Shown here: piece by piece, positions 1 to 64,000 of the stretch | Numbering within the stretch: the stretch's first letter is position 1 | How the letters are laid out: every line of letters starts with the position of its first letter | Source of the DNA: Stieleria maiorica | Lineage (GTDB): Bacteria; Planctomycetota; Planctomycetia; Pirellulales; Pirellulaceae | Assembly (NCBI RefSeq): GCF_008035925.1 | Contig: NZ_CP036264.1 | Coordinates: forward strand, 1,771,409-1,835,408 | Direction: 5' to 3' | DNA: 64,000 nt | Made by a program: the position numbers and the translations under genes | The notes under the pieces: generated by a model | Databases searched by the model: none | Seen by the model: only the letters and a program-made list of their open reading frames with translations | Told to the model about the DNA's origin: nothing

Positions 1-527
1 GCCGATTCGCCGTCTTCCTCCGACAACAGCATCCCGGGCATGCCCAGGTCAGCGATCACCGGTTCACCGTTCTTTTCCAGAACCACGGCCTCGGGCGACA
101 GGTATCCGTGGACCAGTCCCGCGGCGTGCATTTGACTGACGCCAAGAGCCAGCTTGCCGACCAGCAATGCGACCTGCCGGGGTTCGATCAACGCCGCTTG
201 CTTGGGTTCGATCGCTGCGTTCTGGGCTGTGATCTCTCGCAGGTTGGGGCCGTCGACAAGGGTCGTGGCCAAGTAATCGGCTCCATCGGCTTGACCAAAA
301 TCCAAGACGGCCGACAGATGGGCATTCCGCAAGTTGGCCAGCGCATGGGCGCGGGCGTCGAAATCGGCACGGACTTGGGGATCCAAGCCCGAGAAATCAG
401 CGATCCGGATGGTCAGATCTCGATCCAGGTGCGGATCGTAGGCGAGATAGACGGTCTGACGCCCTTCACGTTTGAGCCGTTTTTTGAGCTCAAATCGACC
501 TACGGTTTTGATGTTTGTTTCTTCCAT
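1..527 (-). CDS. Protein-kinase-fold protein, likely pseudokinase (partial, C-terminus beyond window)
   Basis: Reading from the ATG at 525-527 the frame stays open for about 175 residues to the window edge. The fold is recognisable from a start like FELKKRLKREGRQTVYLAYD (N-lobe of Ser/Thr kinases) and a later HAAGLVHGYLSPEAVVLE segment matching the catalytic loop. Key residues are changed: the glycine loop is reduced to REGRQTV, the VAIK lysine is Arg (LTIRIAD), HRD is HGY, the LKPxN lysine and Asn are lost (LSPEA), and DFG reads DLG. I infer a catalytically dead regulatory kinase domain; a divergent active kinase is less likely. It is divergent from the receiver/ATPase gene at 873. The missing C-terminal part may hold the true functional domain. 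Confidence 0.8.
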   Translation of the reverse strand, partial: MEETNIKTVGRFELKKRLKREGRQTVYLAYDPHLDRDLTIRIADFSGLDPQVRADFDARAHALANLRNAHLSAVLDFGQADGADYLATTLVDGPNLREITAQNAAIEPKQAALIEPRQVALLVGKLALGVSQMHAAGLVHGYLSPEAVVLEKNGEPVIADLGMPGMLLSEEDGES

Positions 528-872
528 CCTTTGGTCGTCTCCAGTAACCAGACCAAAGCGGACGGGTGGAATCGAGAAGTCTAATATTGATTACTTGGCC
601 GTAGCTGTCAACTAACCGGCGATCCATTAGCAGGGGGCTCGCGGAGGGGTTTGCGGACCGCCACTGGCCGTGGTCCGAGAGCCGCCGCAAGGTGCAAAGT
701 GGCCGAAGAAACAGGGCTGGCAATTTCCGTGTTTCGAGTCGCGATCCAGGCTGCCGACCCGGCAGCCGCCCATGCAGATGCGATAAACTGGGGTTCGCTG
801 TGGGCCGCCCGCCAGGATGCGGGGGCGATCCCGATCTTTCCCCCTCGAGATCTCCGAACGCGCGGATTGAAG
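528..872. other. Divergent intergenic region
   Basis: This 345-bp gap separates the minus-strand kinase-like gene from the plus-strand receiver gene, so it should hold both promoters. An AT-richer patch (about 580-600, around tctaatattgattact) is the only compositional feature. The plus-strand frame is open upstream of 873 from 651, but its translation is Arg/Ala-rich and unlike any receiver N-terminus, so I treat it as non-coding. No hairpin or clear operator was recognised. Confidence 0.5.
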
Positions 873-1775
873 ATGACAACAATTTTGGTCGTGGACGATT
901 CACGGGTCGATCAGACGCTGGTGCAAGGGGTTTTGTCGAATGATCGCGAGTTTGAGCTGCGTTTTGCCAACCAGGGTGCCGAGGCGATGGATTCGATCCG
1001 GCAACAGGCTCCGGATCTGGTCGTGACCGATTTGATGATGCCGGAGATGGACGGATTGCAGCTGGTCCGCTGCATCCGCCAGGAGGCCCCCGAGGTGCCG
1101 GTGATCGTGATGACCGCGATGGGATCGGCCGCCAACGCTATCGAAGCGTTGGAAGTCGGGGCGGCCAGCTTCGTCCCGAAACTGCAATTGACCGAACGGC
1201 TTTCCGATACCGTTCACCAAGTGCTGCTGCTCAAGCACGCCGGCCATCCCTACGGGGGTGTGGTCAAATGTTTGGCAGACGCGGAGCTGACGTTTCACCT
1301 GCGCAGCGACATCACCCTGATCCCACAGTTCGTCGACTTGGTGCAGAAGACGACTTCCGGATTGGGGATCTGCGACGCGACCGAAACGATCCGAATCAGC
1401 TTGGCACTGGAGGAGGCGTTGTTGAATGCTTTGGTGCATGGCAATTACGAACTCACCGATGAAGTGGCTGGCAACGGGATCAACCCCAAGAGCGAAGTGT
1501 TTTGCAGTCGGTCGACCGAACCGCCGTACCGAGATCGGGTGATCTTCGTCAGCCTGCACGTCAGCGGCGATGCGGTCACGTTTGTCGTCCGAGATGAAGG
1601 CCCCGGGTTCGATGTTGCCCAACTGCCTGATGAACATGATTTGACACCGTTTGAGGGCGGTCTCGGCCGCGGCGTTCGTTTGATGCGATCGTTTATGGAT
1701 CAAGTTGCTTTCAACGCCAAAGGCAATGAGGTCACACTCGTGAGGCGATTCAAACCGACCGCCGATGGACCATGA
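873..1775 (+). CDS. Response regulator receiver fused to RsbW-like HATPase domain
   Basis: 300 residues. The start at 873 is chosen because MTTILVVDDSR is the usual first strand of a receiver domain; the frame is open upstream to 651 but without family resemblance. Residues 1-120 form a CheY-like receiver with acidic pocket DD (8-9), phosphoacceptor D53 in VVTDLMMPEMDG and the conserved Lys in SFVPKLQ. Residues about 160-300 are a GHKL ATPase of the anti-sigma-factor kind: N-box EEALLNALVHGNYE, G1 box VRDEGPGFD and G2 box GGLGRGVRLM. Such fusions (known in partner-switching pathways) put serine-kinase/anti-sigma activity under phosphorelay control; the partner anti-anti-sigma factor is not in the window. 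Cytoplasmic. Confidence 0.85.
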   Translation: MTTILVVDDSRVDQTLVQGVLSNDREFELRFANQGAEAMDSIRQQAPDLVVTDLMMPEMDGLQLVRCIRQEAPEVPVIVMTAMGSAANAIEALEVGAASFVPKLQLTERLSDTVHQVLLLKHAGHPYGGVVKCLADAELTFHLRSDITLIPQFVDLVQKTTSGLGICDATETIRISLALEEALLNALVHGNYELTDEVAGNGINPKSEVFCSRSTEPPYRDRVIFVSLHVSGDAVTFVVRDEGPGFDVAQLPDEHDLTPFEGGLGRGVRLMRSFMDQVAFNAKGNEVTLVRRFKPTADGP

Positions 1776-1817
1776 TCGATCTCCCTGATGAGCTGAGCTT
1801 CCCAATACTCTGATCGA

Positions 1818-3794
1818 GTGATTCCGATGATCAATCTGCGCCGCATCCTCACCGTGATTGACGTCGAGACGTCCGCGGAATCCCAGTACGCCGAAGCCCT
1901 GGCGATGGCGGGACGCTACCAGGCGGAATTGCACCTGCTGCATGTCGTCGCTCCGCAGGTGATTCCCCGCTTCGGCAGCGAAAAACGATTGCAACAGGCG
2001 CGTGAAAAACTTTCCTCGCTCCAGATCTCCAACGAACAGGTCTCGGTCATACGCGACATTCGGCGCGGAACGCTGATCGATTGTGTCTCCGGTTATGTTC
2101 GCGATCATGCCATCAATCTGGTCGTCATCGCCCCGGGAGGTGTCGCGGCGTCGGGCAAAAAGGAGTATCGCGGAATCGTCAATCGCTTGCTCGACGTGCT
2201 GCCGATCCCGGTGGTGGTCGAACCGTTTGAGAATCGCAGCGAATCGAATCAAATCCATCGCGCGTCCGCCGTTCTGCAGACGTTGCTTGAGGACCCCGTG
2301 GCCGGGGAGCGTGAAGAGACGCTGAAGCGGTTGCATCAGGCGATCGAGACGGAATTGGAATTGCCCGCCGAACAGGCCGAACGACTGGTCACGCAATTGG
2401 AAATGCGAGGCATCTTGATCTGGAATGAAGCGGAATCTGACGGCGACTCCGTTGAGGAAGCGGACGGCGATCCGAGTACCGATCGGGGGCACTGGTCTCT
2501 CGATCCGGCACCCGTCGAAGAAGCCCATCCTGTCAACGAAAACAGCGGTGATGCGGAAGAGACCACGACGGCGATCAGCTTGCTGCGTCGGGCGATCGAA
2601 GCCGAAGCGACGGACATCCACATCGATCCGCTGTCACGCGATGAACACGTCGTGCATTTTCGCGTCGATGGCAAGATGCAGCAGTTCTGCACGATGCATC
2701 ACAACATCGCCACGCAAGCGATGAAGCAATTGAAGCTGATGGCCAACGTCAGTTTGTCCGATCCGTTCCGGCCCGCCGAAAGTCGCCTGGACTTGCCCGA
2801 TTCGATCTCCACACACGAAGTGCGGATCACAACCGCACCGGTCGCCCAGGGCGAAGCGATCGCGTTGCGATTGATCGACTACGAACAATCACGCCGGCCG
2901 CTCAGCGAATTGGGGCTGTCCCAAAACTCCTTTGCCTCGGTTTACCGCATGTTGCACCGGCGGTCCGGCGTCGTCTTGATCAGCGGTCCCACCGGGGCGG
3001 GGAAAACGACGACGGCTTATTCCATCTTGAATGTACTATTTTCGGAAAAACAGAACATCATTTCGATCGAAGACCCGGTCGAATTGATCGTCCCCTTCAT
3101 GCGCCAAATTGATGTCGATCAACGACACGGATTCACGATGGCCGCCGGTCTGTCGACGATCTTGCGGATGGATCCCGATGTCGTGTTTGTCGGCGAGATC
3201 CGTGACCAGGAAGGTGCCAAAGTCGCGATGCACGCGGCGTCTTGCGGCAAACGGGCCTTCAGCACGATCCACCGGCGCGACGTGTCGTCCACGCTCTCGG
3301 CGATGCTGGATTTTGAAATCGATTCGGCCACCTTGGCCAGCAACCTGTCCGGGGTGATCACCCAGCGACTCGTCCGACGGTTGTGCACGCATTGTTGCCA
3401 GGTCAGCCCGGTGACCCGACAGGAGCAAGCGTTGTTTGAATCCCACAACCTGGTGGTCCCGACCACGATCGCTCGCCCCAGGTCCTGCCAACATTGTCGT
3501 GGAACGGGGTACAAAGGCCGGATCGGCGTCTTCGAAGCGGTCGTGATCGATGACGAATTGAGCGATGCGATCCAAAAACGCAAACAGGAATCGGAAATCC
3601 GCACGATCATCCGCGCCGGCGGGGCCGGGCTGGTTCGAGACGCCTTGATGAAGGTCCGTGACAAGATCACGTCGATCCAGGAAGTGCAAGACATGAGCTG
3701 GATGACCGAGACGATGCCGATCGAAAGCCCCTCGGAGGCCGACGACGACTCCTACCAGCGTGGTGCACCGTTCCTGCATTTGCCGTCGCGCTAG
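1818..3794 (+). CDS. Universal stress protein domain fused to GspE/PulE-type secretion ATPase
   Basis: 658 residues from GTG 1818 (ATG 1827 is an equally good start and gives MINLRRILTVIDV). Residues about 4-135 are a UspA-like fold (RRILTVIDVETSAES at the N-terminus, VIAPGG near the nucleotide site). A linker of about 110 residues follows. Residues about 245-630 are a type II secretion/type IV pilus ATPase: IHIDP-like N2 region, Walker A GPTGAGKTTT (about 390-399), ASP-box-like IEDPVEL, Walker B DPDVVFVGEIRD, His box STIHRRD and the tetracysteine zinc loop (LCTHCC then CQHCRGTGYKGR). The classical GspE N1 domain is replaced by the USP domain. It should power pseudopilus or pilus assembly at the inner membrane. 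No other secretion gene is adjacent; a secretin lies at 34.7-38.5 kb. Confidence 0.9.
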   Translation: MIPMINLRRILTVIDVETSAESQYAEALAMAGRYQAELHLLHVVAPQVIPRFGSEKRLQQAREKLSSLQISNEQVSVIRDIRRGTLIDCVSGYVRDHAINLVVIAPGGVAASGKKEYRGIVNRLLDVLPIPVVVEPFENRSESNQIHRASAVLQTLLEDPVAGEREETLKRLHQAIETELELPAEQAERLVTQLEMRGILIWNEAESDGDSVEEADGDPSTDRGHWSLDPAPVEEAHPVNENSGDAEETTTAISLLRRAIEAEATDIHIDPLSRDEHVVHFRVDGKMQQFCTMHHNIATQAMKQLKLMANVSLSDPFRPAESRLDLPDSISTHEVRITTAPVAQGEAIALRLIDYEQSRRPLSELGLSQNSFASVYRMLHRRSGVVLISGPTGAGKTTTAYSILNVLFSEKQNIISIEDPVELIVPFMRQIDVDQRHGFTMAAGLSTILRMDPDVVFVGEIRDQEGAKVAMHAASCGKRAFSTIHRRDVSSTLSAMLDFEIDSATLASNLSGVITQRLVRRLCTHCCQVSPVTRQEQALFESHNLVVPTTIARPRSCQHCRGTGYKGRIGVFEAVVIDDELSDAIQKRKQESEIRTIIRAGGAGLVRDALMKVRDKITSIQEVQDMSWMTETMPIESPSEADDDSYQRGAPFLHLPSR

Positions 3795-3815
3795 TGGCAT
3801 CAATGTCGTTTTGAT

Positions 3816-3879
3816 GTAGCTACGCTCGCCAGAACGTGGACGACGCCGGGACACCACCTTCTGGCGAAGGTAGCTACGT
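3816..3879. repeat. Dispersed repeat, CTCGCCAG/CTTCTGGCGAAGG family, copy a
   Basis: An imperfect inverted repeat: gtagctacgctcgccag at the left and ctggcgaaggtagctacg at the right, around a short centre. It starts 21 bp after the stop of the USP-GspE gene. Related copies are at 30524-30595, 34570-34659 and (right half only) 47800-47827, each behind a gene 3' end. The rest of the 302-bp gap before 4097 shows no gene. Confidence 0.75.
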
Positions 3880-4096
3880 TGACCTGTCAATGGACGACAG
3901 GTCACATGCGATCCGGTGGAGCAGAACTGAATGCCGTTTGCCGTCGACGCATCTCTATCCGGGGGGCATTTGCTAAAAGGTTGCATAGTTTCCCTTTACG
4001 CGGCTATACTGGGACGCGATGCCTCGCTCGGGCAGCTCACCTTTGTTCTGCCCGGGTCCCACCTGAATCATCCCTCCCCCCTACCCCGGCCTGATC

Positions 4097-5443
4097 ATGT
4101 TAACGATCAAGGGTCCCTCCAGTCGCTATTGCGATGGGCAACACCGGCGAAGCTTTTTAAAGATCGGCGGACTGTCTTTCGGAATGGGCGGCCTTTCGCT
4201 GGCCGATCTCTACCGCGCCGAAGCGTCCTCGTCGTCGCCGCGGTCACACAAATCGGTGATCAACATCTTTCTTGCCGGTGGTCCTCCCCATCAAGACATG
4301 TGGGAGATCAAGACCGAGGCACCTAGTGAGGTCCGCGGTGAATTTCAGCCCATCGCGACTAACGTCCCGGGCATCCAGATTTGTGAGGTGTTTCCCAAAC
4401 TGGCCGCGTTGATGGACAAGTCGGCGGTGATCCGCAGCGTGGTCGGCTGCCGAGGCGGGCACGACGGGATTCAATGCTTCACCGGTTGGGAAAACAACTC
4501 ACTGAAAAACCTCGGCGGACGACCTTCCATCGGCGCCGCCGCGGCCAAGTTGTTCGGCCCGGTCGATCCCTCGGTGCCACCGTTCGTCGGACTTGCCGCC
4601 CCGACACGTCACGTCCCCTGGTCCGATTCCGGACAAGCCGGTTTTCTCGGTTCGGCCTATTCGCCCTTCAAGCCAGACGGGCCGGGCATGCAGAACATGA
4701 CATTGAAAGGGATCTCATTTGATCGCTTGCAAGATCGCCGCCAATTGCTTTCGGAATTGGACACGATGCGCCGCGACATCGACATCACCGGCGCGATGGA
4801 GGGGATGGATGCGTTCGGCCAACGAGCGCTCGATGTGCTGACCAGCAGCAAGCTGGTCGATGCATTGGATCTGTCCAAAGAAGATCCCAAAGTCGTCGCC
4901 CGATACGGGGACGGCAAGCCCTACAACTACCAATACGACGGCGCACCGACCTGCAACGATCAGCTATTGATCGCGCGTCGATTGGTCGAAGCCGGAGTCC
5001 GCGTCGTCAGCCTCAGCTACGGACGTTGGGACAGCCACGGCCAGAACTTTGATCTGGTCCGCGATCACGGCGGCAAATTGGACCAGTGCTTGAGCGCGCT
5101 GGTGACCGACTTGAACGAACGTGGCATGTTGGATGATGTCGCCATCGCCGTCTGGGGCGAATTCGGGCGAACCCCAAAAATCAATGCCAACGCCGGTCGA
5201 GATCATTGGACCAAGGTCAGTTGTGCGTGGTTGGCCGGCGGCGGACTGAAGACCGGCCAGGCGATCGGCGCGACCAACCGGATGGGCGAAGAGGCGGTCG
5301 AGCGACCGGTGACCATGCAAGAGGTGGTTGCGACGCTGTATCACACGCTGGGCATCGACACGCACTCGACGACCATCGCTGATCCGACCGGACGACCTCA
5401 GTTCCTGGTCGACAGTGACCCGATCGCCGAGTTGGTCGCATGA
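4097..5443 (+). CDS. DUF1501 family exported protein
   Basis: 448 residues, the usual length for DUF1501 (a sulfatase/alkaline-phosphatase-superfamily relative abundant in planctomycetes). The N-terminus carries a twin-arginine motif RRSFLK (residues 17-22) followed by a hydrophobic segment and LADLYRAEA, so Tat export is likely. Family motifs include FLAGGPPHQDMWEIK, GGHDGIQ, SYGRWDSHGQN and WGEFGRTPKIN, rich in the Asp/His that bind metal in the superfamily. The enzymatic role of DUF1501 is not established. Its stop overlaps the start of the DUF1549/1553 gene (ATGA at 5440-5443); this pairing is known throughout planctomycetes. First gene of a four-gene coupled cassette. No clear Shine-Dalgarno precedes the ATG. 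Confidence 0.92.
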   Translation: MLTIKGPSSRYCDGQHRRSFLKIGGLSFGMGGLSLADLYRAEASSSSPRSHKSVINIFLAGGPPHQDMWEIKTEAPSEVRGEFQPIATNVPGIQICEVFPKLAALMDKSAVIRSVVGCRGGHDGIQCFTGWENNSLKNLGGRPSIGAAAAKLFGPVDPSVPPFVGLAAPTRHVPWSDSGQAGFLGSAYSPFKPDGPGMQNMTLKGISFDRLQDRRQLLSELDTMRRDIDITGAMEGMDAFGQRALDVLTSSKLVDALDLSKEDPKVVARYGDGKPYNYQYDGAPTCNDQLLIARRLVEAGVRVVSLSYGRWDSHGQNFDLVRDHGGKLDQCLSALVTDLNERGMLDDVAIAVWGEFGRTPKINANAGRDHWTKVSCAWLAGGGLKTGQAIGATNRMGEEAVERPVTMQEVVATLYHTLGIDTHSTTIADPTGRPQFLVDSDPIAELVA

Positions 5444-7953
5444 GTCGAAACGCATTGAAAGGCGGCGCAAGGTTTCGACTTGCGCCTTGTTTGTTAGGGC
5501 TCGCCGCGATCGTCTGCCTTGCCGTCACCGATTCCGCTGCCACCGATTCCGCCGCCCGGCAATCGCTCCGCATCGACAACGTCGACGGTGCCGCGGCGAC
5601 GAAACTGGTCGGAATCGACGCGCGGCTGCAGCTGATCGTGTCACGATCCGAACCCAATGGCATGACCACCGATTGGACGCGGCGCGTGGATTTTTCTGCG
5701 TCACCGGAGGGCCTGGTTTCGATCGATTCGACGGGGCTGGTCACGCCGCTTGCCGATGGCACTGTCACGGTGTCGGCGACCGCCGATGACGGCCAGAACG
5801 CGACGGCAACGCTGGACGTTTCCGGCACCGGGCATACGCAACCGGTCAGCTTTTGCGGACAGGTCGTTCCGATCTTTACCAAGTTGGGCTGCAACGGCGG
5901 CGGTTGTCACGGAAAGATCGCCGGCCAAAACGGATTTCGACTTTCTTTGCTCGGGTTTGAACCACACGAAGATCACAAGCGGTTGGTTGCCGAGTCGCGC
6001 GGGCGTCGCGTTTCTCTGGCGTCGCCGGACCGAAGTTTACTGTTGATGAAAACGATCAATGCGATGCCGCACGGGGGCGGAGCGAGAACGGATCGCGATT
6101 CGCATGAGTACCGTGTGCTGCGTCGCTGGATTTCCCAGGGCATGCCGTATGACCAAGGTGAAATCTTGGCGGTTCAATCGATCCGCTGTTACCCCGAGGT
6201 CCGACGCATGGCCGGCGACGGCGAGCAACAGATCTCCGTGATCGCCACCTTCAGTGACGGTTCGGTCGAAGACGTCACCCGGGCGGCGGTTTACGAATCG
6301 AACGACACGCAGATGGCCGAAGTGAGCGCCACGGGGCTTGTTCGAACCGGCCAATTGGTCGGCGACGTCGCGGTGATGGCACGCTACCAGGGACATGTGA
6401 CGGTGTTCCGCGCCGAGATCCCGTTGCGGATCGATGCGGCGACCGAAATCGCCGATGCCGGTGGTTCGTCGGCCGGCCAGCCCGCCAATGTTGTCGATCG
6501 ATTCGTCCGCAAAAAACTCGATTCGCTGGGCATCCCCGCTTCGCCGCCGAGCGATGACGCGACGTTCTTGCGGCGTGTGACGCTGGACCTGACCGGTCGG
6601 ATCCCGACGCTGGACGAGACAAACGCATTCCTCGCCGATGACGCGCCGGATAAACGCGCCGGCTTGGTCGATCGACTGCTAGGAAGCGACGATTATGCGG
6701 CGTTCTTCGCCCGCAAGTGGGGCGTGATCTTGCGCAACCGCCGCACCGGCGGGGCGTTGCAAGTGTCGAACATGCTGTTTCATCATTGGTTGCAAGAAGC
6801 GTTCCGCGTCAACAAACCTTACAACCAACTGGTCGACGAATTGTTGACCGCCAGCGGTTCGTTGTTCAGCAACCCGGCGACCGCATGGCTGTCGCAAGTG
6901 ACCGACCAAAACGAACGCGTCGAAGACATCAGCCAGTTGTTCTTGGGCCAACGGATCCAATGCGCTCGCTGCCATCACCACCCTTATGAAAAGTGGAGCC
7001 AAGAAGACTACGCGCGGATGTCGGCGTTCTTCAGCACGATCTCCAAAAAGACTCAGGGCACCGATGTGACGTTTGTGACCCGCATCGCCGCCCCGTCGGC
7101 GAAGCATCCAAAGACGGGGCAATCGGTGTCACCCGCGGGGTTGGATGCCGAAGCGGTCCAAGCCGATGCCGCGACCGATCCTCGCCGGGCACTGAGCGAT
7201 TGGGTGACCTCGCCTGAGAATCCGTTCTTTGCCAAAGCCCTGGTCAATCGCTACTGGAAACATTTTCTCGGCCGCGGTTTGGTCGAACCCGAAGACGACT
7301 TGCGCGTGACCAATCCGCCATCGAATCCTGAATTGATGGATGCGTTGGCAGCGGCCTTCGTCGAATCCGGCTATGACCTTCAATCGCTGGTCCGGTTGAT
7401 CTGCAATTCCGACGTGTACGGTGCCTCCAGTGACGCGAGTGGAGACAACCTGATCGATCGCCGCAGCCACTCGCGGTACTACCCAAAGCGATTGCAAGCG
7501 GAAACGTTGCTCGATTCGATCGACGCCGTCACCGGTGCGTCGACCAGTTTTTCCGGCATGCCGGCCGGAACGCGGGCGGTGGAATTGCCGGACACGGGGT
7601 TCAATTCGTATTTCTTGTCCGTGTTTGGTCAACCCGATTCAAAGACCGCGTGCGAGTGCGAGCGGTCTTCGGAAGCCAACCTGGCTCAGAGTTTGCATCT
7701 GCTGAATTCCGAACAGATGCAGAAAAAGCTGACGCACGACCAGGGACGTGCCGCTGCGTATGCCGCCGACGCATCACGTGCAATCGAAGAGAGAATTCGA
7801 GAGCTGTATCTGCTGGCGTTCAGTCGCGAACCGACCGACGGAGAGCTGAAGTCGACGCTGAGCTATTTGGGGGATCGCCACGATCAAAAAGAGCCCTGGG
7901 AAGATCTCATATGGGCCCTCGTGAACTCCAAAGAGTTTCTGTTTAACCACTGA
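5440..7953 (+). CDS. DUF1549/DUF1553 protein with Ig-like and CxxCH-type motifs
   Basis: 837 residues with signal peptide (LAPCLLGLAAIVCLAVTDSAA). Order: Ig-like (BIG2) domain about 45-130; cytochrome-like segment with the spaced motif CNGGGCH (about 151-157); second Ig-like domain about 245-330; DUF1549 (PSCyt2) about 350-540 containing CARCHHHP, a true CxxCH, at about 508; DUF1553 (PSD1) about 580-830 with FFAKALVNRYWKHFLGRG. Known only as planctomycete/Verrucomicrobia exported proteins, presumed haem-binding and tied to DUF1501 partners; the reaction is unknown. Start overlaps the DUF1501 stop by four bases and its own stop shares a base with the next ATG (tgatg), so translation is coupled. 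Confidence 0.92.
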   Translation: MSRNALKGGARFRLAPCLLGLAAIVCLAVTDSAATDSAARQSLRIDNVDGAAATKLVGIDARLQLIVSRSEPNGMTTDWTRRVDFSASPEGLVSIDSTGLVTPLADGTVTVSATADDGQNATATLDVSGTGHTQPVSFCGQVVPIFTKLGCNGGGCHGKIAGQNGFRLSLLGFEPHEDHKRLVAESRGRRVSLASPDRSLLLMKTINAMPHGGGARTDRDSHEYRVLRRWISQGMPYDQGEILAVQSIRCYPEVRRMAGDGEQQISVIATFSDGSVEDVTRAAVYESNDTQMAEVSATGLVRTGQLVGDVAVMARYQGHVTVFRAEIPLRIDAATEIADAGGSSAGQPANVVDRFVRKKLDSLGIPASPPSDDATFLRRVTLDLTGRIPTLDETNAFLADDAPDKRAGLVDRLLGSDDYAAFFARKWGVILRNRRTGGALQVSNMLFHHWLQEAFRVNKPYNQLVDELLTASGSLFSNPATAWLSQVTDQNERVEDISQLFLGQRIQCARCHHHPYEKWSQEDYARMSAFFSTISKKTQGTDVTFVTRIAAPSAKHPKTGQSVSPAGLDAEAVQADAATDPRRALSDWVTSPENPFFAKALVNRYWKHFLGRGLVEPEDDLRVTNPPSNPELMDALAAAFVESGYDLQSLVRLICNSDVYGASSDASGDNLIDRRSHSRYYPKRLQAETLLDSIDAVTGASTSFSGMPAGTRAVELPDTGFNSYFLSVFGQPDSKTACECERSSEANLAQSLHLLNSEQMQKKLTHDQGRAAAYAADASRAIEERIRELYLLAFSREPTDGELKSTLSYLGDRHDQKEPWEDLIWALVNSKEFLFNH

Positions 7954-10145
7954 TGCGACATCGACCCTTTTTTTGCGGCGCCGGTGCGCGCGTCGCAGTC
8001 CGCCCCCTGCACTGCGGGTTGATCTCCCTGTGCGTCTTGATCGGGATTTCCGGTGGCAAACTGAATGCACAACTGCCCGTGATCGCTTTGCGATCGCTGT
8101 CCCAATCGTTTTATGCACCCGGGGAAACATACGAAGTCACGGTCACCGAGGGGGCGAACACCGACGAAGTTGTCGAACTCGTTTTTTCCCATCCGGGCAT
8201 CACCGCCACGCTGGTCAAGGGACCGCCTCGGCCGCTGACCACGACTGGGGTGCCACAGCACGGAAAGTTCAGTGTGGCGGTCGCGTCCGATGTCCCGGCG
8301 GGACGTTATGAAGCCCGCGCGGTCGGCCGCTTTGGGATTTCCAACCCGCGCTCGGTCGTGGTTCAAAACGGCGTCCAGGTCGTTTCGGCGGTGGGAAGTG
8401 ATGCGTCGACGGCAACACCCATCGAATCGGGGCAAACGTATTGCAGACATGCCTCGCCCCAGCGACGTGACTATTTTTCGTTCTCCGCCAATGCCGGAAC
8501 GCAGTACACGTTGCGGTTGATCGCACAAGCGGTCGACTCGCAATTGATCGGCGCACTGTCGATTGCTGATGCGAAGGGGCGAACGCTGGCCAGCGGGATC
8601 GGAAGCGACTACTCGGATCTGCGACTCACTTGGACCGCCACCGAAAGCGGCGTGGTGACCGTCGCGGTGCATGACGCCTTGTTTCGGGGCGGCGCGGCGT
8701 TCCAGTATGGTTTGAATGTGGTCGAAGGTTCCGCCACACCGTCATACCTTGAACCGGAGTTTCCGAAATCGATCAGCGTGCAGATGCAGGACGTACAGAC
8801 GCAGGACGTACAGACGCATGACATACAAACTGAAGATCCGGTCGCGGCCGACGAATCGGACGCGGCGGTCGAACTTGAGATTCCTGCGTTGGTGGAAGCC
8901 ACCTTTGACGGCCCCGATGACAGCGACCACTACCACTGCAAATTGGTCAAGGGACAGCCGGTTCAAATCGAAGTCGTCTCGGATCGCATCGGCCAGCCCA
9001 CCGATGCCCGGCTGATCATCGACCGAGGAAGCGTCGACGCAGCGGGCGCAGTCACTTGGCAACGCGTCGCAACGGCCGAAGACGGCCCCAACCTATCCGA
9101 TAGCATCATTCGTCTTGCCAGCGGTGATCCCGTCCTGCGGTTTCAACCGCCCGAAGACGGCGACTATCGGATCACCGTCACAGACCTGGATACTGGTCGA
9201 TCGCTCGGCGATGTCCAGCGATATCAACTCGCCATCGGCCCGCCCCGACAGGATTGGCACCTGTTGGCCTACCACGTCTATCCGCACAAGGATGCCAAGA
9301 CATCACAGCCGTCGGGATCGCATCTGATGCGTGGGGGCGCGACGACGATTCGTGTGTTTGTTTATCGCAATCAGATGTCCGGGCCGATCAAAGTCTCGAT
9401 CCCGGATCTTCCCGTTGGATTGAGTTGTCGACCCAGCTGGATCGCGGCCAACCAAAACCATGCCGACTTGGTGATCACCGCGTCGGACCAGACGCCGACA
9501 CAGCACGCCCCGCTTCAGGTGATCGGTGAAGCCAACCGGGACGGCCAAACGGAATCGCGGATCGCCAGCGCCGCGTCGGTCATCTGGCAGCAAGACGGTT
9601 ATCGGCCTACCGCACATGTGCGACTGATCGATGGGCTACAGATCGGGTCGTCGGAAATCGACACGTCTCCGATCAGCATCGCCACGGCTACTCCAGATGT
9701 TGTCACGGCAATGAAGGGCACCAAGGTCACGGTTCCGATCAAAGTGACGCGTCGTGACGGCGGTGCGGACAACATCGTCCTGAGGGCTCAGCATTTGCCG
9801 CCGGGTGTCAGCGTCGCTGAGTTGACGATTGCCAAGGACAAATCGGAGGCAGAGTGGACGATCGACGTGAAGAACAATGCGGCGGCCGGGACCTACACGT
9901 TCTGGGGTCAAGGCGAAACGAAGGTCAAGTTTGCGGTCAACCCGCAGTCACTGACACGTGAAACCGAGTACCGTGACGCCTTGAAGACGCTGCGGGCCGA
10001 TCCCAGTCGCTCCGATCAGCATGCGGAAATCGACAAAGCCATCGCGGAAGCCGACAAGCGGATCGAAACGCTAAAAACACAAACCGCCGCTCGAGATTTT
10101 ACCATCTATGTCCCGCTCCCGGCGATCACACTGGAAGTCCAGTGA
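7953..10145 (+). CDS. Exported PPC-domain (pre-peptidase-like) protein
   Basis: 730 residues with an N-terminal export signal ending near GGKLNAQLP. Two stretches resemble bacterial pre-peptidase C-terminal (PPC) beta-sandwiches: about 150-265 (YCRHASPQRRDYFSFSANAG onward) and about 300-430 (ATFDGPDDSDHYHCKLVKGQ onward, ending DGDYRITVTD). Between them is a short degenerate pentapeptide run, (M)QDVQT QDVQT HDIQT (about 276-292). No protease motif is visible. The C-terminal 60 residues look alpha-helical. Third gene of the cassette; its last codons overlap the next start (gtga at 10142-10145). A structural or carbohydrate-binding partner for its neighbours is an inference. Confidence 0.82.
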   Translation: MRHRPFFCGAGARVAVRPLHCGLISLCVLIGISGGKLNAQLPVIALRSLSQSFYAPGETYEVTVTEGANTDEVVELVFSHPGITATLVKGPPRPLTTTGVPQHGKFSVAVASDVPAGRYEARAVGRFGISNPRSVVVQNGVQVVSAVGSDASTATPIESGQTYCRHASPQRRDYFSFSANAGTQYTLRLIAQAVDSQLIGALSIADAKGRTLASGIGSDYSDLRLTWTATESGVVTVAVHDALFRGGAAFQYGLNVVEGSATPSYLEPEFPKSISVQMQDVQTQDVQTHDIQTEDPVAADESDAAVELEIPALVEATFDGPDDSDHYHCKLVKGQPVQIEVVSDRIGQPTDARLIIDRGSVDAAGAVTWQRVATAEDGPNLSDSIIRLASGDPVLRFQPPEDGDYRITVTDLDTGRSLGDVQRYQLAIGPPRQDWHLLAYHVYPHKDAKTSQPSGSHLMRGGATTIRVFVYRNQMSGPIKVSIPDLPVGLSCRPSWIAANQNHADLVITASDQTPTQHAPLQVIGEANRDGQTESRIASAASVIWQQDGYRPTAHVRLIDGLQIGSSEIDTSPISIATATPDVVTAMKGTKVTVPIKVTRRDGGADNIVLRAQHLPPGVSVAELTIAKDKSEAEWTIDVKNNAAAGTYTFWGQGETKVKFAVNPQSLTRETEYRDALKTLRADPSRSDQHAEIDKAIAEADKRIETLKTQTAARDFTIYVPLPAITLEVQ

Positions 10146-13100
10146 AGCCCCACCTCCCGCCCCTTCCCGCTGTCATGATGCGTGATCGATCATTACCAAT
10201 CGTCTTGGTACTCTGCTTCCTCGCTTCGCCTGCACCGGCGGAACAAACCGATCCCGCCGGATCGGTCAGCTACGCTCGCGACATTGCACCGATTTTGCAG
10301 CGTAACTGTCTGGCTTGTCACCGCGCGGGGCAAGCCGAGGGGGGGCTGTCGCTGGAGAGTCGCAAGGCGATCGATGCCGGCGGAGACAGTGGGGCGTTGC
10401 TGGTCGCGAAACAACCCGAATCGAGTTTATTGTACGTTCGGGCTAGCGATGACGATGACCCGATGCCGCCGGAGGACAACACGGTGGGGGCCAAGCGTTT
10501 GACGCAGGCGGAACTCTCGTTGTTGCGGACGTGGATCGAACAGGGGGCTGTGATCGATGATTTGTCGGCCGAGGATGTGATCCAGTGGCAGCCGATCGAC
10601 GATTCGGTCCGCAACAGTTACGCGCTGGCGGTTTCCCCGGATGATCGTTTGATCGCTGTGGGCCATGCCAATCGAGTGGAACTGGCCGACGCACAAACAG
10701 GTACCCTTCGCGGCACGTTGGTTGACGCAGACCTTTCGCAGGCGGGTGTCGCCGACTTCGACGTGATCCAAGCGATCGCGTTCTCACCCTTCGGTGATCG
10801 CATCGCCACCGGTGGTTTCCGCACGGTCCGGATTTGGAAGCGTCAGCCGATCGCGTCCGAGATCCCGCCCGCGTTACGGCATGCCGTCGGACCGACCGCG
10901 ATCAGCCCCGATCGGTCTGCGCTCGCGCTGGTCAATGCGATCGGTGATGTGGAAATTTGGCAGCTCGCGTCGTCGGAACAACGCGCCAGCATCAAGAGTC
11001 TTGGCGCGGTGGCGGACCTCGCCTGGTCCCATCCCCAGCGACTTGCGGTCGGATATGATCACGGCGACATCGGAATCCATGATGCTCGCTCGGGAACCTT
11101 GGTGGCGCGGGTGAAACTGGACCATGCGATCGAGTGCCTGGCGCAAAGCAGCGAATCCGACTTTACCGCCGCGCTCGGTACGGATGGGCAAGTTCGACTC
11201 TTTAACAACGATCAACCACACCCGTCGCCGGCCCTCGCGTCGATCCAGGACGCCACCGCGATCTTATTCTTCGGCCCCGGCAAGCTTGTCGTCGGCACGG
11301 CGTCGGGTGTCGCTAAGACGATTGACGTGGTTTCCGGTGACATCGCGGTCGAGCTGGACCACGGATCGGCCATCGAATCCCTCGCGATCGACCCGCCGTC
11401 CAAGACCCTCGCGACCGGCGGGCAAGGTGGGACCACGAAGTTGTGGAATCTGGAAGACGGATCACTGCAAAGGACGCTGACCGGGGACATCCAATCAGTG
11501 CTTCGGATCGCGGCGTTGGACCAAGACGTTCAACGCGAGCAGGCGTGGGTCAAGACGCTGGAGGGCAAGACGGACGAGCTGAAGAAGCTGCTGGAAAACG
11601 AGCAGGCGGCGCTGGCCAAAGTGAACGAGGCTCGTGAAAAGGCCGCTAAGGAATTTGACGAGAAAGCCAAGCAGCGAGACGACGTCGCGAAACAGATCGC
11701 CGGCAGCGAGCAGGGTATCAAAGACGCCCAGGCCAAGATCGATGCGTCCAATCAGGCTGCGGCCGATGCCGAAGCGTTGATCGCGAAAAGCAAGGCCGAG
11801 ATCGAATCGCTAAAAGCCGAACTGCAGCCGCTGGAAAAACAATCCGCGGCCGCGCTCTCGCAAGTCGAATTGGCCCAGGCCAAAGCCGACGAAGCGAACC
11901 GAATCTTGGCCGCCGCGAAACAGTCGGCCCAGGAGATCGCAGGACAAGTCGAGGAAAAGAAGACACAACTGGCATCGGTCACTAAACGCAGCGCCGACGC
12001 CGATCAAGCCCTGGTGAAGTCCAAAGCGGATGCGACCGAGGCAGTAAAACAGCTGGAGACGACCAAGGCGGCATTGGCTAAACAACGCGAGTCTCTCGCT
12101 GCGGTGGAATCGGAGGTGCAGAAGAAGCAAGCTGATGTCGCCGAACGCGAGCAAGCCTTGGTGACGGCAACCAAGACGCGTGACAAAGCCGCCGCAAACA
12201 TTCCCGCGCACCAGGATTCGCTGCGGATACGAAACAATCGCTTGGCCGATCTGCGACATCAGCACGGCGCCCTGGTCCAGCGCCAAAGTCATTCCGCCGC
12301 AATCGCGTCCATCGCACTGGATGAGGCGACGGTCACGGTCGTCGATGTCGACGGCGATGTGCGGACCTATCAACTGGCCGACGGAAAACCGCTTGAACGT
12401 CATCGCCTGCATCAACCTTTCCGCGGCACGGAGTCGGCCGATGCGTTTTTCCTGGATCAAGATCGAATGATCATCAACGAACGCAACGCGCCGCCTCAAG
12501 TGTTCGACCGACGATACCAATGGACGCTGGAGCGGACGATCGGCGGAGTGGGATCGGATTTGATTTCCGATCGCGTGACGACGTTGGATTTCCGTGGCGA
12601 TGGTCAATCGATCGCGATCGGCAGCGGGATCCCCAGTCGCCAAGGCCAGGTTCTGGTCGTCGCAGTTGCTAACGGTGACGTGTTGCGTCGATTCGACGAT
12701 CTGCACAGCGATACGGTGTTGTGCGTGCGGTTTTCGCCCGACGAGCGACTGCTGGCCACCGCGTCGGCCGACAAGACGATCCGCGTGTTGGACGTTCAGA
12801 CCGGTGGCGTCGTCGGTGCACTCGACGGACACACGCATCACGTTCTGTCGCTGTCCTGGCGACGGGACGGACGGTTGATCGCCAGCGGCAGCGCCGATGG
12901 GACGATCAAAACCTGGGACACCGAAACCGGGCAACAGAAACGCACGATCGGCGGGTTCCCCGACGAGGTCACCGCGGTGGAGTTCCTGGGCGACAGCACC
13001 CGTGTGGCCAGTAGCTGTGCCGACGGGCAGGTGCGGGTGCATGAGACCAACAACGGTGGTTCGGTTGCCGCGGCATCAGCGGCGGGCGATTTTCTGTTTA

Positions 13101-13204
13101 CGTTGGGGATCAGTGCCGGTGGTGACCGTGTGTTCGCCTCCGGGCAGACCGGCGGTGTCCATGTTTGGCAAACCGAGGGACTGAAGGCGGTGGGCAAGTG
13201 GTGA
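10142..13204 (+). CDS. PSCyt1-type CxxCH + WD40 protein with long internal coiled coil
   Basis: 1020 residues from GTG 10142, which overlaps the upstream stop; ATG 10175 (MMRDRSLPIVLVLCFLASPAPA) gives a cleaner signal peptide and may be the real start. Order: planctomycete cytochrome domain with CLACH at about 56-60 and the family's PMPPED segment; WD40-like blades about 155-450 (for example ATGGQGGTTKLWNLEDGS); a highly charged Glu/Lys/Ala coiled coil about 453-700; further WD40 blades about 720-1015 (LLATASADKTIRVLDVQTGG, IASGSADGTIKTWDTETG). The coiled coil thus interrupts the propeller(s), unusual for the family. Presumably a periplasmic scaffold that also carries a c-type haem. Last gene of the cassette; a tandem repeat array starts at its stop. 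Confidence 0.88.
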   Translation: MKPHLPPLPAVMMRDRSLPIVLVLCFLASPAPAEQTDPAGSVSYARDIAPILQRNCLACHRAGQAEGGLSLESRKAIDAGGDSGALLVAKQPESSLLYVRASDDDDPMPPEDNTVGAKRLTQAELSLLRTWIEQGAVIDDLSAEDVIQWQPIDDSVRNSYALAVSPDDRLIAVGHANRVELADAQTGTLRGTLVDADLSQAGVADFDVIQAIAFSPFGDRIATGGFRTVRIWKRQPIASEIPPALRHAVGPTAISPDRSALALVNAIGDVEIWQLASSEQRASIKSLGAVADLAWSHPQRLAVGYDHGDIGIHDARSGTLVARVKLDHAIECLAQSSESDFTAALGTDGQVRLFNNDQPHPSPALASIQDATAILFFGPGKLVVGTASGVAKTIDVVSGDIAVELDHGSAIESLAIDPPSKTLATGGQGGTTKLWNLEDGSLQRTLTGDIQSVLRIAALDQDVQREQAWVKTLEGKTDELKKLLENEQAALAKVNEAREKAAKEFDEKAKQRDDVAKQIAGSEQGIKDAQAKIDASNQAAADAEALIAKSKAEIESLKAELQPLEKQSAAALSQVELAQAKADEANRILAAAKQSAQEIAGQVEEKKTQLASVTKRSADADQALVKSKADATEAVKQLETTKAALAKQRESLAAVESEVQKKQADVAEREQALVTATKTRDKAAANIPAHQDSLRIRNNRLADLRHQHGALVQRQSHSAAIASIALDEATVTVVDVDGDVRTYQLADGKPLERHRLHQPFRGTESADAFFLDQDRMIINERNAPPQVFDRRYQWTLERTIGGVGSDLISDRVTTLDFRGDGQSIAIGSGIPSRQGQVLVVAVANGDVLRRFDDLHSDTVLCVRFSPDERLLATASADKTIRVLDVQTGGVVGALDGHTHHVLSLSWRRDGRLIASGSADGTIKTWDTETGQQKRTIGGFPDEVTAVEFLGDSTRVASSCADGQVRVHETNNGGSVAAASAAGDFLFTLGISAGGDRVFASGQTGGVHVWQTEGLKAVGKW

Positions 13205-13990
13205 ATGGAGCGGGCCGGTCGCTGACGCGTCCCGCTGGCATTGCATTCCGGTGAGCCGGTGCCCGCCTATCTCACTCGCATCTCGTTCAGGATTCGCCAG
13301 CACGTCGACCTCGTTCCAAGGCTCCGCCTTGGGACGCAATTCCCCGGTGGCTCGGCCACATGTCGCGGTCCGACGCGAGGCGGAGCCTCCAGAAAAGCGT
13401 GTTCCCAGGCAGAGCCTGGGAACAAGTGAGGGTGAATGGAGCGGGCCGGTCGCTGACGCGTCCCGCTGGCATTGCATTCCGGTGAGCCGGTGCCCGCCTA
13501 TCTCACTCGCATCTCGTTCAGGATTCGCCAGCACGTCGACCTCGTTCCAAGGCTCCGCCTTGGGACGCAATTCCCCGGTGGCTCGGCCACATGTCGCGGT
13601 CCGACGCGAGGCGGAGCCTCCAGAAGAGCGTGTTCCCAGGCAGAGCCTGGGAACAAGTGAGGGTGAAAAGGGCGGGCCGGTCGCTGACGCGTCCCGCTGG
13701 CATTGCATGCCGGTGCGCCGGTGGCCGCCTATCCCACTCGCATCTCGTTCAGGATTCGCCAGCACGTCGACCTCGTTCCAAGGCTCCGCCTTGGGACGCA
13801 ATTCCCCGGTGGCTCCGCCACATGTCGCGGTCCGACGCGAGGCGGAGCCTCTAGAAAAGCGTGTTCCCAGGCAGAGCCTGGGAACAAGTGAGGGTGAAAA
13901 GGGGCGGGCCGGTCGCTGACCGGCCTGTTGGCATTGCATACCGGTGAGCCGGTGCCCGCCTATCCCACTCGCATCTCGTTCAGGATTCGC
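13201..13990. repeat. 231-bp tandem repeat array (three full units plus a partial fourth)
   Basis: The anchor gtgaa recurs at 13201, 13432, 13663 and 13894, exactly 231 bp apart. Each unit holds ggtcgctgacgcgtcccgct, a copy of the AGE-epimerase gene 3' end (cactcgcatctcgttcagga then ttcgccagca), an imperfect palindrome ccaaggctccgccttgg, the sequence gtggctcggccacatg, and the hairpin gttcccaggcagagcctggg. The fourth unit runs straight into the real epimerase 3' end and diverges inside it. Units 1 and 2 are almost identical, unit 3 slightly diverged and unit 4 most diverged, suggesting recent expansion. Because 231 is a multiple of three, long spurious frames stay open on both strands. Confidence 0.95.
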
Positions 13991-15138
13991 CAGCATGTCA
14001 ACTGCATCCGCGGCAGATGAAACGGCCCTTTCCAAAGGTTGCCCTTCAATCGTGAACTGATGCTGCCGTCACGGTGCAGGTAACCGAACCATTCTCCGTG
14101 TTGTTGATCCGGAAAGTGCGCGTACGCCCAGTCGTGGATCTGCTGGTGCCAGGTCGCGTACTTCGCGTCGCCGGTCAATTGATAGGCCAGCAGCGTGGCG
14201 ATGATCGTCTCATTCTGCGGCCACCAGAACTTCATGTCGTGCCAGTACTCCTGGACCGGCAATCCTCGCAGGTCGACGAAATAGAGGATTCCGCCGTGTT
14301 CACTGTCCCAGCCCCGCTGCCAACTCCAATCCAACATCTGGCAACCGAGATGGACAAGTTCTTCGTCGCCGCGCAACTTGCCTTCCCACAGGATGAACCA
14401 CGCGCCCTCGATCGCATGCCCGGGCGTCAACGTTCGGCCATCAAAGTGGTCCAAAATCGCACCGTCGCCGCCGACCGTTTCCATCACACATTTCAAGTCC
14501 GGTTTCAAGTGGTATCGGCGAATCGTTTCGATGCTGCGATCGATCCACGTTTGGGCGTCCGGCAATCCGATGGAATCACGCAGCTCCTGTGCCGTCGCGA
14601 TCGTGATCATCGGGAACCCCAAAGCTCGGGTCGGCCGGGTGTCGGTGAATTTTTGCGGCGTGTTTTTTGGATCCAAATTGTGGTCGATGAATCGCCCGAA
14701 GAGTTGTCGTGCCAAGTCGGCGTAGCGTGATCGTCCGGTAGCTTTGAACAATTCACCGAAGGCGATCGCCGCAAAACTTTCGCTGAACGCATAGCGTCGT
14801 TTACGAATCGGCCCGCCATCGCGGGTGACGTGGAACCACATCCGACCGTCGCTCGGATCGAACCCGTGTTTTTCAATGAAGTCGGCGCCGGCAATCGCCA
14901 GGTCCAGCCACTGTTGGCGAGGTTCGACCTGGTTATAAAGTTCGCCCAGCAACCAAGTGAAACGCCCCTGTTGCCAAAGTCCCTTGTCGGTGTCGATCAC
15001 GGTTCCGTCATGATCCAACGACGTGATGAATCCTCCGTGCCGGCGATCGACAGCGTGCCGGATCCAGAACGGCAACGTGTCCTCCAGCAGCCCATCACGA
15101 TAGGTCTCAAGGAGCGACTGGATCCGTTCGGGGGTCAT
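13960..15138 (-). CDS. AGE family epimerase/isomerase (N-acylglucosamine 2-epimerase-like)
   Basis: 392 residues, the usual length for the (alpha/alpha)6-barrel AGE/cellobiose-2-epimerase family that interconverts sugars at C2. Family signatures: LWQQGRFTWLLGELYN near the N-terminus, HAIEGAWFILWEGK with a catalytic-type His, and EYWHDMKFWWPQNETI toward the C-terminus. The start at 15138 is favoured because its ATGA overlaps the stop of the GNAT gene; the frame is open further upstream but over that gene. Third gene of a minus-strand operon (DUF1559, GNAT, epimerase). No signal peptide, so cytoplasmic. Its last dozen codons (ending NEMRVG) are the sequence copied in the adjoining 231-bp repeat. 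Exact substrate cannot be told. Confidence 0.9.
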   Translation of the reverse strand: MTPERIQSLLETYRDGLLEDTLPFWIRHAVDRRHGGFITSLDHDGTVIDTDKGLWQQGRFTWLLGELYNQVEPRQQWLDLAIAGADFIEKHGFDPSDGRMWFHVTRDGGPIRKRRYAFSESFAAIAFGELFKATGRSRYADLARQLFGRFIDHNLDPKNTPQKFTDTRPTRALGFPMITIATAQELRDSIGLPDAQTWIDRSIETIRRYHLKPDLKCVMETVGGDGAILDHFDGRTLTPGHAIEGAWFILWEGKLRGDEELVHLGCQMLDWSWQRGWDSEHGGILYFVDLRGLPVQEYWHDMKFWWPQNETIIATLLAYQLTGDAKYATWHQQIHDWAYAHFPDQQHGEWFGYLHRDGSISSRLKGNLWKGPFHLPRMQLTCWRILNEMRVG

Positions 15139-15623
15139 TGGTTTAGCGTCAATTGAAAGTACGCGACGTCCAGCCAGCGGTCGAACTTTCGTCCGACTTC
15201 GGTGAATCGGGCGACCTCGCGAAAGCCCAGTGACTTTTGCAGTTCCATGCTCGCAACGTGCTCCGTGCACGCGCCGCCGATCAACACATGAAAACCGAGC
15301 GACGACGCTCGATCGATCAGGTCCGTCAACAGCGTTCGTCCGATGCCGCGTCGATGCCACCGGTGGTCCAGATAGAATGACACCTCGGCGGTTTCGCTGT
15401 AGGCCGGGCGTGGGTGCCACCGGGTCAGCGAGGCCCAGCCGACCACCTCGCCCGAAACACAAAAGACCGTCACGGGATGGCGATCGTCGTGTGCCCGCAG
15501 CCAGTCCAGCCGATCATCGACCGATTCCGGATCCAGATGAAACGTACAGGTCGATGTCCGCACGTAGTGATTGTAGATCTCACTGATTCGCGCGGCGTCA
15601 GATTCATTGGCCAGTCTGATCAA
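15135..15623 (-). CDS. GNAT family N-acetyltransferase (phosphinothricin-acetyltransferase-like)
   Basis: 162 residues, matching the PAT/MddA branch of GNAT. The N-terminus MIRLANESDAARISEIYNHY and the block TFHLDPESVDDRLDWL are typical of that branch; the acetyl-CoA loop is HRWHRRGIGRTLLTDLI (R/Q-x-x-G-x-G/A pattern) and the C-terminal SMELQKSLGFREVARFTEVG follows. The usual reaction is acetyl-CoA-dependent acetylation of small amines such as methionine sulfoximine analogues; the substrate here is unknown. It is flanked by four-base overlaps with DUF1559 upstream (15620-15623) and the epimerase downstream (15135-15138), so all three are probably co-translated. Confidence 0.9.
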   Translation of the reverse strand: MIRLANESDAARISEIYNHYVRTSTCTFHLDPESVDDRLDWLRAHDDRHPVTVFCVSGEVVGWASLTRWHPRPAYSETAEVSFYLDHRWHRRGIGRTLLTDLIDRASSLGFHVLIGGACTEHVASMELQKSLGFREVARFTEVGRKFDRWLDVAYFQLTLNQ

Positions 15624-16555
15624 TAGTCTTCGACGACCTCGTTGCCGTGGCGTGTGGCCAGGGCATCGTAGAGATCCGCGTCGATGTGTTCAGTAATCGC
15701 GCGGACCGAACCGTCACACAACGCGAATTGACAAAGTCCGACGTGGGGTGCGGCCAGACCTTTGTCGTCGCCGTCTTTCTGGTTCGGCCGAAACTGGGTT
15801 TCGAACAGCACCATGTGGCCGTGGTCATCGTCTAATTCGTCGGTGTCTCGGATCGCCGCGCTCCAAACGTTCTCAAACGCACTGTGTCCGCCGGCCGTCG
15901 TTTGGCTCATCGGAATCGGCCCGTTGTGGCGTTCGCCAAAGGCCAGGGTGTTGGATAGCCCGTCGATGATCGCCGAAACACGGGTGCGGCTGTTGCGATA
16001 GAAGACGCCTCGGCTGGCCGTCGGAGTGTCATCCAGATTGGTCGAGGCGTCCGCCGGCCCCCAGTTCGCGGCGTAGCTGGCTGCCGCGTATCGTTCGACC
16101 GGGTTGGAGGTGTCGTCGCGAATCACGAACGCGTCGGCGGAATAGGTATCGCTGGGGCACAAAAACACCTCCAACGGTTTCTCGCGGGCGTCCAGGTTTT
16201 CCGGCACCCACATCGGACGGTTGTAATCGAACAGGATCGCGACCTGGCTCTGCTCCAATTGGGGCAACATCGCCGCGCCCCAAGCCAGGCCCATGTGATT
16301 GGCCGGCTCCATCGCGGTGCCGCGGGGACCGGGCTTGTGCAAGTAGCCTGAGGGAAGAACTTTGAACGTCGATTCGTAATTGTGAAGTCCGAGCGCAAGT
16401 TGCTTTAAATTGTTTTGACACGACATCCGCCGGGCCGCTTCCCGAGCCGCCTGGACCGCCGGCAGCAGCAATCCGACCAGGATTCCGATGATCGCAATCA
16501 CGACCAACAGTTCGACGAGAGTGAACGCAGATCGGCGGGAAGGTAGCTGGGGCAT
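15620..16555 (-). CDS. DUF1559 family protein with prepilin-type N-terminus
   Basis: 311 residues, typical for DUF1559, a family expanded to hundreds of copies in some planctomycetes. Residues 8-32 form a classic type IV prepilin N-methylation site and helix (RRSAFTLVELLVVIAIIGIL), followed by AAREAARRMSCQNNLKQLAL. Near the C-terminus is the family's closing element (VGLCQFALCDGSVRAITEHI). A prepilin peptidase should cleave before the Phe, giving a pseudopilin-like envelope protein; function beyond that is unknown. First gene of the operon with GNAT and epimerase. The ATG at 16555 sits just before MPQLPSRR, correct spacing for a prepilin leader. Confidence 0.93.
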   Translation of the reverse strand: MPQLPSRRSAFTLVELLVVIAIIGILVGLLLPAVQAAREAARRMSCQNNLKQLALGLHNYESTFKVLPSGYLHKPGPRGTAMEPANHMGLAWGAAMLPQLEQSQVAILFDYNRPMWVPENLDAREKPLEVFLCPSDTYSADAFVIRDDTSNPVERYAAASYAANWGPADASTNLDDTPTASRGVFYRNSRTRVSAIIDGLSNTLAFGERHNGPIPMSQTTAGGHSAFENVWSAAIRDTDELDDDHGHMVLFETQFRPNQKDGDDKGLAAPHVGLCQFALCDGSVRAITEHIDADLYDALATRHGNEVVEDY

Positions 16556-16629
16556 GATGGAACAATCGCGGGCTGTGGACGATGAGAAACATTACCGACG
16601 ACGCGGACACGTTTCGTTAAGGTGACAGA

Positions 16630-17316
16630 TTAGTCTAGAAGGACGTCCAGTTCACCCTGCCGAAAAACAACGTTGCCGGAAATGTCAAACGAATTCCCCG
16701 CGGCGTCGATCACCCATTCGGTCAGCGGAATATCTGACTCCGCCCCGGCAAACAACGTTTGCACATCGGCAGACAGCGGCGCCGTGTAGCCATCTTCGTC
16801 GGGGGCCGTGGTCAATTCCAGATGCAGTGGCGTGGTCCCCGCGGTGAAAACGACGGTCGGCGGCGACGGCCCGAGGTCCCAGCGGTTCCAACGGCCGTTT
16901 TCGGATTCGGCGAGGAAATAAAACCTCAGCCGCTCCGGCAAACCCGTCACGATCTCGACGTGTGGCCGCAGCGGCACCGGCGATTGGTTGGCTGACGCAC
17001 CCTGCCGGCCGGTCAACCGCAGGCTGACAATGACGCCACCATGGGGTGCCGGCGCGTGCCGATGGGCGTGCCCATGAGGGTGCGAGTGCGCTCCCTTGAA
17101 TGTCCCCTGATGGTCGTGGTCATGGCGGTGTGGATCGCCGTGAAAGTGTTTGTGGTCATGACGCAAATCCGATCCGGTGTCGGTGATCACCATCGGATCA
17201 GGCGAAGGCGGCTGGCCACATCCGACCAAGCCGACTGTGGTGATCGCACAGAGGCTGGCCAAGATCGTGGTACGGGCGATGGTGATTCGCTCTATCGTGA
17301 CGGCGAGGCAGTGCAT
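16630..17316 (-). CDS. Histidine-rich lipoprotein
   Basis: 228 residues from ATG 17316; the frame extends to 17400 but only this start places a signal peptide (ITIARTTILASLCAITTVGL) directly before a lipobox LVGCG. After the lipid-anchored Cys comes a His-rich run (about residues 50-95; repeated HxH and HxHxH such as HDHKHFHGDPHRHDHDHQ and HSHPHGHAHRH), a likely binding site for Zn, Ni or Cu. The C-terminal 130 residues look beta-rich (LRLTGRQG, VFTAGTTPLHLEL) and match nothing I recognise. A metal buffer or sensor at the outer membrane is an inference. No metal transporter is adjacent. Confidence 0.75.
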   Translation of the reverse strand: MHCLAVTIERITIARTTILASLCAITTVGLVGCGQPPSPDPMVITDTGSDLRHDHKHFHGDPHRHDHDHQGTFKGAHSHPHGHAHRHAPAPHGGVIVSLRLTGRQGASANQSPVPLRPHVEIVTGLPERLRFYFLAESENGRWNRWDLGPSPPTVVFTAGTTPLHLELTTAPDEDGYTAPLSADVQTLFAGAESDIPLTEWVIDAAGNSFDISGNVVFRQGELDVLLD

Positions 17317-17646
17317 GGACGGATTGTACACCTGCGAGGAGGTCCGTGAATGAGTACGTTGCGGCCTATCGACCGACAGCGGGCACTTCCCTAGCATCAC
17401 AAGTTCGCTAGGCTACCCTCACCCCCCGGCCCTCTCCCCCAACAACCTGACTCGCTGGGGCTCGCCAGGTTGTTGGGGGAAAGGGGGGCCCGGAATTTGT
17501 TTATCTGGTGAAACTGCGGCTCCGATACGTGTCGCGTCTGGTAGTCGCTGCATCATTTCCATCAGGCCAATGCACGGGGAGGATGTAGAAGATGTTTAGA
17601 TACCAATGCTCTCCCTCCGTTTCGATCCCACTGTTTCGATCCCACC
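17317..17646. other. Divergent intergenic region with C/G-rich hairpin
   Basis: No gene seen. It holds a perfect 14-bp inverted repeat cccccaacaacctg (17436-17449) and caggttgttggggg (17466-17479) with a 16-nt loop, inside a ccggccctctccccc context. Similar C-rich hairpins lie at 25252-25283 and near 25345-25396, so this is another dispersed element. It lies upstream of the EamA transporter and the lipoprotein, which are divergent. Confidence 0.7.
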
Positions 17647-18546
17647 GTGCTTGACGATTCGATTCACCTGCTGTTGCCATTAGCCGCGAGCATTCTGTTT
17701 GCTTGCGGTCTAATTTTTTTGAAGCGTGCGACGTTGGAGGGGGCGAATCCATGGACGGTGTCACTGGTGGCCAATCTGTGGGCCGCGACGCTGTTCTCGG
17801 GGTTCTGGTTGCTTGAAAGCGATCCCGTCCAGCCGTGGTTGCTGTGGCAACCCGCGCTGGTGGCGGTGTTTTACATCAGTGGCCAGATGGGAACATTTTT
17901 CGCGATCACGCACGGTGACGTCTCGATCGCGGCCCCGCTGTTCGGCGTGAAGGTCCTGCTGGTGGCGATCCTGGCAACGGTCATTGGTGGTCAGAGTCTG
18001 CCGGCGGCGATTTGGTTGGCGGCGGTCTTGGCAACGGTCGGGATCGCATTGGTGCAGTGGACCGGGGCGGGGACGCACGGACGAATCGGGTACACCATCC
18101 TTAGCGCGATGGCCGCCAGCACGTCGTTTTCCATTTTTGACGTGTTGGTCCAGCGGTTCTGCTCGTCCCCGATCGCGGCGTGGTCCTCCGGGCGTTTCTT
18201 GCCGATCATGTTCTGGTTCGTCGCGGCCTACTCGACCGTCTTTTTGGTCGGATTCCAGCGGGATAAATTTGCGCTCCCCGCGGTCCGGCGGTCGCTGTTG
18301 ATCGGCGGATTGCTGATCGCGATGCAGGCGATTTGCATCGTGTTCACGCTGTCCGCCTTCGGCGATGCCCCGCGGGTGAACGTCGTTTATTCGATGCGGG
18401 GCATTTGGGGCGTGCTGTTGGCCTGGGCGACGGCGATCATTTGGGGCGGCAGCGAGGCCGATTTGTCGGGAAAAACGATGATTCTACGCCTCGCGGGAGC
18501 TCTTTTGATCACAATCTCGGTCGTGATCGCGATCCTGTTTGGTTAA
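17647..18546 (+). CDS. EamA/DMT-superfamily permease
   Basis: 299 residues, about ten hydrophobic segments in two five-helix halves, the layout of drug/metabolite transporters of the EamA type. Start is GTG 17647 (MLDDSIHLLLPLAASILFACG); there is no upstream ATG and the first helix begins at once. Hydrophobic spans include LIFLKRATLEG after helix 1, VAVFYISGQMGTFFAITHGD, and the C-terminal LRLAGALLITISVVIAILF. Inner membrane; substrate unknown. Between two intergenic gaps, so probably transcribed alone. Confidence 0.85.
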   Translation: MLDDSIHLLLPLAASILFACGLIFLKRATLEGANPWTVSLVANLWAATLFSGFWLLESDPVQPWLLWQPALVAVFYISGQMGTFFAITHGDVSIAAPLFGVKVLLVAILATVIGGQSLPAAIWLAAVLATVGIALVQWTGAGTHGRIGYTILSAMAASTSFSIFDVLVQRFCSSPIAAWSSGRFLPIMFWFVAAYSTVFLVGFQRDKFALPAVRRSLLIGGLLIAMQAICIVFTLSAFGDAPRVNVVYSMRGIWGVLLAWATAIIWGGSEADLSGKTMILRLAGALLITISVVIAILFG

Positions 18547-18652
18547 GGCTCGCAAATCACCGGTGATACATCTCATTGCGTTCCATCGGTTATCTTTTAC
18601 CCTTACGGTGCGAACCTCATTCACCCACCCCCCCTGCTAGAGAGCTCGACGC

Positions 18653-19696
18653 ATGAAAGCGATGCTGTTGACAGAATATAAACACCTGGAAGTCACCGAA
18701 GTCGACAACCCGACGATCGGCCCGAAAGACCTGTTGGTCCAAGTGAAGGCATGTGGCATTTGCGGCAGCGACATCCACGGGTACGACGGTAGCAGCGGGC
18801 GGCGGATCCCGCCGCTGGTGATGGGACACGAGGCGTCGGGGATCGTTGCGGAAATCGGTAGCGAAGTGACCGGGTTTGCCGTCGGTGATCACGTGACGTT
18901 CGATTCGACGGTGTCCTGTGGCGACTGTTTTCATTGCCGCCGAGGCGAGATCAACCTGTGCGACAATCGAACCGTCTTGGGCGTCTCCTGTGGCGAGTAC
19001 CGTCGGCACGGTGCGTTCGCCGAATTGGTCTCGGTGCCGCAACACATCTGTTACAAGTTGCCGGAGGAAATGCCGTTCGAACACGCCGCGTTGATCGAAG
19101 CGGTTTCGGTGGCCGTGCACGCGGCGAATCGCACACCGGTCAAGCTGGGTGACACCGCCGTCGTCGTCGGTAGCGGGATGATCGGTTTGCTGACCATCCA
19201 AGCGATCCGATTGGCCGGTTGTGCCAAAGTCATCGCGGTGGACCTGGACCAGGATCGGCTGGACGCCGCGCTTGCCTTGGGCGCTGATGTCGCCTTGAAG
19301 GCGGATCAGGTCGACGTCGCCGAAGAGGTCCGGAAACTGACCGGCGGTCGCGGAGCGGACGTGGCGTTGGAAGTCGTCGGGGCGACCGCGACGATCGACA
19401 CGGCGATCGCATGCCTTCGCAAAGGCGGCTCGATCACGCTGGTCGGCAACCTGGCACCCCGCGTCGAAGTTCCCCTGCAGGCGATTGTGACCCGAGAATT
19501 GAACGTTTTTGGCACCTGCGCGTCCTGCGGTGAGTACCCTGCGTGTATCGAATTGATGCGCAGCGGCGCGATCAAGGTCGAACCGTTGATCACGGCAACG
19601 GCGACGCTTGATGAAGGCCCCGAGTGGTTTTCACGTTTGTATGCCGGCGAGAAAGGTGCGATGAAGGTGGTCATCCAACCCGGCGTGTCGGCCTGA
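18653..19696 (+). CDS. Zinc-dependent medium-chain dehydrogenase (sorbitol/threonine dehydrogenase-like)
   Basis: 347 residues, standard MDR length. Catalytic zinc region CGICGSDIHGYDG and GHEASGIV; four structural-zinc cysteines in CGDCFHCRRGEINLC; Rossmann motif VVGSGMIGLL and acidic strand end VIAVDLDQDRLD, pointing to NAD. Closest in pattern to L-iditol/sorbitol or threonine dehydrogenases and galactitol-phosphate dehydrogenases; the polyol substrate is not determinable. The gene is followed by an exported aldose 1-epimerase 153 bp downstream on the same strand, consistent with sugar metabolism. Confidence 0.9.
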   Translation: MKAMLLTEYKHLEVTEVDNPTIGPKDLLVQVKACGICGSDIHGYDGSSGRRIPPLVMGHEASGIVAEIGSEVTGFAVGDHVTFDSTVSCGDCFHCRRGEINLCDNRTVLGVSCGEYRRHGAFAELVSVPQHICYKLPEEMPFEHAALIEAVSVAVHAANRTPVKLGDTAVVVGSGMIGLLTIQAIRLAGCAKVIAVDLDQDRLDAALALGADVALKADQVDVAEEVRKLTGGRGADVALEVVGATATIDTAIACLRKGGSITLVGNLAPRVEVPLQAIVTRELNVFGTCASCGEYPACIELMRSGAIKVEPLITATATLDEGPEWFSRLYAGEKGAMKVVIQPGVSA

Positions 19697-19849
19697 GATC
19701 TCCGCTCGGCACGCGTGATCGCCGCCGGTCGCTGCAATCAGCTGGGGTCGCCCCCGGCAATGTCTTCCTCAAACCGTGGTCACCCCTTCACCACGTTAAA
19801 CTCAATCCTTTCCCCCTTCTCATTACCTACCTTTTTCATCGCCTCCATC

Positions 19850-20980
19850 ATGAACCCCATCTCCGCGCTCTCCTGGCCGTGTCGTTGCGTTTGTCTCGCC
19901 CTGGCAATTGCCCCATTGTTTGCTTTCTCCGCCGAGGCGGTCGAGGTCGAAACGGCGGGCGACATTCAGATCTACACGATGAAAAACGACAGCGGTATGA
20001 CCGTGCGAATCACCAATTATGGCGCGATCATCATGTCGATCGTCGTCCCTGATCGCGACGGCAAGATGGCCGACGTCGCATTGGGCTACAACGACATCGC
20101 CAGTTACACCAACGCCGTCGACAAACCGTACTTTGGTGCCGTCGTGGGGCGTTACGGCAATCGGATCGCCAAGGGGAAATTCACCATCGACGACCAAGAG
20201 TACACCCTGGCGATCAACAACCCGCCGAACAGCTTGCACGGCGGGATCATCGGATTTGACAAAGTCATCTGGGACGGTAAGGTCGACAACGAAGCCAACG
20301 CAGTGACCCTGTCCTACTTGGCCAAAGACGGCGAAGAAGGGTACCCGGGCAATTTGAACTGCTCGGTGACCTATCGATTGACCGACGAGAACGCGATCGA
20401 GATTGATTACTTGGCCACCACCGACAAGGCGACGCCGATCAACCTGACCCAACACACCTACTTTAATCTCAAAGGTGAAGGGGAAGGCACGATCTTGGGC
20501 CACGAGTTGATGATCAACGCCAGACGTTACACGCCCGTTGATGAAACGTTGATTCCGACCGGTACGACGCCGGCCGTCCAGGGAACTCCGTTTGATTTCA
20601 CGACCGCCAAACCGATCGGCCGCGATATCGCCGCGGATAACGAACAGCTGAAATTCGGCGGCGGCTATGACCACAACTGGGTCTTGGACAAGGGAGGCCA
20701 AACCGGCGAGATGACGTTGGCCGCCACGGTCTATGAGCCGACCAGCGGACGCGTGCTGGAAGTTTCAACCACCGAACCGGGAATCCAGTTCTACTGTGGC
20801 AACTTCCTGGACGGCCGGCTGACCGGAAAGTCGGGGAAGAAATATGTCCACCGCGGTGGGTTCTGTTTGGAAACTCAACACTATCCCGACAGCCCCAACC
20901 AACCCACGTTTCCGTCGACCATCCTGAAACCGGACGACGAGTACGAAACGAAAACCGTGTTTAAGTTTTCGACTCGGTAG
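19850..20980 (+). CDS. galM: Exported aldose 1-epimerase
   Basis: 376 residues from ATG 19850, chosen because it gives an immediate signal peptide (LALAIAPLFAFSAEA); the frame opens earlier at 19715 without one. Galactose-mutarotase family (interconverts alpha and beta anomers of aldoses): ITNYGAIIMSIVVPDRDGK, the substrate-binding AVVGRYGNRIAKGKF, catalytic His region SLHGG, VTYRLTD, LTQHTYFNLKG with the second catalytic His, and a late catalytic-type Glu in CLETQHYPDSPNQ. The leader implies a periplasmic enzyme acting on sugars released outside the cell. Confidence 0.92.
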   Translation: MNPISALSWPCRCVCLALAIAPLFAFSAEAVEVETAGDIQIYTMKNDSGMTVRITNYGAIIMSIVVPDRDGKMADVALGYNDIASYTNAVDKPYFGAVVGRYGNRIAKGKFTIDDQEYTLAINNPPNSLHGGIIGFDKVIWDGKVDNEANAVTLSYLAKDGEEGYPGNLNCSVTYRLTDENAIEIDYLATTDKATPINLTQHTYFNLKGEGEGTILGHELMINARRYTPVDETLIPTGTTPAVQGTPFDFTTAKPIGRDIAADNEQLKFGGGYDHNWVLDKGGQTGEMTLAATVYEPTSGRVLEVSTTEPGIQFYCGNFLDGRLTGKSGKKYVHRGGFCLETQHYPDSPNQPTFPSTILKPDDEYETKTVFKFSTR

Positions 20981-21037
20981 CGATCAAGTCTTTCACGCCT
21001 TGCGTGGCGTTCGCCGAGGTCGCATGCACTGCATGCC

Positions 21038-21322
21038 CTAAGGCGATAACCAAGGTGTGACTTGATTCTTCATCTGGTTCCGCACCGGCAGTGACAAGGG
21101 ATTCTGATAGTCCGGGGGGCGGATGGATTTATCGTCCGGGCCGATGTCGGCCTGGGGGAACGGGTCATGCACGACGGCGTTGGCTTGCTGGTAATTCATC
21201 GGCCCTGGCGGTGCGATCCAGCCCCGCTCGACCAGACTTTGGCACCCGGTAATGCCGGTCACCGCCATCGCGACCAAGGCCGTCCGCGCGAAAGAGCGGC
21301 GTCGATGGGATTGCACGTCCAT
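21038..21322 (-). CDS. Small lipoprotein, unknown function
   Basis: 94 residues from ATG 21322 (MDVQSHRRRSFARTALVAMA), giving a short signal peptide and lipobox ITGC with Cys 27. The mature part is rich in Pro/Gln/Asn (MNYQQANAVVHDPFPQ, PDYQNPLSLPV) and has no recognised domain. The frame is open upstream to 21442, but that part is the inside of a dispersed repeat (21366-21431). Convergent with the aldose epimerase gene. Confidence 0.65.
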   Translation of the reverse strand: MDVQSHRRRSFARTALVAMAVTGITGCQSLVERGWIAPPGPMNYQQANAVVHDPFPQADIGPDDKSIRPPDYQNPLSLPVRNQMKNQVTPWLSP

Positions 21323-21365
21323 GTTTCGATCTCGTTGTGTCGATTTAGGGCGACCGGTTCTTCGA

Positions 21366-21431
21366 GTACGATGGCCCTTCCGGGCCGTCGTCCGCAGGAC
21401 TCCTGACGACGACCTCGAAAGGACGTCGTAC
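21366..21431. repeat. Dispersed 66-68-bp inverted-repeat element, copy 1
   Basis: Begins gtacgatggcccttccgggc and ends aaaggacgtcgtac; the ends form an imperfect terminal inverted repeat (9 of 11) with an inner palindrome ggcccttccgggcc. A second copy lies at 39856-39923 with only a few changes. Size and termini resemble a REP/MITE-like unit. No coding content. It sits 5' of the small lipoprotein gene. Confidence 0.85.
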
Positions 21432-21535
21432 AGACGGAGCATTCGTATGAGTCGCGTTTCGCTTGGTTCCTAAGCTGGACGATTCCAACAATCGCGCCAG
21501 CCTACACGTTCCTGCCGCCCCGGCGGTAGAGGAAT

Positions 21536-23143
21536 TCATTTGGCGCGGCGACGGTAATGCTGGCTAATCGCGAGAATTGACAACAGGTACATCGTCCCGA
21601 ACAGCAGCGGGGCAATCTGCGGCCACCAGACCATCAGCGGGGCGACCAGGAAAAACGCGATGCCGGCCAGCGCCGAACCGCCCCAGATGTGACCGGCCAT
21701 GGCCACAAAAGCGAATCCGCTGAGCGCCGAGGCGAGCGGAAACAGCGCGGAATCATTGATGCCGCCAAGGAACAGCAAAATATTGACGACCGCCAGGGCG
21801 CTGAGATAGCCCAGCCAAATCGACCACACCGGTCGTTCGGCGATGCTGCGCGGGGACAACGATCCGTCCCGGGCGCGATAAATCGTCCCGAAGATCAAGG
21901 CAAACATCGTCAGCCGCGGAATCCAATAGGCGATCGAATGCGGAAACTGCATCCGCAGCAAGACAAAGATCAACACGTGGGTGACGAAAATGATCACGCC
22001 CAGCAGCAGAAGCGTCCCGTGCCAGCGGAGGAAATGATCTTGGTGCTGGTCGCGACCGATTTCGCGGGCCACGCGTTCGATCAATCCACTGCCGGCCGCC
22101 TTGATCGTGTCGCCGGCGAGGTAGCGGTCCAGATCGTCGGCCAATTCGTCGGCGGATTGGTAGCGACATTCCGGCTCATAGCGAATCGCCTTCAGGCAGA
22201 CGTTTTCCAGGTCGCGAGAGAGTTGCGGCCGGTAGCTTCGCGGCAGACTGGGCTCGTCTTGCAACACGCTGCGGATCACTTCGGCGGGATTGGAGCCCTC
22301 GTGTGGCGGCACGCCGGTGATGAGTGCGTAAAGGATCGCGCCGAGTGAATAGATGTCGGACGCCACACCCGATCCCGCGCGGCCGGCCGCCTGTTCGGGA
22401 CTCATGTAGTTGGGCGTCCCCAGGACTTGGCCGGTCCGCGTCAACATCGTCCCCTTTTGGCTCCATTTGGCCAGTCCGAAATCGGCCACCAACGGACGTC
22501 CGTCCTGGTTGATCAGAATGTTGTCCGGTTTCAGGTCGCGATGCACGATGCCGGCTCGGTGGGCGTAACCGACTGCCCGTGCGATGTCACGGACCATCTC
22601 GGCGGCCCGGGTGTCGCCCAGCGATTGGTCGTCGACGTATCGTTGCAGCGTCGGCCCGTCGACCAGGGTCATCGAAAAGTATTCGTGGCCGTTCCAGGTC
22701 CCGATTTCATGGATGGAGATGATGCCAGGGTGATCCAATTGGGCCGCCGACTCGGCTTCCATGCGGAACCGTTTGCGTTCTTCTTCGCTGGCCAGAACCC
22801 CGCTGCTGATCAACTTGACCGCGACGCAGCGATCGAGCCCCGTCTGTCGGGCGCGGTAGACGACACCCATGCCGCCCCGCGCGATCTCGGATTCAATCCG
22901 ATAGGATCCGATTTCCTGGCCGCATAATGAGACGATTTGCGGCGCCGGACCTTCTCCCATCCAGTGGTGATTGCGAAAGAAACTGCACAATTCGTCGGCG
23001 TGATGCGGATAACGCGCCAGATAGTCTGCCGGATCGGGGGACTCGCCGGATTCGAGGCGCTGCAGGTACTCTGCCAGAATCTCGTCCAAGCCGTCGTCGC
23101 CTTCGACCGGGGGTTCGTTCGAATTGATTTTGTCCGTGGCCAT
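21536..23143 (-). CDS. Membrane-anchored Ser/Thr protein kinase (Hanks type)
   Basis: 535 residues from ATG 23143. Residues 18-65 are an acidic planctomycete-style leader (DEILAEYLQRLESGESPDP, then YLARYPHHADEL). Residues about 81-345 are a complete kinase: glycine loop ARGGMGVVY, VAVK Lys110, HRDLKPDN with D203, DFG with D221, activation segment GTPNYMSPEQ and DIYSLG. All catalytic residues are intact, unlike the kinase-like gene at the window start. The C-terminal 150 residues hold about five hydrophobic helices with a short outside, so no sensor domain is evident. Substrates unknown. A stop-to-start gap of about 150 bp separates it from the cupredoxin-cytochrome gene upstream. Confidence 0.93.
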   Translation of the reverse strand: MATDKINSNEPPVEGDDGLDEILAEYLQRLESGESPDPADYLARYPHHADELCSFFRNHHWMGEGPAPQIVSLCGQEIGSYRIESEIARGGMGVVYRARQTGLDRCVAVKLISSGVLASEEERKRFRMEAESAAQLDHPGIISIHEIGTWNGHEYFSMTLVDGPTLQRYVDDQSLGDTRAAEMVRDIARAVGYAHRAGIVHRDLKPDNILINQDGRPLVADFGLAKWSQKGTMLTRTGQVLGTPNYMSPEQAAGRAGSGVASDIYSLGAILYALITGVPPHEGSNPAEVIRSVLQDEPSLPRSYRPQLSRDLENVCLKAIRYEPECRYQSADELADDLDRYLAGDTIKAAGSGLIERVAREIGRDQHQDHFLRWHGTLLLLGVIIFVTHVLIFVLLRMQFPHSIAYWIPRLTMFALIFGTIYRARDGSLSPRSIAERPVWSIWLGYLSALAVVNILLFLGGINDSALFPLASALSGFAFVAMAGHIWGGSALAGIAFFLVAPLMVWWPQIAPLLFGTMYLLSILAISQHYRRRAK

Positions 23144-23290
23144 TGGACAACTATAACCGATGACCGCGACGCCGAGGTCTGGTTTTAACGTAGCGGAACT
23201 CGCCAAGAGTTTCGCTCACCGTCGGCGAAGCCGCGGGGCACCGAAAGCCTCCGCGGCTTCCGCTACCGGTAGTCGTCATCCAACGGCAAT

Positions 23291-25189
23291 CTACTTCGCA
23301 GCGGACTGGGCGACGGATTGGAGGTACGCCATCAGGTCCAGCACTTCTTCCTTGGTGTACTGGTCCATCAACGCCTTGGGCATCATCGATGTTGCACTGC
23401 GTTTGATGACTTCGATGTCGTCTTGCAGAATGATCACCGGCTCCTTCGCTTCGGGGTTGGTCAGCAGTGCGACGGTGTCGTCGTTTTCATCGACGACGAT
23501 TCCCGACATCGTTTTTCCATCCGTGGTCAGGATGACCTGCATCGCGTACTTGCTGTCGATCTTGTGCGACGGGACCAGAATCTCGCGGAGGATCCCCACG
23601 TGGTCGGACTTCCATTTGGTGTACGTGTCGGTCAAATCGGGGCCGACCGCACCGCCGACGTTGTTGATCTTGTGGCACCCCACACAGGAGGCTTCGTTGA
23701 AGACTTTCTCCCCGACCGAGGGTGTCCGGCCGCGAAGATCGTCATCAAAGTCGCCCGCGAAATCTTCCAGCGTCCACGCTTGGACGAACGATCGGGTGTT
23801 GCCGAGCGGATCGGCCGGCTGGACCGGATTCTGGTTCCACGCATCCAGGTCTTCGACGACCACCATCACCCCGTACATCCGATACCAGTGCTGGGGAAAC
23901 GTGCACACATAGGGGTACTCGCCCGGCGTCGACGGGGCCGTCAACGTGATGCGTGTCGACTTGTCCGGCGCGACCATCTCGCTCGCCGCGATCACGTTGG
24001 GCGAATCGGGGACATAGGGCAGTCCACCGGTCCCTTCCGGTCCGGCGGCCAGACCGGCCATGGCGACACCCTTGAGCGCGCCGGGTTGGGTGAGCACCAG
24101 GTTGTGCGGCATCAGATCGTGATTCTCAAGCAGAATCTGGACCGGCCGGCCGGCTTCGACAGCAAAATACGGCACGTCGTAACGCATCTCTTCTTCCACG
24201 GTCCCGATCTTGACCACTCGCACGGTGACTTCGCGAAGCCGACTCCGCAACGCCCGAGCATCTTTGGCCGGGATTTTCGTCATCAAGCGATCGACCAGTT
24301 GCATGGCATCGATGAACGCATCGGTCGTCCGCTGGGCCGCCGGCGTCGCTTCGGCAAACGCGACCAAGGTCTTTGCCGCGTCCAACGAACTTTCGCTTTG
24401 GAAAACTTCTGCCGGCAATCGCATCAGCCCGCGGCAGACGGCGATCCGCATTTCGGGATCGTTGACCAATGTGACCAATCGCTGGTAGGTGTCAGATTGG
24501 TCTGACGGAATCCGCGACAGGGCGTCGATCGCGACGAGTTTGATTTCCGCTGACGCAGGGGATTCGAAGGCGGCAATCGCAACGTCACGCTGAGCGACCT
24601 TCAGCTTTTTGCCCGGCAGTCGTCGGATCGCGTCGAGCAGCGCGATGGTGGCGTCCGAATCGGAATCGGCGATCGACTGAGCGGCAGCGGCGTCGCCGGC
24701 GGCGATCAATCCCGCCATCGCGATCGAACGCAGCGTGCCGTCATCTTCATCGCTGGCGATCTCGGAGAGTTGAGGCTTGAGTGCGGTCAATTCGGCCGTG
24801 GGACGCTCCAGCATCAATCCGGTCAACAGATCGACCAACCGTTTCGCGTCCGGGCTGTCCAGCTTTGAATCGGTGATGGTCGCAAGCATTTCCGCCGCCA
24901 CCGAGCTGTCTTTCAATTCGGCGAGCGCCTGGAGTGCTTCTTCGCGAATCCCGGCTGCCATCGCGGGACGTCCGACGATGGCTTCGTAGACCGGAATGTA
25001 CTTCGCGTCATCGGTCGACCGGGGGACGAGCAACAACCGTTCGTCATCCAGACGTCCCAATTGATAGGCGACGATCCGCGGCGATTTGTCCAGAAAGATT
25101 GTCGGCGGTGTGGGCCCCTGTGCGGGGCACGGTGCGATGAAGGCGGTCTCAAGTAGGGCGACGGCGAACAGAAATAAAAGCAAACGCAT
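23291..25189 (-). CDS. HEAT-like, cupredoxin and CxxCH cytochrome fusion
   Basis: 632 residues with signal peptide (LLLFLFAVALLETAFIAPCPA). Order: alpha-helical HEAT-like repeats about 60-310; type I copper (cupredoxin) domain about 335-450 with ligand-like His in LMPHNLVL and the C/H/M cluster of YPYVCTFPQHWYRMYG (about 424-440); cytochrome c domain with CVGCH (about 503-507) and a late Met in SATSMMPKAL as possible sixth ligand. Copper and haem in one chain imply periplasmic electron transfer. The adjacent upstream SGNH-propeller gene lacks a cytochrome, so I infer this is its electron acceptor; the single-chain protein at 43751 joins the same parts. Confidence 0.9.
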   Translation of the reverse strand: MRLLLFLFAVALLETAFIAPCPAQGPTPPTIFLDKSPRIVAYQLGRLDDERLLLVPRSTDDAKYIPVYEAIVGRPAMAAGIREEALQALAELKDSSVAAEMLATITDSKLDSPDAKRLVDLLTGLMLERPTAELTALKPQLSEIASDEDDGTLRSIAMAGLIAAGDAAAAQSIADSDSDATIALLDAIRRLPGKKLKVAQRDVAIAAFESPASAEIKLVAIDALSRIPSDQSDTYQRLVTLVNDPEMRIAVCRGLMRLPAEVFQSESSLDAAKTLVAFAEATPAAQRTTDAFIDAMQLVDRLMTKIPAKDARALRSRLREVTVRVVKIGTVEEEMRYDVPYFAVEAGRPVQILLENHDLMPHNLVLTQPGALKGVAMAGLAAGPEGTGGLPYVPDSPNVIAASEMVAPDKSTRITLTAPSTPGEYPYVCTFPQHWYRMYGVMVVVEDLDAWNQNPVQPADPLGNTRSFVQAWTLEDFAGDFDDDLRGRTPSVGEKVFNEASCVGCHKINNVGGAVGPDLTDTYTKWKSDHVGILREILVPSHKIDSKYAMQVILTTDGKTMSGIVVDENDDTVALLTNPEAKEPVIILQDDIEVIKRSATSMMPKALMDQYTKEEVLDLMAYLQSVAQSAAK

Positions 25190-25440
25190 GGTTTGAATGG
25201 CAGGGTCGAGGTGATAGGAGGTGGTGTTGTTTTCGCGTCTTTATTCTGGCTCCCTTCTCCCCCGGGTTTGTGGGGGAGAAGGGCTGGGGATGACGGGCAC
25301 AGTCTGCAGAATTGCGGAAGAATTTCGCTCCAGCGCACGCGTTGATTTCCCCTTCCCCCCGGCCTCTCTCCCCGAAGTGGGGCGAGGGGAGCTCGAGTAG
25401 AAGAACGTGCGTCTGTCATCGGTTGCAGCAGGCCCAGTTC
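25190..25440. other. Intergenic spacer with C-rich hairpins
   Basis: Contains a perfect 12-bp inverted repeat cccttctccccc (25252-25263) and gggggagaaggg (25272-25283), and a second related C/G-rich stretch (about 25350-25392, ccggcctctctccccgaagt). The first could act as an attenuator or 3' hairpin for the SGNH-propeller transcript before the cupredoxin gene. Same family style as 17436-17479. Confidence 0.6.
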
Positions 25441-28143
25441 CTACTGTTCCAGCTGACGCATGGTTTCATCCAGCGTGTACTGCAAGTAGTCGTCCATCTC
25501 GTATTCCAGGACACCGAGGGCCATTTCGATCGCCTCGTCTCCTTCCAGGAAGCTGATCGCGCGCACTGCCTCCAAACGGACCGTGGGATGTTCATCGTGG
25601 ACGGCTTTGGCGAATCGATCGGCGTGATCGGGGATCGCGTGCATCATGTGTGAGGTCAGCCGCACACAGGCCGCACGTGCCCGATAGTTTTCCGACGCCA
25701 GCAATTTGTCCAGCAATTCGGTGCGGACCCGATTGTGGGTTTGGTACATCCACAACGCTTCCATCTGCTGGTGTTCGACGTTGGGATCGGACGGGTCCAG
25801 CCCATCGACCCAGGTATCCAATCCCTCCAGGACGCGGGCGCTGTCGCGCGCGGCCAGTTCGCGTCGTGCGCGATAACGGGTACGATCCTCGGGCGACTTC
25901 AGCAATTCCAACACATCGGCGATGGGGGCGCCGTCGATTTTTGCCGGTTCCAACAGCGGTCGGTCCTTGCGTGTGACCCGCCAAATTCGTCCGTGGGAAT
26001 GGTCGCGGCTGGGATCGCGCAAGTTGTGTTGCAGGTGGCCGATCAAGGCGTTGTGCCAGTCGACGACGTACAGCGACCCGTCAGGAGCGAATTGAACATC
26101 AACCGGTCGGAAGTTGCCGTCGCGACAGGAGAGCAACGGTTCGACTTCTTTGCCGACAAAGCCGCTGCCGTTTTCAGCGGGCATGATCTTGTGATTCAAG
26201 ATCGCGCGTTCTCCGATCACGTTGGTGACCAGGAAGTTGCCTTGCATGTCGTCGGGAAAATGGCGGCTGGAAACGATCGCGCATCCGGCCAACGGTCGAA
26301 TCCGTTTGGGGTAAAACGTCGGGAACTTGTATTTGGGATCACCGCCGGCAAGTTCTGCGACGCGTCGGTGTTGGCTGCCGCCGGGGTGCTTGTTGGGGAA
26401 CTCGACGTGTCCGCTGATCGGGGCGGCCCAGTAGGCGTTGCCCGGTGAGGCATCGCCGATGAAGTCTTGTCCCCATTTGTCGTAGCAGTATCCCCACGGG
26501 TTGGAGAACGCGAAGGACGCGTGAACGTTCATGCGTTCGGTCCGCGGGTTGTATTTCCAGATCCCGGCTTCGGCTAACCGACGTACGCCGTAGGGCGATT
26601 CGACGGCGGAGAACTTAAACGTGCCTTCTTCGAAGTACAGGTTGCCGCCGGGGCCCCATTCGAACGCCGCGATGCCGTGGTGCGAGTCGGCCGAGTCGAA
26701 TCCGATCAAATGCCGGGTCACCTCGTCGGCCTTGTCGTCGCCGTCGGTGTCCTTGATGAACCAGATGTCGGGCTGGCGCGAAACGTAGGCGCCGCCGTGG
26801 CCGAGTTCGAAACCGGTCGGTTGGTGCAGGTTTTCGGCAAACACCTTGCAGACGTCGGCGGCATGGTCGCCGTCGTTGTCTTCAAAGATCAACAGTTTGT
26901 CGTTCATCGGCGACTTGGGCTTCCAGTGCGGGTACGACTTCATCGTCGCGACCCACAAGCGGCCCTTGCTGTCGAAGTTCAACGCGACCGGGTTGGACAG
27001 CTCGGGGAATTGTTCTTCCGACGCGACCAATTGGATCTCAAAACCGTCGGCCAGATCGAACAACTTGATCTGTTCGGCCGCCGGCAGGTATTCCAACGAA
27101 CCGAGTTTTCCGGCCTTGGCGTTCTTGTCGTTCGGCGTGCCGACGTTGGTGGTGGGCTCGAGGAACGGCAGCGTTTGAGAATCATCGATGGTTTCGGGGA
27201 CCGGTTTGCCGGCGGCCACGGCCCAGATCCGCGCGTCGCGGGTTGCCGTCATCTCGTCCAAGATCGCGCGTTCACGCTCCATCACGTCGCGGTTGTTGTA
27301 CTTGCGGTCGCCGTCTTGCCCGGCCAGACCGCGATCACCGTAGATCGAATATCCGTTGACCGCGCGATAGCGATGGAACCAGTGAAAGTTCTTGTCGTCG
27401 ATTTCCTTTTTCAGATCGGGATTGATTGCCGAGCTCAGTTCGTTGCCGAACAGTGCCTGATCCAGGATCGGGGCCAATGCATCGTATCCGCGATCACTCA
27501 AATGAAATCCGTTGATCGTCAACCGCTCGGAGGACTTTTCGAACAATGCTTTCGTCGGCGTGAACAAGTCGACGAACACCACATCGGTTTGCGACGCGAC
27601 ATCGGACATCGCTTCGGTGTACATGGCCAAGTTCTGGTTCTGCTGCTTGCCGTCGGAAAGGTTCGGGTCGTCGGATCCCTCAAACGCGATCGGCGAGACC
27701 AGGACGACTTGTGGACGTCCCTTGCCGTAATCCGCCGCCAGGGTTTCATTGACCAGCTTGGTCAGGTCCGACTTGTATTTCTTCAATCCCTTTTCACCGG
27801 CGAACGATTCGTTGTAACCAAAGAAATACATCACGACCGACGCTTGGCTGTGCGTCAGATGGCTGGTCGGATCACCGAAGTTTTTCGAGCGAATACGGAT
27901 GTACGGCTCGTCGCCGGGGAAACACAGGTTTCGAACGACTAGTTCCAGTTCCGGAAAACGCGTGTGCAGCAGCGTCTCCCATTCGTTCTCGGCCTGCATC
28001 CGCTCGCCCAACGCATTGCCGACCAGGCAGATGTGGTCGCCCTTTTGAAGCTTCAGATCGGCGGCCAGGGTGAACGGGGAGACGAGCAATCCGGCCAGCA
28101 GCGCCGCGGCGGCCAGGAAAACAATCCGGGTAGGTGATTTCAT
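25441..28143 (-). CDS. SGNH hydrolase fused to membrane-bound dehydrogenase propeller and HEAT repeats
   Basis: 900 residues from ATG 28143 (MKSPTRIVFLAAAALLAGLL signal). Residues about 30-245 are an SGNH/GDSL-type domain: GNALGERM, FFGYNESFAG and GFHLSDRGYD correspond to blocks I, III and V, though block I has Asn/Ala where the Ser nucleophile is expected. Residues about 340-720 are a PVC-type 'membrane-bound dehydrogenase' beta-propeller (FEIQLVASEEQFPELSNPVA, LLIFEDNDGDHAADV), related to sugar dehydrogenases. Residues about 745-900 are HEAT-like. It has no CxxCH; the cytochrome is in the next gene (23291-25189). Compare the single-chain paralogue at 43751-47479. Confidence 0.88.
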   Translation of the reverse strand: MKSPTRIVFLAAAALLAGLLVSPFTLAADLKLQKGDHICLVGNALGERMQAENEWETLLHTRFPELELVVRNLCFPGDEPYIRIRSKNFGDPTSHLTHSQASVVMYFFGYNESFAGEKGLKKYKSDLTKLVNETLAADYGKGRPQVVLVSPIAFEGSDDPNLSDGKQQNQNLAMYTEAMSDVASQTDVVFVDLFTPTKALFEKSSERLTINGFHLSDRGYDALAPILDQALFGNELSSAINPDLKKEIDDKNFHWFHRYRAVNGYSIYGDRGLAGQDGDRKYNNRDVMERERAILDEMTATRDARIWAVAAGKPVPETIDDSQTLPFLEPTTNVGTPNDKNAKAGKLGSLEYLPAAEQIKLFDLADGFEIQLVASEEQFPELSNPVALNFDSKGRLWVATMKSYPHWKPKSPMNDKLLIFEDNDGDHAADVCKVFAENLHQPTGFELGHGGAYVSRQPDIWFIKDTDGDDKADEVTRHLIGFDSADSHHGIAAFEWGPGGNLYFEEGTFKFSAVESPYGVRRLAEAGIWKYNPRTERMNVHASFAFSNPWGYCYDKWGQDFIGDASPGNAYWAAPISGHVEFPNKHPGGSQHRRVAELAGGDPKYKFPTFYPKRIRPLAGCAIVSSRHFPDDMQGNFLVTNVIGERAILNHKIMPAENGSGFVGKEVEPLLSCRDGNFRPVDVQFAPDGSLYVVDWHNALIGHLQHNLRDPSRDHSHGRIWRVTRKDRPLLEPAKIDGAPIADVLELLKSPEDRTRYRARRELAARDSARVLEGLDTWVDGLDPSDPNVEHQQMEALWMYQTHNRVRTELLDKLLASENYRARAACVRLTSHMMHAIPDHADRFAKAVHDEHPTVRLEAVRAISFLEGDEAIEMALGVLEYEMDDYLQYTLDETMRQLEQ

Positions 28144-28587
28144 TGTCGGTAGGCAATCGGTGGGGGAAAAGTATCGGGTGGGAAATCGCCACACATTATG
28201 CACCGACCATCGGCAAGGCGGTAGCGAAGATTGGGCCGACGATGCGGAGTATTGCGGATTCTCACGCCGATTGAGTGTTCATCCGTCGCGAATTGTGACA
28301 ACCGTGACACCATTGATACCGGGGGCGACGCAAAATGGTTTTCAGATGACGCAAATCGTTCTTCAGCGAGCAAGTCGTCCCCTTCCGCAGATGGTTTGAA
28401 TTGGCCCACGGATAGCAAAGCGTACCCACGGATGTCATCCAGAGAGGAATCCGTGGGTACGCTCTGCCATCCGTGGTGACTTTCCGTTGCTGCGTTCCGC
28501 GAAAAACGAAGGTGAGATGGGGTGACCGGGAAAACCTGGCGAATCACATTCGCCTATCCGACCGGGTGAGACTATCCGGCCAAGCAA
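28144..28587. other. Intergenic region with nested palindrome
   Basis: No gene seen in 444 bp. A nested inverted repeat lies at 28406-28476: inner arms gcgtacccacggat (28420-28433) and atccgtgggtacgc (28449-28462), outer arms ccacggat (28406-28413) and atccgtgg (28469-28476), a strong hairpin with mobile-element-like symmetry. It sits 5' of the SGNH-propeller gene and 3' of nothing, since the desulfurase gene ends at 28588 on the same strand. Confidence 0.65.
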
Positions 28588-29757
28588 CTATCTGGTCAGG
28601 TTCTGGTAGCCGGCGACCAACAAATCGATCGCGCGGTCGATCTGGTCGGGCGTGTTGAATTTCCCGATCCCGAATCGCACGCTTCGCCGTGCTTCGCTTT
28701 CGCTCAGCCCCAACCCGGTCAACACGTGGCTCGGTTTGGCATCGACGCTGCTGCAGGCCGAACCGCTGCTGAAGGCGACGTCGCTGCAGGCCGCCATCCA
28801 GGATTCGCCTTCGATCCCCGGCAGTCGACAATTCAGGTTGCCGACCAACCGACGCGACGGATTTGCCGGTGGCCCATTGGAAGAAATGCCGTCGATGCCT
28901 TGGACTAACCCGTTCCAGAGTTGCGACCGCATCTGGCTAACTCGCTCGGCGACCAAGGCTGATTCCGTGATGGCCAGTTCTAGCGCGGTGGCCATCGCGA
29001 TGACATTGGCCGGCGACATCGTCCCGCTGCGCAAGTTTCGTTGTTGGCCGCCGCCGACGATCATCGGTTTCAATCGGACACGGCGCGCCGCCATGCCGCC
29101 GGCGATCGTCAACAGGCCGACACCTTTGGGGCCATAAAACTTGTGGGCCGACGCGCTGATCAAATCAACGTCCACGCGTTTTAAATCCACGTCAATTCGA
29201 CCGACCGCTTGCGTCGCGTCGCTGTGAAAAAGCGCCCCGGATCGGTGGGCGATTTCGGCGATCGATTCCATCGGTTGGATCACGCCGATTTCGTTGTTCG
29301 CCCAGTGCACCGAAACCAGTGCCGTGTCATCGTCGATCGTTGCGGCCAGTTGGTCCAGATCGATCTGTCCGGCAAGCTGGTGATCATTGGCATGCACCGG
29401 AACACGTGTCACTCGAAAGCCGTCTTTTTCAAGTCTGGCCACCACGTCCAGAACGGCCGGGTGTTCGATCGTGCTGGTCACGACATGGCGCCGACGTTGG
29501 CGCGGGTGGCGGCAGATGCCGTCGATCGCCAGATTGTTGCTCTCGGTCGCCCCGCTGGTGATCAGCACCGAATCCGCCGCGATTCCCAACCGGGACGCGA
29601 TCACCCCCAGCGAGGTGTCGATCGCCGATTTCGCCTGACGCCCCATTTCGTGGGACGTGCTGTGTGGATTGCCGAAGTGTTCGACCAACCACGGCATCAT
29701 TTGCTCGGCGACGCGGGGGTCGCAGGGCGTCGTCGCGTGGTTGTCCAAGTAGATCAT
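28588..29757 (-). CDS. Cysteine desulfurase, NifS/IscS (group I) type
   Basis: 389 residues from ATG 29757 (MIYLDNHATTPCDPRV), the standard family start; the frame is open to 29814. PLP enzyme that takes sulfur from cysteine for Fe-S clusters or thiolation. Motifs: TSGATESNN, SVHWANNEIGVIQP, PLP Lys in SAHKFYGPKG and the active Cys in SSGSACSS, in the flexible loop typical of group I. No iscU, iscA or regulator is next to it. A group II desulfurase lies at 47828. Confidence 0.93.
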   Translation of the reverse strand: MIYLDNHATTPCDPRVAEQMMPWLVEHFGNPHSTSHEMGRQAKSAIDTSLGVIASRLGIAADSVLITSGATESNNLAIDGICRHPRQRRRHVVTSTIEHPAVLDVVARLEKDGFRVTRVPVHANDHQLAGQIDLDQLAATIDDDTALVSVHWANNEIGVIQPMESIAEIAHRSGALFHSDATQAVGRIDVDLKRVDVDLISASAHKFYGPKGVGLLTIAGGMAARRVRLKPMIVGGGQQRNLRSGTMSPANVIAMATALELAITESALVAERVSQMRSQLWNGLVQGIDGISSNGPPANPSRRLVGNLNCRLPGIEGESWMAACSDVAFSSGSACSSVDAKPSHVLTGLGLSESEARRSVRFGIGKFNTPDQIDRAIDLLVAGYQNLTR

Positions 29758-29876
29758 CGTACGTTCGCTCGTGGGACGGGCATCGGTGTTGGTGTCCAGG
29801 CTTAAGCCGCCCATTGTCGCTGTTTCGCCGCGACCGGGAATCGTCTATAGGCGAGACACCCACCGACACAACGCGT

Positions 29877-30488
29877 TCAACCATACAGCGCATCGAGCGC
29901 CAACTGGCTCCAGGTTTCCAGCCGTTGGTGTTCGGATCGCAGCTGGTCGATCGAAACGAATCCGCCCTCGGCCAGATCGGCTTCGTTGCTGGTCACGTTC
30001 GGGGAATCGAGCACGAATCGATGGACCACCCCCAAGTGAACTTGACCGACTTCGTTGGAGGGATCATAGATCAGCCCCTCACGGGTCTCGGTGTACTGTG
30101 CTTCCAATCGGATCTCTTCGTCCAGTTCGCGTTGCATCCCGGTGGCGTAGGCGTCGCTGCCGTCGGCGGCGTCTTCGCGGCTGATGTGCCCGCCGATTCC
30201 GATGCTGCGTTTGGCGTGCAGACGTTCTTCGCCGCCGCCTCCGCCGCGGGTGTACGCGAACACGTGTCGCTGTCCCGCGTCGTCGGCCCATTCCAGAACC
30301 ACGTAGGGAATCAATTGCTTGAAACTCGGGTCGACTTCCATCGCCCCGCGAGGCCGATAGGACAATTGGTCGCTTTCCAGAATCGGTCCCAAGAATCGAT
30401 CGACATCCGATTCAAAGCCGTCGATCACGCCGATCGCGTCGATGACCGATGCGGGGATGACCAGGACGTGTTCTTCGTGAGTTGCCAT
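29877..30488 (-). CDS. Nudix-like phosphoesterase
   Basis: 203 residues. A Nudix-like box is present: GGHISREDAADG followed by QRELDEEI (G...RExxEE pattern), with an enlarged spacer compared with the classical G(x5)E(x7)REUxEE. Flanking strands FAYTRGGGGGEERLHAKRSI and LGVVHRFVL fit a Nudix core of the 'phosphoesterase' subgroup seen in many environmental bacteria. Substrate unknown. Second of three minus-strand genes with gaps of 119 and 162 bp. Confidence 0.8.
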   Translation of the reverse strand: MATHEEHVLVIPASVIDAIGVIDGFESDVDRFLGPILESDQLSYRPRGAMEVDPSFKQLIPYVVLEWADDAGQRHVFAYTRGGGGGEERLHAKRSIGIGGHISREDAADGSDAYATGMQRELDEEIRLEAQYTETREGLIYDPSNEVGQVHLGVVHRFVLDSPNVTSNEADLAEGGFVSIDQLRSEHQRLETWSQLALDALYG

Positions 30489-30523
30489 GAATGTTTCAAC
30501 AATGCAGAAATGATCGAGGGGAC

Positions 30524-30595
30524 GTCGCTACCTTCGCCAGAAGGTGGATCCTGGGCGTTTTCCACGCCCTGGCGAGCGCAGCGAGTTCAACGTGG
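30524..30595. repeat. Dispersed repeat, CTCGCCAG/CTTCTGGCGAAGG family, copy b
   Basis: Inverted orientation relative to copy a: gctaccttcgccagaaggtgg at the left and ccctggcgagcgcagcgagt at the right with a gcgttttccacgc centre. It lies behind the stop of the PQQ-propeller gene (minus strand, 30651), before the Nudix start. Confidence 0.7.
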
Positions 30596-30650
30596 GGCTG
30601 CCCAGCAATTTGCGGCCGATCCTAACATGCCCGACTCAATTGGTGTAGCG

Positions 30651-32069
30651 TCAACGCGTCGCGATCGCCAGGCAAAGAACGTGGCCGTCGCCGCGGATCA
30701 GCATCGAATCGCCGACCAGGATCGGAGCCGCCCAGCAGGGGGTTTGCAGCTGGTCGCCGAAATCGTACTCCGCGAGAATCTCCAGCTTTTCCGGGTTGGG
30801 GCGAACGATCTCCAGCCGGCCGTACTCGTCCAACACGATCAAGTGCTCGCCGGCGCGGGTGACCGACGTTCGCATTCCCCGGTCGTCACTCCACCGGACC
30901 TTTCCGGTCGCCAGTTCCACGCAGCGAAAGTCGCTGTCGGGGTTGTTTCGTCCGCTGCAACCGTACAAGAATCCATCCACCAAGACCGGCGTCGACCAGT
31001 GGCAACGCATCGCTTGGGCGCGGCGATTCCGTGGCGGGTCCAGCCACAACGTGTTTGCGCCGTCGGGCGTGACCTTCATCAGCCGGCTGCCGACCTGGTA
31101 ACACTCGCTGATGAAAACCCGATCGCCGTCGACGACCGGCATCATCGCGTTGACGCTTTCCAGGATGTCCGCGCGATGGGGCTGTTTCCACAGCACTTTG
31201 CCCGCCTCCGGATCGACCGCCAGCAAGTGATTGCGGGCGAACAACAGCACCACCGTTTTGTCGCCGATCTTCATCGGTCGCGGGCTGCTGTAACTGGCCA
31301 GGTCGTCGCCGCATTTCCAAACCTGGTCGCCGCCGGCTAGGTCAAAAGCGACCAGCGCCGAACCGTTGGGGATCACGCGATCCAGGCGTCCCGGTGCGAT
31401 TTGTTGGTCCTCTGCGGGGCTGCCGCCGACCGGAACGATCACCATCGAATCCAGGATCAGCGGTGACGACCCGACGCCGAAAAAGTTCTGGACGACGCCG
31501 TACTCCTGGTTGGTCGAGACGCTCCATTTCAGCGAGCCGTCGGTGATGTCGCGACAACACAACTCGCCGTCGCAACCGAACGTGAGGATCGATTTGCCGT
31601 CGCTGGCCGGCGTCCCCCGCGGACCGGTTTCGTACCCGTACATGTCCCGGTATTCCAGCGGACGATCGACCGACCAGATCAAACGTCCGTCTTTCAAATC
31701 AAATGCCCTCAACCGCTCGATGAACCCCCGCTGCCCGAGCGGTTGGTCACTGCGCACGGCGTCGGCGTGGTAGTAACGCCCGTCGACCACGCACCCCAGT
31801 CCGTATCCGTCGCCGACCGGCAGCCGCCAGATGACCTCGGGCGTTTCCGTCCAGTCGAGTTCGATGCCGGAGGTTTCCGCGACACCGTCAAAGTTTTTCC
31901 CCAGCAACCGCGGCCAATCGAAATCACCGGCGTGGTTTGCGGAAGCCGTTGCGGTTGCAGCGGAAGTTTCGCCCGTGGCGGCGTTCTTTGATGGCTGGTC
32001 GCATGATGCGAGGCTGCAAAAGCAGAACAGCAGCGGGATCGTGGAGAGGATTCGGAACAGAGGTTTCAT
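30651..32069 (-). CDS. PQQ-type beta-propeller lipoprotein
   Basis: 472 residues from ATG 32069 (MKPLFRILSTIPLLFCFCSL); ATG 32075 two codons earlier also possible. Lipobox LASC makes it a lipoprotein. The rest is an eight-bladed PQQ-like propeller with recurrent tryptophan-docking motifs (GRLIWSVDRP, GSLKWSVSTN, GKVLWKQPHR, GKVRWSDDRG). The PQQ ligands and Ca site of true dehydrogenases are not obvious, so it may be a BamB-like or generic binding propeller. Anchored in the periplasm; partner unknown. Confidence 0.85.
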   Translation of the reverse strand: MKPLFRILSTIPLLFCFCSLASCDQPSKNAATGETSAATATASANHAGDFDWPRLLGKNFDGVAETSGIELDWTETPEVIWRLPVGDGYGLGCVVDGRYYHADAVRSDQPLGQRGFIERLRAFDLKDGRLIWSVDRPLEYRDMYGYETGPRGTPASDGKSILTFGCDGELCCRDITDGSLKWSVSTNQEYGVVQNFFGVGSSPLILDSMVIVPVGGSPAEDQQIAPGRLDRVIPNGSALVAFDLAGGDQVWKCGDDLASYSSPRPMKIGDKTVVLLFARNHLLAVDPEAGKVLWKQPHRADILESVNAMMPVVDGDRVFISECYQVGSRLMKVTPDGANTLWLDPPRNRRAQAMRCHWSTPVLVDGFLYGCSGRNNPDSDFRCVELATGKVRWSDDRGMRTSVTRAGEHLIVLDEYGRLEIVRPNPEKLEILAEYDFGDQLQTPCWAAPILVGDSMLIRGDGHVLCLAIATR

Positions 32070-32158
32070 GGACATCGGTATCAATCGATTCGACGGGCGG
32101 GGAAAGCTGCAGTTTAGCATGTTGCGTGGTTCGAGAATCACACGCCAGCACTCCTCCT

Positions 32159-32230
32159 CGTTCCTAGGCTCCGCCTAGGAACGTAATGCCCGAGTGGCTC
32201 CGCCACACGGCCCCTGAGGCGGAGCCTGAA
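32159..32230. repeat. GGCTCCGCC hairpin repeat
   Basis: A near-perfect palindrome cgttcctaggctccgcctag(gaacg) at 32159-32183, followed by gagtggctccgccacacgg and ctgaggcggagcctg. The same words occur in the 231-bp array (13.2-13.9 kb) and at 47.52 and 47.75 kb, so this is a genome-wide intergenic hairpin family. Confidence 0.75.
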
Positions 32231-32280
32231 CTACGCAAAATCTGGAATCTGCGGTGGTTCAGAATTCAAGCGAAGTCATT

Positions 32281-32517
32281 CCGCGATCGATGTTCGACTC
32301 ACCGCATCCATCGGGCGACGAAACACGAGTGACATCAGCCGATTCGCGCAAGCGTTCGGGCCGCAGCGTCGATGGAGACCCTGCGCCGATGGAGGCCCGT
32401 AGGCTGGCGCCAAACGGCTGATCCCACGAGGGTTTCGCGGAATCGAAGACGCCAAAATCCTACGAACGACAACGCGATCAAATCGAATGATTTCGCGCAG
32501 CCCAGGCGGAGCCTCCG
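32281..32517. repeat. Dispersed ~235-bp repeat, copy 1
   Basis: Aligns with the reverse complement of 47520-47740: shared blocks include cgacgaaacacgagtgacat, cagccgattcg, gcaagcgttcgggcc, gtaggctggcgccaaacggc, agggtttcgcggaatcgaa and gcccaggcggagcctcc/gc. It ends in the GGCTCCGCC-type hairpin. Short frames crossing it encode the same peptide in both copies (RLMSLVFRRPM), but with no start site or codon support. Located in the gap between the PQQ propeller and K+ channel genes. Confidence 0.85.
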
Positions 32518-32567
32518 ATTCAGTGTTTCCCCAGACGGAGCCGGGGAACAAGAAGAGAGGGATGGTG

Positions 32568-33509
32568 TTACGTGCCGCTCGCCGACGCTTCCCGCTGGGA
32601 TTGGTCGACCGACAGTCGCTCTCCGCAGCGGTAGCAGTACACGGCGTCATCATGGTGCCCGGTGCTCGCGCAGCGTGGGCAGGTGGTTTCGTCGCTGGGT
32701 TCGACCGGCTTTTTCGACGTCAGCTCGGCGGTGACGAATCCGCTAGGGACGATGATCAAACTGTAACCGAGCAGGATCAGCGTCGCGGAGATGAACTTTC
32801 CGACCGTCGTCTTGGGAACGATGTCGCCATAACCGACCGTGGTCATCGTGACGATGGCCCAATACATCGCCTGGGGGATCGAATCGAATTGGCTGGCGGT
32901 GAACTCCGAATCGTCCAACGGGCCTTCGCCGCGGGCCATCCGCGGGATCACGTTTTCGACAAAGTACATCAACGTGCCGCTGATGGTCACGGCGACCAAC
33001 ACCACGATCAGAAACACGATGATCTTGTGCCGGGCCTTCCAGATCGCCTGAGACAGTTCCTCGGCGTCATCCATCATCCGCCACAGCTTGAGCACGCGAA
33101 AGGCACGCAACAGACGGATGCTGCGAAGGATCACAAAGGAGTTTGCGTCGCTTTCGACAAAGAAGAATCCGATGTAGGTCGGCAGAACGCTGAGCAGATC
33201 GATCACGCCCCAAAAGCTGAACGCGTAGCGCAGCGGGTGGCGGGCGCAGGCCAATCGCGCGCCGTATTCGATCGTGAACAGGAAGGTCAGAAACCATTCG
33301 AAGCGTCCCAAGATCAGCCAATTTCGCTGGGCGACCGAGGGGATGGTTTCGACCGCCACCACCGTGACGCTCATCAGGATGGCAAGCAGCAGCGCGACGT
33401 CGAACACCCAGCCGGCGGGCGTGTCCGATTCGAAGATGACGTCGTGCATCAGCACGCGCCACGGCGGTCCCTCGGGACGCTGTTCGGCTTTCGATCGACG
33501 TCGGCTCAT
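32568..33509 (-). CDS. Voltage-gated-type potassium channel with C-terminal zinc ribbon
   Basis: 313 residues. Six-helix ion-channel layout: S1-S3 from about 35 to 125, an Arg-rich S4 (RSIRLLRAFRVLKLWR, about 129-145), S5, pore helix and selectivity filter TMTTVGYGD (about 219-227), and S6 (FISATLILLGYSLIIVPSGF). The C-terminal tail carries CPRC then CYRCG (about 275-297), a zinc-ribbon-like pair that is not usual for KvAP-type channels. Tetrameric K+ channel of the inner membrane. Starts 10 bp after the stop of the upstream lipoprotein gene, so probably in one transcript. Confidence 0.93.
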   Translation of the reverse strand: MSRRRSKAEQRPEGPPWRVLMHDVIFESDTPAGWVFDVALLLAILMSVTVVAVETIPSVAQRNWLILGRFEWFLTFLFTIEYGARLACARHPLRYAFSFWGVIDLLSVLPTYIGFFFVESDANSFVILRSIRLLRAFRVLKLWRMMDDAEELSQAIWKARHKIIVFLIVVLVAVTISGTLMYFVENVIPRMARGEGPLDDSEFTASQFDSIPQAMYWAIVTMTTVGYGDIVPKTTVGKFISATLILLGYSLIIVPSGFVTAELTSKKPVEPSDETTCPRCASTGHHDDAVYCYRCGERLSVDQSQREASASGT

Positions 33510-33519
33510 CGCAAATCCG

Positions 33520-34503
33520 CTACCTCGTGGAACTCACCGGCGATTGGATTCGCCGCGGCGCGGTCACCGCGGCGCCGGCCGATCGTACCGAGTTGCTTTC
33601 GCGATCGGACATGACGGCACTGGCCGGCATCACCCCGGCCGGCGTTCTACTGGGTGTCTGTGCCACAACCGGCGGCGTGGTCGACGGAACATCGATGAAC
33701 GGAGTCGCACCGTCGTTGGTGGCGTTTCGGTACGACGCGGCCATCGCGTTGACGCGGTCCTGCAGTGAACCGCTGGGCAACGTGTTGGTTCCATCCGGCG
33801 ACGTGGTGTGACGTCGAATCGTGGTCGTCACCAGTCCGCTGGGACGCGTGGCATGTTGCGTGATCGCGTTCTTGTGCCCGCGGTATTGCGGCGACAGATA
33901 ATTGTTTGCCACTTCCATCGCACGTTCCGCCTTGCGGCCCGGCAGGATCACCGTGGTCGGGCTGCCTTGGACGATCTTGCCTGCGGTGGTCTGGAACGTG
34001 GGAACCAGCGAGACGCGTTTTTCTTCTCCGCCGGCGGCGTCCCAGGGGATCCAGATGTTGTAGCTGGCCCCGAAATCGCTTTGGCTGAAGTGCTTGGTGA
34101 ATTGTTCCGGGGTGAATTTAAACGGTTTGACCTGGGCGTCGTTGCCGTCGGTCCCCATTTCGAATCCATGGATCGTCAAGGTGCCTTCGACCGGAACCGC
34201 TTTGGTTTTTTCATCGAAGAAGAACAGCCGGCCGCCGAACCCGCGTGTCGGGGTCTTGCCGGTTTGAACCAGCACATCGGGCGACCAGGTCGTGGCCATC
34301 TTGACCGGTCCAGGATAGGGAACCGGCGGCTCGTCTTCCTTCTTAGACCAGGGGGCCTTCTTCATCCATTCCGGTGCGTCGAAAAAGCTGGCGAGTTTGG
34401 CATCGCCCCGTGTCGCCGGGCTGGTGCATCCGCCGGCGACAAGCGATCCGGCAGCAAGAACGGCGACAGCCAAGGCTTTGGCGCTGCGTGTGGTGTATGA
34501 CAT
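33520..34503 (-). CDS. Lipoprotein, unknown function
   Basis: 327 residues. Signal peptide (AKALAVAVLAAGSLVAG) with lipobox AGGC. Conserved-looking core PVKMATTWSPDVLVQTGKTP, GFGGRLFFFDEKTKAVPVEG and FGASYNIWIPWDAAGGEEK suggests a beta-rich envelope protein known in planctomycetes but unnamed. The C-terminal 110 residues are low-complexity Ser/Thr/Pro. Sits between the secretin gene (167 bp upstream on the same strand) and the K+ channel gene (10 bp downstream), so a secretin-associated pilotin-like or accessory role is possible but unproven. Confidence 0.75.
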   Translation of the reverse strand: MSYTTRSAKALAVAVLAAGSLVAGGCTSPATRGDAKLASFFDAPEWMKKAPWSKKEDEPPVPYPGPVKMATTWSPDVLVQTGKTPTRGFGGRLFFFDEKTKAVPVEGTLTIHGFEMGTDGNDAQVKPFKFTPEQFTKHFSQSDFGASYNIWIPWDAAGGEEKRVSLVPTFQTTAGKIVQGSPTTVILPGRKAERAMEVANNYLSPQYRGHKNAITQHATRPSGLVTTTIRRHTTSPDGTNTLPSGSLQDRVNAMAASYRNATNDGATPFIDVPSTTPPVVAQTPSRTPAGVMPASAVMSDRESNSVRSAGAAVTAPRRIQSPVSSTR

Positions 34504-34569
34504 ATCGTTTCAATTCGTTGGTGATGGATCGCGTGAACGTGAGTATTGATCAGAGTGCCTTGCACTGGC

Positions 34570-34659
34570 GTAGCTACGCTCGCCAGAGCGTGGGTATTCA
34601 CTGACGTAGCGACGCTCGCCAGAGCGTAGGGATCCACCTTCTGGCGTAGGTGGCTACGT
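34570..34659. repeat. Dispersed repeat, CTCGCCAG/CTTCTGGCGAAGG family, copy c (double left half)
   Basis: gtagctacgctcgccagagc occurs twice in tandem form (34570 and, slightly changed, 34605), then the right half ccaccttctggcgtaggtgg. It begins just beyond the stop of the secretin gene (34671, minus strand). Confidence 0.7.
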
Positions 34660-34670
34660 TTTCTCTCTTC

Positions 34671-37600
34671 CTACTGCCCGGACGGTTTGATCCAACTGGC
34701 CGGCAGCGTTTGATCTCCTTCGCTTCCAATCATCCCGGCGGGCAACCGGAACGACGACTGATTCACATCGGGCTGTGGCGGCGTGGGCAGCGAGTCCGCG
34801 GGACGTGCCGGGGGCAGCGTCTCGGTTTCGAATCCCTGATTCAGGATCGATTCTCCGGCGGGCCGACCGACGACGGGTTTCTTCTGGTCGGTGATCACGC
34901 CGGGCGGCAACTCGCCGACGACGATTTCACCGTCGATGGTCGGCTGCATGTCGGGGTAGATCGTCGGCCCGATCGCGGGTCCCCACAGGCCATAGCCGCC
35001 GCTCAAGCCGACGTCGCCGTGGGCTTCCACCACGTCGGCCAGACACCAACTCATCCGGCTCGATTCGGTTTGCTTGATGTACTCCAAGTCGTCTTCGCCG
35101 GTGACCAGCATCGGCGTCAACACGACCAACAATTCGTTGCGTCGCTCGGCTTCGAAGTCGTATTTGAACAGGTTGCCCAGGACGGGGATGTTCGACAGGT
35201 ACGGAAGCCGTCGGCTGTTGTTGGCGCGACTCTTCTGAATCAATCCACCCATGATCACCGTCTGACCGCTCATGACCGAAAGCGTCGCTTGGGCGGTCGT
35301 GTCGACGATGTCTTCGATCAATACCGTTCCTCCGGTGCCGTCGGGAACCACGGTGCCGTTTCCTTCGTCGCGGTCCGATCGCGTCACGTCGACATCCATC
35401 AGGATCGTTCCGTCGCTTCCGACACGCGGCCGAATGTTCAGAATCAATCCCACCGTGATGTCTTCGATGTTCTGGGTCACGTTGTTGTTGGTCACGGTGC
35501 TACCGCGGAATCGTGCGATTTGCCGACCGACGTTGATCAGGGCTTCGGAGTTGTCGGCGGTCATCAACTGCGGACGGCTGATGATTTGTGCCCGACCGGC
35601 GTCCTGCAACGTTCGGAACAGCAAACTGACCGACTCGCTTGCGGCGTTGAGCACGAAACCGCCGTAGCCGATCGCGGGGTTGCTCTGTCCGAGCCCGAAG
35701 GTCGACACGGTGGTGGCCGCCAAGTTGCCCTGACCGAAATCATTGGTATCCGGGACGCCGGCGTTGTTGAAATTGAACCCCGGATCACCCGGGCTGATGG
35801 TGTCCGCGAAGGCTCCGGCAGCCTGGCCGCGGCTGAACGCCAGCGAATCCTGCAGGCCGAGCTCTGTCCCGATTTCGAATGCGTCTTCCAATGCGACTTC
35901 GGCCAACATCACCTTGATCAACACCATCGGGCGGCGGCGGTCGAGTCGTTCGATCAGCAATCGGACTTCTTCGTACAGTCGCGGCGAGACGCTCAACAGG
36001 ATGCTGTTAAAGTTCTCTTCGGCGATCGCAACGATGTCACGGTCCAACAGATCGTAGGGTCCCAGACCTTGCTGGTACTGCTGGATCGTGGTTTGCGATT
36101 GCTGGCGTTCGTTGACGTAGTTGGTGATCGCCGCGGCGACCAACACCGCTTCGTTGTGCTTCAGCCAAATCACTTCGGTGATGCGTTCGGCAAAGCCTTC
36201 GCTGTCGAGTCGCAGTAGGATGCTTTCGACGACTTCCAAGTCCGACGACGATCCGCTGGCCACGATGCTGTTGGTGCGGATGTCGGTCGAAAAGCGGAGC
36301 GGCACGAGCGAGCTTTCCGCTGCGGCCGTCGACGAGGGCAGCCCGGCGGCGTTGGCACCACCGATGCTGGTTCCACTGGTCGCCGCATCGGAACCGAACA
36401 GGGTTTCCAACGATACGGTCAATTGAGCCGCATCGCCGTTTTCGATCGTGAACACTTTGACCAGCGAGTCGATGCCGGGGGCTTTGTCCAATTGGCGGAT
36501 CAATTCGGCGATCAGCGGCATGCTGGACGACGGGGCGCGAACGACGATCGAGTTGGAATTGGTTTCCGCGGTGATAGTGGCTCCGGCCAAGATGCCGGAT
36601 TCCACCATCCGTCGTTCGTCGCTGTCGACGGTCAGGATCGACAGGGATGTCGACGGCGCGGTGGCATCACCGGCCGAGGCGACTTCGCCGGTCGCAAACG
36701 CGTCTTGCAGGGTGGTGGCCAGGTCTTCGGCGACCGCGTTGTTGAGCGGAAAGACTCGCAATTCACTCGTCGCCGGCGTCTTCTCCACGTCCAGCTCGTT
36801 GATCAATCGCGTCACCTCGGTCATGTCCCGCGGTGCGGCACTGACGATCAATGAATTGGTGCGGTAATCGGCCGAGACACGCACGCGTGGTCCCAGTCCG
36901 TTGCGAACGTCTTCTTCGATGCCCGGACGGTTGCTGAAGAACGTCAAAATGGCGTCCTGGGCGTCGACGGCCGAGGCGTTCTGCAATCGGAACACCCGCA
37001 GCCGGCTGGCTTCTTCGACGGGCTGGTCGATCTTGCGGATCAATTCTTCCAGCGACGCGATCGCTTCGGCACGGCCGATCAACAGCAACGCGTTGGGGCT
37101 GTCCAGCGATGTGATGCTGACATCACCTTGACGCGTCGACAGGACGTCGTCGTACAGCTGGGTCAGCAATTCGGCGACCGCATTGGCGTCGGCGTGCTGA
37201 AGCGCGACGACTTTGGAATCGGGCTGGGTCAGTTGTGCTTTGGATTCGATCTCCTTGATCAATTCCATCACCCGCTGGACGTCGCGGGTTGCACCTTTGA
37301 CGATGATCTGTCCCAGTTCGGGAACGTATTCGATTTGCACATCGCCCAGCGGGCCGGCGCCTTCCGTGCCGGCGGATGGTCCGTCTTGCGGGCCAGCGGT
37401 ATCGGGCGTGCTGCCTTGATCGGCTTGCATCACCGCGTTGCGGAAAACGCTGGTACCGGGTTGGGGCATGTCATCGCCACGCAGTGCACGCAACAATCGC
37501 ATCGTGCGTTGCACCGGTGCCATGTCCGCCTTTTGCAAGCGGTGCACTTGGGTGACGTCGTCGTAACGATTGGGCACTCGGTCCAAGGCGCTGATCATTT

Positions 37601-38480
37601 TTTCCCAGCCGGGGATCGCGGGATCGGGGGCTCGGACGGTGACTTGGTTTTGCCGGCGGTCCACTTCGACCAACGTCCCTTGCATCGGCGGGACGTTCAT
37701 CTGGAACGTGACCTGGTTGCCGTTGTTGCGGGTCGTCATCGGAACGTCTTGACCGGCGGCCTGTTTCAAGTCGCGTTCGAACTCGCGCCAGGAAATGTTC
37801 TGCAGCCGCACGCTGATCGGGCCGGCCGAAACCGAAGACGCTTGGCGGACCGCACCGGCGACCAGCGACTTGACTTGCGATGCGATCACCGCCTGGTCCT
37901 TGGCCGGCGCCATCACCACCAATTGGCTGTTGGCCGGGTCGGGCGAAATCGTGATTCCCGGCAGGTCCTGGTAGCGAAGGCTGAGCGCCGTTGCGATCGC
38001 ATCGGCATGGATCGACGGGACCGCCAGTTTTCGCAATTGCGGAGAATCAGCGACCGCCGATGCCGGCGTTGTTGCGGCAACCGTACGAACGTGCCCTTGG
38101 GGCGACACTCCGGTATTGGCTTGCATGTATCGATGGTAGGCCTCGGCGTTCATCGACGGCATTCGCGACGGCCCACTGCCGGGGGCGACCTGCGATGGAC
38201 GGGTGTGCGGCGTTTGAGCACACGCGGTCGACACGGCAATCGCCGCGACAAGCTTTACGCTTAACGCTCGCCTGAGACCGGCAGCGACTGGGGAGACAAT
38301 GGTTTTCAAACGGTGCACGGGCAACACCTTTAGGCGTACAGGGTCAACAACAGACAGAACGGAGCTCCGAGAGCGCTTCCTCCGCTCATCCCTGGTGATC
38401 GTCTCCCCCGTTGCATCCCCTACAGTCAAACTGACCGCGATACTGGTACCGGATCGTTCCATCAGGCATGATTGCCACAA
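34671..38480 (-). CDS. gspD: Large type II secretion system secretin
   Basis: Up to 1269 residues from ATG 38480; the real start may be GTG 38318, which has aaaggtg upstream and leads to a hydrophobic signal (LVAAIAVSTACA). Several successive N-domains share the secretin KH-like pattern (IEYVPELGQIIVKGATRDVQ, NALLLIGRAEAIASLEELI, RTNSLIVSAAPRDMTEV), then the C-terminal secretin barrel with RPQLMTADNSEALINVGRQI and the closing VPVLGNLFKYDFEAERRNEL. It is about twice the size of typical GspD owing to extra N-domains. Forms the outer-membrane channel. No gsp operon surrounds it; a GspE-like ATPase is at 1818-3794. Confidence 0.93.
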   Translation of the reverse strand: MWQSCLMERSGTSIAVSLTVGDATGETITRDERRKRSRSSVLSVVDPVRLKVLPVHRLKTIVSPVAAGLRRALSVKLVAAIAVSTACAQTPHTRPSQVAPGSGPSRMPSMNAEAYHRYMQANTGVSPQGHVRTVAATTPASAVADSPQLRKLAVPSIHADAIATALSLRYQDLPGITISPDPANSQLVVMAPAKDQAVIASQVKSLVAGAVRQASSVSAGPISVRLQNISWREFERDLKQAAGQDVPMTTRNNGNQVTFQMNVPPMQGTLVEVDRRQNQVTVRAPDPAIPGWEKMISALDRVPNRYDDVTQVHRLQKADMAPVQRTMRLLRALRGDDMPQPGTSVFRNAVMQADQGSTPDTAGPQDGPSAGTEGAGPLGDVQIEYVPELGQIIVKGATRDVQRVMELIKEIESKAQLTQPDSKVVALQHADANAVAELLTQLYDDVLSTRQGDVSITSLDSPNALLLIGRAEAIASLEELIRKIDQPVEEASRLRVFRLQNASAVDAQDAILTFFSNRPGIEEDVRNGLGPRVRVSADYRTNSLIVSAAPRDMTEVTRLINELDVEKTPATSELRVFPLNNAVAEDLATTLQDAFATGEVASAGDATAPSTSLSILTVDSDERRMVESGILAGATITAETNSNSIVVRAPSSSMPLIAELIRQLDKAPGIDSLVKVFTIENGDAAQLTVSLETLFGSDAATSGTSIGGANAAGLPSSTAAAESSLVPLRFSTDIRTNSIVASGSSSDLEVVESILLRLDSEGFAERITEVIWLKHNEAVLVAAAITNYVNERQQSQTTIQQYQQGLGPYDLLDRDIVAIAEENFNSILLSVSPRLYEEVRLLIERLDRRRPMVLIKVMLAEVALEDAFEIGTELGLQDSLAFSRGQAAGAFADTISPGDPGFNFNNAGVPDTNDFGQGNLAATTVSTFGLGQSNPAIGYGGFVLNAASESVSLLFRTLQDAGRAQIISRPQLMTADNSEALINVGRQIARFRGSTVTNNNVTQNIEDITVGLILNIRPRVGSDGTILMDVDVTRSDRDEGNGTVVPDGTGGTVLIEDIVDTTAQATLSVMSGQTVIMGGLIQKSRANNSRRLPYLSNIPVLGNLFKYDFEAERRNELLVVLTPMLVTGEDDLEYIKQTESSRMSWCLADVVEAHGDVGLSGGYGLWGPAIGPTIYPDMQPTIDGEIVVGELPPGVITDQKKPVVGRPAGESILNQGFETETLPPARPADSLPTPPQPDVNQSSFRLPAGMIGSEGDQTLPASWIKPSGQ

Positions 38481-38593
38481 CGAGTAACGAACCCAAAGTT
38501 TCGGTAAACCAGGGAAGATGTACCGATCCGGTAGATAATGCGCCGGTTGGAATTCTGCCCGATTCGTCCATTCAGCGTCCTTGGCGGAGCAAC

Positions 38594-39844
38594 ATGATCA
38601 CTCTTGGCGGCCAAATCCTGCAGTCCGAACCTGAGGGATACGCGACGATCCGGCCGGGAGTCGTGGAAATCGCCGAGGGCCGAATCGTCGGCGTGGAGTT
38701 TGGCCAAGTGTCCAACCGGGTCGATCACGGTGGTCCCGACGCACTGATTTGCCCCGGATTCATCGACACCCACCTGCATCTCCCCCAATTTGACTCGATC
38801 GGGGCCGCCGGAATGCGGCTGCTGCCCTGGTTAAAAGACGTGATTTTCCCGGCCGAACAACGCTGGAACGATCTCGATTTTGCCAAGTCGATGATCGATC
38901 GCGTCGCAAGGCAGTGCCTTGGGGTGGGAACGACCGGCGTTTGCGCCTATGCCACCGTCAACCATGAAGCCACGATCGCTGCGTTGACGGCGTTTCGCGA
39001 CATCGGTTTTCGCGGCGTGATCGGGCAGGTGATGATGGATCGGGACGCGCCGCCGCCGCTACTGCGTCCGAGAGGGCAATTGATCGACGAGGTGTCACGG
39101 ACGCTGGATCAATTTCCGCCCGACAGGCCAATGGCCGCGGCGGTCACGCCGCGATTCGCACTTTCCTGCAGCGAGGCGTTGCTGGAGGATGCGGGGCGGT
39201 TGGCCGCATCCTATGACGCGATCGTCCAGACTCATTTGGCCGAAACGGTGGCCGAATGTGACGCGGTCGGCAAACGGTTCGGCGGCCGAGACTACGTTAA
39301 TGTTTATGCCTGTGCCGCACTGCTGACGCCGCGCAGCATCCTCGGGCACGGCATCCATTTAGATTCGCAGTCCCAAGACCGACTGGCACGCTGCGGCAGC
39401 ATCATCGCTCATTGCCCGACGGCGAATTCCTTTCTCGGCAGCGGGACGATGAATCGTCACTCACATCTTTCCCACGGGATCCCGTTGACGCTCGGCAGCG
39501 ACATCGGGGCGGGATTTGAACGCAGCATGGTCCGCGTCGGACGGGCGATGATCGAAGCGGCGATGCGGATCTCGCTGGCCGCGGGGCACGGGGTTGATGA
39601 TCAGGTGCGAATCCCGTCGGCCGCCGAAGCCTGGCACCAAATCACCGCTGGAAACGCCGCCGCACTGCGGTGGAACGACGTGGGCCGCATCGCCGTGGAT
39701 CAGCGTGCCGATCTGTTGGTCATCCGGCCCGATATCGCGTGGTTGGATTCACGCCAGCCACTGGCGACGTTGATGTTTGCTTGGGATGATCGTTGGATCG
39801 AAACGACGATCTTGGAAGGACGCGTTCGATTTTGTTCGGCATAG
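38594..39844 (+). CDS. Amidohydrolase, guanine deaminase-like
   Basis: 416 residues from ATG 38594 (MITLGGQILQSEPEGY); an open upstream extension to 38468 has no family match. Metal motifs of the ATZ/TRZ amidohydrolases: PGFIDTHLHLPQ, VQTHLAET, GHGIHL, HCPTANSFLGSG and SDIGAG. The PGFxDTHxHxPQ form is characteristic of guanine deaminase (guanine to xanthine and ammonia), giving that preferred call; another aminohydrolase remains possible. Divergent from the secretin gene with about 113 bp between them (275 bp if the later secretin start is right). Confidence 0.82.
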   Translation: MITLGGQILQSEPEGYATIRPGVVEIAEGRIVGVEFGQVSNRVDHGGPDALICPGFIDTHLHLPQFDSIGAAGMRLLPWLKDVIFPAEQRWNDLDFAKSMIDRVARQCLGVGTTGVCAYATVNHEATIAALTAFRDIGFRGVIGQVMMDRDAPPPLLRPRGQLIDEVSRTLDQFPPDRPMAAAVTPRFALSCSEALLEDAGRLAASYDAIVQTHLAETVAECDAVGKRFGGRDYVNVYACAALLTPRSILGHGIHLDSQSQDRLARCGSIIAHCPTANSFLGSGTMNRHSHLSHGIPLTLGSDIGAGFERSMVRVGRAMIEAAMRISLAAGHGVDDQVRIPSAAEAWHQITAGNAAALRWNDVGRIAVDQRADLLVIRPDIAWLDSRQPLATLMFAWDDRWIETTILEGRVRFCSA

Positions 39845-39855
39845 GGCGTCTTACC

Positions 39856-39923
39856 GTACGATGGCCCTTCCGGGCCGTCGTCCGCGGGACCCCGGACGCG
39901 ACGACCTAGAAAGGACGTCGTAC
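39856..39923. repeat. Dispersed 66-68-bp inverted-repeat element, copy 2
   Basis: Starts gtacgatggcccttccgggc, ends aaaggacgtcgtac; nearly identical to 21366-21431. Lies 12 bp after the deaminase stop and 38 bp before the DNA polymerase IV start. Confidence 0.85.
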
Positions 39924-39961
39924 AACGATTCCTTGTCCGCACCTCCTTCATCGGTCAGATC

Positions 39962-41137
39962 ATGATCTTGCACATCGACATGGACGCGTTTTATGCGTCG
40001 ATCGAACAACGCGATCATCCGGAATTGAAAGGTCAGCCGGTAGTCGTCGGGGGTAGCAAGACAGGGCGCGGCGTCGTCGCGGCGGCCAGCTATGAAGCGC
40101 GTCAGTACGGAATTCACAGTGCGATGCCGGGCCGACGGGCCGCCCAGCTCTGTCCGCACGCCGTGTTCGTTCGGGGGCGTCTGGATCATTACGCCGACGT
40201 AGGACGACAGGTGCGTGAGATTTTTGGGCGGTTCACACCGATCATCCAGCCCTTGTCGCTGGACGAAGCGTTCCTGGATGTCGCCGGTACGGAGCGGTTG
40301 CATGGCGATGCCGAAACGATCGGACGGAGCATCAAAGACGCGATCGAAACTGAATTGCACCTGACCGCCAGCGTCGGCATCGCTCCCAGGAAGTTTGTCG
40401 CAAAAATTGCCAGCGACTTGGACAAACCCAACGGCTTTGTCGTGGTCAAGGAATCAGAACTGACGTCGTTTTTGGATCCGCTTCCGGTCGAAAAACTTTG
40501 GGGCGTCGGCTCGGTCGCACTGCGGCGACTGCATCGCCTGGGGTTAAAAACGATTCGCGACGTCCGACACTACGATCGCGAGTTGTTGGTATCCAAGCTG
40601 GGCGATTGGGGGCACCACCTTTGGAAACTGGCCAACGGGATCGATTCGCGAGGCGTGGTCCCGGACCGAAGCGCCAAGCAAATCAGTCATGAACGCACCT
40701 TTTCGGACGACCAGAGCGATGCCGAACTGTTACACGGCGTAGTTTGTTTTCTCTGTGAACAGACGGCGATGCGGCTGCGTCGCAGCCAGCGAATGACGTC
40801 CACGATCACGTTGAAGTATCGACGCGAGGACTTCAAGACATTCACCAAATCGCGCACCTTGCCGGCGCCGACCGACCAGACCGGGAAAGTCATCCAGGTC
40901 GCGGTGGAGCTGTTGGAGGAAATGCGGCGGAACGAACCGCGAGCGGTGCGGTTGTTGGGCGTTTCACTCGGATCCCTGGTCGGCTCGGATCGCCCGGTGC
41001 AGTTGTCGTTGTTCGATGATCCGCAGCAACAGCAAGCCGAGCGCAAGGTCGATCAGGTCGTCGATCAGCTGTCCCAAAAGCTGGGCGCCAAGACGGTGTA
41101 CCGGGCGGCCAGTCATCGTTGGCGGCATCGCCAATGA
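39962..41137 (+). CDS. dinB: DNA polymerase IV (Y-family)
   Basis: 391 residues, in the range of DinB proteins. Catalytic blocks LHIDMDAFYASIEQR at the N-terminus, VVAAASYEARQYGI, SLDEAFLDVAG with the second acidic pair, and the helix-hairpin-helix WGVGSVALRRLHRLGLKTI. The little-finger domain follows, and a C-terminal VQLSLFDDP resembles the beta-clamp-binding (QLSLF) motif. Error-prone translesion synthesis. Convergent with the LuxR regulator, with a shared bidirectional terminator at 41151-41186. No LexA-type box recognised upstream. Confidence 0.95.
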   Translation: MILHIDMDAFYASIEQRDHPELKGQPVVVGGSKTGRGVVAAASYEARQYGIHSAMPGRRAAQLCPHAVFVRGRLDHYADVGRQVREIFGRFTPIIQPLSLDEAFLDVAGTERLHGDAETIGRSIKDAIETELHLTASVGIAPRKFVAKIASDLDKPNGFVVVKESELTSFLDPLPVEKLWGVGSVALRRLHRLGLKTIRDVRHYDRELLVSKLGDWGHHLWKLANGIDSRGVVPDRSAKQISHERTFSDDQSDAELLHGVVCFLCEQTAMRLRRSQRMTSTITLKYRREDFKTFTKSRTLPAPTDQTGKVIQVAVELLEEMRRNEPRAVRLLGVSLGSLVGSDRPVQLSLFDDPQQQQAERKVDQVVDQLSQKLGAKTVYRAASHRWRHRQ

Positions 41138-41150
41138 TGGATCAATAAAA

Positions 41151-41186
41151 AAACGGCCGTCTTTCAACAGGCAAAGACGGCCGTTT
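41151..41186. terminator. Bidirectional intrinsic terminator
   Basis: Perfect 14-bp stem aaacggccgtcttt (41151-41164) and aaagacggccgttt (41173-41186), 8-nt loop caacaggc. On the minus strand the stem is followed by a T-run (reverse complement of aataaaa), fitting termination of the regulator; the plus strand has a weaker tail. Lies between convergent dinB and the LuxR gene. Confidence 0.9.
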
Positions 41187-41210
41187 GGGTGCAGTGATTT
41201 GACGTTCCAG

Positions 41211-41843
41211 TCAAACCAGGTTCTTTCGCACGGCCCAGACAGCCGCTTGCGTGCGGTCGGTCACGCCGATCTTACGCAAGATGTGCTGGACATGTTCCTT
41301 GACCGTTTCGTAGCTGATGCCCAGCATCTTGGCGATTTCTTTGTTGGTCAGACCTTGGGCCATCTGACGCAACACTTCGCTTTCGCGATGGGTCAACGGC
41401 ACGTCCAATTCTTGGCTCAATCGCGGCGTGGCCAATGCACCGGTGACGCGACGCAATTCTTCGCGGGTCCAAGCCGATTCGCCGCTTGCCGCTGTGTTCA
41501 GGGCGTCGATCAATCGCTCACGCGGAGCGGATTTGAGGACGTAACCGGCTGCTCCCAGAGCCACCGCGCGGGCGATGTAGGTCGGATTGTCATAGGCCGA
41601 GTAGAGCACGATCGGCAGATCGGGATGGTCCAGCTTCAAACGTCCCAGCGTGTTCAGTCCGTCGCCGCCGTCCATTCGGATGTCCATCAAAACACAATCG
41701 GGCACCGAACGCTCCACTGCTGCCAGGGCTTCTGCCGCATTGCAGGCTTCTTCGGCGACCACCAGATCCGTTCCTTCCAGCATCGCTTTCAGGCCCATCC
41801 GGATGACCAAATGATCGTCGACTACTAATAGATTCTTACTCAT
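41211..41843 (-). CDS. NarL/FixJ (LuxR-HTH) response regulator
   Basis: 210 residues. Receiver 1-120 with phosphoacceptor D54 in CVLMDIRMDGGDG, acidic pocket DD and conserved Lys in GYVLKSAP. C-terminal LuxR-type helix-turn-helix: LTHRESEVLRQMAQGLTNKE then ISYETVKEHVQHILRKIG. Binds DNA as a dimer once phosphorylated; no histidine kinase gene adjoins it. One of few genes here with a canonical ribosome binding site (aaggag, 41849-41854, 5 nt before the ATG), implying strong expression. Confidence 0.93.
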   Translation of the reverse strand: MSKNLLVVDDHLVIRMGLKAMLEGTDLVVAEEACNAAEALAAVERSVPDCVLMDIRMDGGDGLNTLGRLKLDHPDLPIVLYSAYDNPTYIARAVALGAAGYVLKSAPRERLIDALNTAASGESAWTREELRRVTGALATPRLSQELDVPLTHRESEVLRQMAQGLTNKEIAKMLGISYETVKEHVQHILRKIGVTDRTQAAVWAVRKNLV

Positions 41844-42559
41844 AGAATCTCCTTGCTTGTTACCAGGGGTTGGATTTTCTGTGCCCCGCTAACACTACCC
41901 ACCTCACAATGGGGGCTTACAGCTGGCGGGGTAAGAAATGTGAAAATAAAACTCTTCGGTGCTCAGGTTGTCGTCCAACCACACCACTCTTGACGTCCTA
42001 CTGCCCGACACCTCCGTTAAGCGGCGCGTTAGGCAGCGTGTAGACCACATGGCATCGTGCCACACCGTTCGCCTTCCTCTGTTCCTCGAAAGGATCTCAT
42101 CGTCAGAACTACAATGTCGGCGTGAAGCCATTCTCCGCCCCACACCTCCTGACTGGATATCAATCCACTTAGGGAGTGTTTTGCTATGAAATTCCGGGTG
42201 TCGCAGAGTATGACGGAAATCTCCGGCGTGAGACAGGTACGCTCACTACGTTTGGACGGCCTTGTCACACCCATGGAGGGAGATCTTGATCGACCATTGT
42301 CACCCAAGTACCCAGAAATCACTGTCTTTCCGCTTTTTTCTCGAAATCTTATTACTAAAAGGAATGCTACTGGTGAACTGTGCCCGCCTTAAGGCCCTTT
42401 AATGGTAGGTTGGCGGACACTGAGACACCTCTCAAGTGGCCCCGCCGTTAGTCGGACACTCTATTCTACGGGTGGCATGCTCGAATTCCCAATCGAAATC
42501 GTTCTCGAACGCGCCTTTTGCGGGTATTACTCCCCCCCTGTCACCTTCCCACAACCTGT
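41844..42559. other. Long unassigned, compositionally atypical gap
   Basis: 716 bp between a strongly initiated regulator gene and the YdcF-like gene. Base composition is more AT-rich than its surroundings and no frame matches a known protein. One plus-strand frame, 42186-42392 (68 codons, MKFRVSQSMTEISGV), is preceded by gggag at 42171-42175, but uses codons rare in this genome. A lone gttaggc word at 42028-42034 has no partner. Could be a decayed insertion or untranslated regulatory sequence of both neighbours. Confidence 0.45.
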
Positions 42560-43513
42560 TTACCTGCCTACAACCCATGCGAGCTGCTCCTTGAACGCGA
42601 TCGCAAACGACCGGCCCGCCCCGGCCGACGGGATCAGATCGCGTGGCGAGAGTCTGGCGATCGGTCGTCCGTTGAAGTTGCATCCCAAGGGGGTGAACTC
42701 CAATCCGCGTTTTTCCGCCAGTCGCATTGCCCTGGACAGGTGGACTGCCGAAGTGACCAACCCGACCGAAACCCCTCCGCGGGAGGCCCCATTCGGTTTC
42801 TCGCGATTTGGACCTACGAGCTGCAGCCATGTGCCCGGGGGGGCCTCGAAAAAGGACTTCAAATAAATCATCTCCGCATCGGTGTTGACACCAGGTACTT
42901 CAAAAATGACCTGATCGGGCACGCCGACCGATGTCAACAGCTCGCGGCCGATCCGCGACGGATCTCGGTAGTCCTCGGTACCCGTTCCGGTACAGATCAG
43001 CGTTTTTGTTTTTCCCGCGTGCCAGAGTTGGGCGGCCAGTAGCAATCGTTGGCCGTCGTGGCCGAGTTGCGGGACGTCGAATCGATTGTCGTGGGCGAAC
43101 CCGCCGAGCAAGACCACGGCATCGAGCGGCTGTACAAGCTGGCTGGCCGGATCTGCCGCCGCGGGGTACTCCAGTGATCGTAGCAAACGACCGGCGACCC
43201 GGCCGTTGAACGCGAGTCCGAAGGTCAACCAGGCGACCGTGAGGATGATTGTCAGCGGCCCGCACTTCCGCAGACCACTGGCAATGGCGGCGGCCAATAG
43301 AGACAACCAGATCATGGCAACAGGCATGACCAAACTGGTCGCCGTGCGTTCGGCCGGAGACCGCCCGCTTTGAATCCCCGCCCAGGTGACCAGCACGACG
43401 GCCAGCACACCCGCCCCGAGGGCGCCGATCATGATCGCTCGGAACCAGCCGATCGGACGCGCGAGCGCATCGTGCGCGTTAGGTGCGGCGGCTGCTTCCT
43501 GATCAGGGCCCAT
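42560..43513 (-). CDS. YdcF/SanA/ElyC-like (DUF218) membrane protein
   Basis: 317 residues. N-terminal third contains three hydrophobic helices (about 22-45, 60-80, 86-106); the rest is a DUF218 domain with LDAVVLLGGFAHDNRF, ICTGTGTEDYRDPS and SAVHLSRAMRLAEKRG, the acidic/His pattern of ElyC/SanA. These proteins affect envelope integrity and cell-wall carrier metabolism in enterobacteria; the reaction is not established. Divergent from the large SGNH-cytochrome gene at 43751, sharing a 237-bp AT-richer promoter region. Confidence 0.85.
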   Translation of the reverse strand: MGPDQEAAAAPNAHDALARPIGWFRAIMIGALGAGVLAVVLVTWAGIQSGRSPAERTATSLVMPVAMIWLSLLAAAIASGLRKCGPLTIILTVAWLTFGLAFNGRVAGRLLRSLEYPAAADPASQLVQPLDAVVLLGGFAHDNRFDVPQLGHDGQRLLLAAQLWHAGKTKTLICTGTGTEDYRDPSRIGRELLTSVGVPDQVIFEVPGVNTDAEMIYLKSFFEAPPGTWLQLVGPNREKPNGASRGGVSVGLVTSAVHLSRAMRLAEKRGLEFTPLGCNFNGRPIARLSPRDLIPSAGAGRSFAIAFKEQLAWVVGR

Positions 43514-43750
43514 GAATGAATGACTTTCCTTGGTGCTGTTTTTGACGTTGGTGGTGAGCGTTGTGGGGACGACGCGTGGCGTGATCGGTAATCGCCGAAA
43601 GCATAGCTGCTTCCTAATGCGAACGAGGAGAAAAAAAGAAGTAATCGGAAGCGGCCGGTTATATTGGGGGGAAGCGAAACATCGGCTCCGCGTCTATGTT
43701 GCTTCACCCCACCTGTAATTCGTCCAAGACATTCCTATCTCAGGGACCCC

Positions 43751-46700
43751 ATGAAACGTCTCGGCTCTCGTTCGATATCACTGTTTTTGGTTTTGGTTGT
43801 CTGTCAGTCATTGGCGACGTCGCAATGGGCCACCGCCCAATCATCGCGTCTTCAGATTCGTGAGGGGTTGAAGCTGGCTGCGGTCGGCAATTCGCTCGGC
43901 GAGCGGATGAATTTGTACGGCAACTTCGAGACTCGGCTGCAGTTGCGTCACGCGGGGGCAAACCTTCGGTTTCGCAACTTTTGTTGGCCGGCCGACGAAG
44001 TCGGTAACCGCCAACGCCCGGGCAGCTACACCACGATCGATGACCCGCTGGCGGTCTTCGCCCCCGAGGCCTACCTGTGTTTCTTCGGTGCCAATGAGTC
44101 CTATGCGGGAACCGACGATGCCGCCGTGGCCGCGTTCGTCGCCTCCTATCGCGATTATCTGTCGCTGCTGAACTCGAATTACTCCGGCGGCAAAGCTCAA
44201 TTTGTCCTGGTCAGCCCGATTGCGTTTGAGTCCAGTGGCCATCGGTTGCATCCCGATGCGAGCACGCGGAACGAGGCGTTGAAGATTTACCGCGATGCGA
44301 TCGAGAAACTGGCGTCGGAAGAGAGTTTGCCCTTCGTCGACCTGTTCACCGAGTCCAAGTCGGCCTTCGATGCGGAGCCTGGCAATCAATACACGATCAA
44401 CGGGCTGCACCTGAACGAAGCCGGTGACCGCTGGGTCGCGCGGTTACTCGACCGGTCGCTGTTCGGCGATTCGCCGACGTTTGACGAATCGCAGTTCGAA
44501 TCGGTGCGTAAATGGGTCAACGACAAATCCTGGCTGCACCTGCAAGACTATCGCATGCTCAACGGCTGGTACGTCTATGGCGGTCGACGGACCTGGGACA
44601 CGGAAACCTTCCCCAGTGAATACCGCAAGATCCGTGAAATGGTCGCCGTTCGAGACCGATACGTTTGGGATCTCGCCCAAGGCAACCCCGTCGCCGATCG
44701 ACCGGATGATTCCGGCACCGGCCAGGTCGTCGTTCCCGAGACCATGTTTGGCACCCGGAGCGACAGTTTTCGCGAGATGCGCGAGCCCAAGGAACTTGTC
44801 TATCCAACCCCGGAAGAGTCGATCGAAATGATGACGGTTCCCGAGGGGATGGAGGTCCGGTTGTTTGCGTCCGAGCGTGAGTTCCCCGAACTGGCCAACC
44901 CCAACCAAATCGCCTTCGACGCCAAAGGCCGCTTGTGGGTTTCCTGCATGGCCAACTACCCGCAGTGGCAACCCGGTGCCGCACCGCCGGACGACCGGCT
45001 GCTGATTTTCGAAGACACCGACGGTGACGGCAAAGCGGACGTCTGTAAAACGTTCTATGACAAATTGATCTGTCCGACCGGGTTTGAGTTTTATGACGGC
45101 GGCGTCCTGGTCGTAGACGAACCGCGCATCCTGTTCCTCAAAGACACTGACGGTGATGACAAGGCCGACCAAGTGATTCAATTGATCGACGGCATCGCCA
45201 CCGACGACACGCACCACACGATGGGCGCGTGGGAGTTTTCCCACGGCGGCAACCTGCACATGCTCGAAGGCATCTCGCTTTCGACCACCCTGGAAACACC
45301 GTGGGGGCCGTTCCGCAACAAGAATACCGGTGGCGCCTACGTTTACGACCCGATTTCCCAGCGGGTCAGCCACTACCGCACTCCGGGTTACGGCAACCCC
45401 TGGTGCCTGGTGTTCGACCAATGGGGCAATGGTATCGTCGGTGACGGCACCAACGCCAAGCAACACTGGATCGCGCCGCTGGCCGGTAAAGAGGTCGATT
45501 CACGCAAAACGCTGCAGCCCGTGTTCGATAACCACGGCTTGCGTCCCGCGGTCGGCAACGAGTTTCTGTTGTCGCGACATCTGCCCGACGACATGCAAGG
45601 ACAATTCATTTATGCCTGTGTGATCAACATGCACGGGATGCCGCGATTCAATCTGCGATTCGAGTCCGACGGTGCCGGCTACGAAGGCGAACGCGTCGAA
45701 GACCTGCTGTCATCGACCGACATGATCTTCCGACCGGTCGATCCGAAAATCGGTCCCGACGGCGCGGTTTGGTTCGGCGATTGGTGCAACGCGTTGATCG
45801 GACACATGCAGTATTCGCAACGTGACCCCAACCGTGATCACACGCATGGCCGCGTCTACCGCTTGGTCAACAAGAACAAGCCGCTGTTGGACATCGTCGA
45901 TCTGACAAGACTTAGCGAATCCGAACTGCTGGACCAGTTGTTGGTGCCGGAGTTGCGAACCCGCTATCGCGTCCGACGGGTGTTGCGTGATCGGCCCGAG
46001 CAACAGGTGTTTGAGGCGATCGCCGACTGGATTGTCGACACGGACGACCCGCAACGGTTGTGCGAAGCGATGTGGATTCAGGAGAGTTTCCGAAACGTTG
46101 ACACGGACCTGATCGATCGGATTTTGGCGTCGGACGACTATCGCGCCCGAGCCGCGGCGATCCATACCGTCACCAACGAGATGTTGCGGATCGACGCCGC
46201 CCACGATTATCTGGCCGCCGCGACCTCGGATCCGCACCCGCGGGTTCGTCTGGAAGCCGTCCGCGGGATCAGCTTTCTGGAAACCCCCGACGCGACCGAG
46301 TTGGCATTGTCGGTGACGGATCACCCGATGGATTATTGGATCGACTACACACTCGAACACACCCTGCACGCCCTCGAGCCCGCTTGGTCGCGGGCCCAAA
46401 AGTCCGATAACTTCCTGGCCGGCAGCACCGAGCAAGCCAAGGCGTACTTTTTGCGATATCAACGCATGTCCGGCCCCGGCGGCGCGGCGGTCGTTCCCCT
46501 GGAAATCGCCGACGATGTCGATGCGTCGTCGCAAGACCGCAACGCGGCCATCGAAACCTTGGCCGGGCTCCGGGGCGGTAACGCCGGGCGAGGCGAAGAC
46601 GTGTTCAATCAAGTTTGTTCGGCCTGCCACCAAATCGGTGACCTGGGCAAAAAGTTCGGCCCCGATCTGTCCGACGTCGGATCACGGTTCGACAAACAAA

Positions 46701-47479
46701 AGATCATTCGGTCGATCGTGATGCCCAACGACGAGATCAGTAAAGGCTACGAGACGGTCAACATCCTGACCGTCGATGGCGATACCTTCAACGGATTTGT
46801 GATCGCGAAGACCGATGACACGCTTTCCCTGGGGATCGCCAACGGAAAGCAAGTCGACATTCCGATCGATGACATCGAGATCGAAAAACCGATGAAAGCC
46901 AGCTCCATGCCGGAAGGATTGCTGAAACAAATCGCGCCGATCCAGGCACTCGACTTGATCGCTTACCTGTCCTCCCAACGCGACATCACCAAGGTCTCTC
47001 GCCGGGGTTGGACCAGCGCCAAGTATCGCAATGAACCGAAGCTGCGGACGCACAACGGCGCCGTCGAAATCTCTCACGACGCCGCGATCAAACTCGGCCC
47101 TCACTTCGGCAACAACTCCTGGAACTCCGATCCCCATCTGTTGCTGACGCCCGTCGGGCGAGAGGGTTTCGATTTTGCCTTTCACAGCGACCACGATGCA
47201 AAGTCGCCTTACGTCACGATCCGCTTGAACGAAACGGCAACGCTAAAGCACTTGCTGTTGCGGAATCGATTGTCCAGTCAATTCCACTCGCGTGCCAAAG
47301 GATTGACGGTTTGGGTCAGTCCCGATGGTGAGGATTACCGACAGGTTTGGAAAGCCGACAAGCTCAAGGGCGACTGGATGATCGACTTTCCCGACGGCAC
47401 CAAGGCCCAATACGTGCGGATCGGGTTGGACGGCGAAGGCACGTTCCACCTGTACCAAGCCGTCGTGTTCGGCGAGTGA
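43751..47479 (+). CDS. Single-chain SGNH, dehydrogenase propeller, HEAT, CxxCH cytochrome and discoidin-like protein
   Basis: 1242 residues from ATG 43751 (signal SISLFLVLVVCQSLATSQWATA). Order: SGNH-like domain about 20-250 (GNSLGERM, FFGANESYAG, GLHLNEAGD; block I again lacks the Ser nucleophile); PVC-type dehydrogenase propeller about 355-740 (MEVRLFASEREFPELANPNQ, IFEDTDGDGKADV); HEAT-like about 750-890; c-type cytochrome with CSACH (about 956-960) and a late Met in SSMPEGL; C-terminal about 150 residues resembling a discoidin/F5-8 type C domain (LTVWVSPDGEDYRQVWKA). It combines in one chain what the gene pairs at 25441/23291 and 53025/56457 split. Proposed exported sugar dehydrogenase with built-in electron acceptor. 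Confidence 0.92.
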   Translation: MKRLGSRSISLFLVLVVCQSLATSQWATAQSSRLQIREGLKLAAVGNSLGERMNLYGNFETRLQLRHAGANLRFRNFCWPADEVGNRQRPGSYTTIDDPLAVFAPEAYLCFFGANESYAGTDDAAVAAFVASYRDYLSLLNSNYSGGKAQFVLVSPIAFESSGHRLHPDASTRNEALKIYRDAIEKLASEESLPFVDLFTESKSAFDAEPGNQYTINGLHLNEAGDRWVARLLDRSLFGDSPTFDESQFESVRKWVNDKSWLHLQDYRMLNGWYVYGGRRTWDTETFPSEYRKIREMVAVRDRYVWDLAQGNPVADRPDDSGTGQVVVPETMFGTRSDSFREMREPKELVYPTPEESIEMMTVPEGMEVRLFASEREFPELANPNQIAFDAKGRLWVSCMANYPQWQPGAAPPDDRLLIFEDTDGDGKADVCKTFYDKLICPTGFEFYDGGVLVVDEPRILFLKDTDGDDKADQVIQLIDGIATDDTHHTMGAWEFSHGGNLHMLEGISLSTTLETPWGPFRNKNTGGAYVYDPISQRVSHYRTPGYGNPWCLVFDQWGNGIVGDGTNAKQHWIAPLAGKEVDSRKTLQPVFDNHGLRPAVGNEFLLSRHLPDDMQGQFIYACVINMHGMPRFNLRFESDGAGYEGERVEDLLSSTDMIFRPVDPKIGPDGAVWFGDWCNALIGHMQYSQRDPNRDHTHGRVYRLVNKNKPLLDIVDLTRLSESELLDQLLVPELRTRYRVRRVLRDRPEQQVFEAIADWIVDTDDPQRLCEAMWIQESFRNVDTDLIDRILASDDYRARAAAIHTVTNEMLRIDAAHDYLAAATSDPHPRVRLEAVRGISFLETPDATELALSVTDHPMDYWIDYTLEHTLHALEPAWSRAQKSDNFLAGSTEQAKAYFLRYQRMSGPGGAAVVPLEIADDVDASSQDRNAAIETLAGLRGGNAGRGEDVFNQVCSACHQIGDLGKKFGPDLSDVGSRFDKQKIIRSIVMPNDEISKGYETVNILTVDGDTFNGFVIAKTDDTLSLGIANGKQVDIPIDDIEIEKPMKASSMPEGLLKQIAPIQALDLIAYLSSQRDITKVSRRGWTSAKYRNEPKLRTHNGAVEISHDAAIKLGPHFGNNSWNSDPHLLLTPVGREGFDFAFHSDHDAKSPYVTIRLNETATLKHLLLRNRLSSQFHSRAKGLTVWVSPDGEDYRQVWKADKLKGDWMIDFPDGTKAQYVRIGLDGEGTFHLYQAVVFGE

Positions 47480-47519
47480 CCCGGCGGGCAGAACGCAAGT
47501 CGGCTCGGTTGGGCCATTG

Positions 47520-47740
47520 GTTCTGCAGGCTCCGCCTGGGCTGTTTCAAAATCGTTCGATTCGGTCGCGTTTTCGATTCCGCGAAACCCTGCCGGGATCA
47601 GCCGTTTGGCGCCAGCCTACGGGTCTCCACTGACGATGTGGCCCGAACGCTGCTGTGGCCCGAACGCTTGCACGAATCGGCTGATGTCACTCGTGTTTCG
47701 TCGGCCGATGGCTGCTGTGAGTCGACGAATGATCGCGGGT
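47520..47740. repeat. Dispersed ~235-bp repeat, copy 2 (inverted)
   Basis: Reverse-complement match to 32281-32517 (see there). Here a 21-bp internal duplication is present: gtggcccgaacgctgct directly followed by gtggcccgaacgcttgc. Flanked by GGCTCCGCC-type words on both sides (gctccgcctgggct at 47530, gcgttccaaggcggagccat at 47760). Confidence 0.85.
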
Positions 47741-47799
47741 GGCGGAGCCACTCTGGCATTGCGTTCCAAGGCGGAGCCATGGAACGAGCCGAATGGGAA

Positions 47800-47827
47800 T
47801 CCACCTTCTGGCGAAGGTAGCTACGTT
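47800..47827. repeat. CTTCTGGCGAAGG repeat, right half (copy d)
   Basis: ccaccttctggcgaaggtag with ctacgttt, the right arm of the family seen at 3816, 30524 and 34570. Ends exactly at the stop of the cysteine desulfurase gene (47828). Confidence 0.7.
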
Positions 47828-49009
47828 TCACCGACAGAGCTGGTCCAATGCATCGAACAGCAGTTCCAGCTCCTCTCGTGTCGTCGTTTCGCCGCAGCTG
47901 ATTCGCACGGTTCCGTCGTCGGGCGATTTGATCGCCGGGTGGATCAACGCCGCGCAGTGCAACCCCGAGCGGACTTCGATCCCGAATTCGCTGTCCAGAA
48001 TCATGGCCGCATCGCCGGCCGCAAACCCGTCGATCGCGATGCTGGCCACCGGCAGGACGGGAACGCGGGGGCGTCCGATCACACGGACGCCGGGAACCTG
48101 TTCCAGCCCCCTGTAGAGTTCGCTCGCCAGTTCGGCCAATAGGTCGCGCGATGTCTCGAGCGCTTTCTGCGGCGATGTGCCAGCGCGTCGGCTGCGGAGG
48201 CCGGCCAGCCATCCGGCGTAGGCGGGGACGTTCAGATTGCCGGCTTCAAAACTTGCCGGATAGTCGTTCGGCATCTCCAGCGATTCCGAACGCGTGCCGG
48301 TCCCGCCAAACACGGTGGGGCGGATCCGGTCTTGGGCTTCGCGGCGGACGTACAAGAATCCGGTTCCCAGCGGCCCGGAGCCTCCCTTGTGTCCCGGGGC
48401 GGCCAACACGTCGATGTGGGCCTGGGTGACCGAAAGCGGCAGGTGACCGAAGGTTTGGGCGGCGTCAATGAACAACAGCGGCTTGGCCGGTGGATCGAAC
48501 TGATCGACCAGCCGCCTGCCGATCGCTTCGACCGGCTGGACGGCACCATTGACGTTGGCGGCGTGGACGACCGCGACCATGCGTGTCTGGGGTGTGACGG
48601 CCGAGAGCACGTCATCGACACTGACTTGACCCTGTGCATCGACCGGCACCACGGTCCAGGTGATCGAACCGTTGGCGACCAAATGTTGCAGGGGCCGCAG
48701 CACGCTGTTGTGTTCGGCCGCCGTCGTGACCACGTGATCTCCGCTTGTCAGGATCCCCAGCAGGCCTGCGTTCAAGGCTGCCGTGCCGCCGGAGTGCAGG
48801 GAGACTTCTTGGTCGTCGGCGGCGCCGATCCAGGCAGCGATCTCGCGCCGCAACCGCGCGATGATCTGGCCGGCCTGTTGCGATGCCCGATACGCTCCCC
48901 GGCCGACCGCCGCCTCGTGCTGTGTCGAAAACTCGTGCATCGCGTCCAGGATGAGCGGCGATTTCGGATAGCACGTCGCGGCATGGTCCAAGTAGATCCG
49001 TCGCGTCAT
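47828..49009 (-). CDS. Cysteine desulfurase, SufS/CsdA (group II) type
   Basis: 393 residues from ATG 49009 (MTRRIYLDHAATCYPKSP), chosen because its ATGA overlaps the MoaE stop. PLP fold I: SGGTAALNAGLL, VVHAANVNGAVQPV, PLP Lys in AAPGHKGGSGPLGTG and active Cys in RSGLHCAA, the R-x-G-x-H-C form of group II, where the Cys sits on a rigid loop. Encoded at the end of a MoaD-MoaE operon, so I infer it supplies the thiocarboxylate sulfur on MoaD for molybdopterin synthesis. Differs in class from the desulfurase at 28588. Confidence 0.92.
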   Translation of the reverse strand: MTRRIYLDHAATCYPKSPLILDAMHEFSTQHEAAVGRGAYRASQQAGQIIARLRREIAAWIGAADDQEVSLHSGGTAALNAGLLGILTSGDHVVTTAAEHNSVLRPLQHLVANGSITWTVVPVDAQGQVSVDDVLSAVTPQTRMVAVVHAANVNGAVQPVEAIGRRLVDQFDPPAKPLLFIDAAQTFGHLPLSVTQAHIDVLAAPGHKGGSGPLGTGFLYVRREAQDRIRPTVFGGTGTRSESLEMPNDYPASFEAGNLNVPAYAGWLAGLRSRRAGTSPQKALETSRDLLAELASELYRGLEQVPGVRVIGRPRVPVLPVASIAIDGFAAGDAAMILDSEFGIEVRSGLHCAALIHPAIKSPDDGTVRISCGETTTREELELLFDALDQLCR

Positions 49010-49434
49010 GGATGAATCCACTCGGTCGAATCGTCGGCAAAGGTCTCCCGTTTCCAGATCGGCACGTCCGCTTTCAGCCGGTCCATGATCCAGGGCAGTG
49101 CCGCAAAGGCGTCGCGGCGGTGGGCGCTGCTGCATCCGACCAGCACGCTCGCCTGGCCCAGGGGGACTTCGCCCAAGCGGTGCACGATCACCACGGCGGC
49201 CAGGGAATAGGTCCGCTTGGCTTCTTCGGCCAGTTGTTGCAATTGCACCAGGGCCATGGATTCATGGGCCTGGTAGTGGAGCGTTTGGGTGATGCGGACG
49301 CGCCCGGCCTTGGTGGTCGTTTTCCGCCGCGTCACACCGGCGAACCAAGCGTGCGCGCCCGTGTCCGGGTCGTCGATCTTGGACGACCAATCCGACAGCT
49401 CGATCGGTGTCTGTACCAGGCGAATGTCAATCAT
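49006..49434 (-). CDS. moaE: Molybdopterin synthase catalytic subunit MoaE
   Basis: 142 residues. Converts cPMP to molybdopterin with sulfur carried by MoaD. Family blocks: AHAWFAGVTRRKTT (substrate loop), LHYQAHESMALVQLQQLAEE, VVIVHRLGEVPLGQASVLVG, SAHRRDAF and the catalytic-Lys element VPIWKRETF near the C-terminus. Stop at 49006 overlaps the desulfurase start; MoaD ends 15 bp upstream. Confidence 0.95.
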   Translation of the reverse strand: MIDIRLVQTPIELSDWSSKIDDPDTGAHAWFAGVTRRKTTTKAGRVRITQTLHYQAHESMALVQLQQLAEEAKRTYSLAAVVIVHRLGEVPLGQASVLVGCSSAHRRDAFAALPWIMDRLKADVPIWKRETFADDSTEWIHP

Positions 49435-49449
49435 TGCTTTCGGTCGCCC

Positions 49450-49710
49450 CTAGCCGCCGCTGACCGGCGGGATCAATGCGAGTTCTGCGTCGCCAGGCTC
49501 GACGATGTGATCGCCGGCGACGTATCGGCCATCGACGGCCAGCCGACTGACGCCGATCAGTGGAGCCGCCGCGGGGACCTGTGCCGCGACGGCATCGATC
49601 AACATCGCCGCGGTCGCCGGCGGGTCGACCGTGACTTCGACGACGTCACAGCCGGCGGCGTCACGGACACCGGCAAACAGCAAAATCTGCATCGACACTG
49701 TGGCGCTCAT
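49450..49710 (-). CDS. moaD: Molybdopterin synthase sulfur carrier MoaD
   Basis: 86 residues, ubiquitin-like fold. LFAGVRDAAGCDVVEVTV at the start, SRLAVDGRYV mid-way and the obligatory C-terminal Gly-Gly (ALIPPVSGG) that becomes a thiocarboxylate. Starts at ATG 49710, overlapping the stop of the flavin/Fe-S oxidase gene (tcat at 49707-49710). Partner of the MoaE gene immediately downstream. Confidence 0.93.
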   Translation of the reverse strand: MSATVSMQILLFAGVRDAAGCDVVEVTVDPPATAAMLIDAVAAQVPAAAPLIGVSRLAVDGRYVAGDHIVEPGDAELALIPPVSGG

Positions 49711-52685
49711 CGGGGCGGCAATCCGAGTTCCTCGCCGACCTTCGGCAGTCGGCCGTAGGCGTACGCGAGCAGTTTCAGGGGGTGAATGGTGTGGAGTTGG
49801 GTGCCATGTTCGATCTGCATTTTACAGGCGCTGCACTCGGTGCAGGCGAGCCGCCGTCCGCTGCCGCGCATCGCCGAAATCATGGGCCAGCCGACGCGCA
49901 GACTATTGCGATAATTCTTGCGCTGCAATCCCCAGGTTCCCGCCATCCCGCTGCATCCGCCTTCGACGTGATCGACCCGCATGCCCGGGATCAGATTCAA
50001 CAACTCGATCGACGCGATGTCCGGATCCAAAACACGCAAGTGGCAGGGGCGGTGATAGGCGAATTCCAGGTCGACCGATTGGAACTGGCGATCGAGTTTT
50101 CCGTCGGCATGCAGCCCGCGCAGAAACTCGCACGCTTCATACGAGTTGCGGGCCACCAGGTGGGCGTCTTCGTCGTCCAGCAAGTTGGGGTACTCGTGTT
50201 TCAAACACAGCACGGCGGAGGGTTCGGTCGCGACGATTTGGTACCCCGATCGGACTGCTTCGGACAACATCCGCACATTCTTGCGGGCGATCCGTCGGGC
50301 ACCTTTCAAGTCGCCAGCGGTGATCCGCGCCATGCCGCTACCGGTCTGGGACGTGGGCACGTAGATCGCAATGCCATTTTGTTGCAAGACCTCCGCCAGC
50401 GCACGTCCCAGGTCGGGATCGTGATAGTTGGCGTAGTGGTCGACAAAATACAGCACCTTGGCACCGTCACCGGCCGGCTGTTTCGTCCAGCGTCGGCGCG
50501 AGGAATATCGCATGAAGCTGCCCGATGCGATCGATGGCAACTCCCGCGCCGCGGACAAGCCAAACAATTTGTCCGCCAGCCAGCGTGAGAATCCGTTGCG
50601 GATCAGCAGATTGGCGATCCAGGGAAACCGCGACCCGATCGCGGCGATGGTGTCCAGCCGACAAAGCAATCGGTCCGACAGCGGTTGCCCGTTGGTGGCC
50701 ACATACTGGGCCTTCAGCTCGCCGACGATTTTGGGAATGTTGACCGTCGCCGGGCACTCGACGCGGCACTGATGGCAATTGAAACAGAGGTCCGCGACCG
50801 CTTTGGCGCGGTCACCGGTGAGTGCTTCAACGTCGATCTTTCCACTCAACACGCCACGCAACAAATTCGCTTTGGCCCGCGGAGAGGCCTCTTCGCTTCG
50901 CGTCGCTCGAAACACCGGACACTGACGTTCCGAGCGTGCCGTCGTTCTGCACCGCGCGCATCCGTTGCAGGACTGCGCGACGACGTCGATCATCTCGCCC
51001 GGCGACCACTGTTGCAGCACCGGCAGCTCGGGAACCGCGCTGTTTTGCAGTCGCGCGACTTGGACGATCCGGTCGGTGGCTTTGATCAGTGTTCGCGTTT
51101 CGGTGGACACCTCGATCGATTCGCCGATCGGACGGATGTTTTCATTGGGCTGCTGAAGCACCGCGCCAAACAGCTTGCCGGGGTTCAGCCGGTGATGCGG
51201 ATCGAACAGGCGTTTGATTTGGCCCATCGCCGGCCAAAAGTCGCCGAACTGTTTCGGCAACAACGCGCTGCGGCTCAACCCCGCGGCGTGTTCGACGCTG
51301 ACGTGCCCCTTGAATTTCCAGACCACTTCGGCCACCTGCTCGGCGACGAGCCGAATCTTTTTGCGTTCGTCAGCGGACGACAGATCGATAAACGGGCGGA
51401 CATGCAAATGACCGTGGCCGGCATGGGCGAACACGGTCGCCGTGCATTCATTGTCACGCAAGGTTTTTTGAATCGCCGCCAACGCCTCGGGCAACTTCTC
51501 CGCCGGTACCGCGATGTCTTCGGTAAACGGAATCGGCATCCCCGGGCCCTTCAATCGACTCAGTCGCGGCGTGACCCGCCGGCACAACGCCCAGTATCGA
51601 TCACGGGTCGCTTGATCGGTCGCCGCGTGGGCGACGAAGGCCGAATCGGGACCGTGCGAGAGATCTTCACGCAGGATTTCGATGCGGTCGGTCAGTTCCG
51701 CAAGTGAATCTCCCTGGAGCTCAAGCAACAGCATCGCTTCGGCTTCCTGCGGCAACACGCTCTCAAACTGTCGTTCAGTCTCCCGCGCAATCCCCAGCAG
51801 CCGTCGCCCCATCAAGTCGCACGCCACCGGCCCGTAACCCAACGAACGCACGGCACATCGGGCGGCCGATTCCAAGCGGTGAAAGAACAGCATCACCACG
51901 CCGCGGTGCTTGGGGATCGGTTCGGTTTTCACCGTCGCGTCGACGATCAGTCCCAGCGTCCCTTGGGTCCCCACCAGGAATTTGGCCAAATCGACGCGTC
52001 CCAAATCGTCGACCAGCGAGTCGAATCGATAGCCCCCCCGCGCCGGCGGCGCGTCGTTGAGGTGTTCCAGGCAGCTTTGATATTGCGTTTGAATCTCCAT
52101 CAATCCGCGCGCCAGACGTCCCAGCGTTCCCGGATCGTTGGGATGATGTTTCGACACATCCAGCAACTCGCCGTCGACGGTCACGAATCGCAGCGATTCG
52201 ATGTTGTCGCGGGCCGAACCGCTACGCAGATAGTGGCTGCCCGAGGCGTTGATCGCCAACACACTGCCCATCGTCGTGATGCTGCGGGTCGCCGGATCGG
52301 GGCCGTACCAGCGGCCCAGTGGTTTCAAATTGCGATTGAGTTCGGCGATGGTCAGGCCGGCTTGCACCATGGCCACCGATTTCAGCGGATCGAATTGCAT
52401 CCGCCGCATGTATCGCGAAAAATCGACCACCAGTCCGGGGCCGACCGATTCCCCCGATACGCCGCTGCCGCTGCCTCGTGGGTGAATCGGCAGATCCTGT
52501 TCGCTGGCATACTGCACCAACGCGACCACGTCCGCCGCCGAACGCGGCCGCACCACGCCGATCGGCTGGATTTCATAAATGCTTGCGTCGGTCGCGTACA
52601 ACGTCGTCGAGACGGAATCGCACATCACGTCGCCGCGAACGATCCCTCGCAAGTCGTCTTGAATACGTTGTCGGTCGATTTCCAT
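49707..52685 (-). CDS. FAD-linked oxidase + 4Fe-4S + CCG-domain protein (D-lactate/glycolate-dehydrogenase-like)
   Basis: 992 residues. N-terminal FAD-binding PCMH domain (about 40-220: HPRGSGSGVSGESVGPGLVVD, TTMGSVLAINASGSHYLRSG), FAD-oxidase C-terminal domain about 260-510, then a ferredoxin-like region with CNGCARCRTT, CPVF and CFNCHQCRVECPA (about 575-690) and cysteine-rich domains (CSGMAGTWG, CTECSACKMQIEHG) near the C-terminus. The whole corresponds to YdiJ-type D-2-hydroxyacid dehydrogenases that pass electrons to quinone or an acceptor. First gene of the moaDE-desulfurase operon by overlap, a link that may be incidental. Confidence 0.92.
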   Translation of the reverse strand: MEIDRQRIQDDLRGIVRGDVMCDSVSTTLYATDASIYEIQPIGVVRPRSAADVVALVQYASEQDLPIHPRGSGSGVSGESVGPGLVVDFSRYMRRMQFDPLKSVAMVQAGLTIAELNRNLKPLGRWYGPDPATRSITTMGSVLAINASGSHYLRSGSARDNIESLRFVTVDGELLDVSKHHPNDPGTLGRLARGLMEIQTQYQSCLEHLNDAPPARGGYRFDSLVDDLGRVDLAKFLVGTQGTLGLIVDATVKTEPIPKHRGVVMLFFHRLESAARCAVRSLGYGPVACDLMGRRLLGIARETERQFESVLPQEAEAMLLLELQGDSLAELTDRIEILREDLSHGPDSAFVAHAATDQATRDRYWALCRRVTPRLSRLKGPGMPIPFTEDIAVPAEKLPEALAAIQKTLRDNECTATVFAHAGHGHLHVRPFIDLSSADERKKIRLVAEQVAEVVWKFKGHVSVEHAAGLSRSALLPKQFGDFWPAMGQIKRLFDPHHRLNPGKLFGAVLQQPNENIRPIGESIEVSTETRTLIKATDRIVQVARLQNSAVPELPVLQQWSPGEMIDVVAQSCNGCARCRTTARSERQCPVFRATRSEEASPRAKANLLRGVLSGKIDVEALTGDRAKAVADLCFNCHQCRVECPATVNIPKIVGELKAQYVATNGQPLSDRLLCRLDTIAAIGSRFPWIANLLIRNGFSRWLADKLFGLSAARELPSIASGSFMRYSSRRRWTKQPAGDGAKVLYFVDHYANYHDPDLGRALAEVLQQNGIAIYVPTSQTGSGMARITAGDLKGARRIARKNVRMLSEAVRSGYQIVATEPSAVLCLKHEYPNLLDDEDAHLVARNSYEACEFLRGLHADGKLDRQFQSVDLEFAYHRPCHLRVLDPDIASIELLNLIPGMRVDHVEGGCSGMAGTWGLQRKNYRNSLRVGWPMISAMRGSGRRLACTECSACKMQIEHGTQLHTIHPLKLLAYAYGRLPKVGEELGLPPR

Positions 52686-53024
52686 GCATTAGTTCGACCG
52701 CATCGAGCGTCCCAAGTCAACCAGGATGTAAGTTTCGGGTTTCAAGTTTCAAGTTTCGCGTCAGTTGGGAGTTGGGAGTTGGGAGTTGGGAGTTGGGAGT
52801 TGGGAGTTGGGAGTTGGGAGTTGGGGGGGCGTCGAAACGCGACCAAGAGCAGGGGAACCGGACGAGGAAATGCGTGACAAGAAAAGGTCGGGTGAAAACC
52901 TGAAACCCGAAACCTGAAACCAGTGGCCCCACCTCTGCTGCGGTTGTTGCTAAACTGATCGATCACCCGCGACTTTGTGCGATTTCCGCCCCCTTCCCCG
53001 CCCCGCCTTTTGAGACTTTTTGAA
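52686..53024. other. Divergent intergenic region with heptamer array and flanking inverted repeat
   Basis: Between the divergent oxidase gene and the ThuA-propeller gene. Contains nine AGTTGGG units at 52763-52825, ending in a run of seven G. The array is flanked by gtttcgggtttca (52732-52744) and its exact reverse complement tgaaacccgaaac (52901-52913). Further gtttc/gaaac words occur on each side. Both neighbouring promoters must lie here. Confidence 0.85.
52763..52825 (+). repeat. (AGTTGGG)9 microsatellite
   Basis: Nine exact heptamers with no interruption, then gggg. Each unit supplies a GGG run separated by four bases (AGTT), so the plus strand satisfies the G3N1-7 G-quadruplex pattern many times over. 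Copy number is likely to vary by slippage; a change of one unit alters spacing by 7 bp within the divergent promoter region. Confidence 0.97.
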
Positions 53025-56000
53025 ATGATGTGTCGACATCGACTTCGGCTGGTTCTCGTTCTCGCTCCAGTGATGCTTTGCGTGTGTGCCGGCGGACTGG
53101 CGGCATCCGCGGTTGCGGCCGATGCTGAGAAGAAACAGATCTTGATGGTCGCCGGGGCACCCTCGCACCGCTACGGCGCCCACGAACACTTCGCCGGGCT
53201 GCGAATCCTGCAAGACGCGATCGAGCAAAGCAGTGAGGCTGCCCAAGTCACCCTGGTCCGCGGCTGGCCGTCGGACGAACAGATCGCCACAGCGGACACG
53301 ATCGTGATCTACAGCGATGGCGGTCGACGTCACGTCGCGATGGACCACCGCGACCAGCTCCGCAAACGTCTCTCCGAAGGCGTCGGGCTGGTGTGTTTGC
53401 ACTACGCGGTCGAGATGCTGCCGGGCGAATCGGGCAAAGACTGGGAGGAACTGCTGGGCGGGCACTTCGAGATCAACTACAGCGTCAATCCGCACTGGGT
53501 GGCGGAGTTCAAGTCGCTGCCCGACCACGCGATCACACGTGGCGTCCAGCCGTTTGCGACCGACGATGAGTGGTATTTCCACTTACGATTCACCGAGCTT
53601 GGCAAGGTGACGCCGATCTTGTCCGCGGTCGCCCCTGCTCACACGATGAAGCGACCCGATGGCGATCACAGCGGCAACCCGCACGTCCGCAAAAGCGTCG
53701 CCGCGGGCGAGCCCCAAACGGTCGCCTGGGCTTACGAGCGTCCTGATGGCGGCCGGTCCTTCGGATTCACCGGTGGTCATCACCATTGGAACTGGGGCAA
53801 CGACGACGTTCGACGCCTGGTGACCAACGCGATCCGCTGGACCGCCGGGGAAACCATCGGTCCGGATGGGTCTTCACTCGGCAAGGAACCGGTCGGGATC
53901 AAACGGTTGCTGGAAAATCAAGACTACGACCGTCCCAAGGACTTTGATGAGCAAGCCACTGCGGAGCGGTTTCAGCTGACGGCGGAAAAAAAAAAGACGA
54001 GTGAACGTGAATCCGCCAAGCCGATCTATCTCTCCGGAAGACTGACCAGCGAAACGAAGCGGCACCGTGTCGAGATCGATGCGTCGATCGAGGGCGTGTC
54101 GGATTTGTATTTGATCATTGACGACGGCGGAGACGGCTTTGCATGCGATTGGGTGGACTGGGTTGATCCGACCATTCACGGTCCGGACGGATCAATGTCG
54201 CTGGTCGAATTGGGCTGGCAATCGGCGACCAGCGGTTGGGGGAGCGTCAGGAAGAACGCCAATTGCAGCGGAAAACCCTGGTCGGTCGACGGCCAGGTGA
54301 TCGGAAAAAATGCCATCGGAACGCACGCCGATAGCGTGATCCATTTCAAACTCCCCTCCGGTTTCAATCGGCTGACGGTGACCGGCGCATTGGACACCGG
54401 CGGAACGAGCCAGAATGGAGGGGCAACCACGAGCGTTCGTTTGGCGGTTTACTCTGGTGCCGCCCCCGCAACCCTCGGCAGCGCCCCGGACAATGCAATC
54501 GACGGCGACCAACGCGACCCCGGCAATGCGATCAAGGGAATCACCATCGCCGACGGCCTGGAAGCAACGCTCGCCGCCTGCGAACCGATGCTCCGCAGCC
54601 TGACGAATCTGGACATCGATTCGCGCGGACGCGTCTGGGTCTGTGACGTGATGAACTATCGAGGCAACCAGGGATCGCGTCCCGAAGGCGATCGGATCCT
54701 GATCCTGGAAGATACCGACGGCGACGGGGTCATGGACGATGCCAAGACGTTTTACCAGGGCCGTGACATCGATTCGGCGATGGGCATTTGCGTACTCGAA
54801 AATGCGACCGGGGCGGATGTCATCGTGACCGCTTCGCCCAACGTCTGGCGATTCGTCGATTCCGATGGTGACGACGTGCCGGACAGCAAGAACGCGATGT
54901 TCACCGGTGTCGGCAATCCGCAACACGACCACTCCGGTCACTCGTTCTTGTTCGGCCCCGACGGAAAACTCTACTGGAATTTCGGCAACACCGGCGAGCA
55001 GGTCAAAGACTCCGACGGCGAAACGGTCATCGACATTCACGGTCGGGCGGTGGTCGACAACGGGGCGCCGCTGCTGGGCGGCATGCCGTTTCGCTGTGAT
55101 CTGGACGGGGGCAACTTCGAAGTCCTGGCCCACAACTTTCGCAACAACTGGGAAACGACCGTCGATTCGTTCGGCACGCTTTGGCAAAGCGACAACGACG
55201 ATGACGGAAACCGTGGCACCCGAATCAATTTTGTGATGGAGCACGGCAATTACGGCTATCGTGACGAAATCACCGGCGGCGGCTGGCGCGAACCGCGGAT
55301 CAATCAGGAAGACGAAATCATGCACCGCCATTGGCACCTGAACGACCCCGGCGTCGTCCCCAACATGCTGCAAACCGGCGCCGGGTCGCCCAGCGGCATC
55401 TGCTTTTACGAAGGCCGCTTGTTGCCCGAGCGATTCTGGGACCAGATCATCCACTGCGACCCCGGCCCCAACATGGTTCGCGCCTACCCCTCCAAACCCG
55501 ACGGCGCCGGATACTCCGCGACGATCGAACCGCTGATGACAGGAACCGTCGATCGCTGGTTTCGGCCCGCCGACGTCTGCACCGCACCGGACGGTTCGCT
55601 GTTCGTGACCGATTGGTACGATCCCGGCGTGGGAGGACACCGCCAAGGCGACTCCGATCGCGGACGGCTGTTCCGATTGGCCCCACCGGGAACGGATTAC
55701 AAGATCCCGACGTTTGATTTCACGACGCCCGGCGGAGCCGTCGAAGCGCTGCGAAATCCGACTCTGGCGGTGCGGGCGCGGGCTTGGCGGTCGCTGCACG
55801 CGATGGGCCCAAAGGCTGAACCCGCACTACTGCAGCTCTACGCCGATTCGAATCCACGCCTGCGTGCCCGCGCGCTGTGGTTGCTGGGCAAGATCGATGG
55901 ACGTGGCGAACATTACGTCGCCGAGGCACTGGCCGATGCGAATTCCGATCTCCGAATCACGGCGATCCGATTGGCCAAGCAGCTGACCGACCAACCCTCG

Positions 56001-56405
56001 CTATGGTTGGCCGATGCGGTCGATGACCCGTCCGCGGCGGTCCGACGCGAGCTTGCGGTCGCACTGCGTTATGACACCAGCGATGCCATGCCGTCGCTGT
56101 GGGCCCAACTGGCGACGTCCTACGATGGACAAGATCGTTGGTATCTGGAAGCACTGGGAATCGGCAGCGACGTGCGCGCCGCCGAGTGTTTCGATGCTTA
56201 CCTGGAAGCCGTCGACGGACGCTGGGACACCCCCGCCGGCCGAGACCTGGTGTGGCGCGTGCGGGCCCCCAAGGCAGCCGATGCGATGGTCGCATTGATC
56301 GCCGATCCGAAACGCCCGTTGAACGAGACCGATCGCTACTTCCGCAGTCTTGAATTTCATGGCGCGGACGTTCGAGACGCGGCGCTGAAGCGTCTACTTC
56401 CCTGA
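53025..56405 (+). CDS. ThuA, NPCBM-like, dehydrogenase propeller and HEAT protein
   Basis: 1126 residues from ATG 53025 (ATG 53028 follows); signal LRLVLVLAPVMLCVCAGGLAA. Order: ThuA (trehalose-utilisation, glutaminase-like fold) about 35-275 (MVAGAPSHRYGAHEHFAGLR, FGFTGGHHHWNWGN); NPCBM-like carbohydrate module about 325-470 (LYLIIDDGGDGFACDWVDW, NAIGTHADSVIHF); PVC-type dehydrogenase propeller about 490-870 (ILILEDTDGDGVMDD, GHSFLFGPDGKLYWNFGN); HEAT-like C-terminus. No CxxCH; the cytochrome is in the next gene, 51 bp downstream. The ThuA and NPCBM domains point to extracytoplasmic sugar substrates. Confidence 0.92.
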   Translation: MMCRHRLRLVLVLAPVMLCVCAGGLAASAVAADAEKKQILMVAGAPSHRYGAHEHFAGLRILQDAIEQSSEAAQVTLVRGWPSDEQIATADTIVIYSDGGRRHVAMDHRDQLRKRLSEGVGLVCLHYAVEMLPGESGKDWEELLGGHFEINYSVNPHWVAEFKSLPDHAITRGVQPFATDDEWYFHLRFTELGKVTPILSAVAPAHTMKRPDGDHSGNPHVRKSVAAGEPQTVAWAYERPDGGRSFGFTGGHHHWNWGNDDVRRLVTNAIRWTAGETIGPDGSSLGKEPVGIKRLLENQDYDRPKDFDEQATAERFQLTAEKKKTSERESAKPIYLSGRLTSETKRHRVEIDASIEGVSDLYLIIDDGGDGFACDWVDWVDPTIHGPDGSMSLVELGWQSATSGWGSVRKNANCSGKPWSVDGQVIGKNAIGTHADSVIHFKLPSGFNRLTVTGALDTGGTSQNGGATTSVRLAVYSGAAPATLGSAPDNAIDGDQRDPGNAIKGITIADGLEATLAACEPMLRSLTNLDIDSRGRVWVCDVMNYRGNQGSRPEGDRILILEDTDGDGVMDDAKTFYQGRDIDSAMGICVLENATGADVIVTASPNVWRFVDSDGDDVPDSKNAMFTGVGNPQHDHSGHSFLFGPDGKLYWNFGNTGEQVKDSDGETVIDIHGRAVVDNGAPLLGGMPFRCDLDGGNFEVLAHNFRNNWETTVDSFGTLWQSDNDDDGNRGTRINFVMEHGNYGYRDEITGGGWREPRINQEDEIMHRHWHLNDPGVVPNMLQTGAGSPSGICFYEGRLLPERFWDQIIHCDPGPNMVRAYPSKPDGAGYSATIEPLMTGTVDRWFRPADVCTAPDGSLFVTDWYDPGVGGHRQGDSDRGRLFRLAPPGTDYKIPTFDFTTPGGAVEALRNPTLAVRARAWRSLHAMGPKAEPALLQLYADSNPRLRARALWLLGKIDGRGEHYVAEALADANSDLRITAIRLAKQLTDQPSLWLADAVDDPSAAVRRELAVALRYDTSDAMPSLWAQLATSYDGQDRWYLEALGIGSDVRAAECFDAYLEAVDGRWDTPAGRDLVWRVRAPKAADAMVALIADPKRPLNETDRYFRSLEFHGADVRDAALKRLLP

Positions 56406-56456
56406 ACGCATTGGGTTCGTTGATATTTGCCCGACCGTTGTCCCCACCTTCCCCCG

Positions 56457-57599
56457 ATGACGATGAAAGTTCACTCGTTGATTTTGACCGTTGCATTCCT
56501 ATTTCTTGTCCCGCCGCAGGCGCGGTCTGCCGAAAACGACTCACGGGCCGACCAGGCCCAGGCCCGCCAAGACGCTGTGATCGTTCGCGCGATTGAGCGG
56601 ATCAGCGATTACGACTATCGGTCGGATCCGGCGGTCGCCGAGGCGGTGATGCGGCAGATCCGACGCAGCCAGGGGACGCCGGAGTTCATGCGATTGGTCA
56701 AGCGTTTCAAACCCGATGGGATTGAAACCCAGTTGGTCAAAACGTTGGTCGGTGACGACCGATCGGCGGCGGTCGAATCGGCCGCATTGTTGTTGGAACT
56801 GGACGCCGGACGCAAAGCGATCCGCCGTCGGTTGAATTCAACCGGCCAAGCGGTCGCGGTGATCGAGACGCTGGGTTTGCTCGGCAACGGGCGCGCGAAC
56901 CATTTCCTTGCCGAAATCGTCAGCGACGCGGAGCGTCCTTACGACCAACGCCGTGCCGCCGTCACCGGATTGGCGAAATCCAACGACGGGGAAAAACGGT
57001 TGGTCGCATTGGCAACCGAAAAAAAACTCGTCGGTGACACGTTCCTTGTCGCCGGCGCGTTGCTGGCACGCAGCAAGGACGGCGGCATCCGTGATGCTGC
57101 CGCCAAAGTGTTACCGCAACCGGCATTGAAGGACGCCAAACCGTTGCCGCCGATCGATGAATTGGCCCAACTGCGCGGCGATGTTGCGGCGGGGTTGAAG
57201 TTGTTTCGGGGCGAAGCAACTTGCGCCAACTGCCACATCGTCAATGACTACGGCAAAGACGTCGGGCCGAATCTGTCCGAGATCGGAACCAAGCTCTCAC
57301 GCGAAGCGATGCTGACGGCTGTGTTGGCCCCCAGCGCGGGGATCAGCCACAACTATGAAAACTTCAGCGTGTTGACCGAAGAAGGCCAAGTGATCACGGG
57401 GCTAAAGATTTCACAGACCGACAACGAGATCGTGATCCGAACGGCCGATGCGATCGATCGAACGATCCCCGGCGAAGAGGTGGTGACGATCAAGAAGAGC
57501 GACACATCGATCATGCCGGAAAATCTGCATCACATCACCGGTCAGCAAGGATTGGTCGACATCGTGGAATACATGATGACGCTCAAGAAGAAAGGCTGA
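56457..57599 (+). CDS. Exported HEAT + CxxCH cytochrome (partner of propeller gene)
   Basis: 380 residues from ATG 56457 (ATG 56463 two codons later equally possible; the open frame from TTG 56427 is not needed). Signal HSLILTVAFLFLVPPQARSA. Helical HEAT-like repeats about 35-235, then a cytochrome c domain with CANCH (about 256-260), GPNLSEIG and a late SIMPENL Met, the same layout as the C-terminal part of the single-chain protein at 43751. Encoded 51 bp behind the ThuA-propeller gene on the same strand, so probably its electron acceptor. Stop abuts the stop of the convergent cytochrome gene. Confidence 0.92.
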   Translation: MTMKVHSLILTVAFLFLVPPQARSAENDSRADQAQARQDAVIVRAIERISDYDYRSDPAVAEAVMRQIRRSQGTPEFMRLVKRFKPDGIETQLVKTLVGDDRSAAVESAALLLELDAGRKAIRRRLNSTGQAVAVIETLGLLGNGRANHFLAEIVSDAERPYDQRRAAVTGLAKSNDGEKRLVALATEKKLVGDTFLVAGALLARSKDGGIRDAAAKVLPQPALKDAKPLPPIDELAQLRGDVAAGLKLFRGEATCANCHIVNDYGKDVGPNLSEIGTKLSREAMLTAVLAPSAGISHNYENFSVLTEEGQVITGLKISQTDNEIVIRTADAIDRTIPGEEVVTIKKSDTSIMPENLHHITGQQGLVDIVEYMMTLKKKG

Positions 57600-58559
57600 T
57601 CAGCGGTACTGGCCGTGACAGTCATCGCAGGACTGGGTGACCGCGCCGACGGCTTGGCTGATCACATTGTAATCGTCCAGTTCCAAGCCACGCGTGACAC
57701 CCTGAGCGGCTTTCGTCATCGCATTGCTAAACGCGACATAGTCGTCGTCATCGGCATCATCCATGCCTTCGGCGACAAGGATGCGGCCGATGATCGCCAG
57801 CAATTCGGCGGGACGGCGGACATCGCTCGGTTCGGCTTTGACGTCGTCGGCACTGTTGGTGGCGGTGCGAAGTTGTTCCTTCAAGATTTCGGCGTATTCC
57901 ATCAACGGCGCGCGGTCGGCGATCGACGCCCAATCGTTGCTCTCCTCTGCTTTTCCACTACGCAGTCCGGTGCCCGACATCAAGTCCTGCAAATCGTCCT
58001 TTCTCGCCCGCGCTTCGTTGAACACCTGGTTGGTGCCGGCGTTGCAATTGAACGCCGTTCGTCCCAACAGGTCGCGGGCGATGGCCGCGTCGTCCTTCCA
58101 CCGCACGTCGCCCTGGTACTCGGTGATGATCGCAAACAGGCTGCTCATCACCATCAAGTCCAACCGCGCGTCCTGGTAGCCGCCGCTCTTGAACGGCCCG
58201 GGCTGGGTGACGACGGAATCGTAATGCAATTTCACCCGTTTGATCTCGTCCTCGATCGAAGTCGGGGAAATCAACTTGTCCCACGGCCCGGCGTTCGCCT
58301 TGCTACCGTCCTCGGGGGTGGTGGACGCCGCCGCTGCAGGCGGGGCGATTTTCTTTCGCAGCTCTTGCAGGGTTGGTCGCTCGCCGCGGATCGCATCGCC
58401 CACGGAGTCGAAAAAAATGCCTTGGGTGGCATCGGCAGAAAATTTTGGCGCCGGGGCACGTTTTTCTTCGCCCCATGCGAGGTACGCGTGTGCGGAAAAG
58501 AGCATCGAACCGGACAGCAGAATGGCGGCGGGTAAGGTGCGATTTCGGGGTTTCATCAC
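57600..58559 (-). CDS. Exported cytochrome, class II-like (C-terminal CxxCH)
   Basis: 319 residues with signal peptide (LPAAILLSGSMLFSAHA). The only haem motif is CDDCH at residues 311-315, at the extreme C-terminus as in cytochrome c'/class II proteins; the preceding 170 residues look helical (LDLMVMSSLFAIITEY, SNAMTKAAQGVTRGLELD). Class assignment is moderate because the N-terminal half is unlike small c' cytochromes. Ends base-to-base with the stop of the 56457 gene (tgatca carries both stops). Confidence 0.8.
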   Translation of the reverse strand: MMKPRNRTLPAAILLSGSMLFSAHAYLAWGEEKRAPAPKFSADATQGIFFDSVGDAIRGERPTLQELRKKIAPPAAAASTTPEDGSKANAGPWDKLISPTSIEDEIKRVKLHYDSVVTQPGPFKSGGYQDARLDLMVMSSLFAIITEYQGDVRWKDDAAIARDLLGRTAFNCNAGTNQVFNEARARKDDLQDLMSGTGLRSGKAEESNDWASIADRAPLMEYAEILKEQLRTATNSADDVKAEPSDVRRPAELLAIIGRILVAEGMDDADDDDYVAFSNAMTKAAQGVTRGLELDDYNVISQAVGAVTQSCDDCHGQYR

Positions 58560-58853
58560 GGGGCTCGACCGGTGCTATGGCAGGATGGTTTCCGTCAGTG
58601 TAGTTCAGTCTAGCACCGCAAAGAAACCGCTGCCCAGTGTCCGATAAAGACCCCTGTCCGACGAAAGGATGCAGCAGACGTGGACACCCATGCGGGGGTT
58701 TGCGGGCAGGAAGGCTGGTCTGGTTGAATCCGCCACGACTGAATGGGCGGCGCCGGATGATTCCGCGCCCCGAATCCATCCGAAACCTGCCCGGATCATC
58801 GGGGTTGAAAGGAGAGTGAAGGGATTCGCATCAATTACGAGGGGAACGATTAA

Positions 58854-59204
58854 GTGGATAAACAAGAACGAATCACATGCCGATGCCCACGCGGACATAA
58901 GCTGCGTGGCGGGACGAATCTGATCGGTGAAACGGTCCGCTGCCCGCGATGCAGCGAGAAATTCGTTTTCGGATATCAAGTGCGTCAAGACGTGACCGAC
59001 ACCGCCGTGGTGCGAATCCTCGGTGATGCACCGGCGGCACCCGCACCGCCCGTCAAACGCGAACCCAAGCTGCGTCCGTGTTCACGTTGCGGCGTCGCGA
59101 TCAGTGCCGCGGCCAGCGTTTGCAAGCACTGCAATTGCTACGTCGGCATCATGCCGGACTTCCTCAGCAAGCTCTCCGACGGCAGTTCGATCCACACCAA
59201 CTGA
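58854..59204 (+). CDS. Small double zinc-ribbon protein
   Basis: 116 residues from GTG 58854. Two Cys clusters: CRCPRGHKL...CPRC (residues about 9-33) and CSRCGVAIS...CKHCNCY (about 75-97), both zinc-ribbon-like. Between them a Pro/Ala linker. No enzyme motif. Role unknown; similar small ribbon proteins are often membrane- or envelope-linked adaptors in planctomycetes. Flanked by gaps on both sides. Confidence 0.7.
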   Translation: MDKQERITCRCPRGHKLRGGTNLIGETVRCPRCSEKFVFGYQVRQDVTDTAVVRILGDAPAAPAPPVKREPKLRPCSRCGVAISAAASVCKHCNCYVGIMPDFLSKLSDGSSIHTN

Positions 59205-59557
59205 GCGCACCGCCAGCGGGACGTGTCACGGTCTGTTGATTTAATCGCAACCGAAACAAGAGTGAGTCGATGGCGCTAGCCACGGGCCTCGAAGGGCGAT
59301 GCTGGCACCGCTAGGCCCGCGGCTAGCGCCGTCGGCTCACTAAATCAACAAGCCGGTCGGCGAGCGGCCTATCATCCGCTCAGGCACGCCCCGCCGGGCC
59401 ACTTACCTACGCAGCGTGCTAGCATGAACTGCCAGCGGGACGCGTCAGCGAGCGGCCAATCATCCGCTCAGACACGCCCCGCCGGCCACTTGCTTACGCA
59501 GCGTGCTGGCATTAGCGCCCACAATTCTCCCTCGCATCTCAACGGCGGTTTCGTTTA
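59205..59557. repeat. Palindrome and 88-bp direct repeat region
   Basis: No gene. A large inverted repeat: tggcgctagccacgggcct (59271-59289) and aggcccgcggctagcgcc (59313-59330), extended outward by gagtga/tcac and by tgttgattta/taaatcaaca. After it, an 88-bp unit starting at 59356 repeats at 59444 (cgagcggcctatcatccgct versus cgagcggccaatcatccgct). gccagcgggacgcgtcagcg here is the reverse complement of a word in the 231-bp array at 13.2 kb. Confidence 0.8.
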
Positions 59558-59962
59558 ATGCGCACACTTTTCAACCTATCGACCGGCCTCCTGATCACAT
59601 TCATCGCTGTCGGTTGCGATCGTACCCCGCCGCCACCGGCGGCCGATGCCAATGTCGGCGTCGTCACCATCGAGATCCGGTCCGGTGACACGGACAAGCA
59701 ATCGATCCAAGTCCCTGATGTCGCCGACGGGGCGACCTTGGAATCGGTGATGCGGATGGTCGATCAAGTCCCGGTCAGCGTCTCGGGCAGCGGAACGACC
59801 GCGTTTGTCGATTCGATCGGCGACGTGCAAACCGACGCCACGCAGGGTTGGACGTTCAAGGTCGACGGAGAGTTCGCCAACCAAGGCATCGGCCAAACCG
59901 TGTTGCACCCGCCGACAACGGTGACCTGGTCCTACGGCGCGTTTGAGATGGAGGCGCCGTGA
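59558..59962 (+). CDS. DUF4430-like lipoprotein
   Basis: 134 residues. Signal peptide with lipobox FIAVGC. The mature domain has the DUF4430 (transcobalamin C-terminal-like) pattern: strand VVTIEIRSGD, then the TLESVMRMVDQ helix, DATQGWTFKVDGEFANQGIG and a final VTWSYGAFEM. Function unknown; related domains sit in exported adhesin-like proteins. Followed 24 bp later by the convergent aldo/keto reductase stop. Confidence 0.75.
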   Translation: MRTLFNLSTGLLITFIAVGCDRTPPPPAADANVGVVTIEIRSGDTDKQSIQVPDVADGATLESVMRMVDQVPVSVSGSGTTAFVDSIGDVQTDATQGWTFKVDGEFANQGIGQTVLHPPTTVTWSYGAFEMEAP

Positions 59963-59986
59963 TCACTTCGCGGGCCCGCGGTACGA

Positions 59987-61024
59987 CTACAGCCGACGCA
60001 GCCCGTCTTCGGTCATCGGGTTGGGGATTTCGAAATCCACCTCATCGATTCGCGCCAGCGTTTCGTCGGTCAGGATCAGGTCGCGGGCTTCCAGCGATTC
60101 GTTGAGTTGTTCGACCGAGGTGGCGCCGATGATGGTCGAGGCGACGAAATCGTGCTGGCGGCTCCAAGCGACCGCCAAGGCCGTGACGCTAACGCCGATG
60201 CTTTCGGCAATTTCCGTCAACCGCCTGGTGGTTTCCAGCGTGCGGTCGTTGACGAACCGCTTTGCCATCCGCTTTTGTCGTTCGCCGTCGCCGGTCAGGT
60301 AGTCGGTAAAGCGGGCCCCCGGCGGTGGGCCGTCCTGGTACTTGCCCGTCAACACGCCCCCGCCAAGCGGCGAATAGGGCAACAGCGAAATGCCTTCGCG
60401 ACGGCAGACCTGGGCCAGTTCACTTTCGCAGCGACGATTGATCAGGCTGAAATTGTTCTGCACGGTTTCGTAGCGGTCGACGTCACAGACGTCCGCCGCC
60501 CAGCACGCCTTCATCATGCCCCAGCAGGTCTCGTTGCTGGCGCCGATCGCACGCACCTTGCCCTCGTCGCGCAGCTCCGTCAGCACCCCCAGCACCTCTT
60601 CGTACGGCATTCCGTGATCGGGCCAGTGGGTCTGGTACAAATCGATGTAGTCCGTGCCGAGTCGACGGAGTGAATCTTCACACGCCTGAATGATTTGGGT
60701 TCGATCCAGTGCGGTCTTTCCGTGGCGAACCGGTGGCTTAAACCAGCCGTGACCGGGGCCGGTCACTTTGGTCGCGACGATCACCGATTCACGTGGTTTC
60801 GTCTTCAACCAGCGGCCCACGATTTGTTCGGTCACGCCGACGCGTTCGGCCGACGGCGGGACAGGATAGATTTCAGCAGCGTCAAAAAAATCGATCCCGG
60901 CGTCAAAGGCCGTGTCGCAAATGCGATGACTGAGCGCTTCGTCGCATTGAAGCCCAAACGTCATCGTGCCCATACAGATGTCACTGACGACGATTCCACT
61001 GCGTCCAAGTCTACGTTGCTGCAT
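59987..61024 (-). CDS. Aldo/keto reductase
   Basis: 345 residues from ATG 61024 ([20 protein letters not shown]). TIM-barrel AKR with the tetrad region: [12 protein letters not shown] (Asp, Tyr), VIVATKVTG (Lys), [10 protein letters not shown] (His). Longer loops ([11 protein letters not shown]) and the C-terminal helix [11 protein letters not shown] fit the Tas/AKR11-12 branch. NADPH-dependent carbonyl reduction; substrate unknown. The frame opens earlier at 61060 but without family match. Confidence 0.92.
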
Positions 61025-61460
61025 CGAAGTGCTCTCGGGAAACAAACTCAAGTAATCCAACCGGCCATACTTTTAACACGTTTTCCGGCGATCCCCAACC
61101 AGTGGCAGGCCCGCGCCAATGTCCGGCGGTCGTCTATGGCAAATCTCATTTTGACCGTAGCTCTGAATCCTTCATCGGATGGCAGAATGATTCGGGGCAG
61201 AATGATGATGTGCTGCAGAAGAGGGCAAAACGAGGGGGCAAAACGATGAGGGCAAAACGATGGGGCAATATGATGGGGCAAAATGATGGGCAGAACGAAG
61301 GGGGAATAACGAGTGCGATCAATCCTCGCTGTTCGGTCGTACGATGACGTTAGGCTGGCTTTCCACATCATTCATCCTCACATCATTTATCGTCCCATTA
61401 TTCTGCCCCCCATCATTCTGCCTTCCCTATTGTCTTGCCCCCATCGTTTTGCCCCCTTTC
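61025..61460. repeat. Degenerate 13-mer array with inverted counterpart
   Basis: 61181-61305 holds about eight copies of a degenerate g(g)ggcaaaacgatg unit (variants ggcagaatgat, gggcaatatgat). 61382-61459 holds the reverse complement form (attctgccccccatcattct, atcgttttgccccc). Together they can form a long imperfect hairpin. The right arm stops one base before the DUF6807 stop codon. No gene. Confidence 0.85.
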
Positions 61461-62510
61461 TCACTCCCGCACCCGTTCCACTTCATATTGCCGGTGCGGT
61501 TCGTCTTTGCCAGGCGCACGGACGCGAAACCCCGGACGTTTCATGAAAGCTTCCTGCACCTGTTCGGCACGCTCCAGTTCAGCCGGTCCCGAATGGGCGT
61601 ACAGTAGGTAGCGAAGCACCAACGGACTCTCGTCGCTGACATCGATCGCCGTTTTCATGCCCGGTGCCGCCCCCATCCAGCCGTCTTGACGCACGTGCCA
61701 GTGCGTCGGGTAGCCCGGATTGTTGGGGTGATCAAAGTAGGTGATCCCTTCTTCGACAATCGTTCTGCCCTGTGACCCGGGCACCGCGATCGGCCCGGAG
61801 TAGTCCATCCATCGCGACCGTTGTTCGTGCAGCTTCGGTTCCCCTTGTAGGCCGGCATCGTTGGTCAATCGTCCGCCGCCGAAGTAGGCCGAGATGCTGG
61901 CGGCAACGCGGACGGCCAAGACGCCGAAATTGGTTTGCTCCAACGTCACTTTCTGGCGGCCTTCTCCAGGCCGAAACGTCAACTGAAACTCGATCGCGTG
62001 TTCTCCGGCGTGCTGCTCGCCCTCGATCGGCAACAGTGCGACGACGACGTCTTGCTGCATCCGCTCGACTCCTTCTTGGTCGATCCAGACCAGGTGCGTC
62101 GCCATGACGGCTTCATCATCGCCATCGCGATAGCGGTACCAATGGGTTTGACGGATTCTGGTTCCCGTCCCATCGCCCCAGAAATTGATGCCGTCGACTT
62201 TGTGATGGGCAAACCACACCGATCGGTGATGGTCATGGTTTTGCGCACCCGGGTGCCCCATCCGCGTCAACGTTTCTCCCGACGGTCCGTTAAACGGATA
62301 AAAGAATGGTCGCGGATACTGATCACCATAATGCCACCGCAACTTTTCGTGGCCATCGATCCGCAGTGACACTTCATGATCGGCCAACGGCACGATCTCG
62401 CACCGAGGCGGTTGATACTGCTGAGCGAGTCCGGCAGACGCAAAGCAGAAAAGCGTCAGGAGGGCCGGCAGCCAATGACGGAAGACGATTGTCATCGAGT
62501 TGTGGATCAT
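61461..62510 (-). CDS. DUF6807 (PmoA-like) exported protein
   Basis: 349 residues from ATG 62510 (MIHNSMTIVFRHWLPALLTL signal); open upstream to 62597 without match. DUF6807 (PF14100, labelled methane oxygenase PmoA in databases, though there is no evidence of methane oxidation): YPRPFFYPFNGPSGETLTR, GHPGAQNHDHHRSVWFAHH (His-rich, probably metal binding), YFDHPNNPGYPTHWHVR. Common in planctomycetes near sugar-related oxidoreductases. Substrate unknown. Confidence 0.88.
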   Translation of the reverse strand: MIHNSMTIVFRHWLPALLTLFCFASAGLAQQYQPPRCEIVPLADHEVSLRIDGHEKLRWHYGDQYPRPFFYPFNGPSGETLTRMGHPGAQNHDHHRSVWFAHHKVDGINFWGDGTGTRIRQTHWYRYRDGDDEAVMATHLVWIDQEGVERMQQDVVVALLPIEGEQHAGEHAIEFQLTFRPGEGRQKVTLEQTNFGVLAVRVAASISAYFGGGRLTNDAGLQGEPKLHEQRSRWMDYSGPIAVPGSQGRTIVEEGITYFDHPNNPGYPTHWHVRQDGWMGAAPGMKTAIDVSDESPLVLRYLLYAHSGPAELERAEQVQEAFMKRPGFRVRAPGKDEPHRQYEVERVRE

Positions 62511-62731
62511 GGTGAGTTCCCTTTCTTCATTGATTGTTGCCGCGTCGGTGATCGTTTCCCCATCTGTCGGCGAGCCACATCGAGTCGCAGACGACACGAT
62601 GCTCCAACGCGCGCGGCGGGGTTTGGCGGCTGCCCGTGAGAGCCGCGAAGCCGCACATCATAGCGTTTGACCAACCGTGTCGCAGACTCGGTGGATGCTC
62701 GACGGATCATCCAACCAGGGAGGAATGTGCG

Positions 62732-62953
62732 ATGCAGTCGTTTCGAATCGGCAAGGGGATTCAGGTGGAAGTCTGCAAGGCCAGCAACCGTGCCGAATGG
62801 ACCCCGTACACGACGACCAAGACGAATACGTTTGACGAGCCGGTCAGCCGGACGCGATCGACCGTCGTCTTCCGCAGCGGCCGCTGGTTGCTGCGGGTCA
62901 AACCGCACCACGTCGAAATGTTCAATGGGCTGCGGTGGCTGCGACTGAAGTGA
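62732..62953 (+). CDS. Small conserved-looking protein, unknown
   Basis: 73 residues, MQSFRIGKGIQVEVCKASNR at the N-terminus. The ATG at 62732 is preceded by a strong Shine-Dalgarno agggaggaa (62717-62725), rare in this window, which decides the start over the open frame from 62636. Basic, beta-prone (STVVFRSGRWLLRVKPHH). No family recognised; a nucleic-acid-binding or regulatory peptide is only a guess. Confidence 0.6.
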   Translation: MQSFRIGKGIQVEVCKASNRAEWTPYTTTKTNTFDEPVSRTRSTVVFRSGRWLLRVKPHHVEMFNGLRWLRLK

Positions 62954-63117
62954 CCGGATACCGATCGCGAAATTCCTGGCAACGTTGTCGTGCGGTTTTT
63001 CAAAGTAACCCTCCCCGGGGAACCGTGAAACGAGTCTGCCAACATTGTGTTGATCGCAAGGGGATTGGTCAGCAATAAACTTAAGGCGGTGCGTGACGGA
63101 TGGCATGCTCAACATGC

Positions 63118-64000
63118 CTACATTGTCCCTACATCGGCACCGACGATGTCCTGCAAATGCGAGATGCCATCCCGCTTCAAGATTGTTAACAATCCGCGAT
63201 TGATCCGCCGGACCACACCGGGGCCTTGGTAGATCAAGGCCGTCAACAATTGGACCAGCGACGCGCCCGAGCGGAGTTTCCGGTACGCGTCCTCGGCGCT
63301 GCGGACTCCACCGGCCGCGATGATTCGATAGCGTTGTCGATCCATGCGTCGGTAGAGGTTTGCGATCCTCCGGTCCATCCAATCGGCCGTCGGCGGTCCC
63401 GAAATCGCGCCGGGCCATTCTTTCCAAACCTCACGTGGTGTCGACAGTCCGGTCCTGCGACTCGGTGACAGGTTGAACATGAATCCCTGCACCGATTCGA
63501 ACGGATCAACGGTTTGCAACATCCGATCGATCGCGGCGTCGTTCCAGTCGGGAGATAGCTTCAAGAAGCACGGCACGTCGATCGGAATCGACGCCAATCG
63601 GTCGAGCAGTTCTCGCAGATGCCCCGGCTGGTCAAAGAACGCTCGTCCATCCTGTGTGTTCGGACAACTTAAGTTCAGCATGAAGTACGACGCGTGCCGC
63701 TGCAGCGTCCGCGCCGAAGTCACGTAGTCGTCCAACACCTCGTCGGCGCTGTCGGCTTCTGCACCGATGCCATGATTGGTGTTGACCAGATTGATCCCCA
63801 GCGGCACGGTGATCGGCTGTCGTGCCAGGTGATTCGCAACCTCGGCGGCACCGTCGTTGGGCAATCCGTAGTGTACGCAAATCGCTTCGTCCGCTGGCAG
63901 GCGCCAAAGCCGCGGGGCCGGGTTTCCCGCCGACGGTGACGCGGAAACCGAGCCGATTTCGACGTGTCCGAACCCCAGTGACGCCAGCGCGCCGATCGCA
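63118..64000 (-). CDS. pyrD: Dihydroorotate dehydrogenase-like flavoprotein (partial, N-terminus beyond window)
   Basis: About 294 residues to the window edge, frame open throughout. Class 2-type backbone: GFGHVEIGSVS, GNPAPRLWRLP, FMN-region INLVNTNHG, and C-terminal IIAAGGVRSAEDAYRKLRSG, LVQLLTALIY. In the catalytic loop NLSCPNT a Cys stands where class 2 enzymes have the Ser base (NxSSPNT), which is the class 1 residue. Fourth step of pyrimidine synthesis if functional. I cannot see the N-terminal membrane helix. Confidence 0.85.
   Translation of the reverse strand, partial: AIGALASLGFGHVEIGSVSASPSAGNPAPRLWRLPADEAICVHYGLPNDGAAEVANHLARQPITVPLGINLVNTNHGIGAEADSADEVLDDYVTSARTLQRHASYFMLNLSCPNTQDGRAFFDQPGHLRELLDRLASIPIDVPCFLKLSPDWNDAAIDRMLQTVDPFESVQGFMFNLSPSRRTGLSTPREVWKEWPGAISGPPTADWMDRRIANLYRRMDRQRYRIIAAGGVRSAEDAYRKLRSGASLVQLLTALIYQGPGVVRRINRGLLTILKRDGISHLQDIVGADVGTM

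Follow-up and report, generated by a model that had tools for sequence, protein, structure and literature searches.

Proteins that combine a TIGR02604 propeller (Piru_Ver_Nterm) with a TIGR02603 haem domain constitute the PVC-type CxxCH family, which is already known, biochemically almost uncharted, and functionally established no further than one report of β-galactosidase activity. The report concerns Lac161_ORF7 (GenBank accession number AGW45552), a verrucomicrobial protein encoded on a cosmid (PMC5342196). CcPDH from Coprinopsis cinerea contains a cytochrome b, an AA12 domain, and a CBM1, and its haem is reduced by L-fucose (PMC4332668). Periplasmic glycoside oxidation is represented by the lactose 3-dehydrogenase LacABC together with a DUF1080 3-ketolactose hydrolase (PMC9007349). 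Planctomycete genomes of the class studied here contain some twenty to thirty propellers of the PVC family each, and their roles are nearly uncharted.

The window, i.e., the whole stretch of 64,000 nucleotides analysed from Stieleria maiorica (NZ_CP036264.1), contains three systems of this family. In all three, the TIGR02604 propeller (181, 289, and 227 bits; cut-off, 122.2) and the TIGR02603 haem domain with its CxxCH motif (110, 102, and 92 bits; cut-off, 68) lie above both curated NCBIfam cut-offs. The genome encodes approximately 33 core propellers, of which those in the window are three, and approximately 38 TIGR02603-type cytochromes; CxxCH was found in 38 of the 38 TIGR02603 domains. 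Modules fused to the core across the genome are SGNH, ThuA, sulfatase, ceramidase-like, DUF1080, FG-GAP, and LamG, and the carbohydrate-related modules fused in the family are NPCBM, F5/8C, LamG, sulfatase, and DUF1080. Comparison of relatives shows that swaps affect the front modules as well as the electron carriers, and the systems of the window are therefore three relatives and not a single machine in three layouts. On balance we favour, by a modest degree, the reading that they are exported oxidoreductases of one large PVC family, namely, sugar or glycoside dehydrogenases with c-haem or azurin-like copper outlets.

P0001 (43751..47479, + strand; Met at 43751, open reading frame from 43664) is a fused protein with the order SGNH, propeller, HEAT, c-type cytochrome, and F5/8C. 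Its SGNH domain (43850..44653; GDSL/SGNH, 7e-9) retains the nucleophile Ser in block I (GNS) and has NxxH in block V, with the catalytic column mapped onto the solved SGNH structure 7br2. The propeller (44810..45874; DUF7133, 1e-60; TIGR02604, 4e-53) is accompanied by a Pfam HEAT_2 match, and the haem domain (46577..46975; TIGR02603, 1e-31) has a single CxxCH and an axial Met in SxMP. A discoidin-like F5/8 type C domain (47177..47434; Pfam, 2e-7) is also present. Orthologues with this fused SGNH-to-F5/8C order number 18 in the named genomes (L180 to L198 without L192).

The corresponding parts of pair 1 are encoded by two genes on the − strand. P0004 (25441..28203; SGNH, 4e-10; DUF7133, 3e-67; HEAT_2) is the SGNH-propeller-HEAT half, with an SGNH domain (27304..28071) in which Ala replaces the nucleophile Ser in block I (GNA) and block V is NxxH, and with a six-bladed propeller (25963..27078) whose top structural match is an AA12 PQQ dehydrogenase. 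P0005 (23291..25189; Copper-bind, 6e-8; Cytochrom_C, 4e-9; TIGR02603, 3e-26) comprises HEAT, an azurin/auracyanin-like cupredoxin, and a c-type cytochrome. The ligands of the type-1 copper domain (23858..24214), H362, C429, H434, and M438, are invariant in 12 relatives, and the cupredoxin fold matches auracyanin 2aan with a TM of 0.90 to the target and 34% identity. C502, C505, H506, and M603 of the TIGR02603 haem domain (23315..23713) are likewise invariant in the alignment of cupredoxin-outlet relatives.

Pair 2 is on the + strand. P0002 (53025..56405; Met at 53025, open reading frame from 52977) is the ThuA-NPCBM-propeller-HEAT half, with a ThuA domain (53178..53843; Pfam, 1.7e-20), an NPCBM domain (54198..54440; Pfam, 2e-16), a propeller (54519..55622; DUF7133, 2e-52) that keeps the H144-, R228-, N229-, and R406-type residues of PQQ dehydrogenases, and Pfam matches to HEAT_2 and to PF07995 GSDH (1.8e-6). 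P0003 (56457..57599; Met at 56457, open reading frame from 56427) is the HEAT-TIGR02603 cytochrome half, with its haem domain at 57177..57581 (TIGR02603, 3e-29). Every module named in the first-pass annotation, which was made from the sequence alone, was recovered by the Pfam and NCBIfam profiles, and the modules of the fused protein and both pairs are real. ThuA and NPCBM stand in P0002 as it stated; P0004 also carries SGNH, a front end common to it and P0001.

The closest solved relatives of the propeller in the profile search are the PQQ aldose/glucose dehydrogenases 2g8s, 2ism, 7cdy, 3a9g, and 1c9u; a profile was required, as single-sequence searches of the PDB gave mainly repeat proteins. 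The AlphaFold model of P0004 (pLDDT 82, pTM 0.84) matches AA12 6h7t best (Z = 27.6, rmsd = 2.9, 308 aligned), with CcPDH 6jt5 at 26.9, sGDH at 25.3, generic propellers at approximately 24, and DFPases and lactonases also at 23-24, while the Foldseek ranking of the whole 920-residue model was dominated by the SGNH domain. The profile search and the model alignment thus bear out the sugar-dehydrogenase type of fold proposed earlier, and a shared fold alone is no proof of function. Two distant propeller lineages with different active sites are present in the window, the SGNH type (P0001 and P0004) and the ThuA type (P0002). In the alignments (sGDH numbering), the His144-type catalytic residue and the Asn229-type residue are found in 63/63 propellers of the SGNH lineage and 30/30 of the ThuA lineage, and the Arg406-type residue in 61/63 and 30/30, respectively. 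The quinone-contacting Arg228/Arg430-type residue is present in 30/30 ThuA-lineage propellers, including P0002, and in 0/63 of the SGNH lineage, including P0001 and P0004. The Arg408-type residue is absent in both window lineages, where V or A is aligned, and its equivalent is missing in AA12 as well (PMC6881789). The Lys377-type residue was left out of the comparison owing to its unreliable placement in alignments. Within the SGNH lineage, HH, N, FRP, and H723/H737 are strictly conserved; His is lost in several propeller paralogues of the genome. On a Ketogulonicigenium plasmid, a relative of the propeller adjoins a gene for a c-type cytochrome.

Foldseek placed the SGNH fold of P0004 with GDSL enzymes, among them Axe2 and 7br2, and the sequence profile matched 7br2 at 1.3e-10. 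The block I nucleophile Ser is kept in only 5/45 SGNH relatives; in the DxxH of block V, Asp is changed to Asn in 41/45 and His is kept in 43/45. The module thus appears to be mostly a dead hydrolase, so that the "substrate-processing front end" of the first-pass annotation is unlikely for SGNH.

The division of the pairs could reflect a sequencing or frameshift artefact, given that fused relatives occur for both window splits, in support of the earlier description of the pairs as split parts; one fused relative, L120, unites SGNH, propeller, cupredoxin, and cytochrome. Each half nevertheless has a separate start and an N-terminus that, as judged by eye, is a Sec-type signal sequence of its own, and relatives from several genera are split in the same way, which makes an artefact exceedingly improbable; the cytochrome half of each pair also has its own HEAT-like helical array. 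A further proposal of the first-pass annotation was that one propeller-HEAT-cytochrome core with a common electron outlet is conserved and the front end alone is swapped. N-terminal swapping holds across the family, the fusion of the core to modules ranging from SGNH and ThuA to FG-GAP is consistent with the proposal, and in the ThuA lineage the propeller and cytochrome trees agree, with fused and split cytochromes in one clade. In the SGNH lineage, however, the domain-wise trees conflict: the cupredoxin-type cytochromes form a clade (support 99/97), whereas their propellers do not (AU p = 1.2e-6), and the cytochromes of relatives L124 (AU p = 4e-7) and L126/L132 (AU p = 0.001) depart from the tree positions of their propellers. 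The outlet is therefore exchanged among SGNH relatives and is not part of a conserved core there; the one-core proposal is already refuted for this lineage, P0002 belongs to a distant one, and as a general account the proposal is very doubtful. A clade of all SGNH-linked cytochromes was not clearly rejected (AU p = 0.059). Sisterhood of the P0001 and P0005 cytochromes was not rejected for this short domain (AU p = 0.27 and 0.35), and for this reason we do not claim that the two are unrelated. Within one propeller lineage, haem and copper outlets have been interchanged, a natural experiment in how an enzyme can be connected to different electron acceptors.

Two other readings deny the propeller a redox role. 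It might be a β-galactosidase-like glycoside hydrolase with an incidental or regulatory cytochrome, as purified Lac161_ORF7 was reported to hydrolyse lactose with a Km of 1.8 mM (PMC5342196). The nearest solved folds and top sequence relatives of the propeller are dehydrogenases, however, and the conservation of the metal ligands of the outlets, cytochrome and cupredoxin alike, which supports both parts as first annotated, implies a probable function in electron transfer. Moreover, Lac161_ORF7 was produced in IPTG-induced BL21(DE3), and its Km is near that of LacZ according to the authors (PMC5342196). Lactose cleavage could also proceed via a 3-keto intermediate. BL21(DE3) carries LacZ; because of this induced host and the LacZ-like Km, contamination is possible, and we regard the hydrolase reading as quite improbable. 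Alternatively, the propeller may serve for binding or as a scaffold, or may be a hydrolase of the lactonase type, with the haem serving another partner. The good matches of generic propellers, the loss of the Arg228-type residue in the SGNH lineage and of His in several paralogues, and the failure to find PQQ synthesis are in line with this reading, which we consider unlikely given that the SGNH-lineage motifs, and in the ThuA lineage the full set of four residues, are conserved in the manner of an active site. PqqC was not found in this genome, and among 149 genomes surveyed in the phylum none had a match above the cut-off (five had sub-threshold matches), in a search that lacks a clean positive control. 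PqqE gave only weak radical-SAM matches in the genome and was dropped as a marker because its models match in every control genome. If the propeller is redox-active, PQQ would thus probably be scavenged or another cofactor used.

In the dehydrogenase reading that we favour, the six-bladed propeller would oxidise a sugar or glycoside and pass electrons to an outlet that is either attached covalently or supplied by a partner protein. This outlet would be a c-haem domain of class-I type carrying a β-insert (TIGR02603), joined in pair 1 by the type-1 copper domain, and electrons would flow from it to the respiratory chain. The HEAT arrays may hold the parts together and appear to be the site at which halves split or fuse. 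NPCBM, F5/8C, and the mostly inactive SGNH probably bind carbohydrate, and ThuA probably acts on the oxidation product. Given the two distant lineages and the different outlets, the systems would be parallel paralogues, probably with different substrates. ThuA and DUF1080 are enriched at propeller-cytochrome loci (circular-shift test in one genome), and these partners point to 3-keto-glycoside chemistry as a testable guess. Our extension of it is speculative and on present evidence rather unlikely: the family might be the oxidative half of a 3-keto-glycoside pathway that PVC bacteria run outside the cytoplasm, in which propeller glycoside 3-dehydrogenases with scavenged PQQ or another cofactor and interchangeable c-haem/type-1 copper outlets deliver products to fused or neighbouring ThuA and DUF1080 (3-keto-disaccharide hydrolase). 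A vague "modular dehydrogenase" is thereby turned into concrete predictions, i.e., the key residues, a lineage expected to accept PQQ, and an SGNH module that is mostly not an esterase.

Compared with the PVC-type CxxCH family, two of the three window systems are split over two genes, and one has an azurin-like copper domain. Lac161_ORF7, compared by its published description, has the same order of TIGR02604 propeller, HEAT_2, and CxxCH cytochrome; unlike in the window proteins, no front module is described, and it is reported as a β-galactosidase and not as a dehydrogenase. As with LacABC, some propeller-cytochromes of this genome have DUF1080 or ThuA as a fused module or as a neighbour, although the dehydrogenase family is different and oxidation at C3 belongs to LacABC and is conjectural here. 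The bacterial sGDH and Asd (PF07995 GSDH) share their fold and, in part, their active site with the window propellers, whereas they are single domains, and the equivalent of Arg408 is absent in the window. CcPDH differs in its N-terminal haem b (AA8), in contrast to the C-terminal c-haem of the window systems, and in that PQQ is demonstrated for it and is putative in the window systems, whose SGNH lineage is without the Arg430/Arg228 equivalent. Nevertheless, the two share a six-bladed propeller, a cytochrome on the same chain, and a carbohydrate-binding module, and CcPDH has four cofactor residues in common with the ThuA lineage.

The three dehydrogenase-cytochrome systems lie within positions 1771409 to 1835408 of a complete 9.89-Mb genome, and every module listed for them in the first-pass annotation was recovered, with scores above or near the curated thresholds. 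P0001 (start 43751) is a single SGNH-propeller-HEAT-cytochrome c-F5/8C protein, whereas P0004/P0005 (25441 and 23291; cupredoxin and cytochrome c on the second half) and P0002/P0003 (53025 and 56457; ThuA-NPCBM on the first half) are split pairs. The annotated starts at 43751, 53025, and 56457 are indeed in-frame Met codons directly upstream of signal-like sequences. Each half of both split pairs has its own N-terminal signal-like sequence, which suggests that the halves are probably exported separately. The closest relatives of P0001 in named genomes are found in Rhodopirellula sp. JC639 (94%) and Stieleria sedimenti (87%), which places the source among the Pirellulaceae, near Stieleria. The window also contains a large secretin with six Secretin_N stretches (34671 to 38480, reverse strand) and, convergent with P0003, a reverse-strand gene (57600 to 58559) whose product has a C-terminal match of the cytochrome c' type that is weak and under the Pfam cut-off.

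The three systems are members of a large known family and not a unique machine, since the genome encodes approximately 33 core propellers alongside 38 TIGR02603 cytochromes, and the other two genomes of the same class in a 59-genome sample have 22 and 27 matches; the family is present at an E value of 1e-20 or better in 15 of the 59 sampled genomes of the phylum. Most members in the genome are fused propeller-HEAT-cytochrome proteins, and three propeller/cytochrome pairs are neighboring genes, two of them inside the window. Further front or tail modules are ThuA, sulfatase, ceramidase-like, DUF1080 (3-keto-disaccharide hydrolase), FG-GAP, LamG, DUF6807, and a TIM-barrel domain; in L062, L064, and L073, the core is joined to ceramidase-like domains (two proteins) or a sulfatase (one). 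The genome also carries 78 PSCyt1 domains and a locus (L058; 7505842 to 7511771) of tandem fused propeller-cytochrome genes with a four-base overlap. In genome G137, all three systems have orthologues on a single strand in a span of about 21 kb, and those of P0001 and P0002 are likewise linked in G184; thus, the window's gene clustering is conserved in part within the genus.

Fused relatives exist for both split pairs. Those of P0004/P0005 (for example L120, L125 to L130, L132, and L133) have the order SGNH-propeller-HEAT-cupredoxin-cytochrome, with 64% identity between L120 and the P0004 part, and those of P0002/P0003 comprise L155 (62%) and twenty others; ThuA is split off as well in one genome (L156). 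At least five fused/split changes, in either direction since the trees are unrooted for this question, are required on each propeller tree. For three P0004 relatives (L115, L116, and L141), no cytochrome was found in a stretch extending approximately 4.5 kb beyond the gene.

Among the genome's own propellers, a clade (100/99) unites P0001 and P0004 with the SGNH protein g6381055, and P0002 falls outside it and apart from the other ThuA fusions. The SGNH propellers remain one well-supported group after relatives are added, and the P0002 orthologues form their own propeller clade. The cytochromes of the latter, fused or separate, are likewise one clade (98/95); judged from these trees, the propeller and cytochrome of this lineage travelled together. 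The outlet of the SGNH lineage, in contrast, is a cupredoxin and cytochrome, a cytochrome and F5/8C, a cytochrome only, or, in g6381055 (L044, 7056 to 10562), two CxxCH cytochrome domains in place of cupredoxin and cytochrome, and its type must have changed at least five times. The cupredoxin-type cytochromes form one clade (99/97), whereas a single clade of the corresponding propellers was rejected (AU p 1.2e-6), as was grouping the cytochrome of L124 (p 4e-7) or those of L126 and L132 (p 0.001) with those of their propeller sisters; the tested groups were picked after the trees were seen, which weakens these p-values, although the likelihood gaps are large. The cytochrome data for P0001 and P0005 alone are too short to decide on exchange. 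In the verrucomicrobial Roseibacillus relatives (L201 and L202), the C-terminal end is a cupredoxin-like domain, and a cytochrome was not detected. Coinciding phylogenies, as expected for one machine with a conserved core, are seen in the P0002 lineage and not for the outlet of the SGNH lineage. The observation is confirmed and its interpretation partly supported.

The best solved relatives of the propeller profile are PQQ aldose and glucose dehydrogenases. The best structural matches of the P0004 model (pLDDT 82, pTM 0.84) are AA12 enzymes (Z 27.6 and 26.9), followed by further PQQ dehydrogenases (Z 24 to 27) and DFPase-type propellers (about 24). PQQ-contact residues were mapped from PMC6881789. 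The equivalents of His144, Arg228, Asn229, and Arg406 of sGDH are retained in 30 of 30 ThuA-lineage propellers. The SGNH lineage retains the His, Asn, and Arg406 equivalents, has Ala, Gly, Ser, or similar at the Arg228 position (63/63), and carries an invariant His-His and two more histidines (H723 and H737). Calcium-site-like DxDxDGxxD loops, two per propeller, are among the most conserved propeller features (e.g., window 25963 to 27078). PqqC was not found in the genome, nor above the cut-off in any of 149 genomes of the phylum, which is still compatible with PQQ use because E. coli also depends on external PQQ (PMC6881789). In P0005, the auracyanin/azurin-like domain matches 2aan (TM 0.90, 34% identity); its four copper ligands are all invariant, as are the CxxCH and axial Met of the c-heme domain; in the model, a beta insert separates the heme motif from the C-terminal helix. 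Electrons would pass from the propeller to copper/heme and on to the respiratory chain.

The SGNH fold is confirmed, and a profile alignment places the GNS serine of the solved enzyme 7br2 at a position where P0001 keeps Ser and P0004 has Ala. Among 45 relatives, the nucleophile column holds Ala (15), Thr (15), Gly (5), Ser (5), Glu (4), and Asn (1), and the DxxH Asp is replaced by Asn in 41; the oxyanion Asn is retained in 41 and the His in 43. The substrate-processing front end proposed earlier is thus unlikely for SGNH, which is mostly dead; we infer that the domain serves for binding or structure in most relatives, and some esterase activity may possibly remain in the P0001 type.

Substrate clues come from DUF1080, which has approximately 41 domains in the genome and occurs inside, or no more than 1 kb from, 6 of 33 propeller genes (expected 0.72; 3 of 3000 circular shifts reach 6), and from ThuA, fused to 4 of 33 (expected 0.16; none of 3000 shifts reaches 4). 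Among DUF1080 proteins, one hydrolyzes 3-ketotrehalose and another probably hydrolyzes 3-ketolactose, in partnership with a periplasmic lactose 3-dehydrogenase (PMC9007349); together with the enrichment, this suggests that the propeller systems may oxidize glycosides at C3. Such oxidation could be the source of the beta-galactosidase activity reported for Lac161_ORF7 (PMC5342196), for which host LacZ contamination, to which the expression strain points, is an alternative.

The value of these results is that they make it possible to test what a large, unexplored family does. The family is known; as far as the literature consulted shows, its exchangeable outlet, mostly dead SGNH domain, and two active-site types are apparently undescribed. 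Outside PVC, a related "dehydrogenase" gene adjoins a separate c-type cytochrome gene on a Ketogulonicigenium plasmid.
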